From Margaritifera margaritifera (Eukaryota > Mollusca > Bivalvia > Unionida > Margaritiferidae): 64,000 bases of DNA. A program made the position numbers and the translations under genes. The stretch is taken from assembly GCA_029931535.1 (NCBI GenBank), contig JAQPZY010001692.1, positions 702,501 through 766,500 of the forward strand. Direction: 5' to 3'. The notes under the pieces are model-generated. The model did no database searches, had not been told where the DNA came from, and worked only from the letters and a program-made list of their open reading frames with translations. Each line of letters starts with the position of its first letter. Positions within the stretch are counted from its first letter, which is position 1. Below, piece after piece: positions 1 to 64,000 of this stretch.

Positions 1-68
1 ATAATTTCTCTTTCGTGTACCGATAAAGCATGAAGGCTCATGTTTGACCTCCTTCCACAGAATCCGTT

Positions 69-1166
69 TCACGAGTGACGTGAACAGAGACGTGCCGCCT
101 CCTCTTTATAGGGGTTGATGGCTAAGGTTGGTATCTTGGGTGGCATGTTTTTATAGCCAGGCTCCCAAGGTTGGTACCTTTTGAGAAAGTCTCCGTGAAC
201 GTAGCTATTACAATATAAGTTTGCCAGAATCAGTCTTCTACGACTTTGGAAGATAGCATAGTTCACAGCTCGAGAAATGACTTTGAGTTTACGTTTCACT
301 TGGATTTTCACAAACTCTTGGTAAATCTGTTCGCGCACATTCAAAGGCATGCCACTAATGTACTTGGGTAAAGTTTCCGATTTGGAAAGAAGTAACTCTC
401 TTTTGTATTCTTCACGATACTGGTGATAGTCGTTGTTCAGAATCAAATTTCTGATGCGGTGAAAGTAGCCATAGCCTTGAAATCGAGGAATCACTTGAAG
501 TTTACATTTCACTTGAATCTGAACCAACTCATCGTAAATCCGTTTTTGCAACTTTGAAGGCAAGTCACGAATTCGATCTTGTAGAGTAGGCTTCTTGGTG
601 ACAAAATACTCACACACCAACCAAACGGAATCGGCAGGTAAAGGATATGAATATGATCCAACACAAGTTTCAGTGATTATCCTATCTAATTTCAAACCAT
701 GAAAAGGCGATTCGTCTTGAGGGGACAGTTCTTCTAACAGTTTTTGGTATTCGTCTATGTTAGTCACAATTTTTTCCTTCACATCCTTCCATCGAATTCT
801 ATATTCCACTGCTACATTGTAGGTAGCCCCCACCAATTTCTTAAATTGGTGATGTAAATCTTCATCAATGTCTGACCATTTGAATATCTTCTTAGCAATC
901 AAATGTCTTATTGTCTTCAAATACCATTGGTTACAACAGGTCTGTCGTAAAGGATGTAACTGTTCTTTACGTTTCACTTGAATCTGAACAAATTCTTGGT
1001 AAATCCGTTCTCGTATCTCCAAAGGTAATTTACCAATACGATCTTCTAAAGTAGGAGGAATATACTGAAAAATGCGTTCTTGTAACTCTAAAGGTAAACC
1101 ACAAATAAGTTCTTCTAAAGAAGAAGTATTCTCCTCCATTGTATTACTTCTTGGTATCTGGTTCAT
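69..1166 (-). CDS. F-box-like repeat protein of element A
   Basis: Intact 365-codon ORF. Four copies of an F-box-like helix motif can be seen: LPLELQERIFQYIP (about residues 24-37), LPLEIRERIYQEFVQIQVKR (47-66), LPSKLQKRIYDELVQIQVK (about 201-219) and MPLNVREQIYQEFVKIQVKR (about 273-292). The last three each end in a shared IQVK tail, so the gene grew by internal duplication. F-boxes normally bind Skp1 and bring substrates to SCF ubiquitin ligases; that role here is inference. The first ATG (1166) overlaps the end of the upstream BIR gene by 23 bases. A second ATG at 1139, four bases after the BIR stop and in a good context (ACAATGG), may be the true start. There is no recognisable F-box substrate domain. 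Family assignment rests on the leucine-proline/arginine-isoleucine pattern only. Confidence 0.5.
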   Translation of the reverse strand: MNQIPRSNTMEENTSSLEELICGLPLELQERIFQYIPPTLEDRIGKLPLEIRERIYQEFVQIQVKRKEQLHPLRQTCCNQWYLKTIRHLIAKKIFKWSDIDEDLHHQFKKLVGATYNVAVEYRIRWKDVKEKIVTNIDEYQKLLEELSPQDESPFHGLKLDRIITETCVGSYSYPLPADSVWLVCEYFVTKKPTLQDRIRDLPSKLQKRIYDELVQIQVKCKLQVIPRFQGYGYFHRIRNLILNNDYHQYREEYKRELLLSKSETLPKYISGMPLNVREQIYQEFVKIQVKRKLKVISRAVNYAIFQSRRRLILANLYCNSYVHGDFLKRYQPWEPGYKNMPPKIPTLAINPYKEEAARLCSRHS

Positions 1167-1671
1167 CGTATCCGTATTCTTCTCGAGCCACTAAAGGTAA
1201 GAACTGACAATGCGGAGACCATCGAGCATGTTCGATGTCAGCTAAGTCGTAAGGCTCCCAATAGCGAAGTCTCACACCGCAACTGAAACACTTCACTTGA
1301 TCTCCAACTCCCACGTAAAAAAATCCAGATCTGGCTAAAGCTTCGGGTTTAGGTCCATTTAAATATTTTGGCCACTTGTCTTGGAACGACTCGAGACGAT
1401 TTTCATACTTGGAATAGCCAGACACAGCCAAGGGTATCATCAATCCATTAGGTCTGCAGGAAGTACCGTTATGTGTACGATTAGTAAAACATAAAGGGCG
1501 TCCTGCATCTTTTGAGTTGGATCGTCGGTGAGTGACTGAATCCACGATGTCACAACGTACGGAATCCGTCTGATCGTGTGATTCGGGGATACCAACGCTT
1601 ACGGCATCGGTCTCGTCATTGCATGGTTCCGCATCGCACTCAAATTCCTCAAAACTGGAAAAAATACTCAT
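1144..1671 (-). CDS. BIR-domain (IAP-like) protein 1
   Basis: Intact 175 aa protein. One BIR zinc-binding domain occupies about residues 88-160: a helix beginning ENRLESFQDKWPKYL, then ALARSGFFYVGVGDQVKCF, a CX2C pair, and the conserved H and C in IEHARWSPHC. BIR domains chelate zinc and, in IAP proteins, bind caspases or death-signal peptides. Several large DNA viruses of invertebrates carry them, so suppression of host cell death is the likely role, though unproven. The first 85 residues are acidic and serine-rich with no known domain. There is no RING finger. The start ATG directly follows the stop of the frame ending at 1672, with no spacer, and the stop lies four bases before an ATG of the F-box-like gene. 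Confidence 0.8.
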   Translation of the reverse strand: MSIFSSFEEFECDAEPCNDETDAVSVGIPESHDQTDSVRCDIVDSVTHRRSNSKDAGRPLCFTNRTHNGTSCRPNGLMIPLAVSGYSKYENRLESFQDKWPKYLNGPKPEALARSGFFYVGVGDQVKCFSCGVRLRYWEPYDLADIEHARWSPHCQFLPLVAREEYGYDEPDTKK

Positions 1672-2106
1672 CTATTTTTTTTTCTTCTTGCTCGGTCCAC
1701 GTGAAAAGTCAGAATGAAGGGTTAGGCTTGGAAGGGGTTCCTTTTTTATACCTGTCGACTGTACCATCCGAAAAGTATTGTAATGTGATCCGTGGAAACG
1801 CCAAAGAAAGGTAAGCACAGTTTGGTGACCATCTGGTATGTTCCAGGAGAGCGGATTTCTTACAATCCATACGAATAGTGGCACCACAACTAAAACACTG
1901 AACTTGTGTTCCTTGTCCAAAGTAAACAAAACCTGCTCTGGCTAAAGCGTAGGAAGTAGGTAATCCATTGTTCCTAATTTTTTTTTGCTCCATCGATGAG
2001 GACAATAACAATAGTCAGGCATGTGTTTTGGCCAATTTTTGAACGTTTTCAAGCGACTGTCACACTCACCATAGTCAGGCAAAGCCCATGTTGTTGTTGA
2101 AGACAT
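1672..2106 (-). pseudogene. BIR-domain (IAP-like) protein 2, frameshifted
   Basis: An ATG at 2106, nine bases after the polymerase stop, opens a frame with the first BIR helix (RLKTFKNWPKHMP). That frame is lost around the nine-base A run (minus sense) at 1978-1986. The rest of the domain, ALARAGFVYFG, then QCFSCG and the H and C of LEHTRWSPNC, continues in another frame to 1709. A third frame is open to 1672 and ends in a run of five lysines right against the next gene's ATG, so a second shift near the C-terminus is possible. It is a paralogue of the BIR gene just downstream. The role in blocking host apoptosis is inferred from the family. A homopolymer sequencing error could explain the break. 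Confidence 0.7.
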
Positions 2107-2115
2107 CTTTTTTTT

Positions 2116-5100
2116 TCAAGAGGGGCGTTTCCTTTTTTTATACTTCTCCAAATCGGCGTGTCCGTAAGGTAAAGTGGTGTGATCTGGAAGTCTCACTCTT
2201 TTTTGGTACACGATTCGATACACTTTTTGAACAGGTCGAGTCACTATTTTATGATTTGGTAGGCGAACAATCTTGTGAGGTTCTAACGTGGCTACTTGAA
2301 AATCTTTCACTTGTCCAGACAGTAGAGCATTTTTTAAAACCTCAAAGTTCACGACTTGGTTTGTTCGATAGTTCAGAGTCAATCCTTTGACTTTACAGGA
2401 GGTGTGAAGTTGACCTTGAGGGTCTCGGTATCGGTACCCATAATTTTTAGGGCCACCGCTAGCAAAACTCAGGATGGTATCTTGAGGGTGCTCGTCTGTC
2501 CAGGCTCCTAAACGATCTCCTTGAATAGTAGGGTGAGGGTAACCGGGACGATGAATGTTAATGCAACTGTCAGTATCAAAATACAGAACACGATCTCCCA
2601 AGACTTCTAACGCTTCGTCATACAATTTCAAACGAGCATGAGCAGTCATGTAGGCGGCAATGACTACGTTACTAAACTTGTCAGGTTTGACAAACTTTGG
2701 TTCATCTTCAAAATTGACAATGATCAAATCCTCACGGACGATTTCGACGTGCTTGACTAGAATACTTTTGTCGTCCACCAGTTTAAAGTAACGATAAGGA
2801 TCGTCCACGTATTCCGTCTTGGGTAAGATCGTACGTTGAGCCATTTTTCCCCACAAGCAATTCAACATCACTTTGGCAAACGATCTTTTTCCTTCATTTT
2901 TTTCTACGTCTTCTAAAGTGATGCCTTCGATCTCACGGTATTCTTCTTTGAATCGAACTTGGTCTTCGGGAGTTTGACACCACGAAGGATAACCACTAGC
3001 TTCTTGTTTCAGTTTGAGAAATTGGTTCACGTACCTTGAGAAAATGCCTGGATGATTAGTAGCGTCGTCCATTTGGTATTGGGCGGTAGTTGGAAAGTGC
3101 CAGATTTCATACACGTTCAATAAACGGTATCCACGATCCAGAGCCCGAAACAATTCGGCACTGACCCACGTTCCTATCAACGACCGTTCTTCCTCCGTGT
3201 GGTGACAGGGATGATCTTGGTTGCACGTTTCGGCACACGTCCGACATAAAGGAAACATCAATTTTCCTTGACAATGGCAAGGTAAGATGGGATGAAACAA
3301 ATTTGTCGGAGGTAAGACTTTACATTTGATTAATCCTTCGTATTGACGAATGTGTTTCACGTCAATGTGTTCTGTTAAAATTTCAGGGTGTCTAGTAGGA
3401 AAACGAGAATATTTACACACCCAAGGATACAACGAACACACGTCGATGTATTTGATTTCTTCTCCTTGGGATTCATTCACGTCGTACAACAAACGAGTGG
3501 CATTGGTTCGTCCTCCAAATAAACTGTGGCGTGGATCTAAAGGTTCGATGTCGGCTGCGTCGTAACTTTGAGTGATGGTCTTAAATTCAGGATCGGTTTT
3601 CAAACGTCGATCGTATTCGTGTTCCCACATTTCTACCACTTCGTAACCTTGACTTTCTAACTGAAGTCGTCGTTGACAAGTCTGTTCGTATAACTGATCC
3701 ATGGTAGAATCTGAATAAGGGCTTTTCATGTCTCGATCAGGATAACAAGTAGGGCATCCGTGAAACAAACATCCCTGAAACTCGTACACTATGTGCGGGT
3801 TTTCTAAATCCCAACCATCCACGGTATAACCTCCAATCTTTTTTTCTCCGCCTCCGTTTCTAGCATGTTGTATCCATTTGTCTTCTTTTTGACATAAGTA
3901 ATGAAGCCAACGTAAAGCTTTGGCCGAATATTGACGACTGACAAAGAGTCCCGTATTGGAATCGATGATGGCAAGTTGGTTCTCGGGCATGAAATTTTGT
4001 CTGTAGACTAAGGAACAGGCTTTAGGTAAGGTGGCTGCATCTTTCAAAGGATCGACCTCCGCACTATCGAGAAATAACTCTCGAAATTTTCCACAACAAC
4101 GTCTTAAAATATCTACATCCGATCGACAATATTTGAGCATCTCTTCTTGAAAGTCAAAGGGATCGTTCTGGTGAGCACGGTACCAAGCGTGAAAAGCTTC
4201 TCGCTGTTCGGATCGCATTCCATCGGGGTCGTAATCACAAAGGTCAGGTAAATGAGGTAGGACGGCCTGTTGATTAGCTTCCGTGTTAAAGAAGTGAGGA
4301 AAGTAACCTTTAGCCATCGAATCTTTGAATTGAACTTGTCCTACTTTCATGTAGATGAGCTTTTTTCCGTTCATGGTGACTTCAGGACGTTCGGTTCCAT
4401 GGTTCAAATAATAATTAAGTAAAAACTGTCCATCGTACCCTGAAAAATTGTGAGCTATGACGGTAGCATACCGATGACAATCTCCGTAACGATGAATGTC
4501 TTCTTCGCTTCAACTGTCGTGGGTGGTAGGGTCTAAAACCCATTCAGCAAACTCAGACAAAGTATTCACTCCACGAAAGATTTTTTCACGTCCTCCTGGA
4601 ATACGACTACAATGAGGACAGTGAAAATGAATCGATTCTTGAATGCACTGATCACAAGCCCGATGTGCTACACAGAAATTGGGAATGTGAGTGCCTGTTT
4701 CTTGCATACATTCAAAATCAAAAAAGATGAAATCTACTTGTTTCTTGTTCTTCTTCTTCTTTATTTCTTTCTTCTCTGTCTTGTCAAACTTTTGAATAAA
4801 ACTTCGATGATCAAAATCGACGATCTGATGACAAATAGAACATTTTTTCTTGCCAGCACAAACGTGTCTCTTGGAGTTGTTGGTTCGAATCAGCTGTCCA
4901 CACGTAGAACACGATTGCAATAACTCACAAGCACATTTTTGTTGGTGTCCTTGGGCCTTGTGATGTTGTTGGTAACAAGTAGGACTGACAAAACGACGTC
5001 GACAGGTTTCACAATAAATGTGATGTTGTTGTAGATCAGGAAGGCATGGTGTGTTGGCTAAACAGCCCCGACATCTTGCTCCACAACCAATGTGTTGCTC

Positions 5101-6242
5101 CCGACTATTACACCCTTTGTGACATTTCTCACAGTAGTAAGAGTATCCCAAAATCCGGTAATACTGGTAATGGTATCAAAATGTTCTTGATGGTGATAAA
5201 GATGAATGTATTTTCCTTCAGGAAAATCAGGGCCTCGAAACAGTAGAGCTCCGCGAACTTCTTGAGGGTGAACTTTTAACGTATAATGAGGAGCCAAAAC
5301 ATCTTGAAGTTGCTGTATTTGAGAAATGCCACACACGGTCTCTTTAGGGATCCCTGCTTGTTTCAACAAGAGTTCTGCTTCTTTTCCTTGTTTGGGTTTG
5401 TTAGATCGTCGAATGTTATTCCAGGCTTTTTTCCATTCTTTGCTCTCATTCTTGTTAGCATAGGTACGGCCCACCACGATAGCTCGAGCTAAGCACATTG
5501 AATCTTCAGTATTGTTAATTTGGACGACACTATGTTTGGTAGTACGAAGATCGTCCACCAATAACGGTTTTCTGCTTCGACCACTTCCTCGAGGTGGAGA
5601 AACATGTGTCATGTAAAGGGTTGCCTTTCCATCGGTGATGGTAAATTTGTCATTGGATTGTTGTTCATGTTCTATTTTGGACATGACTTTGTCTGGCGTT
5701 AATTCTGCCGGGGTACTAAATTCAATCCAAACGGGACTCTTCAATTGGTCATGATGAATGGCCAGTCTCAAGCGATCCTCTTCTTTGGCTCCACATTGCC
5801 GCTTCAAGTTCTGTAAGACAGATTCCCACAAATTGCTAATGAACCGCGCCGCTTTCTCGGGAGGTACTTGGGACTTGAAGTCTTTGAAGTGTACTGTGTG
5901 AGTGTACGCCGTGGTCCTAAATTTTCGAGAAGTGATTTTTTGCGTCTCTCGAATCCTATAGTAATTTTCAGGAGCCACGGCGGCGGTAGTAGGACTTTCT
6001 TGGTCAGGGAATCTGGTGTTGGTAGTAGTGGTTTTGGTTTTGGTTTTGGGTGGTGGTGGTTTGGAAGTTGCTTGGGTTTCAGGTTGTTCACTCATTTCGT
6101 CTTCAAAGTCACTGGCATGGACTTGAGCCAGTAGTTCCTCTAAGGGTGTTTCAGGGGGCACGGAATACCTTCGTCGCCGTGGCTTCTTGGTTTGTTCTTG
6201 TTCTGGTTCTGATTTATCATGGTTTGGGCGTGATCTTTTCAT
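2116..6242 (-). pseudogene. Protein-primed family B DNA polymerase, element A
   Basis: About 1,375 codons in three open stretches: 6242-5058, 5151-4513 and 4509-2116. The start MKRSRPNHDK is basic. The N-terminal region has a lysine-arginine stretch and a cysteine/histidine-rich zinc region (about 4,840-5,145). Exonuclease motifs DFEC (near 4,710) and AHNFSGYDGQF (near 4,450) are followed by palm motifs DVCSLYP, LNCLWGKMAQR and YFDTDS (near 2,575), with a lysine-rich C-terminus. These identify a replicative family B polymerase of the Polinton/adintovirus protein-primed class. Two breaks are seen: a one-base frameshift in the four-base run at 5150-5153, and an in-frame TGA at 4510-4512, between the two exonuclease motifs. 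All catalytic motifs survive in frame otherwise, so inactivation looks recent. It is transcribed from the shared promoter at 6,243-6,377 and may share a transcript with the BIR and F-box-like genes. Confidence 0.9.
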
Positions 6243-6377
6243 CTTGAACTCTGATTTGAAACTGATTGAGTTTTCACCCAGGTACCTTTATATAGAGAGA
6301 GAAGAGTATATAAAGAGAGAGCTTCTTACCTTCAGAATCAGTCTTTTGGTGATTGAACTTTCAAGCTGCTGAAAAAG
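6243..6377. promoter_or_regulatory. Divergent TATA promoter, polymerase versus zinc-knuckle gene
   Basis: Two TATATAAA boxes sit back to back: one on the minus strand (6287-6294) facing the polymerase, one on the plus strand (6307-6314) facing the CCHC gene, with only 12 bases of GA-rich sequence between. TCAGT-type initiator sequences lie about 25 bases downstream of each (AATCAGTT towards the polymerase, AATCAGTC towards the knuckle gene). The 5' leaders would be about 35 to 50 bases. The two units are probably expressed at the same time; that is inference from shared architecture. Confidence 0.65.
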
Positions 6378-6890
6378 ATGGAAGAGTCAAAAAGACAGAT
6401 TGCTTTTTTGGTGAGAGATTTACAGACAGTGATTCGAAAGTATACTACGTACAGTAAGAGTAAAGACTACTCCTCCTCTGTCAATAGAGATAAAAGTGAA
6501 GATACTTGTTACATCTGTCAAGAGAAAGGACATTGGGCACCAGATTGTCCCAAACGTCAACAGCAAAAGAGAGATAAAGGGAAAGATATCTGCTATCATT
6601 GTAAAGGACCAGGACATTGGTCTTCGGAATGCCCTCAGAAGAAAGAAGAAGAAGAGGAAGAGGAGAGGGAGGAAGTGGATTCAAAATCAACAAACCTAGA
6701 AGAAGAAGAAGAACATATCATCAAGAAAAGTAAGAAGAGAGTAAGAAGAATGGAAGACAGTGAGGAGAATGAAGAAGAAGAAGAAGAAGAAAAGGAAAAC
6801 AGGATTCCTATGAAGAAGAAACACAAGAGAGACAGTGAGAAGGAAACTCCAGTGTTTAGATTGAAGAAGGACAAGCATTACAGAAAGTGA
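6378..6890 (+). CDS. CCHC zinc-knuckle protein with acidic tail
   Basis: Intact 170 aa protein. Two CX2CX4HX4C zinc knuckles are visible: CYICQEKGHWAPDC (about residues 42-55) and CYHCKGPGHWSSEC (about 72-85). A long glutamate-rich tract (about residues 88-140) is broken by lysine-arginine patches, and the tail is strongly basic (KKKHKRDS and after). CCHC knuckles bind single-stranded RNA or DNA, and the aromatic after GH is typical. The acidic stretch could contact basic proteins such as histones or the viral packaging proteins, but this is a guess. The gene has its own TATA box about 65 bases upstream and is divergent from the polymerase. The 3' end shows no histone-type stem-loop, unlike the genes to its right. 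It is not a Gag: no capsid-like part precedes the knuckles. Confidence 0.75.
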   Translation: MEESKRQIAFLVRDLQTVIRKYTTYSKSKDYSSSVNRDKSEDTCYICQEKGHWAPDCPKRQQQKRDKGKDICYHCKGPGHWSSECPQKKEEEEEEEREEVDSKSTNLEEEEEHIIKKSKKRVRRMEDSEENEEEEEEEKENRIPMKKKHKRDSEKETPVFRLKKDKHYRK

Positions 6891-7117
6891 ACTTTGTTTT
6901 CTTGTGTGTTTTTTTTTGGTGTTATATGTTATATTGCTGAATTATTTTGTAAAAAAAAATTGGATGAATACACCAGACTGAAGAGTAAAAAAAGTAAGTG
7001 GTTTTGTGTTATTTTGTTTTAGAGTAGAAATGCACGCACGCACGCACTCACACTTTTACCATGGTGGGATTTTTTAAAGTTTTAACTTGATTTTTTTTTG
7101 GCAATTTGATTTCTTTT
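6891..7117. other. Non-coding spacer with short simple repeats
   Basis: No gene seen. It holds T-rich and A-rich runs and a (CACG)n-type microsatellite around 7,030-7,047. The 3' end of the zinc-knuckle transcript must lie here, but no perfect AATAAA signal was recognised. Confidence 0.5.
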
Positions 7118-7150
7118 CTAGAAATCTGGTGGTCCTTAGAAGGACCGTTG
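7118..7150 (-). terminator. Histone-type 3' stem-loop for minus-strand unit
   Basis: On the minus strand: CCCAAC, then a 6-bp stem GGTCCT, loop TCTA, AGGACC (7146 down to 7131), then ACC and a purine-rich AGAAAAGAAA box about 15 bases further on. It starts 44 bases after the stop of the Q/E-rich gene. Stem length, four-base loop, AAC and ACC flanks and purine box all match the metazoan replication-dependent histone 3' signal. The purine box is the weakest of the three copies. Confidence 0.7.
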
Positions 7151-7190
7151 GGTTGTTTTTGTTTTTTTTTTGGTTTCAAAACAAAAACTT

Positions 7191-7664
7191 TCAAATTAAC
7201 TTCAAATGCCGTAGTCCTTTACCACGGCCTAATCCATATCCTGTTAATGCTGCTGCTACTGATGGTGTTTTCATTATGGTGGTAGTCACTGGTGGTGGCG
7301 TTGGTGGTGGTGGCATCTCACTAACACTGGAAGGCTTAGAAGAAGAATGTTGTTTAGCCCGTGATGGCCTTTTCCGTTTAGGTGGTTGATGAGTTAAAGA
7401 ATACTTATAGACATTGGTCATCCATTTTAACTCATATAATATCTCTTCTAACAGAATTACAGTTCTTTCTTGAAGACTGATGCTTTCCTTTCCTGTTTCC
7501 TTCTTCTCCTCCTCTTGTAACTGCTGCTGCTGCTGCTGCTGTCTGATTTCTTCTTCTTCACTTTGTTTTCTTCTCTCTTCTTCTTCTTTCTGTTGTTGTT
7601 GAAGAAGAAGAAACATTTCTTCCTCTTCCCGTTGCTTTTTTACAAAATTTTCCATCTCTTCCAT
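7191..7664 (-). CDS. Q/E-rich coiled-coil protein with basic Gly tail
   Basis: Intact 157 aa protein of unknown function. Residues 1-58 are a glutamine/glutamate-rich coiled coil (runs of QQQQ and EEEE, with CAG/GAA-type trinucleotide repeats in the DNA). Residues about 65-88 form a hydrophobic helix, followed by a PPKRKRPSRAK nuclear-localisation-like patch (about 94-104), a serine/proline linker, and a glycine-basic end, YGLGRGKGLRHLKLI. It starts nine bases after the stop of the 58 aa acidic gene, so both probably come from one transcript driven by the promoter at 7,851-8,083. That transcript would end at the histone-type stem-loop at 7,131-7,146. The basic tail suggests DNA or virion-core binding; this is speculative. 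Confidence 0.65.
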   Translation of the reverse strand: MEEMENFVKKQREEEEMFLLLQQQQKEEEERRKQSEEEEIRQQQQQQQLQEEEKKETGKESISLQERTVILLEEILYELKWMTNVYKYSLTHQPPKRKRPSRAKQHSSSKPSSVSEMPPPPTPPPVTTTIMKTPSVAAALTGYGLGRGKGLRHLKLI

Positions 7665-7673
7665 TTGTCTTTT

Positions 7674-7850
7674 TTAAAATTCATCCACCATTGGTACAGT
7701 AGTAGCAGTAGTAGTAGTATTGTCAAACTCTTGATTTAGTAAATCTAAATCAAAGTCTTCCGGCCGGAAGTTCAATAATGCCGCAGCATTCATTATCGTT
7801 GCAGGATCACTCCAATACATTGATGTAGTACTTGTCTTTCCAGTCTCCAT
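7674..7850 (-). CDS. 58 aa acidic small protein (activation-domain-like)
   Basis: Short ORF with ATG at 7850 and TAA at 7674-7676. The sequence begins METGKTSTTSMYWSDP; the middle is PEDFDLDLLNQEFDN; the end is a threonine-rich segment. The alternating aspartate, phenylalanine and leucine core is the pattern of acidic transcription-activation domains, so a small viral transactivator is possible. It has no DNA-binding domain of its own. A minus-strand TATA box lies about 50 bases upstream (7899-7903). The stop is nine A-rich bases before the ATG of the Q/E-rich gene, repeating the spacing between polymerase and BIR 2. Coding status rests on start, stop, promoter and this spacing. Confidence 0.55.
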   Translation of the reverse strand: METGKTSTTSMYWSDPATIMNAAALLNFRPEDFDLDLLNQEFDNTTTTATTVPMVDEF

Positions 7851-8083
7851 GAAGGCTGTCGAAAAAAGTAATAAACCCCCTACGAACGCTACGATATCTT
7901 TATACCCGAGATGACGTCACACCCCCGCTCTCTTCCCATTGGAAGAAAACCCGACCGACTTGTAACGCGTGTTTGGATTGGTAGTTGATTTCGATCCATT
8001 TCAATCCGATCGTAAGGTATATATTCAACCGCTGGTTTCATAAAACTTCACCGGTTTTCTCCAAGACCACTCCTAAAAAAATC
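7851..8083. promoter_or_regulatory. Divergent promoter with CRE, CCAAT and TATA elements
   Basis: Between two outward-facing starts (7850 minus, 8084 plus). Elements seen: minus-strand TATAA (7899-7903), a full palindromic CRE TGACGTCA (7912-7919), two ATTGG inverted CCAAT boxes (7938-7942 and 7977-7981) and a plus-strand TATATATT (8018-8025). Divergent CCAAT/TATA control is also the layout of paired histone genes. With histone-type 3' ends on both flanking units, S-phase-linked expression is a reasonable inference. Confidence 0.6.
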
Positions 8084-8314
8084 ATGTGGGTTAGTGTGGA
8101 CTCCTCCAACATTGTTTCAGGAATGCTGTTTAATCCAGCATTCCTTATGTATGTAAAAGCTTCATGGGCTACCACAAAAATTACAGACACAGCTACATGG
8201 CATAGACAGACTTATGTGGAGAGACAAGGCTGTCTAAAGAGGGTTTTGTTGTATGGGCCCGAAGTCCGAAGAAGTTTAAGAAAAAGAAAACCCTCTAGGA
8301 GATGCTCATGTTAA
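8084..8314 (+). CDS. 76 aa basic-tailed protein of unknown function
   Basis: The frame is open from 7985, but the first ATG placed sensibly downstream of the TATA box (8018-8025) is at 8084, preceded by AAAATC. The 76 aa product starts MWVSVDSSNIVSGML, has a mixed hydrophobic middle and ends in an arginine/lysine/serine/cysteine-rich tail (RRSLRKRKPSRRCSC). No family recognised, and it is not a histone fold. A nuclear or nucleic-acid-binding role is suggested only by the tail. It is followed by an (AAC)n tract and then by a complete histone-type stem-loop and purine box 43 bases after the stop. It diverges from the 58 aa acidic gene. Confidence 0.55.
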   Translation: MWVSVDSSNIVSGMLFNPAFLMYVKASWATTKITDTATWHRQTYVERQGCLKRVLLYGPEVRRSLRKRKPSRRCSC

Positions 8315-8316
<2 letters not shown>

Positions 8317-8350
<34 letters not shown>

Positions 8351-8351
8351 A
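8317..8351 (+). repeat. (AAC)n microsatellite
   Basis: About eleven AAC units in the 3' untranslated region between the stop of the 76 aa gene and its stem-loop. Confidence 0.9.
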
Positions 8352-8352
8352 G

Positions 8353-8392
8353 AAACGGTCCTTTTTAGGACCACCCATTTTTCAAGAAAAGA
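8353..8392 (+). terminator. Histone-type 3' stem-loop plus purine box
   Basis: AAAC, then stem GGTCCT (8357-8362), loop TTTT, AGGACC (8367-8372), then ACCCA and, 11 bases after the stem, CAAGAAAAGA (8383-8392). In metazoan histone genes the stem-loop binds SLBP and the CAAGAAAGA-like element pairs with U7 snRNA to direct cleavage without polyadenylation. All parts are at the expected spacing. The stem carries a U-A pair at its third position where histone genes usually have a C-G pair. Confidence 0.8.
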
Positions 8393-8628
8393 TTAATTTT
8401 TCCAATATTGCCTATATAAGTGTGTGTTTATATATGTTTGTAATGTTTTTGTTTTTTTTGTCATAGTCTACCCCTTCTCATACAAAAAAAACCCCTTCTC
8501 CCATGTATGTTTTTATGTAGTGTGTGTTTTTTTTGGAAAAAAAGGGGGATGTTTTCCATCACGTCCGCGCTTCTCGCATATAAAGCGGTGCCTTCCACAG
8601 TTGCGCCATTCACACTTCAACATCTAAA
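8393..8628 (+). promoter_or_regulatory. Leader and TATA promoter of the 197 aa gene
   Basis: T-rich spacer followed by GCATATAAAG (TATAAA at 8579-8584), 45 bases before the ATG. A TCACACT initiator-like sequence lies near 8,610. The upstream 180 bases contain runs of T and A and no ORF of note. Confidence 0.6.
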
Positions 8629-9222
8629 ATGACAACCATTGAAAACCTACAGGAAGCCTGGGATGTGATGGTGGGAGTGGAGTCTCTGGTAGAAAGGATA
8701 GAGTGTTGTTGGAGATATCCAACCACTCTATCTTTTGTCTCAAACCAAGTAGCAGCCATTAAGAATGCCAGGAGTTTGATCCAACAAGTCATAGTGGAGG
8801 AAGCTATGAAGGCCACCTCGGAACAACAACCCTGTCGAGTAGGGCTTCTAAAGAAAGCCCTGGACTTAGTGGAAGGGGTGGAGAATTTTCTTAAGAAAGT
8901 CTCAGAAGATTTGTGGCTCTATCCACTACCAAGTGCAGCCAAACGGGAAGCCATAGCCCTACTGACAGCAAAGATTTTAGTGAAAGAAATTATGGAAAAG
9001 GAGGTGGCCAAAATTAAAAAAATTTGGGCAGAGGAAAGAATGGAAAGAATGGAAAAGAAGAAGAAACAAGAGTTTCATCGCCTGAATTTGTTTTGGATGA
9101 AAATCCAGGACAAGTTCAGGCAAATGGGAGATCCAAACTGGCTACCAGAGAAGAAGAAGAACAACAAAAAAAAATTTCACATCCCAGGTTTCCTCACTAA
9201 ATGTTGGAGAGGAAATAAATAA
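8629..9222 (+). CDS. 197 aa helical protein with internal duplication
   Basis: Intact ORF with ATG 45 bases below a TATA box. Two homologous alpha-helical repeats are visible: about residues 8-61 (EAWDVMVGVESLVERI and onward) and about 75-128 (KALDLVEGVENFLKKV and onward). They share an A-D-V-GVE-L start, a tyrosine-proline pair near the middle and an alanine-rich last helix. The remaining third is lysine-rich (KIKKIW, EKKKKQE, EKKKNNKKKK) with tryptophans, suggesting nucleic-acid or chromatin binding. No family recognised. The stop overlaps AATAAATAAA, a possible polyadenylation signal. A full histone-type stem-loop with CAAGAAAGA follows 27 bases later, so two alternative 3' ends could exist. 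Confidence 0.65.
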   Translation: MTTIENLQEAWDVMVGVESLVERIECCWRYPTTLSFVSNQVAAIKNARSLIQQVIVEEAMKATSEQQPCRVGLLKKALDLVEGVENFLKKVSEDLWLYPLPSAAKREAIALLTAKILVKEIMEKEVAKIKKIWAEERMERMEKKKKQEFHRLNLFWMKIQDKFRQMGDPNWLPEKKKNNKKKFHIPGFLTKCWRGNK

Positions 9223-9245
9223 AAGCTCTTCCTACCAAACAAAAC

Positions 9246-9283
9246 CAACGGTCCTTATCAGGACCACCCTTTTTCAAGAAAGA
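9246..9283 (+). terminator. Histone-type 3' stem-loop plus purine box
   Basis: CCAAC, stem GGTCCT (9250-9255), loop TATC, AGGACC (9260-9265), ACCC, then CAAGAAAGA (9275-9283) ten bases beyond the stem. The purine box is a perfect match to the histone downstream element. The sequence after it (TTAATTC) resembles the copy at 8,392, so the whole 3' block was probably duplicated along with promoter or gene. Confidence 0.85.
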
Positions 9284-9300
9284 TTAATTCTATTTCCCTC

Positions 9301-9406
9301 CCGTAATGTAGTAACGAAGACAACGTCTACTACTATCAAAAAACACCTCCCCACCCTCCACCCCTTTTTGATGGTAGTAGACGTTGTCTTCGTTACTACA
9401 TTACGG
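9301..9406. repeat. 42-bp near-perfect inverted repeat (hairpin)
   Basis: Arms 9301-9342 and 9365-9406 are complementary at 41 of 42 positions, with a 22-base C-rich loop. Extruded hairpins of this size are typical of viral termini or replication origins, or arise by fold-back replication error. It sits at the junction of elements A and B. Function not established. Confidence 0.9.
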
Positions 9407-9423
9407 TACGACTCCCGCTCGTA

Positions 9424-9537
9424 CCATGTTAAACTCCCGTAATACGCTCAAGTGCCCCCCTCCATGTTAAACTCCCGTAATACGCTCAAGTACCCCCCTC
9501 CATGTTAAACTCCCGTAATACGCTCAAGTGCCCCCTT
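9424..9537. repeat. Three tandem 38-bp repeats
   Basis: Units start at 9424, 9462 and 9500 (CCATGTTAAACTCCCGTAAT and so on), each ending in AAGT(A/G) and a C run, almost identical. They share CTCCCGTAAT with the outer end of the adjacent hairpin. They could be iterons of an origin or a terminal repeat of element A. A partial further unit follows to about 9,560. Confidence 0.9.
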
Positions 9538-9680
9538 TTACGCTCAACACCCCCCGTCTACTACTAACGATAAGTGCTCTAATGGAATTTGGGAGTGCTT
9601 GATGATGTTTAACTGGTTCGTTTTTTTGTGTTGCTGAAAAATCAATTACATCCATGCGAATCTATCTTTAATAGATTATT

Positions 9681-10176
9681 ATGAGTTTATATTGTGTTCG
9701 TTGTAGGAAGTTTACAAACACAAGTAAGCTGAAAACAATAATGACAAAGAATTCAAGGCGAGCATTAACAGGTACATGCACGGTATGTGGTACAGTCAAA
9801 TATAAGTTTATAAAACGTAATTTGCAAAAACGCGGTGGTGATATTACCGCGATGCTCAGTAAATTACCAGGTTGGGGGAAGTATCCTGGTGAGAAACACC
9901 TTCCTGGATATAATTATTGCGGTCCTGGCACACGACTTGATATTAGACTTGATGAAAAAAATCAACCACGACCAGGTGAATTTCCGATAAATGCAATTGA
10001 TCAAGCGTGTCACATTCATGACGTTGCTTATAAAAATCAAGATCTACAACAACGTCACATCGCAGACGTCAATTTAATTCACGCGTTAAAAAACATAAAA
10101 AAACAAAACCATGAAAGAGTCACTGGCTAACTGGTTGATAAGATCAGCAATGAAAGGTAAATTGGTGTTCGAGTAG
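9681..10176 (+). pseudogene. Zinc-ribbon / phospholipase A2-like virion protein
   Basis: The open frame runs 9681-10130 (149 aa). Residues 5-40 have a CX2C ... CX2C zinc ribbon (YCVRC, CTVCG). Residues about 69-130 resemble the PLA2 domain of parvovirus VP1 and adintovirus proteins: a calcium loop YCGPGTRLD and the catalytic pair in DQACHIHDVAY. PLA2 activity would help a virion leave the endosome. The C-terminus appears to shift frame in the A-rich stretch near 10,090-10,110: the alternative frame from ATG 10111 gives a short basic-hydrophobic helix (MKESLANWLI and after) ending at 10174-10176, as expected for the family. It lies just upstream of the integrase, eight bases away if that end is right. 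Confidence 0.75.
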
Positions 10177-10183
10177 ATCTATA

Positions 10184-11137
10184 ATGGAATCAATTTATTA
10201 TAGTCCAAGAGGATACTGGAAGGGTATAGCAGCAATAGCAGCAATAAGCAAACTCGCAAGTGCAGCAGGTGTTACAAATGGCGTTGCCGCAGATTGGTTG
10301 TCCAAACAAGCAGTATGGCAAATTTATTTACCTGGACCTAAAAAAATTCAGTACGGATGATTTAATGTTAGTACTCCAAATGAAGTTCATCAGGCGGATA
10401 TTTTGTTTTTACCTCATGACGGCACATACAAATACGCGTTAACGGTCGTTGATGTTGCGAGCAGATACAAAGAAGCAGAGCCGTTATCAACTAAAACAGC
10501 AGCTGAAGTTATAAAAACATTCAAAAAGATTTACTCGCGTGGACCTTTACGATGGCCACAATTGTTACAAGTTGACCCAGGAAAAGAATTTCATGGTGTA
10601 GTATCATCGACGATGAAGCAACATAATGTCAAAATTAGACGCAGCCACGTCGCAATACATCGTGATCAGGCAATTGTAGAACGATGTAATCGAACGCTTG
10701 CTGAGCGACTGTTTGGATATCAATATGCAAAGGAATTACTTTCTACTGATACTCGGTCGCGTGAATGGGTTGCAAGATTACCAGATGTGATAGCCGCGCT
10801 AAACAATGAAGTCACTCGTGGAATTGCTATGAAACCCGTCAATGCAGTCACAAAAAAGTTTATCGATCCTCTTCTACAAAAACCACTACGTAACGTCAAG
10901 TTACTCGGTAACGTCACGGTCAGATATTTATATGAACCTGGTGAACTTGAAGGTGGTAAAAAAAGAGCAACCGATCCTATATGGAGTGTAACCACACATA
11001 GAATTTCCAACGTGGTAAGGTCAACAGGTAGGCCTGCAATCTACAAACTAGAAGGAGCTCCTAATCGTGGATTTGTCCGTGAACAATTACTTGTAATTCC
11101 TGAAGATACACAATTACCACCAGCGTGGATTCGCTGA
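10184..11137 (+). pseudogene. Retroviral-type (DDE) integrase of element B
   Basis: About 317 codons from ATG 10184, interrupted by one in-frame TGA at 10358-10360. The N-terminal part (YYSPRGYWKG, about residues 5-14) and NEVHQADILFLPHDG just after the stop are hallmarks of Polinton/adintovirus integrases. The catalytic triad is visible: D in TVVDVASR, D in LQVDPGKEFHG and E in AIVERCNRTL, spaced as in rve-family enzymes. A C-terminal chromo/SH3-like part follows (about residues 210-317). The enzyme would have inserted the element and set its target duplication. Its 3' end overlaps the antisense frame of the HNH remnant, so the plus and minus blocks converge here. Confidence 0.9.
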
Positions 11138-11608
11138 CCTCTGTTACATTCAAGGCATGTCAACATTACATTTCCACGTATATGGCCTAAAGTATTATTA
11201 ATTCGATCCACGGTAAATTGTCGTGAGTCACCATGAAAATATTGCCAGAGCATTACTGCGTTACATTTACGACAATGATTGTTTTGCTGCTGTTTTAACA
11301 TCATGACATCGTTCATATTAAGATCAAATTTGCGTCTCGTTGTTTCATTTCTCTGGCAAGTCAATGAGTCGGAGTTAACACTACTATATCTGAGTAATTT
11401 TGAATAATTCAATAACACGTGTTGTTTTACCAGAACCACAAGGGCCATTAAGATATACAGTTTTTTGTCTGGATATGGGATCATGAACTGATGGTGCCGT
11501 TGAAGTCAAATATTCATTTACATTCTTGTAATATTTCGCGTCAGGTTTATAATCTGCGTATTTCGAATAATGGTGGAACTGTTCGTTTTTATCCTCCATG
11601 AGCCCCAA
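11041..11608 (-). pseudogene. Helicase Walker-A and HNH nuclease remnants (polymerase C-terminus)
   Basis: Two pieces in different frames. Stretch 11608-11384 carries a Walker A loop, YLNGPCGSGKTTRVIELF, and ends at a stop. Stretch 11484-11041 carries an HNH nuclease: HCRKCNAVMLW, then FTVDRINNTLGHIRGNV and CLECNRG, with paired cysteines and the central histidine. In a subset of Polinton-like elements a superfamily-1-type helicase and an HNH domain follow the polymerase in one long protein. The order, strand and flanking residues here fit that, with nearly the whole helicase core deleted between Walker A and HNH. The last about 30 codons are antisense to the integrase and may not be genuine. 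Alternative: separate small genes. Confidence 0.65.
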
Positions 11609-11679
11609 GCTTCACCACATCTACATACATCTACAAGTAGATGTGTACATGCATGTTCATGAACAATCGCACACATAAG

Positions 11680-13829
11680 TTATACTTTGTCTCTGAACTG
11701 CGAGCTAATATAAAATGAATCCGTTGCAACTCTGACAGCATCTTTGGAAAATTGAGTTATCATCGATAACAGGTTTATTGAAACATAAGCTAACATTGAA
11801 GATCTCAGATGAGTAAATTGTGGAGAATTACCATCATTGTAATAAACAATTGTACCTAGTTCAGATCCGTCTGGTAGTCTTGCTGTGTCTGTGGATATAA
11901 ATGTTCCTTTGTTTATCGTGTCATTAGTTATAAAATCTAGTTCAGCAGGATCAATGATCAATCGTGTACAACATCGTTTACCACCAGATGCGGCACCGTG
12001 TGTAAATTTACCGATAATCTTTCGTCCAATATCTTTAGCAAATGAATTTTCTTTTTTGTCTACATCCACATGTGTATCCGCGAGCGGATGAGGCAACCAA
12101 ATACCTTTTTGTGGTTTGTATGAAATTATTGCTTCGGTGACTGTCAGGTGTATCAATATCTGCGCATCGAGCATGTATCTCAGTAACACTATGGGGGCCC
12201 AACCACGTTCAACAAAATGACTACCAAACCAATTAGGGACAATCGGATGAACGTTTGTGTCAAATTCAAATGATTTGATCAGAGTAAATCCAGTCAAATC
12301 AATGTCAGGTAATTCGTCGTTTATAGCAACTCTGGTCATTTCATGTGTTGGATGACCAAATCGTGAGAAATAACAATTACATGAACCACGTCCAAGAAAA
12401 CTTCCAGGATAATATGCAACCATGTCTACGGAAATAACGTTGTTGTGATCATACATTGTGTTCCACAGCCCCCCCCCCCCCCATGCCTATATTCGATACA
12501 AGAATGCTGAACATCCGAGAGAAACTCTGTCGGGGTTGGATGCCATGAGTTCTTCTGTTGAGCAAAATGAGCAACGATAGATGGTACAGTAAAACATCTA
12601 ACCAGTAATTCGTTAACAAATATGTTTTCAGTGAAATATATTTCATCAATGTTGTCAGAGACAGTGTCATCGACGAATCTGTTTTCAACAGATTCATTCA
12701 CGTATTTTAATGCAACTTGTTTCATCTCAGTGTGTAGATGTTGTGTACGATAAATTACTCCAGATGGTAATACAAACTGATCAAATTGCTGATTTTCATC
12801 ACTTTGAAATAACCATACTGAGATAGGATCGGTCTTACTTATATCATAAATGTTTTCCATGATATCACCGTTGTAAATTTGGACACTTCTGCTCCGGGGG
12901 AACTTTTTTATTCCGTCGGTCCATGCATGCTTGTTGTGATAAATTATAATTATTGGAGCCAGTCCATTTGATCTGTATTTACCTGAATCATATAAAATCT
13001 CATCAGTGATCGCGAAATATTTTATTGGAAATTTTAGTTTCTTTTCTAACACGGCAATATCGGATATCCGTGCTCCTTCATCAATAAGACCCAAGTTCCA
13101 TTTGTTTATTGTCTCTAATCGCTTATCTGTTAATCTTGCTCCTCGTAGCGTGTTCTTAAAATGCTCTATTACTCGCTGGGCTGCACAATTTATGATAATA
13201 TCACGTGAATCTACCAAAGGTAGATTAAGGTATATCTTTGATTCTGCGACACGCATTTGCGCCAGCGCATTAATATCGGGTTTGTTTAACTTATAAATTC
13301 CATAAATAACTGACGTCGCTGGATATGACCTAACATAGTACAATCTGTCTATGCCTGTCAATGTTCCTGGTCTGGTATGTTTGTCTAGCGTGACAATACT
13401 ACCATTGAAACTGCTTGCAGTTTTCGAAGATTTACGAACAGGATCGCGTTTATCCAGGATAATCAAAACATCATCACCATATTCATCAACACGATTGACT
13501 ATAAATTTAATTTTAATGTAATATTGTGAATCCCTGCTTGATAGACCGTCGTTGACAGATCTACTGTGGACCGTTTTACGGTCCGTTGACGAAATATAGT
13601 TAATGATTGTCGCTGCTCGTTTGTCATCAATCGTTAAATCGATCGCGACCGAGTTATACTCGGTTGACGGTAGATTCACTCGAAATGTTGACCAAACATA
13701 TGCCGCGCCGTCCTCGAGAAACTGATTTTTTGCCTCGGTGATGAAATTATGTAATCGTTGAAATATTTCGTCGATTGATTCATCAATGGACGATTGATTA
13801 GGATCTGGATCGATCTTTAAAAGATTCAA
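11680..13829 (-). pseudogene. Protein-primed family B DNA polymerase, element B
   Basis: Two frames joined across a 14-base C run (12469-12482). The upstream frame (13829-12426) holds the N-terminal and exonuclease half; the downstream frame (12456-11680) has palm motifs: DMVAYYPGSF (motif A, aspartate then YPGS), GRKIIGKFTHG (motif B) and VATDSFY (motif C). The lineage is far from the element A polymerase: a different motif A and no cysteine-rich N-terminal region. No ATG opens the upstream frame; it is readable back to about 13,885, so the start is lost or lies across another shift. The frame stops soon after motif C, and about 70 bases later the Walker-A/HNH remnants begin. It replicated the element, with a terminal protein as primer in related systems. 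Confidence 0.85.
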
Positions 13830-13982
13830 TAACCTATTTATCGACCTGGATCTTTCTTCGGGGGTTCCATCGAGATCTTGTTTCCAACATTATATTTTAA
13901 ACGAATATATATCTAATTAGAAAAAAAATTAAAATATAATATAATGATATAGAGAGCGAAAAATAACTGTAAATGGTTGATG

Positions 13983-14262
13983 ATGAGATCAGCAATTCCA
14001 TGTGGAAAACCCTGTTACTATGAGTTTTGTGGTCATCACATGCAAAGTGTGCGTCGAGGAAGTCGAGGACCAAAACCTTGCATAAAATGTCACGTTGGTG
14101 TACGAAGCCAAACTGAGCTTTGTGTCAAATGCGGGGGGGGGGGGGGGGGGATATAGAGATTTAAAGCTATACTTTAGCAAAAAATCTCAGTGTGTTTCTT
14201 TAGACTCCGCGAAGGATTATCTTGACGCGATCAACACCGGAGTAATCAAATCACGATCCTGA
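13983..14262 (+). pseudogene. Small Cys-rich zinc protein split by a G18 run
   Basis: ATG 13983 opens a frame with three cysteine pairs (CGKPC, CIKC, CVKC) plus histidines, likely two small zinc-binding modules. It then runs into 18 guanines (14133-14150) and stops at 14154-14156. A second frame resumes immediately after the run (YRDLKLYFSKKSQC and on) and ends at TGA 14260-14262, giving a sensible C-terminus. The run has therefore expanded or been misread inside a glycine codon stretch. It is the only plus-strand gene within the minus-strand block. A regulatory or DNA-binding role is plausible; family not recognised. Confidence 0.55.
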
Positions 14263-14306
14263 CAGAGCATACTCTGTTCATCACAATCGAGTTATACTCG
14301 ATCACG

Positions 14307-14756
14307 TCAACTGAAAATAATCAACGTTAGTATCTCAATGAAAGATTTTACTTGACTGAATTTTATCATACAAACAGCATCATTGTTAACCCATTTGTAC
14401 GGATTTGACGGTATAAAATCCGAGAGTGGTTTATAAAAAACATATATATCCGACGATAGTGTAGTTTTCGTAGATCGTTGTTGAATACGAAAAATATCAG
14501 GAATTGTTATTTCTTTTACCACACTTTTAGTGCTGCCTACACTGCTGAAATAATCTTTTGTATTATATTTAGGTTTATACCTGGTATCAAGTTCGTAATA
14601 ATCCTCATTACCCTCCTCGTCCTCCAACACATGATAATAATAATGTGCTTTGACAATCAGTGGATTTGTACACAAATCTGGATTTGCACACAAAATTCTA
14701 TTACGGTATTTTTTATGCACGTGATAAAAAACTTCGATTTTAAATTCTCTGTCCAT
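14307..14756 (-). CDS. Hypothetical protein of element B, 149 aa
   Basis: Intact ORF from ATG 14756. Starts MDREFKIEVFYHVHKKYRNR; tyrosine/acidic-rich (EDEEGNEDYYELD in the middle) with a hydrophobic end. No motif recognised. It lies between the Cys-rich gene and the penton-like gene. Being uninterrupted amid broken neighbours, it may have been under selection or simply be short enough to escape. Confidence 0.5.
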   Translation of the reverse strand: MDREFKIEVFYHVHKKYRNRILCANPDLCTNPLIVKAHYYYHVLEDEEGNEDYYELDTRYKPKYNTKDYFSSVGSTKSVVKEITIPDIFRIQQRSTKTTLSSDIYVFYKPLSDFIPSNPYKWVNNDAVCMIKFSQVKSFIEILTLIIFS

Positions 14757-14762
14757 TATAAT

Positions 14763-14934
14763 CGAAACGAATATTTAATTGATATTAAGGACGAATCTGG
14801 AATCGGTTAAAATCGATTTGGATCGTTAATCGTCCTATGTCAACGGTAATTGATCGCAGATCAATCGGGTCTATCACGGCAACTGTCCATCATCACAATC
14901 GCGTTATACTCGATCAAGGACGGTCTCGATCAAT
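14763..14934. other. Spacer rich in GATC/ATCG motifs
   Basis: No ORF of note. Many short CGAT/ATCG and GATC words occur, with several small inverted copies. The same words recur in other spacers of element B (14,270-14,300). Confidence 0.4.
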
Positions 14935-15207
14935 CTACGATCGATCGCGGACATACAAACTCATCGTTAGTTCTTCCCCGCGTGTGTCCAACAAATGTCC
15001 ATCTTGATCCACCAATAAAAATTTCATTCGATACAAATGCGGGTTGTGACATTGCAGATAAACCGGGTTGACCGGTACTGACACAATCAACGAGCCAGGA
15101 GGTACTTCCGGAGAGAAGCTATAAAGAATATACCCACGCGACGCTGTTTGAGATATCCTGGGATTTGAATTATAACTTCCGTCGATGGCATCACACACAA
15201 GATTCAC
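14935..15207 (-). pseudogene. Penton-like virion protein, C-terminal piece
   Basis: About 90 codons ending VDQDGHLLDTRGEELTMSLY. Segments CDAIDGSY, YSFSPEVPPG and RGEELTM are typical of the C-terminal strand of the penton/structural protein family seen in Polintons and adintoviruses. The matching N-terminal piece lies at 15,754-16,302 on the same strand, with about 500 bases of other coding-like sequence between. The start used is not a natural one: the frame shifts near 15,210. Role: vertex or minor capsid protein, by family resemblance. Confidence 0.6.
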
Positions 15208-15239
15208 ACACTGATCGTTGACGTAATATTGACTACACC

Positions 15240-15740
15240 CGGTGATACGTGTCGTCCAGATCCGTCCGCTGCGTTATTATGTCGAGAGTAAATGAATCAT
15301 ATATTTTTTTCCACGCGTCAACGATTTTCGGAAAGTATTCATTGATGACATTGTTGATATTGTTTTTCTTTCCATCGATATCAATCCAGGTCGGTGATCA
15401 CATGGTTTAGATGCTGTATCGTAGCAATAATTTTTTGCTGGTAATCGATAGATCTATGTATATATTCAGATTCATCTGCGTACTTTATGAATAAAACTGA
15501 TAGATCACTTAATTTCGACCTATACTCGCTATTCATTTCATTAATGAAATCTTCAATGGAAATAATGTCATCAGTATGCAAATCATCGAAATGAGGGGCA
15601 TCAGGAAACGTCAGATCCTCATTTATGAGTAACTTGTCACCGGAATCATTTAATCTTAAGTCTATGATCAGTGGAGCTTCCCATAACAACATTCTTCGGT
15701 AACCTGGTTTTTCTATAAACACATTGACGTTGTCATTGAC
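15240..15740 (-). pseudogene. Unknown acidic coding segment between penton pieces
   Basis: The main open frame is 15722-15381 (start MFIEKPGYRRMLLWEAPL). It also reads upstream of that ATG, to about 15,790, in the same frame, and a different frame continues below 15,381 (NVINEYFPKIVDAWKKI). The composition is acidic and helical, and two shifts at least are needed. No family recognised. It may be a domain inserted in the penton-like protein or a separate gene whose neighbours have merged. Confidence 0.4.
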
Positions 15741-15753
15741 AACGGTTTCATAA

Positions 15754-16302
15754 TCAGATCTCTGTGGTTGTCGTATCTGTATACCCCGGTCGTATTTCAG
15801 GCCATCCTAATACGGTTCTGATCGACGACTGATATATGTCAACGAAGTAATTTTCATCAGTGATTTCGATGACCGCTCCAAGTGTTGGTTCGTCCACGGT
15901 GATCTCAATTTTTGAATCTGTCCCTGTGATTGCTTTGATTCGCCGCTGAAATTCTTCGTTGATTTGTTCGATTTGATAACTTCCCGTGGGAATACTAACA
16001 ACATTCCAGTCTGGGTCATCAGTCCCCTCCCGGTTTTTATATGCGAATACCAGTGAATTATTGGCTGGCAATCCTCCAATTGGTTTTGATCTGATGTTTG
16101 GCCAACTGTACACTCGTAATTGTGCCATTGCAATCTCTAGTCGTCGTCCTGGGACCGCTATCGGACTAGGAAGAATAATATCAAATTCAGGCTTGGTTGA
16201 TGACGCTGATATCATCGAGGTTGTGCTCGGTGTTAACAATCGATTTGTTTCGATTAATGTATCGATGATAGTTTCAAGTTTGCTGACGACTCGATCATTC
16301 AT
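15754..16302 (-). CDS. Penton-like virion protein, N-terminal piece
   Basis: 182 aa ORF from ATG 16302. After a linker rich in serine and threonine it has FDIILPSPIAVPGRRLEIAM (about residues 40-59) and SIPTGSYQIEQINEEFQRRI (about 103-122), then DIYQSSIRTVLGW. The GSY-I-IN signature and the following LGW are recurrent in structural proteins of Polinton-like elements and occur in the strand-rich half of the penton-type jelly roll. The ORF ends in a threonine run, where the frame shifts into the next segment. Listed as CDS because it is open, but the full protein is broken. Confidence 0.6.
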   Translation of the reverse strand: MNDRVVSKLETIIDTLIETNRLLTPSTTSMISASSTKPEFDIILPSPIAVPGRRLEIAMAQLRVYSWPNIRSKPIGGLPANNSLVFAYKNREGTDDPDWNVVSIPTGSYQIEQINEEFQRRIKAITGTDSKIEITVDEPTLGAVIEITDENYFVDIYQSSIRTVLGWPEIRPGYTDTTTTEI

Positions 16303-16345
16303 TATAATACTTGGTCAGATTTGTATTCAAATTTGGTATTCAAAT

Positions 16346-16930
16346 TTAGTCTGATATTGTAAACAGTGAATCTGTTGTAAACAGATTTGTGTAAATGTTG
16401 CTGATCTCAGTAAATTCATCATCGGATATAACACCGTCGTTTAAACTCGCTGATATTAATTCGGATATTTTTGTGTATGCGTGTGCGTGGTTTGATAGCA
16501 TCTTTTCATACAAATGTAATTTAGTGGTCGCATACGTGGACAACCTCTTCATAATAATGTTAAATATACCAACATTACCTATGAAAACAATGACACCTAC
16601 TCCAATGATCAGTGATATAATATATGTGGCTTATAATGTACCAATTAGTGTCACTGTTCCAGTGGAGATGGCATTTACCACGTAAATAATATTATCAATG
16701 GTAATTATACGTCTCTGATATTTTTTTTGTTTGTTTTGATATTTTTCAACGAGATTTTTTAACGATTGCTGCCATGATCGCACCTGTTTATATCTGTATG
16801 ATTGAGTGATCGCACAGAGGCGTTGAAGATCATCAACATTTTCACACATTTTATTTATTCTGTCTCGGTTTAAATCACGTTGACCGTTCGTTGACGTTAT
16901 GCTGACGTGATAAATTCCAAATACCACCAA
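16346..16930 (-). pseudogene. Coiled-coil/hydrophobic virion-associated protein
   Basis: One frame from 16930 to 16346 with a single in-frame TAA at 16631-16633. The N-terminal half is coiled coil (KNLVEKYQNKQKKYQRR), followed by two hydrophobic stretches (VVNAISTGTVTLIG, then a glycine/valine/isoleucine segment after the stop). A C-terminal helix pair follows with ISELISASLNDGVISDDEF, a pattern seen next to fibre genes in related elements. Role probably structural, perhaps spike stalk or membrane contact; function not known. Confidence 0.55.
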
Positions 16931-17739
16931 TACGTAGCTGATGCTATTGTTGTATCTTCTGGATTCAATCTGAATAAAATATCTTCGTCTTTAGTGAACA
17001 CAATTGATATAGTTCCGGGAGAATCTACACTACCCCATGCATGTATCATAAATTTTACGTCAGAGATCACTGAGAACATGTACATGCCAGCGATTTTTGC
17101 ACGATGTATGATATTTTTTTTTATCTCTTTCCCATTTTAATGCTGATCCAGAATCTACCGTATATACACGATTCTTAATTTTGGTATCAACCTCAGCTAG
17201 AGTAATGGGAACGGCTCGCGGTTTTCCAAAAGAAATCCTCAGTGAGTTTATTTATGGTTCTACGAAACCCGGCAAACGTATCTACGTGAGTATTATAATC
17301 AGTTCGCAGCGCATCTACGTATTTTTTTGTTGCGGCGTTATCATCTGATTGGTTCTTTTAGAGAAACAATTTGATTTTCATTCATGTTGAGATCACCAGT
17401 CATTGTGTCGCCGGTTTTAACAACACGTTTGTTGATCTCTGAATCTATCTTTGATAGATTAAAAATTGATACGTTTGAGTCTTTGATTGCTCCGTTACTT
17501 GTGAACACAGGTATATTGTTTTCGACGGCATTGGCAACTCGCAGGACAATATCAGTCAACGGAATGTTACTTGTTGCTAACCGCGGTTGTTGATCTTGAA
17601 AAATAACAACTTCATTGGGATGGATCCCGTTGAGATCAACAAGTTCATCAAACTCATTCTTGGTTACGTATTTTGACAAATCCGTGGACATGTCAGTGAC
17701 ATGTTTAGATACACGAGGTCTTCCATAAATATCAACCAT
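16897..17739 (-). pseudogene. Fibre-like trimeric spike protein
   Basis: The first frame (17739-17341) has YVTKNEFDELVD, a beta-spiral-like middle and VKTGDTMTGDLNMNENQIVS, the GDLNMNxxxI shaft motif also found in phage and viral tail fibres. A one-base shift at about 17,345 leads into a frame with NAATKKYVDALRTDYNTHVD, the usual companion of that motif. A third frame (17085-16897) holds a beta-rich C-terminal part (IHAWGSVDSPGTISIVF) that would be the receptor-facing head. At least two frameshifts. The role in host-cell attachment is inferred from architecture only. Confidence 0.6.
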
Positions 17740-17769
17740 TTATTTTACTAGTGTGATCAACTTTCAAAT

Positions 17770-18214
17770 TCAGTTTGAATTTGGTTGATTTGTGTGAGAT
17801 TTAATTGTGTAATCATGCACGGCTTTAGGTAAATTTATCTTTGATAGATCCGCTGACCGTGATCTGTTTACAGATTCGCTAACATGTTTGAGTACAGCAA
17901 GTACTTCTGGTCCGCATATAGGTGGATCTGTTAGTGTTTGTGTTGGTAGCGTTGAATACCGCAGAACGCGCGGATAAATATATCTCAAAAATTCTATTGG
18001 TGGTGCCAACCCGTACGAATAAAAAAAAAACAACACTTAGTGGATTAATTGCATAAGCAACCCAATGCGTGCCTGCTCCAGAAGATTTATCGAGATTAAT
18101 AATACCAGTTTCAACGGATTTTGGTCTGGTAGGTAACTGATCTCGCATAAACACACCTCTAAATGATTTAATTTGTAGTTTTTGTGCAGCATCAATCAAG
18201 TCAAAATTAGACAT
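17770..18214 (-). pseudogene. Adenain-type cysteine protease (virion maturation)
   Basis: The start is best placed at the internal Met at 18214 (MSNFDLIDAAQKL), since earlier codons overlap the upstream gene end. Catalytic histidine in GTHWVAYAI; the frame then breaks in a ten-base T run (minus sense, about 18,018-18,027). The second frame gives SYGLAPPIEFLRYIYP and the catalytic cysteine in ICGPEVLAVL. Order His ... Asp/Ser ... Cys and spacing match the Ulp1/adenain family that processes capsid precursors in adenoviruses and Polintons. It lies between the fibre-like and minor capsid genes, as expected. Confidence 0.8.
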
Positions 18215-18264
18215 ATGCGTATTTACCTTTGAAACTGCAAGCAGTTTTCGTAGAATCAACCGCA

Positions 18265-18816
18265 TCATTGACGAGCCATTATTTGTCTTATAACCTGGTT
18301 TAGTAGTCTTAATCTTATGTGTGGAATTTTTCCTAGATACGGACCTGACCCCAGATAAGTTCCTGGTAGTCTCAGACCGTATCCCTTTTTTTTACCTAAT
18401 CGATTACGATTATGTATTCCACGTCCGGTTGCCTTTTTTAGTGCCAATCCGGCGGCGGTTCCGATGGCACCAAGTGCTGCTGCTTTTGCTACGGCAGGTA
18501 CTGCAGCTGCGATTAATCCTGGTATTGCCGCGAGAAGTGGAAATATACCACCGATTTTTAACATATCTTGGATCGCACTCGCGGAAAGATCAATTCGTAT
18601 ACGTGAATTTGATTTTTCAGCATCATTGAAATGTTTCATCTGACGTTCAGTCAATGATAGTTTGTTTGGACCCGATTGGCCATTGCTAATCTGCGTTGGT
18701 CTCAGTAATATCGCTGCTCCACATGAATTTTTTGCTGCCGATTGTAACTTTCGAATCTGACCAGGTGTCAAAGTAACATTAACATGATGGTAAGTTTTCG
18801 CAGTTTTATTTGTCAT
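18265..18816 (-). CDS. Minor capsid/core protein with hydrophobic segment
   Basis: Intact 183 aa ORF. N-terminal VNVTLTPGQIRKLQSAAKN, then LSLTERQMKHFNDAEKSNSR and an amphipathic helix, a long alanine/glycine-rich hydrophobic region (about residues 93-127, IPGLIAAAVPAVAKAAALGA), and a basic glycine-rich tail. This organisation is that of the Polinton/adintovirus protein compared with adenovirus pX or pVI. Such proteins bind DNA or disrupt membranes after protease cleavage. It lies directly downstream of the MCP gene and upstream of the protease. Confidence 0.65.
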   Translation of the reverse strand: MTNKTAKTYHHVNVTLTPGQIRKLQSAAKNSCGAAILLRPTQISNGQSGPNKLSLTERQMKHFNDAEKSNSRIRIDLSASAIQDMLKIGGIFPLLAAIPGLIAAAVPAVAKAAALGAIGTAAGLALKKATGRGIHNRNRLGKKKGYGLRLPGTYLGSGPYLGKIPHIRLRLLNQVIRQIMARQ

Positions 18817-18897
18817 TATACGATATTATATCATTCAATTAATCTACATTGTTAATCAACTAATCTACGAAAACTGCAGTTTGGGTAGATTGATTGG

Positions 18898-20355
18898 TTA
18901 CATATTTTCTACTGGAGCATCAATAATTCTCATTCGTCCACCGACACCCTCAAGTAACATTGTTTTATCTGATAGCATCACAGCAATAACTCTGTAACTG
19001 GGAACAGCAGGCGCTACAGCAGGAGGCAGTGCACCTACACGAGCGCGAAAATGTATATCAACGACTGATTGTCTAAACAAATCCAAATGTTCCAATCAGA
19101 AGTAATAGATCGGATATAAATTTGCAAAGTCATACTGAGATATCTGTAGGCCAGAATCAACATTCTGATCACGTCCCATAAACTGCATCAAACGATGATA
19201 CGCACGTGCAACATGATTGTTGGTAAAATCCAATAACACTTCTTCGGATGGTTCCTGATGTCCGTTTATTCTTAGAGAAACTTCGCTTACCTGAAGTCTG
19301 TCAAATACCATTGGATTGCGTGTCTGAGAATCAACTCGATTGGAATCCTGAAAAGCTATAAATATATGCCTGGGTGCTGAAACTCCCTATTGTGATGCGA
19401 TCTGCAATGTAAATGTACCAACAGTCGCACTCTGGATAGAATCTGTAGTCATCGTCAACCATGATAATGTTGACTTACCACCCTGATTCATAAATTCAAG
19501 TAGTCGTTGTTCTTTATCGATTGATGGCGTCATCGCTGGCATCCATAGTGCGAGTCTTGACAATATTACTTTACCCTTTAGCGCTGCAGTTGCAGCTGCA
19601 TTAGCACCTTCAACGTGCCATAATGCATCATTGTCAGTAGACCTTCTTACTAGTGCAATTGTATGTTTGGCTCCAAAAATAACCTTCCTAACATTTCTAC
19701 AGAAACCAAAGATATGACTCAGTGGAATTACACAACTAAATCTCCCATCGTCGTTAATTTGATTCTTACGTGCTGCAAATCCCAAGTTAAAATTCGGATT
19801 AATACTCTGTAAAATTGTAAATTCAGCCGCGGGTCTTGGTATACTTCCAGCTGGTTGCGGATCAGAAGCGGTAGCTCGTGGTGTTTGTTGAGTGAGAAAT
19901 TGTTTATTGTCGCAGTTGTCAGTAATATCCTTTGCGAATATCATTGATGGACCTGCTGACCGTGAATAATCATCATTGTATCTGGCTAATCCAATAATCG
20001 TTGTAGCAACGACAACGTTTTCATTACACGTCTCTATTTCTCTACCGTCAATAATATATCGTGCACTGCTAAACAATGCCATAATACCATTGTTAACAAA
20101 TCCACCTGTAAATGCAGCATTATCGTTTTGCAAAACTCTATCATGAACTTCAATGAATGCTTCAGCAGATAAGAAATATCTAGATGTATCTGGGACTTGT
20201 AATTCAATTCTTCCACGTTGATTTGGTTCTCGTGCTTCATAGGAATAATACTGATGATCACGTACAGATTCATCTTTGAGAATAGGTGCATCTATATCAA
20301 ATGCTGGATCAGCTACACGTGAGAACATTTTATTATAATCACAGTTGTCTAACAT
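18898..20355 (-). pseudogene. Major capsid protein (double jelly-roll type)
   Basis: A single frame of 486 codons broken only by TAG at 19387-19389 and TGA at 19096-19098. Begins MLDNCDYNKMFSRV. Features: YLFSAEAFIEVHDR-like strand (here YFLSAEAFIEVHDR), IPLSHIFGFCRNVRKVIFG, RLALWMPAMTPS, and after the first stop HIFIAFQDSNR, then LQVSEVSLRINGHQ. These are hallmark segments of hexon-like major capsid proteins of Polintons/adintoviruses. It would form the trimeric capsomer. The frame is fully preserved across 1.4 kb, so the two stops are the only disabling changes; decay is recent or the stops were once read through. Confidence 0.85.
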
Positions 20356-20363
20356 GTGTGGAT

Positions 20364-20843
20364 TTAGCGACGACGTAGACCACTACCTGCCACTAAATTT
20401 GCAGTTGAATCTTTCGAAACACCAACTAATTCTTTCAATCGTTCATTTGCAGCTTGGTTTACTACTTCACTGACATCTGGTGGCATCGAGTCTGTCACTG
20501 GTAAATCTACCTCTGGTAAATCTACCTCTGAAACTGGTTTTAGTAAATCCATTTTACCTCGGTCAATAGGTTTTCGTTGAACTAATCGCGCGAGTCTGTC
20601 CCTGATTGCTGAGAATGCTTTACTAGCGGCGTCACCAACCCTCCTAATACCCTTATCACGAACAATGTCAATAGCTTTCATTCCTAGTTGTTTTACCATA
20701 TGAATCGCTTTTGGGGCTACAGTTCTAAATAAACCTTGGATAACATCACCAAAACCATCTCCGTAAGTAACCTTATATAGAGGTGACCGTGAGTTTATCA
20801 CCCTGACCATTTCTGGTCCACGTTGTGTATTATGTATGATCAT
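20364..20843 (-). CDS. Minor capsid protein, pVI-like
   Basis: Intact 159 aa ORF starting MIIHNTQRGPEMVRVINSRS and ending in GSGLRRR. An N-terminal GDGFGDVIQGLFR segment is followed by amphipathic basic helices (AIHMVKQLGMKAIDIVRDK) and a proline/valine linker with a duplicated EVDLP. The glycine-GF-basic helix pattern and the position right before the MCP gene fit an internal capsid protein with membrane-active and DNA-facing roles. Assignment by context and composition, eight bases upstream of the MCP gene. Confidence 0.55.
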   Translation of the reverse strand: MIIHNTQRGPEMVRVINSRSPLYKVTYGDGFGDVIQGLFRTVAPKAIHMVKQLGMKAIDIVRDKGIRRVGDAASKAFSAIRDRLARLVQRKPIDRGKMDLLKPVSEVDLPEVDLPVTDSMPPDVSEVVNQAANERLKELVGVSKDSTANLVAGSGLRRR

Positions 20844-20974
20844 TATTCAATTGTTTTATAAACAATTGTTGATTGTACTTGTACAATTAGTGATAGATTT
20901 TGATAAATTCAATTGGATCTACCTGTGGTAGACTAATCGCTGTAGTAATCGTCAATAATTTCATCGATTAGTGT

Positions 20975-21886
20975 TCAATACATGTTAGTATCCATGATAC
21001 CAACTGTAAATAATCGCTGGCATATCGCAGTTGCTTCGTTGATAATTTCAGGAGAATTATTACCAGCTGGTCTACCCCCGATCAGAATTTCTAGTCGATC
21101 AACATCAGCAAGAACGTTATCAGGACAACGTTGATAATCCGTTGACTTGTAACCACTTCCCTCATATTCATCAGATGCTTCATATTCCTCTAGAGGTAGT
21201 TTCTGTCTTCTGGCTGCTGCTGCTGCTTCTCTTTTTCTTTCAGACCGAGTTTTTACCCCTTTTGATCTTCGCTTGCTCGCGACTCGTTCAAGTGAATTAT
21301 ATAATTCATCCTGTATTGCTGCAGATTCCTCCATTCTTTTTGCTTCATATTCCTCTACGGCTTTATTAAAAATATCAAAACGTTCTATGTCCTCCCGAGA
21401 TCTAAGTTGCTGAATACCAGACATAACGCGATATATATCTCTGATCCAGTCGGAAGATTTCATATTTTTAACATACTCAGGTTTAAAATATTTATTCCGC
21501 TCGCTCCACCCAAATGCTGCAATATCACTTATTTTATCTGGATCTTTAATCGCGGTAATACCCTCATCAGTAAATTTATCCATTATGTTGATTCTACGTC
21601 CTATTGGTGGTGGTAAAGTAAGTTGATCGGCCGGTAAAACAGGAGCTGGTGCAGGTGTGAGACGTTTAGTAAGAATTTCCTGTGTTTCTTTAGTTGTCTC
21701 AGCAATTTCCTTGGTTGGTTTAACAATAGGTTTAAATAATTGTTCTGTACTCTCTGCAAATTCTACTTGAGATTCTTGACGCTGTTGCAGCTGTTGTTTA
21801 ACAGAATCTCTTACTGGAAGATACTTCTTAATTGCATCTAGTCGTTCTCTCGCTAGTCTAGCCGTACGAGATTCCGTATTACTCAT
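20975..21886 (-). CDS. Large structural-block protein, 303 aa, unknown
   Basis: Intact ORF, the first gene of the minus-strand block. Coiled-coil N-terminus (RLARERLDAIKKYLPVRDSV), a proline/threonine linker, then KFTDEGITAIKDPDKISDI and a helical, acidic C-terminal region (KRREAAA-like basic stretch and EEYEASDEYEGSG). The C-terminus has a conserved-looking DRLEILIGGRPAGNNSPEII. Similar long helical proteins sit next to the MCP in related elements; no biochemical role known. Confidence 0.55.
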   Translation of the reverse strand: MSNTESRTARLARERLDAIKKYLPVRDSVKQQLQQRQESQVEFAESTEQLFKPIVKPTKEIAETTKETQEILTKRLTPAPAPVLPADQLTLPPPIGRRINIMDKFTDEGITAIKDPDKISDIAAFGWSERNKYFKPEYVKNMKSSDWIRDIYRVMSGIQQLRSREDIERFDIFNKAVEEYEAKRMEESAAIQDELYNSLERVASKRRSKGVKTRSERKREAAAAARRQKLPLEEYEASDEYEGSGYKSTDYQRCPDNVLADVDRLEILIGGRPAGNNSPEIINEATAICQRLFTVGIMDTNMY

Positions 21887-21937
21887 TATTAATAAAACGT
21901 CAGTTTCAATTTACCAGCAACGGTACCATTTTTTTTG

Positions 21938-22168
21938 GTCCCAAAATTTCGGTAACCAATTTTTTCACAATTTCCGACATTCGGTAATTTCCGGTTCCTG
22001 GCATTATTATTACCGCATATTATTTTTTAATATCGAAATTTTCCATATTAAAAACCCTGATATTTCTGGTGTTTCTTCGTTATCGACTTTCAGGATTCGA
22101 TAACAGATTTCCAATATTCGATAAAAAAAATTTTGTCCCAAAATTTCGGTAACCAATTTATTCACAAT
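21938..22168. repeat. Pair of 34-bp direct repeats near right end of B
   Basis: GTCCCAAAATTTCGGTAACC and following bases occur at 21938 and again at 22135, with one difference over about 34 bases, separated by about 160 bases rich in ATTTTC/GATA words. They may mark the right terminal region of element B. Confidence 0.8.
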
Positions 22169-22170
22169 TA

Positions 22171-23550
22171 GAATGATCATTTTTACTTGATGGAACCGTC
22201 CATGGTCATTGAATGAACCTGTATTGGTATGTCCGGATACAAGCCTCGGTTCATTCGAAACTTCAGGTCCGCCCCCCCCCCCTACTGCTGGAGCAGCTAA
22301 ATATTACAGATTTTTTGTAAAAACACAATATCAGTTCTTTCTTTACACCCCGGGTACACAGGCACATGCAAAACGGAGCCTTAAAAAGAATACGGAACTA
22401 ACTAATAATAGCCGGCAAGTGTAGGGTGGGCGTTTCTTACTTTTTTGGCATATTAAGAACCCCATTAAAAACAAAAGTGTTGACGAGTAAAGCGTACTTT
22501 TCATTTGTTTATTTCCATACAACTTTTATATCCAAGGCTACATTTAACATTAAAGATGGACTTTGTCAAGTTTAACCATGACTTTTAACGTCCATAAAGG
22601 TAAAAATATACTTGGGTTTATTAAGTATTAATTATTCTGTATATTGTGTGACTATTCTTGCAGAAAATATTAGAATGATAATGTTTGACCACCCCACCCC
22701 ACCTCCGATTTTATGAAAACACAAATTTGTGTGGACAGGGATCCAAGTCACTGGCCAAAAAAAAAACAAAAAAAAAATCACGGAGCAAATAATAGTCACA
22801 GAACCTGCGACGTAAAGACAACGGAGTTTTACTCTATACTTTGAATATTTGTAGGTGCTTGTATTTGCAAACCTGAGTTGTTTTGAAGCCAAGATATGAG
22901 GTCAAAGATACCATACTCAGGAATACAGATTTGCGTATTAACAATGTGTCTCAGAAATAAAACCATCGTTATATTACCTTTTGGGGATATTTGACGAACT
23001 GTTTCAATTAAAAAAAATTTCATCAGCATGTAGTACGTTTATTGGTACAACTTTTGTTCTTGATTCCATCAAGTGCAGGATCCCGACTTGACTAGTAGGT
23101 TTTAAATGCATGTACATGTATATGCAAGCAACTGACTATTTAATATTAGACAGATCGTGTAGGATGTATGTTTTTTTTTTTAAATTAAGTAAAAACTAAA
23201 GCCATTGCTCAAGCGTCCTAATCTGGTGCACTGAAAAAAAAAACTAAAAATACATTTGTGCATCATGTTGTTGAAGGCCTTTTGATTCCAGTGCGTGCAA
23301 TACGCGTGGAAGTAGCAGTGACAGTTCAGAAAACACAGAGGACACGTGAATACTCCTGTCAATTCTATTTACATCTTGATCTACATTTACATAATGGTCA
23401 TTGTCAAAGGACAAGAGAGCATTAGCTATCTTGTACCTTCGTCCGAGTATTCAACTTCTTTTTCTTCGACTTTTGACCCAATCCATGAAGTCCATTGAAA
23501 GTTCTTGAGCGGAAACAAAATTGAAAGGCCAAATTCTATGTCAAACAGGG
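22171..23550. other. Non-coding host sequence, right flank of B
   Basis: No convincing gene. Contains a C run at 22,272-22,281 and A/T-rich stretches. At about 23,495-23,545 is one copy of a host repeat (TTCTTGAGCGGAAAC core) whose other copies lie at about 26,345 and 26,510. Confidence 0.5.
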
Positions 23551-24169
23551 AGTAGTAATAAAGTGAGACTTTTGCCTCACTTTACTACTACTCCACCCCT
23601 GTGAGCCTGAGTGGGGAGCCGAATGGGAAGGTGGGAGTGGGGAGTTTGGGTGCAAGCCGGTTGCAGGGGCCCTCAAAATTTTGTGTGTGCAGTTTTTATC
23701 TGGATCGCTTTCAGGGCCTTCTACTGGGATCTTCAGTGCCTTGAAATCCGCAAATACGACGCACGGGACGCGTTGGTAGTTCTGAAAGGCTAGGGTGTTT
23801 TTGTTTGGCGCTGATGTTGTAACGCACTATGACTTTACGCTTATGCCGCGGCAGTCTTTCGTGTGAGATTCCTATAGATCGGCCCGGCTGCAGTCGTTGA
23901 GACATCGGCGGCAGATGTGCTTTTTGTTTTATTGTTGCTATTCTTGTACAGTGGCGGCGCGAGGGCTCGAGGCGCCCGGGGGCAATGTTCTTTAGTGGCG
24001 CCCCTACCTTGCTACAGAGAACAGTTTTTATGTCAGTTGCCAACATCCAAACACCCCCCTCCCATCTACGTCACGGTTACAGTTGCAAAAAAAAAAAAGC
24101 TCCCGAGGGCGCCCTAATCGCCCGGTGCCCGGGGAAAATTTCCTCCACCCCACCCCACCCCTCGCGCCG

Positions 24170-25403
24170 CTACTGTTCTTGTATACCAGACGGCTGAGGT
24201 TTTCTATCCAGACATAGTGACTTTTTTTGGCCTTCTTTGAGTTGCAAGAAGTCTACCAAACGATGCCTAGCGTTATGCGTCTCGCTGATGCGTAGCAGGT
24301 AGAGGCCATTTTTACAGCCAAATACACTAACTGCGATAGTTTTGTTGCGGATCTCAAACATGTCAATATCACTAACCTTCACAGAAAAGTCAATGCTTCT
24401 AAATTTAAGTTTGCCCAAATGCTGAAGGTACTTGTCTGGCCGATCAACATTTCTATCGTTTGCCGGCTAAAGCGCCCAAAGGATTGCCCACTCCAAGCAG
24501 AGGTTGTCCTTGTTCTTCACGTTAATAACGGACCGTAGTGGCATGCACTTCGGTGTTGAAATGTAGCTCCGGCCGCGAAACGGGCGGTACTTTGACACAC
24601 CGAGGTCAAACACTTTCCAGCTATCAAATACCCATCCAGACCCATCGCGCATGTATTTTTTAATGTGGCTTAGTGTCGTGACATTAGCTTGGGCAACCAG
24701 CTGCCCAGTCTCATCAGTGTGCAGTACGGCGGTGGCAGCGTTTCGGAAATAGACCTTCACTTTAATGATATCTGCTGGCTCAGCTTTTTCTTTGCAGACG
24801 TTTTGCAGGCCTGTTACAACTTTCTCCAGATGTACCGTCAAAACGAGGCTAAACTTCAAATCATCCAGTTCCCTAAGTTCCTTGGAGATGATATCTTTTA
24901 CCCTTGGTGCCATAGCATTAAGAAATGCCAAAGCGTCAGCTTCGAGCCTGTGATTATTTGATACAGTGGCGTGATAGTCTTTTACAATCGCAATTTCCTG
25001 TACTCCTAGTTTTCCAAAAGCTGGCAGTTTCATTCCTTCGCTCTTGAGCTGGTTGAACCTCTCCAAAAGGCATATCTAAGTATTCATCGGCTCTAACATC
25101 ATCATCCTACCGTACGTTCCGCAGTACCGGCAATGGAGTCTCAACCATACGCCTAGCATTCCGCGTGGTCGGAACTGATCGTGTTGTTAAACCAAGAGCC
25201 TCAACCTTGCGCCTTGTATTTCACGGAGCTGGAACTGGACGTTGGGCCGAAACTGTCTGCTCAGCCTTTTGACTCGAATTCCGTGGAGCTAGAACTAGTT
25301 TATCAGCCATACTCGCCAGTAGTGCGCCCAGCGCATCATAATATTCACTTTGGGTTATTTGCCCTCTGCGAAGCAACTCATTTAAACGTGAGATTGTAGA
25401 CAT
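24170..25403 (-). pseudogene. N-terminal part of a Polinton polymerase (element C)
   Basis: Three pieces: 25403-25221 (MSTISRLNELLRRGQITQSE, a helical start), 25066-24470, and 24466-24170 in the same frame after one TAG at 24467-24469. Diagnostic segments are GSGWVFDSW, NVKNKDNLCLEWAILWAL, and after the stop FSVKVSDIDMFEIRNKTIAV and GLYLLRISE. This module precedes the exonuclease domain in Maverick-type polymerases. Further stops and one shift lie between 25,221 and 25,066. The exonuclease and palm are missing, so it has no activity. It is unlike both the element A and element B polymerases. Confidence 0.65.
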
Positions 25404-25574
25404 TTTTTGTATATAGCCAATTAAACAGCTATCTCTAATTTAAAGTTTTTAGTGGTTTTAAGCTTAGAAATAACCTTGACATATAATCAGTTAACAAGAT
25501 ATCTATATTTGAAAATGGTATGTGTTCTTTAGTTCGCCAATGACCTTGTCATATAACCAATTACCCACCTATCT

Positions 25575-25864
25575 CTAACTGAAATTTGTAGTGGTCTTGA
25601 GCTCAGCAATAACCTTGCCAAACTGTCTACGTACCTTATTCTCTATTCGTTTTAGTTTTCTTGACATTGTAATGCCAGCGCAACAAGTGCAAATCCAATA
25701 ATAAACCCAACACACACGCCGCACTTCCAGCATGCCTCCATTTGAAACCCTCGCCTGCTCTGTGCTGCATGAATTGCGCAGTATACATTTATGTACTTTT
25801 CCCCGCACAAATGTGTGCTCCCTAGCTTTAGCCAGGCCAACTTGTTTTCAGCAAGACGTGGCAT
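25575..25864 (-). other. Overlapping short ORFs with one hydrophobic helix
   Basis: Two overlapping frames (25864-25652 and 25808-25575). The first ends CVGFIIGFALVALAL, a likely membrane segment after a cysteine cluster; the second ends in a basic helix (RKLKRIENKVRRQFG). They may be one gene broken by a shift near 25,680, or chance. No family recognised. Confidence 0.25.
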
Positions 25865-26232
25865 AGCTCAAAGGTATACACCCTGTCACTAAGTGGTATA
25901 TCCGATTATCTGTATACTAATAGCAAAGCATATCTTTACATGGAGTACAACAACCGTTTTGCTCCAACCTCGAGGCGAGGGGAAGGTGAGTGGGTGGTTT
26001 TTCAACTGGCTGACATTCGTCGTCGTTCTGACAGACGTACCCCCCAAACTGGCTAACCACTGCCCCACCCCCAACCGGCTGACAGTCGTCGTCGCTCCGA
26101 CAGACCAGGCCTCCTCAAACCGGCTCCCACCCAGGCTCCTCACCCGGTTCCCACCCAGGCTCTCCACCCAGGATTACCGGGGTGGAATAGTAGTTAAGGG
26201 AGGCAAAAGTCTCACTTTACTACTACTCAGGG

Positions 26233-27140
26233 ACCATAATGCCGTTAACTTTTGCCGAAAAACGGTAAAACTTGAACTTCGCTTAGGTTTTCATGATGTA
26301 AAGATTCATGCCAAATTTGATTTCAATCAATGAAGTTCTTTAAAGGTTCTTGAGCGGAAACGAAATTGAAGGCAAAGTTGTAAGTCAAATAGGGGCCACA
26401 ACTCCGTTAAATTTTCTCCGAAAACGGTGAAAGTCAAACTTGACCTATGTCTTCTTAATTGTAAAGCCTCATAACTAGTTTCATTTCGATCCATTAAGTC
26501 ATTCAGAAGTTATTGTGAGGAAACGAATTTGGTGACGGACGTGACAGGGCAGGGCAGGACGGAGAGGATGTGTGGGGACGAGACGAACGGATATGGGTAA
26601 CACTGTATAACCTCTCCAACGGGGGCATACAAAGTATTCATTAGTAAGAACAAGAGTTTTAAAAAAAAATAATAATATGCAATCCCAACTTTCAGACTAC
26701 ATATGATGATTTGTTAATTGTACAAATTGACCACCTTCTGTGGACAAAAATCCATAAGTGGACTTTTGTCATGAGAAAGAATGAAAACAGAAAGAAAGAG
26801 AGGAAGAATGATGTTATTATACCATGCCTTAAATATAAGGCAGTCAGATGAGCTTATGCTGAATATATGTATCGACATTCTTTCACGAGATATTCCAGTA
26901 TCTTCTACTTCCGAGAAACTTAAACATCTACGAAGGTAAATGCTGTCGAATTCTACAAAATACAATATTCTTATGTGAAGGGCTCTCTGAGCGGATTGTA
27001 AGATATCAACAATTCCAGAGATTCACTATAAATGGAAAGGTGAGAGAATATGAGAAAATAAATCAGAAACTTTAAGAAAATTGTACATTTTAGAAATAAT
27101 GGTGTTTGTATGAGAAACATCGAAGAATATTAGATCTTGT
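26233..27140. other. Non-coding host sequence with TTCTTGAGCGGAAAC repeats
   Basis: At least two diverged tandem copies of a 115-165-bp host repeat (GGAAACGAAATTGAA core at about 26,355; GGAAACGAATTTGG at about 26,518) flank element C. No gene seen. Confidence 0.5.
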
Positions 27141-27149
27141 GCAAATTTG

Positions 27150-27355
27150 AGAACTTTAACATCTACCCATCGATCCATCAATTCAAATCTCTATCCATTC
27201 ATTCACCAGTCCGTCTACTCATCCACCCGCATCTATGTATCTATCTCTGTTTCTGTTCTTCATTCTTTCTTGCATTCTTCCATATATCTATCCACCAACC
27301 CTTCCATCTATCCGTCAATCCATCTATTTATCATCTGTCCATCTATCTATCTGCA
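27150..27355. repeat. (ATCC/TCTA)n-like simple repeat
   Basis: Degenerate CATCCATCTATC-type tetranucleotide tract. The open frames here are simple-sequence artefacts. Confidence 0.7.
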
Positions 27356-30300
27356 ACAAAATATCTACTATAATATCATTCTAAGTTTTGATCTCCCTGG
27401 ACCAAACCATGTAAACAGGACCTGTCAACCCTGCTAGAAGAAAAATGTCAACAATATAAGTAAAAGATGCCCCATTACCGTACATATGTGAATATACTTC
27501 TAATAAACTGTACCAGTGACGAGGTAAGTAATTTACATTACAATTAAATAAATGTAAATGCTACGGTCAGCAAACGTTTGAAACATATCAGCAAATGATT
27601 AATTAAGAGTCGGACTGATGACAAAATGTACGGATTTTTCCGCATTATACGGATTTTTCGTTATAGTTCGGATTTGCATTTTTTTAAAAATGTCTTTTTT
27701 CAAACATAATTGTTTTCTCTTCCCTTTTGTATTAAATATTGTGCAGGATCATTGAGATCGATAGGTTCAGTCGCATCAATCTTTCTATCTATTTATACCA
27801 TGCTAATGTTTAGTGAAGACGTGTCTTTCAGAACGTGGATTTTTCTAAACATTCTAAGCTATTCAGTGCATGAATTCAGACCACCCAGGCATCCGTGTAA
27901 GAAAATTATTATTATTATTATTTTTTTTATTATTATTATTATAGCAACAACAGAAGGAACGGAATTTTATTCATTTTTTACTGGACCGCTTTTTCGAATA
28001 AAATAAAATATTTTCATTGCAACGGAATAAACTCAATTTTTGTTTAAATAAATATTTATCTGGAGGAAAGGAGATTTTTAAAAGAATTTACTTTTCATTT
28101 TCCTTGTTAGAGAAGTTTTGATGATGATGATGATTATTTTTACTATTATTACGTAATAAAGGACATTTCAAATTGTTAAGTTTGGATTAAAAATTCATCA
28201 CTATTATAATTTGACTTTGTAATTAATCCCGCGCATAATAAAACTACCTATTTGTTCGTTTGACTTTCCAGATTATACAATGTAAACTAAATACGATATC
28301 TGAGGATTAGCCACGACTGTGAGACTTGCTAATTGATCATCTGACTACAGCTTCCCAGTTGACACCAGTCTTTATTTTTATGGCTGTGAATCTTTGGCAT
28401 AAATCTTGGGGTCTAAGTCATCTACCTGTATATAACCTGGGTCGTTCTGTTTTCCTATTTGCCCTTGAAGAAGCACCACACAGTGCGAAACGTTGGGGAC
28501 CCTAATGTACTCAATGATTTACATGTTCTTTATCGTGAGACTGCATCAATTTTTACTCAGTCTTTGGCCTTCGTAATTGTCAGCTGAAGTTTGTATTTTT
28601 CAACATTTGACTTTCGCATTTCTCTTATTTAACGTTTGGCTCAACATTTACAGCAAAAATTGAATCGGAAATTACTGCCAAAATTTTATTGTTAATTTTC
28701 TCCATATACTCTGTAATTTCACTAACCCACACGTGACAATGGACAGAACTAAGACAGACTTTGCCAGTTTAGTTAGGGCTTTCTTCACTCTCATTCAGAC
28801 CATTCACCATTTAAGAAACTTTGAGAACAGAGTGCCGCCGAAAATCAGAGAAAAGAACGTTACCTCGATGATTTCATTCGGCTTTGTAAGCCCAATACCT
28901 CCATATTTTCGGAACTGTGAAAAGCGGCAAACATTTGGTCGACTTTGGTTCAAAACTGTATGAGAAAGCACTATAAAAATTTTATATTTGAGGCGTTGGA
29001 TGAAATTAGTATTTAGGATCATTTTAGATTATGGAGTGTCAGATGCGTTCGCAAAAAGCACAATAATGGTCCAGAAAACAGTAAAAACACATTTTGGCAA
29101 ATGCATTTTCCGAAGCGAGGACCCTCGTTACAAAAACTCTTCGCAAAGATCAGTACTCTGGAACATACATTACATTCTCTCCTCTTTGATCGGACCGGCA
29201 GACACCGAGACAGAGACGTTTTAACAAACGCACTAGTCACCCTCCCCCCTCTCTCCATCACCAATCACACTTACTAATAGGTTTTCTCCAATTTTCTCTA
29301 ACAGCACACAAGCATTTAGCATATCACAGCCTGTTACTAACAAATCGTTTTGAACACCTCGGCTAGACAGACAAATGGAAGGAGCACGTCTCTGAAAGCT
29401 GGTCCGTCTGTTGTTGTTACATTCCCTAACTCGCTTCCCCTGAAAGCACCGACACCTAGTATTTCTAACTCCCGAGCTTTTGACAAATCCTATGCAGATT
29501 GTGTACGCACCCGAGCACCCGTTTCGACTAACGTGCACCCTTTCACTGGACTAACCCCTCCAACCATTAGAATTCGAGCACGCAAAAACACGACTTTGTG
29601 GACGCATACCAGAACGCAACGGAAATACGATGACTGGTCCCTACCTAAATTTTGTAAAGAGGTGGTAGTAACTGGCACTTAAAATTTAACACCTGTCCGA
29701 CAAGACAAATGCCACCTCAGAAACGCCGAGATAGCATCTTTTCCTGATGTCAAGATACAGCACCTGACACATTTGGCCAAGAAGTCTGAGCCCCAGATAA
29801 ATGTCAAAAAAGTAATTGCAGACATTGGAATTAATAATAAACAAAGAGTGGTGCTCAGATTATCCTTGGAGAATTTCAGAAGTTTAATGGTGCTTTGGCA
29901 AAAGAGGCATTTCCCAACGCATAAATCTCCTTTCAGTTGGTAATTAATCTCCAAAACTTTCCTTTGATGAACGAAGGAACTTGCGCATGCTAAATTCTTT
30001 AATCTCCAAAAGCCTTGATTTTATTCCTAAACTAGAAGACTCCAAGTTCCATACAGGGACTGACAACATACACTGGACGGATGTGACAGCGGCTACATAC
30101 ACTCAGTACTGGTGCACTTTTTTTTCATAGGTTTGCAGTCCGGACTAGGAACTTCAGTGGCAAATCTTTCCAAACGTGACATTCTATCTTCCCCGGAGTA
30201 CGGTTTACTTTCAAAAGGTCTCTGTTTTATACTGACACAGGAAAATATAGATATGTATATAAACTTAGAATGAAAATATAAAAATATTTGAAAATCGTTG

Positions 30301-32045
30301 TCGATAAACTTTTGTTTCACCTATTCAACTCAAAAACGAAATAAGCACGCTCGTGAATCCAAATTAAAATACAAATCCAGTCGGCAGACTGCTTATGTAC
30401 CGGAGGATGGTCTATGTGGAAGAAGTATACCCCATCTTATGCAAACATTTATGTAGCTGAATGGGAGAAAGAAATTTTTGCTAAGGCCAAAAAGCTTCCA
30501 TTTTTCTATGTTAGGTTTATTGATGATATTTTCTTCATTTGGACCCATTTGGAAGAAGAACAAAATGAGTTTCTTAACTGGACGAATGACCTCCATTCAT
30601 CAATTAAAATTAAAACTAAATTTAGCAAGAACAAGGTAGACTTCTTAGCTGTAGCAATATACAAGGGAAATAAATCTGCGAAATGAGATAATCTGGATAC
30701 TAGGGTTTATTGCAAGGACTCTGACTCTCATCAATTGCTGCATAAAATTAGTTTTCATCCATGGCAAACATTCAGGAGCATTTGAAATCCCAAATTCTGT
30801 GCTTCCAATGAATTTGCAACAACGAGCAAGACTTTTATGATGCATGTTAATTGCTTTTCGCAAGACTACGAGAAAGAGGTTACAAAATCAGGGAACTTAG
30901 GGAAATGAAATCTGAGGCATTAAGAAAAATAAATATTCGCAACAAATCACAAGAAATACTTCCGTTCATTGTTCATTTCCAAAAAGGATTCAATTTCTTT
31001 ATCAAAGTATGCTAGAGAAAATCTTTGTGATTTGCAGCAAAAATGTTCTGAAGTGTTTGGAACATGCACTTTGGTTATGGCTTACAAACGAAATAAGAAC
31101 ATAAGGGACTTTCTAGTGAGATCCAAATTATTGAATATCGACAAACCTAGTTGTTTTAAGTGCGAATTATATGGCTGTAAGTTGTGTGATTTTCTAGTTA
31201 ATTCAGATATAGTAAATATATTGAAACATGAATACATTTTACAATTAAACAACGTATTTCATGTGATACACAAAATATGATATATGTGGTGTATTGTCAA
31301 ACTGTAAAAAGCACTATGTAGGGAAAACCCGAAATGATTTACGCGTTAGGATGGAGGGACATTTTTCTGACATACGACTGCAAAGATAAAACATCTATCT
31401 GAACATTTTAGTAAAATCTGTTGTAAAGATCATTTGAATCTGCTGGTCAAAAGCGGACAGAAGAAAAAGAAAAATTATGGATTTATCGTTAGGAGCTGAA
31501 ATTAAATTTGAAATTCCACCGACTGTGTAAACTCAATCGTAGTCTTGCACAGTTTTTTTTAAAAAATTATATTTTCAAAAATTTCTTTTCGTTCTTCCCT
31601 TATTGTACTAAATATTGTGCAGGAGCATTGAGATAGATAGATTCAGTTGCATCTATCTGTCTGCAACCAAATATCTACTATAATATTGTTCTAAATTGTG
31701 ATCTCCCTGAACCAAACAGTGTAAATATGATTTGTTGATCCTACTAGTATAAATATGTCAACAACACAGGTAAAAGATGCTCCATTACTGTACAAATGTG
31801 TCAAAAACACAGGTAAAAGATACTCCATTACCGTACATATGTGAATATACTTATAATAAACCGTACCAGTGATGAGGTAAGTAATTTACATCATAAATAA
31901 ATAAATATAAATCCTATGGTCAGCAAAAGTTTGATAAACTACGAAACATATCAGAAAAAGATCAATTAAGAGCCAGGCTGATGACAAAATGTACGGATTT
32001 TTCCGCATTATACGGATTTATTGTCATATTTGCGGATTTGCGGAC
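27340..32045 (+). mobile_element. Penelope-like retroelement with terminal direct repeats
   Basis: Sequence 27,340-27,790 is repeated, diverged, at about 31,594-32,045 (shared words: ATATCTACTATAATAT, CCGTACATATGTGAATATAC, ACTGATGACAAAATGTACGG/GCTGATGACAAAATGTACGG, TATTGTGCAGGA). This is the pseudo-LTR arrangement of Penelope-like elements. The left copy has the unit order permuted (end block before start block), as in tandem or partial insertions. The coding remnant lies between. Confidence 0.6.
28733..31550 (+). pseudogene. Penelope-like reverse transcriptase / GIY-YIG remnant
   Basis: Pieces in several frames. 28733-28963 starts MTMDRTKTDFASLVRAFFTL with PPKIREK, resembling the N-terminus of the family. 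30414-30686 is RT: KYTPSYANIYVAEWEKEIF, then FYVRFIDDIFFIWTH with the double aspartate of the active site. 30969-31280 is the linker with VMAYKRNKNIRDFLVRSKL and a cysteine pair cluster. About 31,270-31,390 gives YVGKTRNDLRVRMEGHFSDI, the GIY-YIG nuclease part. Many stops and shifts; long dead. Confidence 0.75.
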
Positions 32046-33732
32046 GGATGATTCAAAAGTGCAGATTTGGTAAAAGTTAAAAATTAAATTTTTCATTTAC
32101 AATGTCTTTAGAATTCCTGCATGTGCTGGTTAATTTTGTCTGCAAAAATGTTTATAAAGCAACATGGAAGATAAATTATCGGAAATTTGCATAAAAAAGA
32201 CAAGTACCTATACATTTATGCTTTTTGTCAACCTACTTCCTAAATGTTCTGTAAATGTGCAGTATCTTCTATAACTGAGGGGGGAAAATCCCGGTAGGTG
32301 AGGGGGTAGCAGGGGCAACATCTGTATGATCACCCTGAAAAGTGGATGCAGAATAGAATAGAATAGAACAGAATAGATGCACACACAAAAAAAAAATTAA
32401 AAAAATGAAGAATAGTGTCATGTCACATTGGCACAAATCTGTACATAGGTCGGCAAAGAGCTGAAGAAAAACCGGAATATTAATTGGCGGGGAAAAGGAA
32501 GAATCTTAACGTGTTGAGTATCCCTTGTTCCCATATGCAGCAGGACTTTCTTTGGCGGCTGGTTGAAAATGTGAATGCACTTGGGACGACACGGAAGCAT
32601 TATTGTTTTAATAGCGTTTTCTACATTAAAAAATTCGTAAACTACATCTCCCCTCTACGAGGCTAGTCTGCAAAGAAAGTAAACACTCTGTAATTTGCAG
32701 AAAAATAGCCATGTGTTCACCTTAGAACTAAATTGTTTTTTCCTTTTTATGTCTTTTTCATCTGCATATTTTAAATTTAAGATTTTTCAGTTTAAGATAA
32801 GCTTTCATTTATCGCAAAAAATGTAACTTATTGCTGTTCATTGCTATCTGACAAAAGTCGCGAAATTGGCACTGCACATAAACAGCCTCAAATACTATTT
32901 GTTGTAGAATTTTCTTATAATGACATTTTTCATGCGCATATTTGGAAGCAAATTTGACATCAATTTTGTAACACGCTTGAATGTGGAAATCTATCTCCTT
33001 TTAGCATCAGAATGCTATATGAGAGCTGCTCTTCGACGGCACTACGTCCATCTGTAATGTGTGCCGCTTAATAGAACAAATATATGAGAATAAAATTAAC
33101 TTTCAGATAATTAAACTGTTCTTAGCACTTGGGTCGTGATATAGAAAAGAGCATTGTTCGTGCGTATGAACGAACGAAGTAACTTAGAAATGTCTTTGAG
33201 CAGAAAAAATGGGTTACAGTGACTTAGTTGTTGGTGCAATGGACGTGACAAGTTCCGTGGTTTGTAATGTAAATATGCTGTGAGACACATTTTATTGAAA
33301 CTCATGTCAATTTTAGGTCACAGTGACATAGATAAAGTATTGAAATAAACTCCTCAGCGTACGTATACAAATTAAGATTTTGGTCTACTGGAGTGGGTTT
33401 CTAGGAGGAAATGTAGGTTTTCTTATTTCCTATGATCAATACAGATAATTATCAGCTATTGATGGGTGAACAATAAAAAATATTATAGGTCTCCACTGAT
33501 AATTGGAAATTTAAAACAGTGATAGGTACCTTAAAAAGGAAAAATTTGCTAAAATTTATGAAACCACTGCGACAGATTCTACAATATTTCAGAAATAAAT
33601 CTCCCTTGGGCCAATTGCATTATTGTATTATAATATTTTAATTTACTTATTGTATATCCAGGGAAAGTAAATTTCAAAGTTCTAATGTTTTGCATTTTGT
33701 ATTGCAGTGGTGATCAGCTGTCTTAGGGGTTC
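32046..33732. other. Host intergenic sequence, no gene seen
   Basis: AT-rich. Contains an (AGAAT)n tract at about 32,349-32,378 and no ORF with recognisable content. Confidence 0.5.
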
Positions 33733-34161
33733 ATGATGTTAACCCAGAGTGAGAGAACTGCACTGGAAGATGAAATTCAGGACTACATTCTGACTACCAA
33801 AGAAGAACTTCCCAAATTCGACAGAGACAGAACCAGTCTTGAGCAGTTCTGGCAGACAGTTGGCAATCTGACTCTACCCACAGGCAGGAAACAATTTAAA
33901 CTTCATGGTGAACTCAGTAGAGTTGTATTGACATTGCCACATTCCAATGCTAACACTGAAAGGACATTTTCCATTCTGAGGAAAATTCAGACTGACTCTA
34001 GTGGAAACCTGGATCCAGTGACGGTACATAATCTTTTAAGTGTTAAGATGAACAATGATAAGGACTGCTACCAATATAATCCAGGCAATGATCTTGTAAG
34101 AAATGCTAGAAATGCTTGTGTTACATATATGGAGAGTGTGAAAGGCAACAAGTTAATATGA
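33733..34161 (+). pseudogene. hAT transposase C-terminal dimerisation fragment
   Basis: 142 codons, open. FWQTVGNLTLP followed by LTLPHSNANTERTFSILRKI and VHNLLSVKMNND match the hAT C-terminal dimerisation domain (LPHSNADTER-type motif). The catalytic core is absent upstream, so this is a fragment of a host-resident hAT element or a domesticated exon. No terminal repeats found. Confidence 0.65.
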
Positions 34162-36405
34162 AAGAACTGAATTGCATATTTTAATATTAAAAACATGGAA
34201 ATTTGTTCAATAGAAGTAATATTTTCCCATTTGCATGCTAAAAATTGGGTTGATGAAAAACCTCCCTCTTTTGAGGTCAAAACTTCTGACCAAATTTTGC
34301 AAATCTCCCTCTTTGTTCCAAGCTGACCCCTCATTTGTATCACATGTATGGGCCACTCTGTCTGATATTCTCAGCTAGAGGTACGACCTAACTTCCATGT
34401 GAACACAACCTTGTAGGTTGCAAGGAGTTTATAAGGCTAGGACCGCCGAAGCCGTTCACACTAGCGACCGGGTGCAGTGGTAATGCAATTCTGATAAAGG
34501 GATAGCACTGGGCGAGACAGGACTTTCACAAAAAAATATTATTTTCATGCACATATGGCTTCACCTGAAAAAATCATATGGCATACCAATTAGGAGGCTG
34601 TTTACATAATTCTTTCCCTCTATATAATGTTGACATAACTTTTGTCTTGAATGTCGAATTAGAGAGATAAAGTTACTTATATATAATGGCTTGGAGAGAT
34701 CTTCCTGTCCATAATCTGTATGAAGTTAATGAAAATGGTGACATGTTATAAAATCAGCAGTTTACTGGTTACATGGCACAGTTACAACTTCAATTGTCTG
34801 CACTCAAGTCATTCAAAAACACAGTGTTTTCCACACCATAATTAAAATTTGGAAAACAAATCTTTACAAATTATATTCCTGTAACATGGAAATCCTACTT
34901 GGGTGGATGGGAGCTAAACTTTTGGTTACCTCATGATGATTTAGCCATTGCTGAGTTTTCTAATAAATAATATAAGTATATTGACAAATAACCATTATCT
35001 ATTTCAAACAAATATCCCTTATAACATATTCACCGAGGACACTTTCTAATTTATTACCTACTTGATAATTAGCAGATGTAAAATTTAAATATATGAGATG
35101 TCACCATTGTTACCTGTGCTCTGTTATTGTCAGCTGACTGTTTCTTTTGCTTTTTGCTGGACTGCTCTCTGCAGAAAGGGCCTGGAACCAATTTATTAAA
35201 GCTGGTAACCAGTCAACTTGCAGAAATAACAATGGATACATCACATATGTTTCACTAAGACCTGTGTTACACTTCCGGTGCTTGTGAGCCTGCAGATAAT
35301 TATCATTCTCCATGTTAGTGAAAGTATGGAATCTCTGTACTTTTTTCCCCATGATGCACGATGCCAATGTGAAGCTACCAACCAATCACTGCATTTCATG
35401 TTAAAGTTTACAAACTAGCCATTATGGAAATGATGTCTCTGTTGTGTGAATGACAATACTGACTAACCTACTGGCAAACATGTATGTTGCATTTTCGTGT
35501 GCTAAAACAATGAATTGGTTATAAATCAGAAATATTTCCTGGTTAATATAATCTGCATAACTTTTTCTTAGGTAGGTAGTGATTATGTTTTAATCAGTTG
35601 ATAGATTTTCCAGAGAACGTTGGTAAGGCTGAATCATAGTCAAGTGACCAAAACTTTAGATATTGTGTTGATACTAGTCACTTTGCACCAGTGCAGTTCA
35701 GGGTTCAATTCACAATCGTGATACATGCATAGTTTAGCAGTCATCCCAATATGGTTAGTGGTTTTTCTCATTTTCTGAAGTCTTGTCAAACTAAAGGAGC
35801 ATCTTATAGCAACATAAATGGCATCACGGGTATGTCATACAAGTGCAAGAGATTAAAGTTGGTGGTAAATAGGCTAATGTTGGCATTTCCAAGATAATTA
35901 TGTATACAAACTTTTTTTTGAGTAATAAACAATATATTTTTGAATAACATCAGCTATTCCATCTATTCACAAATTACTGACTTGGAAAATTGGAAAAGCT
36001 AAGCTTTTAAAGGACTACAAACCACTTTTTTTCATAGTCTATGAGAAAAATAATGGTGATAGATTGCATTAATGTTTGAACTGCAAGGGGTGTTCTGGTT
36101 GCACCGCATGTGGTATAACATGTTTTTGGTCTTGTCACCTAATGGTATAACCCCTTCAATCAGAAATTATTCTCTGAACTGGCTGCCATTTTTTGTGTGG
36201 AATCCATTGAAAATCTACATACAGATCATTTGACAGAATGGACTTATTCTAATTATGGAGAAGATCTCTTATAGTGGTCACTGTAATATAAAATACTCAA
36301 AGTTAAGGTTTGTACAATTTATTTCAAAAACTGGAATTATGCTTTTTGCTTAAAAAAACCCAACAAATGCCAGTATTAACTCATCTTGAGCATGCAATAA
36401 ACCTT
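34162..36405. other. Host sequence without a recognised gene
   Basis: AT-rich, with short ORFs only and no protein family signal on either strand. Confidence 0.5.
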
Positions 36406-36408
36406 TTT

Positions 36409-37290
36409 ACTGAATGGATATAAAGTAAAATAAAGTACAAGTACTGTGGGAATTGATATAAAGTAAAATAAAATACAAGTATGGTGGGAATGGATATAAA
36501 AGTAAAATAAAGTACAAGTATGGTGGGAATGGATATAAAAGTAAAATAAAGTACAAGTATGGTGAGAATGGACATAAAGCAAAATAAAGTACAAGTATGG
36601 TGGGAATGGATATAAAAGTAAAATAAAGTACAAGTATGGTGGGAATGGATATAAAAGTAAAATAAAGTACAAGTATGGTGGGAATGGACATAAAGTAAAA
36701 TAAAGTACAAGTATGGTGGGAATGGATATAAAAGTAAAATAAAGTACAAGTATGGTGGGAATGGATATAAAAGTAAATAAAGTACAAGTACTGTGTGAAT
36801 GGACATAAAGCAAAATAAAGTACAAGTACAGTGGGAATGGATATAAAGTAAAATAAAGTACAAGTACTGTGGGAATGGACATAAAGTAAAATAAAGTACA
36901 AGTATTGTGGGAATGGACATAAAGCAAAATAAAGTACAAGTATTGTGGGAATGGACATAAAGTAAAATAAAATACAAATACGGTGGGAATGGACATAAAG
37001 TAAAATAAAGTACAAGTATGGTGAGAATGGACAGAGCATAAAGTAAAATAAAGTACAAGTAATGTGGGAATGGATAGATTATAAAGTAAAATAAAGTACA
37101 AGTACTGAGGGAGTGGATAGATTATAAAGTAAAATAAAGTTCAAGTATTGTGGGAATGGACTGATTATGAAGTAAAATAAAGTACAAGTAATGTGGGAAT
37201 GGATAGATTATAAAGTAAAAGAAAGTATGAGTACTGTGGGAGTGGATATGAAGTAAAGTTAAGTACAAGAACTGTGGGAATGGACAGATT
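36409..37290. repeat. 39-bp minisatellite, about 22 copies
   Basis: Head-to-tail units such as GTACAAGTATGGTGGGAATG followed by GATATAAAAGTAAAATAAA. Copies vary in GTGGG/GTGAG and TATA/CATA positions and in one to four base indels. All three minus frames are open for over 200 codons because the unit length is near a multiple of three and lacks stops; not coding. Confidence 0.95.
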
Positions 37291-39720
37291 AAATAAGTGT
37301 ATGCTAAACCAGTTCCAATGTTTCCCCATGATATTTTATTTTTTTAAAAAGTGTTGTAATACATAAATATCTATCATGTACAAAATATGATAAATTAAGG
37401 ATATCACAGTTCACAACAGAAATGTTCAGTGAGGCAGTTATAATAATCCTAACAAATACTAAAATGACAGAAACACAAATTAAAGTTCTTTAAATTTTGC
37501 AAAAGGTATTTACACCCCAGTTTCTGAGACATGCTGCCTAAGTCTCTGCTTTGTAAATAAATGCTAGTTTGTTACAAGGCCACCATAGGTATTCTCATTT
37601 ATTTCATTAAATATATTTTTTTTCAAACATAAGAATACTTTATGATACTGTCTTCAACAAAAGATTAAATTATTATGCCCATATACACTTAGTAAATATG
37701 TAAAGGATGTAGAGAATTTCAGAGCAATTTCACTGTAAGATCCGATACTTCAATAATAAATTGTTTGGTCCATATATACAACTTCAGTCTATTTTGTTTG
37801 GAAAAAATGAAACAAAAATTTCAGTGTCCTTTACATCAGCTGGATCTCTACTACTTTTGTTCATGAAATCCTATCATTTCGATGAATAAAAATATGCAAT
37901 CAAACTTTCAGCATACCAGAATATTTTTGTTTTTATCATTGCTAAATATCACTACTAAAGTTGTGGAAAATCATGAATTTGTGACATTTATATGTACAAA
38001 AGCAACTCAGATTTATGTTTAAAAAATAAGCAACTCTGAATGTATTTAGCACTTTTTTTATCACACCGCTTTTGTCTATGTTGTATATATTTCTAAATAT
38101 GAATAGAATAGACTAGGACCTCCTAGTGCATTATGTATAGGGCTTGGTATTGACAGCTCAAATCTGATATGATACATATGATTCTTCCGATACACAATAT
38201 GTATTGATTATACACATTTAATGTTATTCAAGTATGTTTACCTGTAAATTGTTCTTGTTTTTGCATTACTTCAGCCATATTACACTGAATGTTCCATTTA
38301 TCTAGGATTAGGAACACACAGTCTGTAACAGTAGCTGTGTGGACAGATGTAAAACCAAGACAAAGTTGAGTGATTGACTGATTTATACAGTAAACAGCTG
38401 TTTTATTGATTTATTCCATTAACTGACTATACATTTTGATAACAGGCTGAGAGTTTGTTGAAATTTTAAAATTTCTTATTAAACTGATACAGTTAAGAAT
38501 GATTATCGGTTATCATATTGGCATGGAATATTGACCTATCAGTATACTGATATAGTCCCAATTTGAATATACACTGTTCATATTTGGGTGCCACTATACA
38601 CAATAAATTGCAGAAAACATCACTTCAGATGAAGTTTTGGATCTGTGATCAAGATGTTTAAATTGTTAATTTTGGCTTGAATTTTAGCTCCCAGACGGTT
38701 GTACTTCTTAGTTATGAAATATTCTAATTCCTCTTCCCTCTTTTCTCTGAAAAAATAATTAAATCTATCACTAGATTACAATTATTGATAAATAAGCATT
38801 CTAAAGTAAATCTTCATGATTAGGATTCCATGATGAAAAATTTCAGCCAAATCACATAATTTCAGTCCCATTTACAGACTTGCAGCAATGAAATCTTTGC
38901 AATTTTTTCAGAAAAATATAAAATCTAACATATTTTACCTGACTGTATTTTGCTGGGATTTTTTTATGAAAGAGCTGAAGAAAAAAAAAAATCATTCACC
39001 TGGTATCCCTTAAGAAGTTGAAATTTCACTGAGCAAGAACAACATTCATGTAACTTTTATAGAATTTTATATTAAATACAAAGGAAAATATGAACATTTT
39101 GAGTTAATTTCACAAAAATCTGTAAATTCTGTAAGCTCCAATTACAACAAGATATAAGATAGTATGAAACACATCACAAGGTCCCTTCTGATCTTTTATA
39201 TAATATTTTTCCTCAGTTATAATGAAATTTGGATATAAAGATATGATTTTTTTAGTTACATGAGAATGACTTAAGAATTTACTGTAAATTACCAAACTGT
39301 AACAAATTTAGCAGGAAACTAATTATTGCTAAAACTGTATGCACATTAAATTTTTTTGATGAGATAATACAAAATATATAAATAGATTGACTAATGACAC
39401 CTATTTAACCAGATGATTTTTACTGCTATTTTCTGCTAAGACAAAATCTGTAAACCATTACATAAAAAATGTATTTCTGCACACTGATGATTTGCTAAAT
39501 TTTATGTTGCTAATATGCTGAAATAAAATTTGAAAAAAAACATTTACTGATGCTAAAATATTGTAATTTACATTATACATGTACTACTACATTGTCTCCT
39601 GAAATAGAAAAACATGTACTGATGCTAAAATATTGTAATTTACATCATTTATGTACTACTTTGTCTCCTGAAATAGAAAAACATTTTGTATGTGGCTAAA
39701 AGACTCTTGTCTAATGCTTC
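37291..39720. other. Host sequence without a recognised gene
   Basis: AT-rich intergenic or intronic sequence. A 60-bp local duplication (CATTTACTGATGCTAAAATA... and CATGTACTGATGCTAAAATA...) lies at about 39,540 and 39,611. Confidence 0.5.
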
Positions 39721-39723
39721 CAA

Positions 39724-39946
39724 CTACTGTATATACTCGCGTATAATCCAGGTCCAAATGCAAACAACATAGACCCTGATCTGTCATCGCATAATGCACT
39801 AGCAGATCAGGCTCTATGTTGTTTGTTCTACTGATTAGTCCTTACAAACTGCATAGACCCAGATCTGCCGGCGCATTATGCAATGGCAGATCTGGGTCTA
39901 TGCAGTTTCCAGTTGGTATTAGCTTATATGAGAGTATATACGGTAG
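39724..39946 (+). repeat. Double-hairpin MITE, copy 1
   Basis: Ends TACTGTATATACTCGCGTAT and a matching inverted ATATACGGTA. Two internal stems: one around CATAGACCCTGATCTG, one around GCATAGACCCAGATCTGCC, each with its reverse complement about 45 bases on, and GCATTATG in the loops. Confidence 0.8.
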
Positions 39947-40080
39947 TCTCATGTGACAAATTTACTTGCTCTTTTTTTGTATTAAGTCTTTAATAAAATT
40001 AAGTTCAGGTTTTCAAATTAAAGATTGTTGTTGTTTTTTGTTTTCTTCTTTTATTATTACACAATAAATTTTTTTTGGGT

Positions 40081-40560
40081 ATTATAATTTACAGTCAAGA
40101 AACCTGATTAGCCATTGTGACATTGTCTTACCTGGGTACAGGTCCATGCGTGGAGACTGGGATATTTGTGGCTGGCATCCTGTTACCCTGTGGGAAGGCA
40201 TCCCTGTGAAACACAAAATTAAATAACAGATGGATGGATGGATGGATGAATGGAAATAGATAAATTGCATATAATATCTTCTCCCCCTTCCATTTTGTCA
40301 TATTATAATTTACTTTGTGACAAAGTACACAAAAAAGTTGATCAAAGGGTTGCAGAACATGTGTTAATAGAGTACTAAAATTGTGATGAAAAAGTCATGG
40401 TCATCAGAGGTTGTTCACATAAAAATGAGCATATGCAATGTATTAAAGCTGTAATGAAACAGTAATATAATATCAGGAATAATGATACTTTGAAAGTGAT
40501 ACAGTGCTCTAATTTTTCACACTGCAAAGCATGTACAATTCCTCTAAAATAGAAATTTAT
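40081..40560. other. Host sequence with (TGGA)n tract
   Basis: A short (GGAT)n run at about 40,231-40,250; otherwise no gene seen. Confidence 0.4.
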
Positions 40561-40564
40561 ACAT

Positions 40565-40985
40565 GTAATCCATGGAGCAATGTCCTTGCCTTTCTGGGTG
40601 CGGTAGATGACTATTTGATCCATGGAGCAATGTGCCATGGCTTTCTGGGCTGGGTTGGTGACTATTTGATCCATGGAGCAATGTGCCCTGCCTTTCTGGG
40701 TGGGGTAGACGACTATTTGATCCATAGAGCAATGTGCCTTGCCTTTCTGGGTGGGGTAGATGACTATTTGATCCATGGAGCAATGTGCTTTGCCTTTCTG
40801 GGTGGTGTAGATGACTATTTGATCCATGGAACAATGTGCCTTACCTTTCTGAGTGGGGTAGATGACTATTTGATCCATGGAGCAAAGTGCCATGCCTTTC
40901 TGGGTTGGGTAGATGACTATTTGATCCATGGAGCAATGTGCCTTGCCTTTCTGGGTGGGGTAGATGACTATTTGATCTATCTGTA
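40565..40985. repeat. 51-bp minisatellite, eight copies, related to a host exon
   Basis: Units GACTATTTGATCCATGGAGC plus 31 bases. Because 51 is divisible by three, both strands show long frames (17-residue unit MDQIVIYPTQKGKAHCS on the minus strand). The last unit continues into sequence resembling the end of the exon at 41,065-41,193 (shared NAQF then IDQIV in the same frame). Confidence 0.9.
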
Positions 40986-41064
40986 CAAACTGGGCATTCA
41001 AGTATTATTTGAAAAGAGTTTTTTTTAAATGAATTTCAAGCAAGAATGCTACAGCTTTACTTAC

Positions 41065-41193
41065 ACATGTGTCTTTTCTTGAGGAGGAACTATTTGGTCT
41101 ATCAGTGAAAACTGGGCATTGACCATTTCTGGTGTCAGGGTCACTGCACGCTCTCCTGATGTAGCTTCAACCCCCTCCTCTATACCGTCCACA
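41065..41193 (-). CDS. Host gene, exon 9 of those seen
   Basis: Acceptor TTCTTTAG and donor ACATGT/GTAAGT. Frame: one base, 42 codons (VDGIEEGVEATSGERAVTLT and on, with PEMVNAQFSLIDQIVPPQ), two bases. Phase agrees with the candidate exon at 42,217-42,284. Product unidentified. Confidence 0.65.
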
Positions 41194-42216
41194 CTAAAGA
41201 AAAGTAACATGAATTGCAGGTGTTACTTTAAACCAAGAAAACTACATGTGTTATTAATTTTTATATGTTTTGCAAGAGACAAGAAAGTACAAGTATGGTG
41301 GTCCCTCGCTATAAAATACCTTAGTATAATGTAGTTCCTTGTACCACAATGTTATAATTATAGGTTCCATTATATCTACAGATAATATTTTTGATATTGT
41401 TGCTTTATTTACTGCATTTGATTTTAGCACCTGCCTGATAATTATCTCTTATAATAACTCTTTCATGATGTGGTTTTGGGTGCAAAAAATACTCACTACA
41501 GCATAACCTTACTTGTAACACTGCACCCCAATATACTGCAACAATACCTTTATTATGGTCCATATTTTTCAGCTCCCATAAACAGTGTTATAAAGTGGGA
41601 TCACTGAACATACAGCAAAGAATACATTGGATTATTATATAATTTTTAAGCAGTCCCTATTGTCTAAATTTGGTAGTAACATTCAGTATGTAGCCAAATG
41701 ACCACTGTCAAGTTCATTCTCATCATTTCTATATGTGGCGACATTCACACTTAAGAAACTACTTAAAGTACTACAAAAACCAACATTTCAGCTGCTACAA
41801 TCAACACAGACAGTAAAAAAACAAATTGCATAAAGAACTTTTAAACATGAATTTTCAATCTTCATTAAATTTGTTGCATAAATTTTCAGCAGCTGTAAAA
41901 CTTCTCTATAATCAGTGATATACTAAATAGTTGATTTCCAATCATTCTGTCTTTCAGTGAAGTCACAGTGAGACATTGATGTGAATTAAACTACAGGTAT
42001 GATGCCAAATTGATGCCAAATTTCTAGAGGGGAATCACACAGATGTGAGTAATAACTACAAATAAAGCATGAAAGGCATAACTAATTTTTAAATATTAAA
42101 TATTTTCATTTAAAAATCACAGGAATGTTATCAGGTTATGGACTTAATGTGATAAAAATTATATCGATGCTATTTAAAATAATTATGAATAATAATAAAT
42201 TGTGGTGCAAAAACAC

Positions 42217-42284
42217 CTTATCAGTAAAATCTGGGCACAAACATCTGGCTGTAACTCTCCCTGTCCATCGAGTCTGTTTTCCCA
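42217..42284 (-). CDS. Host gene, candidate exon 8
   Basis: Needed by phase: the exon at 43,135 ends in phase 0 and that at 41,193 begins after two bases. This 68-base segment (22 codons, WENRLDGQGELQPDVC, plus two bases) fits both. Its acceptor (GCTCTGAG) and donor (ATAAG/GTGTTT) are only moderate, so it is tentative. Confidence 0.35.
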
Positions 42285-43134
42285 CTCAGAGCAGTAGAAA
42301 GTATATTGATGATGTTTATTCTTTATTGATCATCTTTCTTACATCAAATTTCTCAGTAGTGATCAATGGACTCTCCCTCTTTTTGTTTAGTTAAATTGCT
42401 TGCACTTTTCGTTCTAAACTGAGAATGTCTGATGACATTTTGCACTTTTGCAACAACTTATTCCTTCATTGGCAATTTGTATTTATTACACAAGATGCTC
42501 AGTGTTTACAAAGGAAGTTAGCTTGTCATATAATTTACTTTTTTTTTTTAGCCATTCAAGAGGGGAACCACCATACTGGGTTAAAATGCTATGATTCATT
42601 ACCATGCTTATCTTTCAATTACAAGAAGCAAAATTAAAAATTTTAGATAGTCAAACCTGTCTTAAGCACCCACATCTGGGAAGTGAAAAACTGGCATCTA
42701 AAGACAAGTGGTTTCTTAAAAGAGGTTAATTTCTGCACAAATATGTTGTTTAAGCCATATGATTGCTTAATAATTGTTTAATAATTAAGGCAGGTATGAC
42801 TATATTAACAAAATAGTAACACATGAAATATCTATTGTTGGATTCTTTTAAAGTATATAATAAAATGGCTACTGACATAAGTATTTAAATGTTTTAGGGC
42901 ATTGTTCCTTTGGCACAGCAATCCCAAGCAAGTCACAAGGGCTAAAAAAATCCACTTGTCCTTTCATGCTGAAAAGTGATGAGTCTGTGAAGATAAGCAA
43001 CTTGAAACAAATAACAAAAAAGAAACTATGTTCTTCAGGAAAAACAGCAATTTAAAAATCATCAAAAGCTTGCAAAGTGTTTTGAATCTCAGGCCTGACA
43101 GCAACTTATTGAAGGGGAGATAAACATATCATAC

Positions 43135-43231
43135 TGACTCAGGTATAACATTTTCTCTGTCATCTTCTGGCAGACTGTCATACAATGGAGGCACCTCTTC
43201 TGGTAACAGATCACTGCTAAATGGGTTGTCC
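43135..43231 (-). CDS. Host gene, exon 7
   Basis: Acceptor ATTTCTAG, donor TCA/GTATGA. One base completing a Trp codon with the previous exon, then 32 codons: DNPFSSDLLPEEVPPLYDSL and an acidic end. Phase consistent with the exon at 45,310. Confidence 0.65.
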
Positions 43232-43539
43232 CTAGAAATATAACATTTACAAGCTGAACCATTTTTCCAAAACATTATTAAATATGGCCTTTCCAATCAT
43301 ATGAACATAACTCTAATAACACTTAAATTGATAAAATCAGGTAAAGTTACATTTAAAACTGTATCTGTGTATAAAACATGTCATGTAAAACATCAATAAG
43401 TGCTCTTAAATTATATCTAAAAATTTGTATCTATTCTAATATTCTTTCATGAAATGACAAACCCTTATAAACTTTATCCTTCTAACCATACTCTAAAATC
43501 TTGAATAAATGGCTGAAGATGACAAAATGTATGTCATAC

Positions 43540-43762
43540 CATATATACTTGTGTATAATCCAAATCCAAATCCAAATGCAAACAACATAGACCATGATCT
43601 GCCATTGCATAATGCGCCGGCAGATCAGGGTCTATGTTGTTTGCTCTACTGATTAGTCCTTACAAACTGCATAGACCCAGATCTCCCAGCGCATTATGCG
43701 ATGGCAGAGCTGGGTCTATGCAGTTTGCAGTTGGTATTGGCTTATACGTGTATATATGGTAG
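43540..43762 (+). repeat. Double-hairpin MITE, copy 2
   Basis: Same family and orientation as the copy at 39,724; the same two stems around AGACC(A/C)(T/A)GATCTG words and end TATATATGGTAG. Confidence 0.75.
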
Positions 43763-44216
43763 TTTCTTTATGTAATTTGCATATGCAATGATTTTATTTT
43801 TACTTTATTGTACACATTGCAAGTATTTTAAATAAATGTATTTTTAAAAAGAAGTATTTTCATGAATAAATATTAGCCTCAGTAACCTGACCCACTTCGG
43901 TTTCCATCACTATGTAATGGAAAGCCAAACGAGGACTGGGGGAAAAAATCCCCAAATGAAATAAACACAAGGCACTCCAAATTTTGTAAGCAATGACTAA
44001 AGTAAATTAAATTACAAATGAAAACATAATGTCAGTTTACACATTTAAGGTAACAAAAGTATAATTTATATTTGTAAGATCAATTTAGTTATATATTAAC
44101 CTAGTGTTACTTTAATGTCATACACACAATGGTATCATAATCTTGAAGATGTCAACCTTTACTTCAGTGATGGAATCAAAATGTATCACTTAAAGTAAAC
44201 AATCCAAAGGGCGTAT

Positions 44217-44239
44217 GTGTGTGTGTGTGTGTGTGTGTG
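44217..44239. repeat. (GT)n microsatellite
   Basis: About eleven GT units. Confidence 0.95.
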
Positions 44240-44754
44240 CAGATTTTACCACATTTTCCCCAGAATTCTTTTTCTTTCATTTAATTAAGTTTCATCTCTT
44301 AATCCAGCCAGATGGGTATGTATGGGATAATTCAAATGTCTTGTAATAGGCAAATAAACTTATCAGATAAAAGTCATACGGAATTTGTTTTCAAAATCTG
44401 CCTTATTTTTAAAACTTTCTTGGGATTTTCTATGGCAATCTCAAAACACCAGTTTAAACAAAAAAAAATCTCAAAATCACCATGTGAAATAAGCAACCAT
44501 CCATATGTCAAATGAATACTTTTCGTAATTACGAGCAACCACACAAAAATAGAACGACTTGCCAAATTCAGTATATTGTGTTGTGAACAGAATAGAAAAC
44601 ATACAATATGAATGCAATGAGGATCCAATGTCTATTTGTGTCCTATTCAAGCCAAAATTTGAACTATGCTAACTGACCTTAATATCTGATCAGAAGAGAT
44701 GTGCTTCTTTTAAATTTAAATGATATACTGAAAATAGCATATAATTTTGAAGTT

Positions 44755-44973
44755 ACAGTATATGCTCACGTATAAGCTCATACCAACTGCAAACTGCACA
44801 GACCCAGATCTGCTGTCACATAATGTGCCGGCAGATCTAGGTCTATGCAGTTTGTAAGGACTAATCAGTAAAACAAACAACACAGACCCTGATCTGTGGT
44901 GCATTATGCGATGGCAGATCATGGTCTATGTTGTTTGCATTTGGACCTGGCTTATATGCAAGTATATACAGTA
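44755..44973 (-). repeat. Double-hairpin MITE, copy 3 (inverted)
   Basis: Same family in reverse orientation: begins ACAGTATATGCTCACGTATA and ends TGCAAGTATATACAGT. Confidence 0.8.
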
Positions 44974-45309
44974 ATTATAATTTAACTTTCATGAACCTAC
45001 TCTTTGTGTTTTTGAGAAGTAAGTTTATAGTTTATCACTTTCTATTTGTAAATGGGAGAAAATTCTTTTAAATGTAGAATGATACAGAATAAATCTTAAT
45101 AGTGAACACAAAAAAGTCATTTGTGACAGATGGAACATTCAAAACAATTGAAAGAAGGAGATTAAATAAAGCGAGTTCTTTTGCTGTTGTGTTTCTCTGT
45201 ATTTAATAATTCAATGTTAGTTTATTTAAATAAATTCCTTGTTTTCAATTTCTTGAAGAAGCTACATATTAAGGGAGAGAGATTCAAATTGTGTGTGCTG
45301 TGTTGTTAC

Positions 45310-45410
45310 CATCTGGGCACCCAGACATTGGTCAGTGTGGGAGTATTACTCAGCGATGTTAGTCCTTGAGATGGGAATTTCTTCCAAGCCATGATGCCTC
45401 TCACAACATC
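45310..45410 (-). CDS. Host gene, exon 6
   Basis: Acceptor ATATTTCAG, donor AGATG/GTAACA. Phase 0 start, 33 codons (DVVRGIMAWKKFPSQGLTSL then TLTNVWVP), two bases left. It follows the exon at 53,121 in phase, across a large intron that holds a LINE and a MITE. Confidence 0.7.
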
Positions 45411-45999
45411 CTGAAATATATAATATCTTTTATTGCAACAACCCAACTGGGCCTTGTGCAAAACATACAGTAATAACACTGCAACATTGATGTACATATG
45501 GCGTTTCATGCAGTGTGTCACATACAAAATGTGAATTTGGACCCCATGACATGCTGAGGGCTGTTCCATTTAAACATACATGGTACCCAGGGAAGGGAGG
45601 TTTTTAAACATATATGCCAGGGTATTCTGATTACTCAAAGAGTTCATATGAAAATTCTAGATCGCATCTGTGGGTGACTACTCCATGATGAGAGTGCCTT
45701 CCCTGGGTCCCATGTATGTTTTACTGGAACAGCCCTGAGATGAATGTCAATCACAATACAAAAATGTATGCAGAATAGAATTATAACAGATATAATCTGG
45801 AACATTGCTGTTGTGATCTCCATCAAGGGAATGTTTCGACTTAGCTTTGTCAAGTTTGAGAAGCCTGTTAATGCACTGAACAAATCAATTTATAAACTGT
45901 ATAGTAAATTATATCCAGCTGCATGCAAAGTTTCATATTGCAGAACTCATCTGGTCGTAAACAATGAGAGTTAGCAGGAAAAATAACCTAATTATGATA

Positions 46000-48900
46000 G
46001 TCAGATAAATACTCAGAAAAAAAGAAAGGAATATTGGCAAAAACCCAGAAACCCAACTGTTCCAAAAGAGCAGAATTTTTTTAAAACAAAATTTTATAAT
46101 TATTATTATATTTATTTAACTGCAAAATAAACAGGAGATAAGGGATACAAAATAACAAAATAAATATTAACTTTTTTTCATTCTTTTATCTTGCTTATTT
46201 GGTCAACTCACATAGACTGTACTGGGAAGCTTACTCCCCTTTGCCATTCAGTATGAGACCCCCCCCCCCCCCCCACCAAACCACTGCCTGACTGACTTGA
46301 AAGTTGGCAGGTATGTTATGGCAGGCATACATATGTAGATGTTCAAATATAAACAAAATTTCATTGTTTTATCAACATCATTTGAAGTAAAAACATACTT
46401 TCATGACAAAAGAGTTAATAAGAAACACTACTCATTTGTCTGTGAAAAACAGTTCATAGTGATTACAGAGAGGAAGAAAAGTTACAAGTTATCATTCATT
46501 CATCTTGTAATGTAGTTCTGCATCAAATAAGTACATATTTATGAACTGTACACATTATTTATTGTTATTTTTCATGATCTCAAACAGATAATAGGATTAC
46601 AGAGCATTTCTTATCCACCCCAAAAAACTTCAAAGATAAAAAAAATATTGAATTTCCTCTCTAGAGGTACACTAGAATTAGATATTAAATCACCACATTT
46701 ATGGATACATGTAGATATTTACCCACTAACACTAGGAGAGACAAGTACTGATTGTTCATTATACTTTTCACTGTTTGTATACAAATAATGGGTAGTTGTA
46801 AAAGACTATATTATTAAAAATGAAACATCTAATCAAGACTTTAGACATCAATATCTCTACAGTTGTCCCTCATTATAAAGCCCCTCACTACACCACTGCC
46901 TCTCTAATAATATAGACACAGTTTTATAATTATCGTCTGCTGTACTGATATCGCTTGCTAGGTCTGTAGCACTAGTGTCCGCCATATCACTAGTGAAATA
47001 GATTGTAAACAAAGCGAATTGGTGCGGAAAAATCCCCATGAAGGATTCCACTGATTGTGCACATTTTATATGAGAACACTTACATTCCAAATTTGAAGGA
47101 AATAAATTCACAAATTACAGACTTCAAAGTGAAGTGGCAGCAAAAAAATATTTAAATCCTAGTGGATATTTCTGTTATTGAATAAGGAATGCATGTTTCT
47201 GTGTAGGAAAACTGGTTGTCAGCGAGCCCAGATAGAATTTTAAATGAAGACACACTGCTTGAAAATAAATGTCCAATGCTTACTTACTGGACCACACTGA
47301 ATGAATTTTTTTCCAAACAAGAAATATGATGTCCAAAAGAGTGGCAATGACAGTCTGACTATTAAGAAGAAAGGGAATAAAGGATTCTATATGCAAATAC
47401 AGATGACAATGTTTTGCACTGGTCTTAGGAAATGTAAACTTCTTGTATGGCTTAGTGCAGATGACCGCAATTTTGTAAATGTAAAGTACAGAGTATGATG
47501 AAAATTATGTAAATGACCATGTTACAAGACTACGTACATTTTTATGCAGAGAAAATGATGTCATGCATAGTTGATGAAATTCAAGAAGATTGCTTATTGT
47601 TCTGTAAGACTTTCAAAACATATATGCATCTGTGACTATACATTTATATAATTATAGTTTTATTTTGGTTCTGATTTTTAAATCATGTTATGATGTTAAT
47701 GAATGTGCCATTTATTTAAATTACAGATTTGAGAAAATAAAATTAAGTCATTTTATGTGTCATTTCAAGTTTCACCTTTAGTCAAGTGAAAAAAACATTA
47801 ACTCATAAGAAAAAAATATGAGTTTTTTCAGGCCTAGAATATAACATAAATTGCCTTGTAGCATAAAGAACTAGTATATTGAGAAATTTACTAGTCCTGC
47901 TGAATCTTCACTAGTTCTTCCCACAAAACAATGTTAGTTACATATCTAGATTAACAACACTCCAGGGAGAAAGTTAATTTAAAAATCCGCTTTTTTTCAA
48001 CTATGAATTTATCACTTGCCCATCCACCAAATACCTTTTGAAATCAACATAATTTGCCCATGTGAAGATATTCCTACCATATATTTGGTAATGTTGTGCT
48101 ATTTATAATCACCATAAGTCTCACTTCTACTTTTGAGATTTGAAATTAGTTGGCATCGGAATAAATGTTTTTGCACAATCAATAATACATGTAGTGTAGG
48201 GTAGTTTTCTCTGAAATATTCCAAGCAACAGTCTCTAATTATTTCTCTTGTAAGTCATATTATCAGTGATTTAAACTTATCTGTTAAGATTGGAATTCAA
48301 GAATTTAAAATCTTGCATGCCCATCTGATGGCATATACTGAAATTTAAATGGAACCAAACACGCACAATCTTCATGTACTTGTCTGTGTATTTCACACAT
48401 TGATTTCTTCCATAAATTGTGTTTGCAATGATTATTTCAACATCCATTGATGGAACATGAACCACCTCCACCTTTTTTTATATTTTCCATCACTATCAAT
48501 TTTTAAGAGTAAACAAGCGAAGATAAAATGTAAAGAAAAAAAAACTGATGTTGTTTTGGGCACGGAACTTGCGGTATCTAATGTTCCTTTCACTATTATC
48601 ATGGTTGACACATCACATGATTGGTTAATGGCTGCGCTCATGAAACTGGGGTCAAATACAGACAACGGTGTCTATAGGTATGGTCATGGGTCCCATGAAA
48701 TTGTTTGAATTTTGTTTTTGATCTTTTCATCTTTATCTTTTATATACCTTTTACAGAATTGTAACATCTTTACCTTATAACTTTCATTGTTTAGTACTTC
48801 CCAATTCTTTATATTTACATTTTTATAACTTTACTTTTTTAATCAGCACTATATAGCCAGTATTGTGCTGATGTGCTATTAAACCCTATAACTACAAAAC

Positions 48901-49170
48901 CTTTTTTTTTCGTTGCTATTGGAATTATTTCACCTGATTTTATTTATTTTGTATAATAAGAACCAATTATAATGTAATTTAACATTATTAAATACCCTAC
49001 TTTTTTTGTTTGTATGCATTATTCTGACACAGCCCTGTTAGAATATCCCTCAGTGCAATATCCCTCAACACAAGTCACTTTTATGTCTCACGTGAACAGT
49101 GTTACAAAGAGGGAGAATTGTATTTCCTGTCACATGATATTATGTGTAGAGACATATCAGGAGAATAGAT
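46000..49170. other. Intronic/intergenic host sequence
   Basis: No exon or element recognised. A C run at 46,259-46,274 and A/T-rich stretches; short ORFs lack family signals. Probably intron of the minus-strand host gene. Confidence 0.5.
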
Positions 49171-49391
49171 TCACCATTTATACTTGCTTATAAGTGAAGT
49201 CCAACTGCAAACAATATAGATCCTGATCTGCTGTTGCATAATGTGCCAGCAGATCAGGGTCTATGCTGTTCGCTTGACTGATAATTCCTAACAAACTGCA
49301 TAGACCCAGATCTGCCAGTGCATTATGCGCTGGCAGATCTGAGTTTGTGCAGTTTGCAGTTGGACTTGACTTATAAGCAGTATATACAGTA
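49171..49391 (+). repeat. Double-hairpin MITE, copy 4
   Basis: Ends TATACTTGCTTATAAGT and CTTATAAGCAGTATATACAG; internal stems around GATCCTGATCTG and ATAGACCCAGATCTGCC. Confidence 0.8.
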
Positions 49392-50289
49392 TTTGTATGC
49401 ATAAGTTTGGGATAAAGAAATTCCATAAGGATCTGAATTCATGCAAGAAATTTGTTTCTGCCCATGAAATCTGACCTGAAAGTGGAATCTCTGATTCTTT
49501 TACCAATGCATATGATTGGTTCTTTTTCTCTTATTTCTTGATAGGAAAAAGTAGTTGAAAATGCTGGCTAATGTTTAAGTATGAAACCTTACAAATACAG
49601 ACTATTGTTTGAATAAGCACAAAAAGCTGAGTTTTCTAAACAATATTCATGTTTATCTTGAACTATGAACATGAGAGTCAAATTTGTCTTTCTGACTTTA
49701 TTAGTGCCAAAAATATAGCAGACAGGATGATATCATACAGTGTAGTTGAATAGGTCTATTCCAGATGACTTTCTTTCATTGGAACAAAATTTAATACAAA
49801 AATAATAAGAACGCAAAATAAGATAGACAACTTAAAATCTAACAATTTATTATTCAATTTAAGACTCTGACTTCACATTCAAAGCTCAAGTGCATTACTT
49901 GTGTGTGACTTTTGTGTGCATATCTCTCATATTTGGTGATGGTAAGTAAAACAAATACTTATATGTATATTTATCTATTTAGCTTACCAAAAATTTTAAA
50001 CATTCTGCCCTTTGCTGAAGACCTGCCATTTTGTCTTGTTATTATTAACAGCATAATCAACAAGATAAGATAAGATAAGAATTCTTTATTTCCGACTGCA
50101 TGGTCCATACATCTAAATTAAAATATAAAGTGAACGTTTTTTAACCATAAAAGATCATAAGTGTCTTATGTACAAATATAGACACATATGCAACTACAGA
50201 ATGTGTCTGTCATTGTTAAAATTATGTAAGACATTTAATGAGTAATTTGTTCCATCAATCAATAATCCAAAAATTCAAACAAATATCAT

Positions 50290-52862
50290 ATTTTCACAGC
50301 GATTTTAAGATACAATTCTTACTATTAGATATTCTTGTCATCATTGAAAACTCATACTTTCTCATTAATTCTTCAAAACAAGATACATTATAGTCTACAA
50401 ACATGATAGAGGCACTGTTCCATCTTGGACGGATTAATAGCAAATGAAGACTATTGTTATAACCAATAACTAATTTTCTTTTTATACAGTCACTAAATTT
50501 TTTCCATAGAGGTGTGCAATACACTGTGTGGCAATAAGATTTGAATAGTCTAATTTTGATATTCAGAGAACAATTTCGAAATTTATGTAAAAGCATGTTT
50601 GTTTGAGAACACAAAAATGTGCCATGTCTCATCATATCTTCATCATCTGATTGATTGGATTTTAAAATGTAACCCAAATAAGTATAAATGCTGACGTATG
50701 CAAGAGCATGGCCATTAAGAAGTACAGAAGGAGGAGATGGTAATTTGAATGATGTTGACTGAAAAACCATGCATACCGATTTTTGTAAATTATATATGAT
50801 ATAATTCTCAAGTGTGCAATGTTCACATATCTTTAATAATTTCCTTAAACCTGCAATAGAAGGACTTATCAATGACATATTATCAGCAAAATTATAATTG
50901 TTAACAAATAAAGCATTTGGTGTCAAATGTAGCCCCATGTGACACTGACCCAACTTATGATTTAAATCATCAATGTATATATTAAATAACAAAGGCAAAC
51001 TAACACCACCCTGCCTCACTCCATTGGTTATGTGGAAGGAACTGGATATTGCACTTCCCCAATGCACATAGTACAATTGTTTGCCATACCAGTTAACTAG
51101 GGTATGAACTAATTAGATGGGTATTTGATTGTCAAGCAACTTTTTAAAAAGTGTAAATGATTGATCCTATCAAATGCCTTACAAGTGTCTAAAAAAACAT
51201 GCAAACACAGGGCTACCATGTTTAAATAATAGTTGTCAGTTTCTTTAAAGGCATAGAGGCATATGTTTCTTGAATGTTGTTTCCTTAAAACCAAACTGAT
51301 TATCAGAAATTGCAACTTCACATTGCTGGCAGACGAAAGTAATTATAGACCTATTATTTCGAAAATATTTGAATGCATTCAAAATAATAGGTCTATAATT
51401 ACTTTCGTCTGCCAGGTTACCAATTTAACTTTTCAATAGAGGGGTAATTGTAACTTTTGTGAAATCATCTGGAACAAAGTTATGTACAAACTTACAATTA
51501 AATAAAATCATTAAAAGAACATAGAGTCTATTATCTGAAAATTAAAAATGTTCTACATAATATAAAAAATCTGACCCTGGACATTTACCCCCTTTTGTTT
51601 AGCTATTTATTCAATCTCAGACGAAATGATCAGTTTACAAAAAGCAAAGAGGAATCACATGTCTTAATAGTAATACTGATTATTCTGGGATCATCAAGTA
51701 GTTGTGCTTCTATAATATTTTAAAGAGTTCTACAATATAATACACCTTTATCCCTGTAACATCTACCTGTGTAAATGTCTTTAGAAAATTTAATCAGTGA
51801 TACACCCGATCCATAAAAATCCTCATGCACTGATCAGAGACAGTCTAACTCGCACTGAATAGGCACAACTCTTGTAGAAAACAAATGTCAGATACAACGC
51901 ATAAAGTTCTTACATTTTGGATATTTCTAGTTATAGAACAGCAGTTGTAGAAACAAATGCATAAAGTAGCCATTATTTACAGTTGAGTCCAATAAAACAA
52001 AATTTGGAATATTAGAGTTTAGTTCCGACTCTGATAGTAGTCTCTAACCAACATATTCCTTTGCCATTCATCCACATTCATTATCGAATTGTTACGAGTA
52101 ACGGTTATTTCTCTCAAATGACCGGCAGCAGGACTTTTTATTGTTGAGATACATGATTGATTTAAAAGTTCTGGATTTGTTTTGGTGTTGCCGCAGTTTG
52201 CTATTGAATTCTCACTGAGTACAATGTTGGACTGAAATGTGTTTAAAGTATCAACATGAGGTGGCAATGTACTTGTGACTGACAAAGATGACTGAGCTTG
52301 TTCATGTAAAACATTGCATTGTACTTAAAGTCTCTGCTTGGACTGACTTCAGAATATTCACTTAATGTTTTACAGTTTCCATGTCCTTCAATAAAAGTGA
52401 CATGTCCACATAATTATATGATACTGGGGGCAACTTTGATTGATCCAAGGCACATAAACTTGGTATGTCATTTGGGTCTCTGGGCCAAAATAGATTAAAT
52501 ATATCTTTCATATTATTTGCAGATTTATCAGTACCCTTCTGCTTTATCATTCTCTTGTCTGTTTGTACCACTGAAAATAGAGTCTGTTTTGCTGCCTCGA
52601 TATCCCTGTCACAGTATGTGTCCACACAAAGTTTTACTATATGATCATATGGCGAAGAGTTCGTTTTCTTCTGTCCAAAACAAAGCAGCTCAGTCACCAT
52701 TATTGAGGAGTTATCAATGGACCACTTGCATTGGTAATCTCCCACCATATTTGTAGGGTTTCTCACCACCACAGAAAATCTTTACAGCTTACATTTCTTG
52801 CATAGGAATAAATCCCCCTGACACAAATGACCAGTGGTGGTTCCACAATCTTCACATTGCAT
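50290..52862 (-). mobile_element. LINE-type non-LTR retrotransposon, decayed
   Basis: ORF1 frame from ATG 52862 to 52362 has one in-frame TAA at about 52,781. It has a CEDCG/CKKC zinc-like start, MVTELLCFGQKK, SPYDHIVKLCVDTYCDRD and DPNDIPSLCALDQSKLPPVS, matching ORF1-like proteins common in mollusc and cnidarian LINEs. ORF2 is represented by RT pieces: LDTCKAFDRINHLHFLK (51,109-51,321) and GVRQGGVSLPLLFNIYIDDL with FADN in place of the catalytic YADD (51,076-50,294). The endonuclease part is eroded. It is in the same orientation as the host gene, within its intron. Confidence 0.7.
51326..51415. repeat. 34-bp perfect inverted repeat inside the LINE
   Basis: Arms 51326-51359 and 51382-51415 are perfect reverse complements with a 22-base spacer. 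The right arm (first in coding order) fits the expected RT sequence (NYRPII), so the left arm appears to be an inverted copy, a fold-back duplication. Confidence 0.9.
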
Positions 52863-53120
52863 GTCTATTTTAAAATTTCCAGTGATAGGCTGAAATAACA
52901 ACGAAAAATATCTAAAGCATTGGGAGAGGTATTCTAATACACAGCATTATAGCGACACCATTTTTTTCCATCTCATATTGAGAATCATTTTGCGAGGTGT
53001 GATGATGAAACAAATTCAGGAGTACTATTCTAACCTCTCAGACTAGTGGAAGGTATTCTCAGCAAATTACTAAAGATTTTGCTTGATTTTTTTTCTCTTC
53101 AAAACACATTCAAGTCTTAC

Positions 53121-53273
53121 CTCTCTATCAGCATATCTCCTCTGAGTAGAGGCATGAGGGTTCGTGGCATGATCTTTTCGTGTGTATCGAGGCAGAGGAC
53201 ACAGATGAAAGTCTGGATCAATTTCAGCATATGGCATGGGAGACTGGAACACATGCAGACCTGGGGCAGGATT
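53121..53273 (-). CDS. Host gene, exon 5
   Basis: Acceptor GCTTTCAG, donor GAGAG/GTAAGA. Exactly 51 codons in phase 0 to 0: NPAPGLHVFQSPMPYAEIDP then PLPRYTRKDHA. Product unidentified; proline- and tyrosine-rich. Confidence 0.75.
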
Positions 53274-53969
53274 CTGAAAGCACAAGAAAAAAAGTCATAC
53301 AAGTACACTTTCAACATATAAATTTATCCCCAAACTTTAGTGGGGGATATGTGATATCCTCTTCTTTTCTGTCTGTCTATCCATTACCAATTCCAATCCC
53401 AAACCATGTAGTCATGTTACCCTTAGGGTAACCATCCTTGGTTCCCATCCCTGGGATCCCTGGGAAAGGGTCAAAGGTCAATGTTCAACAATTTCAATAA
53501 CAATGTCATTTTTAAATATTTTCAGACCAAACTTTATGTATGCAGTCACAGTATGAAGACACATCATATATGTGATGAATTTTGCATTATGACCCCTGAG
53601 TGGATCTCTATCTGGGGGTGTGATTAGTACTTGGAGAAGGGGGGGGGGCAGAGAAAGAGAAAGATATGGAAGAGGGGATTGGAGCAAAAGAAAGTATGTA
53701 GATTTGTGATGAAGAGCTATTGCAGTTGCTCTCGTTATATTTCATTAAAAAGGTTTTAACAGTTTTAAAAACTTAAATAAAAACAAAAGGATTATATCCA
53801 GATGCTGAAGCATGATATGTAACAAAATAAGTAATAATAAATAACTGTAAATATACCAAAAATTGAAAGAATCAATTTTCAAAAAGAAATATTTAAGAAT
53901 AAAATCATAAGAAAGAGGAAATGGAGAAAGAGGATAGATATAGATAAGCTGACATAATTCTGTTCTTAC

Positions 53970-54182
53970 AAAGATATGCAATGGTGGATATTCAATGGGC
54001 TGGAAGAGGGCCTGGGGTGGGACTATCGTGGTTGAATATGAAACAGTGTCCTGCCTGGACTGGGACTCTTTTCTGCTGGTTTTTGCCTCCTGTACAAGGT
54101 CAATTGCTATACTGGTTCTCCCTGCAATTCCTGCCCTGTCATCAGTGATCACTGGTGGTGGCGGTAGTGTGATCATCTCATC
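53970..54182 (-). CDS. Host gene, exon 4
   Basis: Acceptor CTTTCCAG, donor TCTTT/GTAAGA. Exactly 71 codons, phase 0 to 0: DEMITLPPPPVITDDRAGIA, a serine/glutamine-rich middle, end PIEYPPLHIF. Confidence 0.75.
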
Positions 54183-54199
54183 CTGGAAAGCATGTAAAA

Positions 54200-56930
54200 T
54201 TTTATTACATATGCTGTGAAAGAAGAGTAAAGCACTGTAAAATATGCATGATAAGAAATTTTGCTAATATCTGGAATAGTGAAGATTATATGGACTTATA
54301 TTTACAGGTCATGCCCATATCTAACGTGAAATTTTCAACCCTGTACAGTATGTAATATGACAAGTCATTGGCATTTTACCCTATTCATTACTCAAACAAA
54401 ACAATGCTATGATAATGTCATCTGATTTTCCTCTATTAAAACAAAGCTGCATATATATATATCAATGTCAAAGTTAAGTAAACCTAATCCATATGCTTTG
54501 TATATCTGAATGGTGCACTTTTCTTTCCTCTGTGTGTCAGAGTGACCTGTCAAATTTGGTGAAAGCCAACAATAGCGATCTAATAAACAGAGGTATACTT
54601 CTATAGTAATGGGGTGGGGGTAACAATATCATATTTGAGGCCATTAATTTTGAATTTACAGTAAAATGCAACAGTAAAACCACCAATTAAATCCTAAAGA
54701 CATAAACCATGTGATTATTTCTGGCATTCTGAGATATCTGAACAAGTTTTGTAAGAAGTTGTTTAGAACAACATTAATGCAACTCCATGACATAAAAAGT
54801 GTCAAAAACATTATAGTAGCATAGAGGCCTTGAATTATAAAAAAAATTTCACTGGAGCCAGAAGGACTAGTGGATCAAGAAATTTACTAGTCCTGTTGAA
54901 TCTTCACTAGTTCTTCCCACAAAACAAAGTCAGATATGTATCTAGATTAACAACACTTTTATTTTGTAAATATCAAAATCATTCATAATTCAGAAGTACA
55001 AATCTTGCTTTATAAAATCATCATGGTTACTTGAAAATATTTACTACAAGTTCACAAGAAAAACAGTGACTGATTCTCCAAAACTTAACTGTTAAAAAAA
55101 AAGATTACTCAGTAAAACATTTTGAACAGCCTCGTTATCCAGAAAAAAACAAATAACCAAATAAGAGGAAAAGACAAAGACCTCATTCACACTATAGTAA
55201 CTCCACAGAGAGATGATTTAAGGCAGTACCCGTTGTGCTACAGTGAAAGCAGGGTGAAAAGAAATCTCATTATAGTAGAATAGGCATTGTGTGGGTTTTC
55301 ACAACATATACGAACCTTTGAGCAAAATATGTGTCTCCATGAAGCTAATCCTTTCAAGATGAAATGGTAAATCATATAAATAGTTCTGATGATGATGGCA
55401 CAACAATGGCAGTTTGACAAGTTCATAAGTCTGGTTTACTGTCTTTTAGTCTGAGTTTCCTCTGACCTTTCCTACTCCATTTTAGATATTTTGACATTTA
55501 TGTTGGGGTGTGAGGTCAGAGCTCATTGCCTATCAAAAAGTTGGTTTTAGCTGAAACCGCGTGATGTCTGCATTGGGTAGCCATTTACTACCAGGTCTAT
55601 CAAATTTAAGCGACCTTACATCAAGCCCTACCTGCATGAAATCGAGAGGAAGATTATTTATCTTCTCAGAAATTGTGAGTATAACATTCATTATGTCTTC
55701 ACTTCATTGACAGATTCATCAGGCAGAGAGCACATGTCAACGCGGTTTTTGTTAGTATCACCTGACTACCACATTGAAATATGCTCTCTATGTGATTAAT
55801 CTGGTTTTTCCAGGTTACTGCAACAGTGACAGGTTTCAGGTGGTTGTTCTCAGAATAAATATGTTGAAACTCAGGTGTCTTTTCCTTTTTACATTACGTG
55901 ACTTTCATTTAATATTTTTGAACTTTTTGTACAACAACATTAGAAGAGGTGTGTGTGTTGATATCATACAACTATTGGACCTCTGATGTCATGGATATGT
56001 AGGCTGCAAGATTTGGGTATTCACGTGACTAGCAATGCAATGGAGAGAACCAGGTCTGATTTCATCAATGCAGTAGTTTCATCTTGACTGTCAATGAATT
56101 AAAGACATAATGAATGTTATACTTGCAATTTCTGAGAAGATAAATCATCTTCCAACATCTTCCTTTGACACAAAACTGTACCTTATTAATCTAACAAAAT
56201 CGGTAAAGATTTATACAGCCTTGTTTTGAAATACGACTGGTAAAATTCTCATTTATTCTGACTCTCTAGTGGGGCAATTGAATCTTGGTTATTTACGTGA
56301 TAAGCTCAGAGAGAACTTGAACATTGTTCAATCATTCAGACTTTCAACAATTACCTATGACTGTGTAAACAAACAACTGAAACTTTACTAGCCATCGGAC
56401 ACTATTAAAATTATGAAAACCTTCAGTCTGACAGGAAATTTACTAGCCTCGGGCTAGTGGACTACCACTAATTTTGAAAGCAGGCATAACAAGTGTCATA
56501 ACATTATAGTGGCAAAAAAATTTCAGATAGTTTATCATGGATTTTACTACAGCAAGTTTTAATATTGGACCAATTAAATAGTATCCAGCATTCACTTATC
56601 TGACAGAATTTGACCTTTATGCTTTTTTGTTTTCTTTATCCTGTTACAGAAATATAGAGAATCCACTTTTATTAACTTGTACTTATTTCCGTGGACATCA
56701 AAGGTTGCTACAAAATATTATTATAAAAAAACAAAAAAACAACAACAACAAAGTACAATGATTTATCTAAGGAAACAGTTGGACCATTCTTCTCCAAGCT
56801 ACAAATTTAAGTAGCCACAAAATTGTTATTGTTTGCAAAACCTAAAAAAAATGATACTCAATAAAATTAAAGAAATTACAGTAATTCAATATGTAAATTT
56901 ATAAAAAAGACAAGTTAATCAAGAGATGAT
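54200..56930. other. Intron of the host gene
   Basis: No exon or element recognised. A 60-base segment around 54,880-54,950 (TTTACTAGTCCTG..GAATCTTCACTAGTTCTTCC) repeats one at about 47,885-47,960. Confidence 0.5.
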
Positions 56931-56933
56931 TAC

Positions 56934-57041
56934 CTCTGCTCCAATCTTCAATGGGCGTAAAGACTTGACTGGCACATAGCCACTTGATGCATCATGTACA
57001 CTTTGTGGTCTGTAATCCATCAGCTTATACTGCTGTGGAAC
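56934..57041 (-). CDS. Host gene, exon 3
   Basis: Acceptor ATTTTTAG, donor GCAGAG/GTAATC. Exactly 36 codons, phase 0 to 0: VPQQYKLMDYRPQSVHDASS then PVKSLRPLKIGAE. Confidence 0.75.
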
Positions 57042-57416
57042 CTAAAAATAGTATTTCAATTAAAAAACCACAGATAACATGGCTTATCATGTTATAATTG
57101 ATATAATTTCAATTTCACCTTTAACTTTTTCTTTCACTGGTGAGTAGTTAATGCAATTAATACTTCAAAGTAAAACAATGACTTAAAATTCCATGAAATT
57201 TTACTATATATATGAAAGAATGGACATAAAAATCAACATTTTTGAAAATGTAAATTAAATTATTTAAATTTTTTAATTAAAATTACTATATCTTGCTATC
57301 ACAAATTCTTCAGAATGATGCACATAATGGTATAATTCATACTTGAATGACACTAGGAGCACATGGAGTACACTGAATAACAGAGAATGAATTCGTAATT
57401 ATTGTTTACAATCAAT

Positions 57417-57620
57417 ACCGTATATACTCACATATAAGTCGATACCAACTGCAAACTGCATAGATCCCGCATAATGCGCCGGCAGATCAGGGTCTATGCA
57501 GTTTGTAAGGACTAATCAGTAGAACAAACAACATAGGCCCTGATCTGCCGGTGCATTATGCGACGGCAGATCAGAGTCTATGTTGTTTGCATTTGGACCT
57601 GGTTTATACGCGGGTATAAA
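57417..57620 (-). repeat. Double-hairpin MITE, copy 5 (inverted)
   Basis: Starts TACCGTATATACTCACATAT, ends TTTATACGCGGGTATAA; stems around GATCAGGGTCTATGCAG and CATAGGCCCTGATCTGCC. Confidence 0.75.
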
Positions 57621-57621
57621 T

Positions 57622-57832
57622 GATACTTGTTTATGTCAGGTCCAACTGCAAACAACACAGACCCTGATCCACTGTCACATAATGCACCAACAGATTACAG
57701 TCAATGTTGTTTATTCTACTTATTACTTCTAAAAAACTGTATAGACCCAGATCTGCCAGCACATTATGCGCCAGCAGATCTGGGTCTGTGCAGTCTGCAG
57801 TTGGAAATGACTTATAAGCAAATATATACAGT
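57622..57832 (+). repeat. Double-hairpin MITE, copy 6
   Basis: Directly adjoins copy 5 in opposite orientation; ends CTTATAAGCAAATATATACAG. Confidence 0.75.
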
Positions 57833-58024
57833 ACTCTGTGATGAGTAATGTCTGCTGAAGAATAAAAAAGAATGTTTTTCATGGTCAACATTACACAAAA
57901 AAATTTCAGTTTTTTTCTTCTCCTAATTAAATATATTTCTGATAATGAAATATGAAATATTTCTTATAATATCCATTTTCTAAAACTGCATTTAAATTCT
58001 ACTTCAGCAAGAAAAGAGAGACAG

Positions 58025-58395
58025 AGAGAACACACTAAAGATTATAACTGGGGACTTTTCTTTACACTACTTTTTCAATTGGAACTAACAAACATATTGA
58101 CAGAAAGACAAAAACTGGGGACTTTTCTTTATACTACTTTTTCAATTGGAACTAAAAAACATATTGACAGAAAGACAAAGACTGGGGACTTTTCTTTACA
58201 CTCCTTTTTCAATTGGAACTAACAAACATATTGACAGAAAGACAAAGACTGGGGACTTTTCTTTACACTCCTTTTTCAATTGGAACTAACAAACATATTG
58301 ACAGAAAGACAAAAACTGGGACTTTTCATTATACTACCTTTTCAACTGGAACTAACAAACATATTGACAGAAAGACAAAAATAAACAAACAAACA
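58025..58395. repeat. 67-bp tandem repeat, five copies
   Basis: Units GGGGACTTTTCTTTACACTA followed by CTTTTTCAATTGGAACTAAC and CATATTGACAGAAAGACAAA. The last copies are slightly diverged. In the intron between two host exons. Confidence 0.9.
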
Positions 58396-58411
58396 AATTG
58401 ACACAACTTAC

Positions 58412-58492
58412 TTTTAGGTTAAAATATGGTACTTTCCTTTTTACTACAACTTCAAGTGGTCTGAAGGGCACAGTGCCAAGTGCATCAGGGGC
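58412..58492 (-). CDS. Host gene, exon 2
   Basis: Acceptor CTTTTTGCAG, donor CTAAAA/GTAAGT. Exactly 27 codons, phase 0 to 0: APDALGTVPFRPLEVVVKRK and PYFNLK. Confidence 0.8.
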
Positions 58493-58849
58493 CTGCAAAA
58501 AGAGTAACATAAAGCATGCAATTACATGTTTATTACATACCAAGGCATTGATTATTAAAATTAAAGTGAGATTTTACTCTTAGTAGCTCTACTTTACTTA
58601 AGGAAACTTCTGAAATTTCTAATTTTACTGATATAATTATTCCAGTCTTTAAGAATTATAAGAGCAGAATTTCTCCAAGTCTCAAAATTTCTCCTCAGGG
58701 AACTAAAACAAGAGTCCCTCAAAGTGACTGATGCTCTACTGAATGACAAGAATTTCCAGGAATCTAAGATAAGATCATTTCTTCTAGTTTTCAAAGTATT
58801 CACCATTATCATTCAGAACCATTTAAATACTGCAAGAAGTGTTTTAATG

Positions 58850-60690
58850 AAAACCCCTCATTAATGTCACCATTCATACAAGAATAGTAGTGATAACAAG
58901 ATTTTTGAGATAGCTATGGTGCCATGTTGGAGGTCAGATGAACACCATTTTCATTAGAGCTAGCTACTTAATGCTGTAGTGTTTTAGTGACAACCCCATG
59001 TCAATATGACCATCTGTTCAGAAGTAACCATATAAAGATTTTCCAGCTGGCCATCAAGGCAGTCATTTTGGAGGTTGTTCCACCATCATAGAAATACAGG
59101 CACAAATATATGTTGCAAGAAAGAAGTAGCTTAAAAGAGAAAATGTTGGAAGGGCCATCCATTCTGGAGAAGAATCTTTTGCAAGATTTGTCAAATATTG
59201 GGGGGAGGGGGTCACATTAGCATCATTTTCATTAAGACCAACAACATATAGAGAGAAGTGTTTAAATGAAAATCACATGTCAAATGACAATCCCTTAAGA
59301 AGTATTAATGATAACAAGATTTTCAAGATGGCCACAATGGTCATCATGTTGAAAGTTTGATCAGTACCATGTTTATTTAGGAGCAACTAGATATCGTAAG
59401 AATCGTTTAGTAAAATCCCCACGTCACTATGACTATCCATTCAAGAGAAGCAACTATAACAAGATTTTCAAGATGTCCACCTTAGCAGCCATATTGGGTG
59501 TCAGATCAGCACCTTCTTCATTTAGGATGAACTAGACACATAAGTCTTTTTAGTGAAAACCCCATATCACTATAGTCATCTATTCAGGAAAAGTAGCCAT
59601 ATAAAAATGTTCAAGATGGTCACCATGCAAGCCATATTGTATGTTAGATTGGGATCATTTTTATTTAGTACCAACCAGACATGATGAGACATCTTTTGGT
59701 TAAAACTCCATGTAGTTATGGCCATCCATTTAGGAGAAGTTGTGATAAAAAGATTTGGTGGCCATGTTTGAGGTCTAATTGGTACAATTTCTTTTTTATA
59801 TCATGTAGATCTTACAAGTGTTTGAGTAAAAATCCCATGCAGATATGACTATCCATTGAGGAGAATAAGTGGGAACAATATTTTCAAGTTGACCACCATA
59901 TTGGATGTAAGATCAATACTATTTTCATTTAGGACCTATAAGACATAACATGAAGTCTTTTAGTGAAAATCCTATGCTGATATGATCATCTGTTTAGTTA
60001 GAGTATTGATAACAAGATTTTAACGTTAGATGTCCAAGGCATGTCCGACAGACAGGAGTTTAATTTAGGACCAACCAGACATAGTGAGAAGTAATTTAGT
60101 AAAATCACCTTGTCAATATGACCAACCAATCAAGAGGAGTATCGACAATAATATTTTCAAAATGGATACCATGACAGCCACAATGAATGTCAGAGCAGCA
60201 CAATTTCCAATTATGACCAACTAGACATCATAAGAAGTCTTTTATTGGAAGTCCCATGTCGATACAACCATCCATTCAGGAGGAGTAGTGATAACAAGAT
60301 TTTCAAGATGGCCACCATGGCAGCCATATTGGATCTCATGTTGGCACAATTTCATTTTGGACCAACTACACTTCATACGAAGTCTGTCAGTGAAAATGCC
60401 ATGTCAATATGACCATCCATCTAGGAGTAGTGATAAGATTTTCAAAATATTGGATGTCAAACTGGAACCAGTTTCATTTTTGACCAACTAGACTTCATAA
60501 GAAGTCTTTTAGTAAAAACCCTATGGTGATATGATCATATGTTTAGAAGCAGTAGTGATAACATGATTTTCGAAATGGCTACCTTGGTGGTCATATTAGC
60601 TGTCTGAGAATGCCCATTTTCATTTAGGATGAACTAGACTTTGGGATGAATGTGTCTGTAAAGTTTGATGGCAATCATCCTAGTAGTTTA
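58850..60690. repeat. About 145-bp satellite array 1, about 13 units
   Basis: Recurring words at about 145-base spacing: AACCCCATGTCAATATGACC, then ATCCATTCAGGAG, AACAAGATTTTCAAGATGGC, CAGCCATATTGGATGTCAG, ACCATTTTCATTTAGGACCA. Units are strongly diverged. No gene. Confidence 0.85.
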
Positions 60691-60699
60691 TGAATAGTA

Positions 60700-62210
60700 G
60701 TAATAACAATCTTGTGCTAACAGATGCTATTTGCTTTAGCCATATATGATGGCAAATAAGCATTGTATGTAAAAAATTTAAAGGCCTTCAAACCAGGATG
60801 CTTTCTGTTAAATTTTATCAAAATCTGTTTAATATTTTTTGAGGAGTTATTTACAGGCTTTTAAAAGCCTTCATACAAAGATGTTTGAATCATCATTGAT
60901 TTTAAAAATCTGTTGAGCAGTTTCTAAAAAGAAGTGATCTAAAGATATTTTTTTCTTTCTGACTTTTAGTAATGGTGACAATACTGGATTGTGGATTAGC
61001 ATTATTTGTGCAAACTTAAAAGGCTTTCATGCCTTGGTGCTTTCTGTGAAATTTAGCCAAATTATGTTGGTCCCTTGGCAGGTACTTTACTCCAACTGCC
61101 TCAGCACTAAATAATCTGTTTCTGTGCTATAAAACACCAAACCAAATCAGATTCTGCTGACCGTGTTTGAAGAAGTCATTTCTATTTTAAGTAGCAATGG
61201 TCATATTTGATGTTGGATCAGCATAATTTGTACAAACTTGAAAGGCTTTCATGTTAGGGTGCTTTCTGTCAGATTTGGTAAATTTCTATTGAATTTTTTT
61301 TGAGAAGAATTAATTTTAATGTTTTTCTATTGTTTGTAACAGTGACCATATTTGATGTTGGATTGGCATCATCTGTAAAAATGTAAAAGACCTTCATACC
61401 AGTTTGTTTTCTGTCAAATTTGGTAAAATTCTTTAAGGCAGTTTTGATGAAGAAGCCGTTTAAAAGTGTTTCTATGTTCGGTAAGAAAGGCCACACTTGA
61501 TGGTGGATTGGCATAATTTGTAGAATTTTATAAGTCCTTTATTACAGGATGTTTTCTGTCAAATTCGGTCAAATTCTGTTGGGCAGTTCTTAATAAGAAG
61601 CCATTTCAAGTTTTCCCTATTTTTAGTAATTGCAGCTTTATTTTATGGTGGATTGGCATCATTTGTATATATCTGTAAGGAACTCCATGCCTAGATGCTT
61701 TCTGTCAAACTTGGCCAAATTCTGTGGAGTGGTTGTTGAGAAGAAGTTGTTTCAAGTATTTTTTTCTATTCTTAGTAATGACAGCCATATCTGATGGCAT
61801 ATTGGTATTATTTGTAAAAACCTGAAAGGTATTCCAATCTGGATGCTTTCTGTCGAATTTGATCAAATTCTGATGAGCATTTCTTTTTAAGAAACCTTTT
61901 TTAAAGTTTTTCTTTTAGTTTTAGTAGTGATGGACATACATATTGGTTGATCACGATCATTTGTTCAAATATGAAAGGCCTTAATCCATGATGCTTTCTA
62001 GCAAATTTGGTAAAATTCTTAACTTAAAAGGCCTAGATTTTTTTAGACAGTTTTTAAGAAGAAGTCATTTAATATTTTTTCAAATTTGTTTAAGTATTGT
62101 GGCTATATTTGATGACAGATTGGCATCATTTGTTTAATATGAAAGGCCTGTATATCAGAATGCTCTGTGCCAAATTTGACTGATATTGCTAAAGTGGTTT
62201 TTGAGAAGTT
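60700..62210. repeat. About 146-bp satellite array 2, nine units
   Basis: Units marked by GCTTTCTGTCAAATTTGG at about 146-base steps (61,260; 61,405; 61,549; 61,696; 61,843; 61,989), with GACAGCCATATTTGATGG and TGGCATCATTTGTAAA. The shared CAGCCATATT-GAT core and period suggest a diverged branch of array 1. Confidence 0.85.
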
Positions 62211-62270
62211 GAAAATAGCAAATGTTGGCAGATGCACAATGAATGACTCATGACAGACACAAGGACCTAC

Positions 62271-62310
62271 CATAAGCTCAATTAGCCTTACAGCCAGGTG
62301 AGCTAAAAAC
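62271..62310. other. AGCTCA/TGAGCT hairpin at the end of the array
   Basis: Stem AGCTCA and TGAGCT around 20 bases, followed by CTAAAAA. A Helitron-like 3' end with CTRR is conceivable; weak. Confidence 0.3.
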
Positions 62311-62391
62311 CATAATCTCCTGAAAAATGAATTATTTTCAGAGTTACTTATGAGAATAGTGCAAATAAGATTAGCATAAAAGTGTCCTTAC

Positions 62392-62522
62392 CATGTCATC
62401 CTTAACATTTGGAGGTACATATGTAGCAAACTGATGCAAGGCAATTTTCTCTGAGGAGAGTTCAAGGTCAGCTGGTATAAATTCATTCTTCTTCTCACTG
62501 TCGACCTTATCCTTGTTCTCTT
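62392..62522 (-). CDS. Host gene, exon 1 of those seen
   Basis: Acceptor TTTTTACAG, donor GACATG/GTAAGG. Two bases, then 43 codons to phase 0: ENKDKVDSEKKNEFIPADLE and HQFATYVPPNVKDDM. Because it begins at an acceptor, the gene continues beyond 62,522. With the next exons this is a proline-rich protein with repeated short beta-like segments. A ciliary central-apparatus protein (CFAP221-like) came to mind but cannot be confirmed here. Confidence 0.75.
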
Positions 62523-62523
62523 C

Positions 62524-62705
62524 TGTAAAAAGAAAGCAAGCTGCACTTTTCCCTCAATATAACTCATGAGAAAGCAAGCTACACTTTTCCCTCAATATAA
62601 CTCATGAGAAAGCAAGCTACACTTTGCCCTCAATATAACTCATGAAAAAGCAAGCTACACTTTTCCTTCTAAATAACTCATGAGAAAGCAAGCTACACTT
62701 TTAAC
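62524..62705. repeat. 36-bp tandem repeat, five copies
   Basis: GAAAGCAAGCTACACTTTTC followed by CCTCAATATAACTCAT, starting at the splice acceptor of the exon at 62,522. Confidence 0.9.
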
Positions 62706-62749
62706 TCATGAGCATTGGGGTCCATAAACATCAATTGCAGCATAAGCAA

Positions 62750-63745
62750 GGGCAAAAGATACCGAGGAACACTCAAATTCTAGTTAACACAAACAATTGG
62801 CAGGGGTGGGGTGGGGGAAGGTGCTAGCAAGTTTTCGTTGATACATGAAAATTGAAATCTCCTTTGTCCTACACAAATATTTGTATAATGGATTTAAATA
62901 TTAATGGATATTAAATCTTTAGAAGTCAATTAAAGTCAATCAATTGATGACTGACTTTTAATATAAATCAAGTTGACATGCAGTACTCACAAATTCATAC
63001 ATCAGTAAAATTTGAGTTGCCTCCCTCTCAGTGTCAAAGCAAGTCTATCCATCATAAACAAACACGAATGAACTAAAGTTCCAAGCTACAATTACACTCA
63101 TAAACTGCTGAAGCCAACTCCAGCTTTCTGTGCTTAGTATTTGTCTTTCATATTACTAGGGTTGATAAAAATAGAAAAAACAAATTTCACTGACAAAAGT
63201 AAACAACAATAGAGGTCTATTTTACTGGTAACATTTTCTGTAGATAATGTTAATTATCAATGTATTTAAGAAAAAACAATTGTTCTCAACTGGGGATTTT
63301 TCCACAATTATGGGAATAAGTCCTGGGCCCATTATTTGGTGCTGGTGGGGATATAACCAAGAAGGAGTAATTTTTTTTTTCCCTGAAAATGCTAAAATTG
63401 TGAATCATTAATATAGGGATATGGTCCCATTTTCTGCCCCTGAAGATCCCTGCAAATCCCTCTGAACATATGTATGGTTGTAGTTTGATATGGTATTCAA
63501 ATTTCTTGTCCTAAAATTAACACATTTTTAGTACTCTGGATTTAAATGCCAACCATCTGCATCAGAATCATAGTTTATCCTACATCTACCACATTAATAT
63601 ACAGCTATTTAATTAATTAGTTACATTTTATTGTTCTCTTTCAACTGATCCACTGATTATGCTCTCCCTGCTCATTAGCATATTCAGTGTTGCACCTTTA
63701 GTGGGCCCAAGGAACAGACTTCCACCCCAAACTGCCAAGTGTCCC
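62750..63745. other. Intronic host sequence
   Basis: No exon or element recognised. Confidence 0.4.
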
Positions 63746-63751
63746 CCTAAA

Positions 63752-63832
63752 TTTAACAAATCCCCATATCTTGATCATTATAGGAGGACCCTCTGTTCTC
63801 CTATAATGATCAAGATATGGGGATTTGTTAAA
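63752..63832. repeat. 35-bp perfect inverted repeat
   Basis: Arms 63752-63786 and 63798-63832 are perfect reverse complements with an 11-base spacer (GACCCTCTGTT region). Longest perfect fold-back in the host part of the window. Confidence 0.9.
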
Positions 63833-64000
63833 AGTCCCCCTGACAGCTCAACCAAGGTGTAACTATTGACAGCCCAAGTGTTGGCATAAAATGCTTTTTT
63901 TGAGGGATCAAGGAAACTGGAGAACTTTCAAAAAATGTAACGCTGACTGTACAACAAGTTTTATCACTTATATTAAGCACTTTTGGCTCAGATATTGGTG

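Follow-up and report, generated by a model that had tools for sequence, protein, structure and literature searches.

Histone-type mRNA 3' end signals behind at least five gene families of an adintovirus/Polinton-like element in the bivalve Margaritifera margaritifera

Introduction

To our knowledge, the SLBP- and U7-dependent 3' end is reserved in animals for histone genes. The 3' end of the metazoan replication-dependent histone mRNAs (Rfam RF00032) is matched by the viral signals described here in its 6-bp stem, its 4-base loop, the AAC before and the ACC(C)A after the stem-loop, and the purine box, which in the viral copies follows the stem at a distance of about 10 bases. Bracovirus H4 is a viral histone gene. 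Adomaviruses encode “Histoid” genes (PMC11071296), and the main text of this preprint does not contain the term “stem-loop”. These cases are alike in connecting viral genes to histones, but there it is the protein that is histone-like, whereas in the element described here it is only the mRNA end. Among the open PMC papers retrieved on the histone stem-loop or SLBP together with viruses, we found no report of viral non-histone genes with histone 3' ends. Adintoviruses and Polintons (Mavericks) share with this element the family B DNA polymerase (PF03175), and the element likewise occurs in many copies in its host genome. It is unlike them in having several genes with histone-type 3' ends, a comparison that covers only part of the element, as its left part lies beyond the window and capsid genes lie outside the portion read. 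The window is a 64,000-nucleotide stretch of the mussel genome (contig JAQPZY010001692.1, positions 702,501 to 766,500).

Results and Discussion

The element and its genes

The polymerase of the element (element A) is present in the window as a broken copy (2116..6242, minus strand), recognized by PF03175 and by tblastn of relatives. A stop and a frame change split it into ORFs at 2116-4374 and 5058-6242, and within the window the stem-loop scan detected no histone stem-loop downstream of it. Its closest named viral relative among the matches listed is the PolB-C of the Rhodactis coral adintovirus (44%). Among the 120 relatives listed, which come from bivalves, echinoderms, a coral, insects and metagenomes among others, the best is 72% and the rest are 40-52% identical. 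IMG/VR and GTDB contigs yielded no relatives of the polymerase. Six IMG/VR contigs (4 + 2) carrying the stem pattern were rejected as candidates, since none reached the gathering score of Histone3, and were taken as chance. With the clade of the polymerase assigned by similarity, element A is best described from its sequence as a mollusc DNA virus that is adintovirus/Polinton-like, endogenised and multi-copy. Integrase, double-jelly-roll capsid protein and protease-type genes lie to its right (9681-21886); a tblastx comparison of the region 9601-23000 with the 73 fetched loci discussed below gave no match, and these genes hence look like a second element.

Three genes of element A carry the signal in the window. 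The first, G157 (7191..7664, minus strand), was delineated from its ORF, its copies and their alignment; the window copy has lost its 5' part to a frame break, with an in-frame stop just upstream of 7664, and intact copies of about 195-209 amino acids are present elsewhere in the host genome. Its protein is Glu/Gln-rich, with the stretch KRKRPSRAK and a conserved GLGRGKGL close to the C-terminus. G76 (8084..8314, plus strand) codes for 76 amino acids with a basic C-terminus, and G197 (8629..9222, plus strand) for 197 amino acids; their TATA boxes lie 66 and 50 bases before the ATG, respectively, so that both resemble histone genes in having a short leader and a TATA box. A zinc-knuckle gene of the same element (Pfam zf-CCHC; 6378..6890, plus strand) converges on G157. 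The signal-bearing genes evolve under purifying selection, with median dN/dS of 0.15-0.29 (0.29 for G157, 0.15 for G76 and 0.22 for G197). None of the three window proteins matched any Pfam family, histones included, which bears out the statement of the earlier note that they are not histones and sets these genes apart from those that carry the metazoan histone 3' end.

Stem-loops and purine boxes in the window

The earlier note had reported that these three genes end in a histone-type stem-loop, and this was confirmed together with the flanks: three exact matches have AAC, the stem arms GGTCCT and AGGACC around a TNTN loop, and ACC. They lie behind G157 (7131..7146, minus strand; loop TCTA), G76 (8357..8372, plus strand; loop TTTT) and G197 (9250..9265, plus strand; loop TATC), at 44, 42 and 27 bases from the respective stops. 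All three have a 6-bp stem of the form GGYYCU/AGRRCC with a 4-base loop bearing U at positions 1 and 3, and the stem folds in each of the three 27-base pieces. Against the gathering score of 34 for Rfam Histone3 (RF00032), the signal behind G76 alone passes (38.9 bits), with those behind G157 and G197 just below (33.7 and 32.2 bits; E-values of 2.8e-6 and 1e-5 for window positions 1-30000 against all 4227 Rfam families). The pattern AACGGTCCTTNTNAGGACCACC has three exact matches in the 64 kb, with no further match at up to three mismatches. In 100 dinucleotide shuffles it had none, even allowing three mismatches, and a chance origin of the window stem-loops was rejected on this count.

The purine boxes noted previously behind G76 (CAAGAAAAGA, 8383..8392, plus strand) and G197 (CAAGAAAGA, 9275..9283, plus strand) are present, and a third, CTAGAAAAGA, is newly added behind G157 (7112..7121, minus strand). 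A TTGCC motif is seen further downstream of the G157 (7100..7104, minus strand) and G76 (8408..8412, plus strand) stem-loops.

The signal across copies of the element

The earlier note had proposed a scan of related elements with the Rfam Histone3 model. In our search of the 2.45-Gb host genome, in which 75 of 508,685 first-look candidates were scored, 74 of the 75 matches follow genes of element A and one is unassigned. Host histone ends scoring 40.6 bits are outside the matches listed though they outscore some of them; hence, the lack of histones among the 75 is uninformative on the host. The signal extends past the three genes first noticed to at least five families, adding G92 and G129. 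The 73 fetched loci and the window together hold 147 stem-loops (127 distinct): 47 behind G197, 43 behind G76, 23 behind G157, 19 behind G92, 11 behind G129 and four unassigned. They occur 12-74 bases past the stops of intact ORFs, and AGAAA is found within 44 bases behind the stem in 141 of the 147. The box CAAGAAAAGA accompanies 30/43 stem-loops of G76, 40/47 of G197, 14/19 of G92 and 8/11 of G129, and the box CTAGAAAAGA accompanies 20/23 of G157.

These loci were selected for the presence of a Histone3 match and all come from one host genome. A gene-anchored check of their 149 testable ends, not counting another 15 G157 matches that lie at the edges of loci, found 128 perfect and 21 imperfect stem-loops, with none absent; among the 75 ends outside the Rfam picks, 65 were perfect and 10 imperfect. 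Thus, within this host genome, the signal noticed in the window is kept in the relatives of its genes.

One might suppose that the hairpin serves some other step, such as viral DNA replication, packaging or the stopping of transcription, and is a histone end only by resemblance. The compact viral genome would favor this, as would another palindrome that adjoins (9301..9406; 42-base arms, 98% complementary), which trails G197 in many fetched copies near the end of the element. However, 143 of the 147 stem-loops follow a member of the five gene families in sense orientation, and we reject on this basis a hairpin unrelated to transcripts. Further, loop position 3, which was free in the scan, is T in 146/147, the distance from the stem to the start of the purine box is mostly 10 bases, and the CCHC gene, as an internal negative control, has no perfect-type sense stem-loop within about 260 bases in any of its 21 copies. 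We regard this explanation as extremely improbable.

Covariation, conservation and polyadenylation signals

Two stem pairs covary: pair 3 occurs as CG, UG and UA in 32, 18 and 7 cases, and pair 4 in 43, 6 and 3 cases, with five unpaired. The compensatory changes by which the earlier note would have the signal judged are thus found, with 10 double changes observed versus 4.2 in shuffles and none of 500 shuffles as high. Measures over the whole structure (pairs with double changes, pair types) show no excess over shuffles, 365 of 500 being as high. Conservation is 0.88-1.0 for stem, loop, tail and box and 0.38-0.73 for the further flanks, and 98.5% of the cells in the covariation alignment are paired; this pairing and the conservation of the stem are partly by construction, as the loci were picked by their stem-loop and the copy scan demanded five of six stem pairs and several fixed bases.

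In practice the genes, and especially G197, could be polyadenylated, with the stem-loop as a leftover or as a secondary, conditional signal. In 8 of 19 intact G197 copies, AATAAA or ATTAAA precedes the stem, lying at the stop codon or past it. The same holds for the window copy, where AATAAATAAA overlaps the stop. This leaves a poly(A) alternative for this family; back-up poly(A) sites also occur in histone genes. In contrast, none of the 48 intact G76, G157, G92 and G129 copies has either hexamer between stop and stem, and stem, loop, tail and purine box form a conserved island in each of the five families, among them G197. Downstream of the stem, the hexamers occur within 150 bases in 2 of 21 G76 copies. 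Polyadenylation in place of histone-type processing thus appears unlikely to us.

Host histone ends and the likely processing machinery

The viral signals match the sampled ends of host H3 and H2B genes (six H3, four H2B). All 10 have AAC, GGCCCT, a TTTY loop and AGGGCC, and eight have a box AGAAAAGA or TGAAAAGA. The boxes of the viral copies (CAAGAAAAGA, CTAGAAAAGA) recur in 3/6 H3 and 2/4 H2B ends, CTAGAAAAGA being the one in two of the four H2B ends, and all four H2B ends also have the downstream TTGCC. This close likeness, TTGCC included, makes capture from a host histone gene plausible as the origin of the signal, and raises the alternative that histone 3' ends came in with captured host DNA and persist without function, or that the genes are themselves decayed histones. 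The latter version was rejected, as none of the three window proteins matched a histone family in Pfam. Against both, the signal is retained in five families whose genes have dN/dS of only 0.15-0.29, the stem-loops do not decay as fast as their flanks, and the double changes preserve pairing. Moreover, the viral stem is variable (GGTCCT, GGCTCT, GGCCCT and G-U forms), whereas the sampled host ends are uniformly GGCCCT, with GGTCCT and GGCTCT absent from them. The variants also comprise a GGCCCT/AGAGCC class, which has a C-A mismatch, and a TTAA loop. Such functionless carriage or decay is in our view very improbable.

On contig C413, the host genome has two matches to the SLBP domain (PF15247), of 64.3 and 38.8 bits. 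For U7 snRNA (RF00066), there was no match among the 65 of 776,085 candidates scored, and this family had no control match. A host U7 with a 5' end like TCTTTTCTTG or TCTTTTCTAG and GGCAA in front would, if real, account for both purine boxes and for TTGCC.

We consider it highly likely that the host SLBP/U7 machinery processes a viral set of at least five genes (G76, G157, G197, G92 and G129) via a complete histone 3' signal, and the interpretation offered in the earlier note is, at the level of sequence, supported. By analogy with the known histone pathway, host SLBP would bind the loop of the viral mRNA, the U7 snRNP would pair with the purine box, and the transcript would be cut after ACCCA to give an mRNA without poly(A). 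If translation and decay also follow histone rules, the viral mRNAs would be made and used in S phase and destroyed once DNA synthesis stops, which would limit this gene set to DNA-copying cells or to the period of viral DNA copying.

The purine boxes are H3-like behind most G76, G197, G92 and G129 copies and H2B-like behind most G157 copies, and G129 carries an IxCxE motif of the Rb-pocket type. More tentatively, as a proposal that may well prove wrong, the genes could constitute a feed-forward S-phase regulon, in which at least five genes use host SLBP/U7 through both host purine-box types while the IxCxE of G129 pushes the cell into S phase; the histone mRNA pathway would then have its first natural set of non-histone genes, with TTGCC as a new piece of the signal in molluscs.

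If processing by the host is true, the histone mRNA pathway is open to takeover by a DNA virus, and the element would provide a natural experiment on the contribution of the 3' end itself to cell-cycle control, along with dozens of evolved signal variants for structure-function work. It would also hint at how a small integrated virus couples its genes to host DNA synthesis.

Relatives of the signal-bearing proteins

G197 as a lone query retrieved no related protein and no solved structure; a low-confidence model suggests that it may be helical, the single-sequence AlphaFold models being poor (pLDDT of 59 for G197 and 56 for G76). With an alignment of G76 as the query, three proteins were retrieved: two of environmental origin, at about 60% identity, and a short one from the freshwater mussel Potamilus streckersoni, at 42%.

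Histone-type 3' ends in element A

The three hairpins behind the non-histone genes of element A, an endogenised multi-copy adintovirus/Polinton-like DNA virus, lie exactly where the earlier note had placed them, and Rfam assigns all three to Histone3 (RF00032), with 38.9, 33.7 and 32.2 bits against a curated cut-off of 34 bits, which the first passes and the other two narrowly miss. They are not a product of chance, since the 22-base pattern AACGGTCCTTNTNAGGACCACC has three matches with no mismatch in the window, gains none at up to three mismatches and is found in 0 of 100 dinucleotide shuffles. The stop codons of the ORFs G157 (7191-7664, minus strand; 5' part not in frame in the window copy), G76 (8084-8314, plus) and G197 (8629-9222, plus) precede them by 44, 42 and 27 bases, respectively, and a Pfam scan of the three gave no match.

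An RF00032 search of the 2.45-Gb host assembly returned at least 75 matches, scored from 508,685 candidates, and all 75 match sites were fetched as 73 loci (L007-L079). Among the matches listed, 74/75 stand behind element A genes (G197 39, G76 28, G92 6, G129 1), with one unassigned. Scanning these loci and the window for GG..CT/AG..CC stems with T at the loop start, A after the stem and at least 5/6 pairs yielded 147 stem-loops (127 distinct over 70 bases), which belong to G197 (47), G76 (43), G157 (23), G92 (19) and G129 (11), four being unassigned. G92 and G129 are additional families with histone-type ends, absent from the window (for the G129/G92 loci, L015-L079, examples are L015:4936-5325, minus strand, and L009:338-616, plus strand). 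The loops are mostly TTTC (95) or TTTA (41), followed by TATC (4), TATA (3) and single occurrences of TTAA, TTTG, TTTT and TCTA. AGAAA occurs within 44 bases of the stem in 141/147 cases; the purine box, usually starting 10 bases past the stem, is CAAGAAAAGA in G76 (30/43), G197 (40/47), G92 (14/19) and G129 (8/11), and CTAGAAAAGA in G157 (20/23).

Anchoring the check on the genes instead, with family members as tblastn queries against the same loci, gave 149 scorable ends, 15 G157 matches too near a locus edge being left out. The stem-loop, for which the earlier note had proposed scanning related elements, is kept at all of these ends in loci of one host genome picked for a nearby stem-loop: 128 are perfect, 21 imperfect (at least 15/18 points) and none lower. 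Outside the 75 Rfam picks lie 75 of the 149, with 65 perfect, 10 imperfect and none absent. The imperfect ends, together with a GGCCCT/AGAGCC class carrying a C-A mismatch, may be decayed copies. A perfect-type sense stem-loop follows the CCHC gene, convergent with G157, in 0/21 copies, and the signal is therefore carried by a defined subset of genes.

Selection and covariation

Compensatory changes, whose absence the earlier note had held would speak against the signal, occur at stem pairs 3 (CG 32, UG 18, UA 7) and 4 (CG 43, UG 6, UA 3, unpaired 5) among 57 distinct 27-base rows. Double-change cells number 10 versus 4.2 in shuffles, and the covariation score is 0.176 versus 0.136, each with 0/500 shuffles as high, the shuffles ignoring relatedness; the pairs with double changes (2) and pair types (4) are not above shuffles, 365/500 being as high. 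Slid controls pair far more poorly than the true stem, whose paired share of 98.5% is inflated by the scan's own pairing rule. Across 10 to 43 thinned rows per family, column conservation is 0.88-1.0 in stem, loop, tail and box (partly by construction for the stem, not for the box), 0.73-0.95 in the spacer and 0.38-0.73 in the outer flanks. The proteins of all five families were under selection, with median dN/dS of 0.15 for G76 (58 pairs), 0.22 for G197 (52), 0.29 for G157 (53), 0.25 for G92 (36) and 0.24 for G129 (17), by NG86 on near-full-length intact ORFs with dS 0.1-1.5, from at most the first 120 pairs per family.

Host counterpart and proposed processing

Host histone genes were located through PF00125 (150 of 646 matches scored), and ten 3' ends, six H3 and four H2B as typed by us from the last residues, were sampled. 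All ten carry the stem-loop (34.2-40.6 bits), with AAC-GGCCCT/AGGGCC stems and the loop TTTT in H3 and TTTC in H2B. Both viral purine box types recur here, CAAGAAAAGA on H3 (3/6, the remaining three having CTCATGAAAAGA or CTCCTGAAAAGA) and CTAGAAAAGA on H2B (2/4, the rest variants). Viral and H2B ends further share a downstream TTGCC (window 8408-8412, plus, and 7100-7104, minus; L081, L083, L085, L089). Its distance from the stem is 34-35 bases in 4/4 H2B ends; of the viral ends, 137/147 have it in the first 75 bases, mostly at 34-37 (34-39 for the shared motif as a whole), and 4/147 in the following 75. TGCC or GGCC stands at 33 in 5/6 H3 ends. TTGCC may belong to the histone signal of molluscs as an element not yet described. 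The host genome encodes an SLBP RNA-binding domain; a U7 search gave no host match among the 65 of 776,085 candidates scored, a negative that carries no weight because the U7 family was without a match in any control either.

From the signal, its conservation, its gene set and its host counterpart, we infer that the viral five-gene set is very probably processed by host SLBP and U7 as histone mRNAs are. SLBP would bind the viral stem-loop, U7 would guide cleavage past ACCCA, and the resulting transcripts, lacking poly(A), would be expressed in S phase and decay when it ends. The genes, G197 above all, could instead be polyadenylated in practice, with the stem-loop a leftover or secondary signal. 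In the window, AATAAA occurs twice overlapping the G197 stop, and neither AATAAA nor ATTAAA lies in the 250 bases that follow the G76 and G157 stops. Among intact copies with a stem-loop, either hexamer lies between the last codons and the stem in 8/19 G197 copies, and thus this gene may own a second, poly(A) route; the same interval has none in G76 (0/21), G157 (0/11), G92 (0/9) and G129 (0/7), and within 150 bases past the stem the counts are 2/21 for G76 and 0/46 for the others. These counts slightly raise the weight of polyadenylation and slightly lower that of histone-type processing; we regard the former as highly improbable all the same. Short motifs only suggest a cell-cycle link: IxCxE in 5/7 distinct intact G129 ORFs, in a context that fits the Rb-pocket pattern of ELM, and KEN in 5/9 G92 ORFs, which also bear a C-terminal CxAC motif (9/9).

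The novelty is a known host signal placed on a new kind of gene. In the portion of the open PMC literature covered, we found no description of a viral non-histone gene with a histone-type 3' end; the main text of the preprint PMC11071296 has "stem-loop" 0 times and "histone" twice, both times for histone-like proteins. Two G76-related proteins, P0122 and P0123, come from an environmental contig and Potamilus streckersoni; the frame of P0122, seen as protein only, continues into KPFSGPLTLLEN, which could encode a partial stem-loop and a CTAGAAAA box.

Element A and its surroundings

The window's PolB copy is broken, and its pieces (2116-4374 and 5058-6242, minus strand) belong to or align with PF03175 polymerases. 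It has 2603 relatives at E 0.001; among the best 120, the top match is 72% identical (a 2.3-kb JGI contig) and the others 40-52%, from sources including bivalves, echinoderms, a coral and insects, the single named virus being Rhodactis coral adintovirus PolB-C (44%). The PolB/G157 region neighbours the zinc-knuckle (CCHC) gene and a BIR (inhibitor of apoptosis) ORF (1144-1671, minus), both from Pfam, with a second BIR ORF recognised by eye (1709-1993, minus). 3' of G197 lie a palindrome with 42-base arms (9301-9406) and three repeats spaced 38 bases (9424-9552), and likeness to other copies stops near 9567, beyond both. The palindrome recurs behind G197 in many copies and is therefore part of element A, perhaps its end. 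The stretch 9681-21886, with phospholipase/DUF5679, adenain-like and double-jelly-roll proteins (Pfam) and an integrase-like ORF (by eye), some genes being apparently broken, matches nothing in the fetched loci by tblastx and looks like a second, Polinton/adintovirus-like element. A hairpin at 23546-23620 and 26158-26228, scored by Rfam as mir-761 far under the cut-off, is part of a two-armed inverted repeat and is therefore probably a transposon end.
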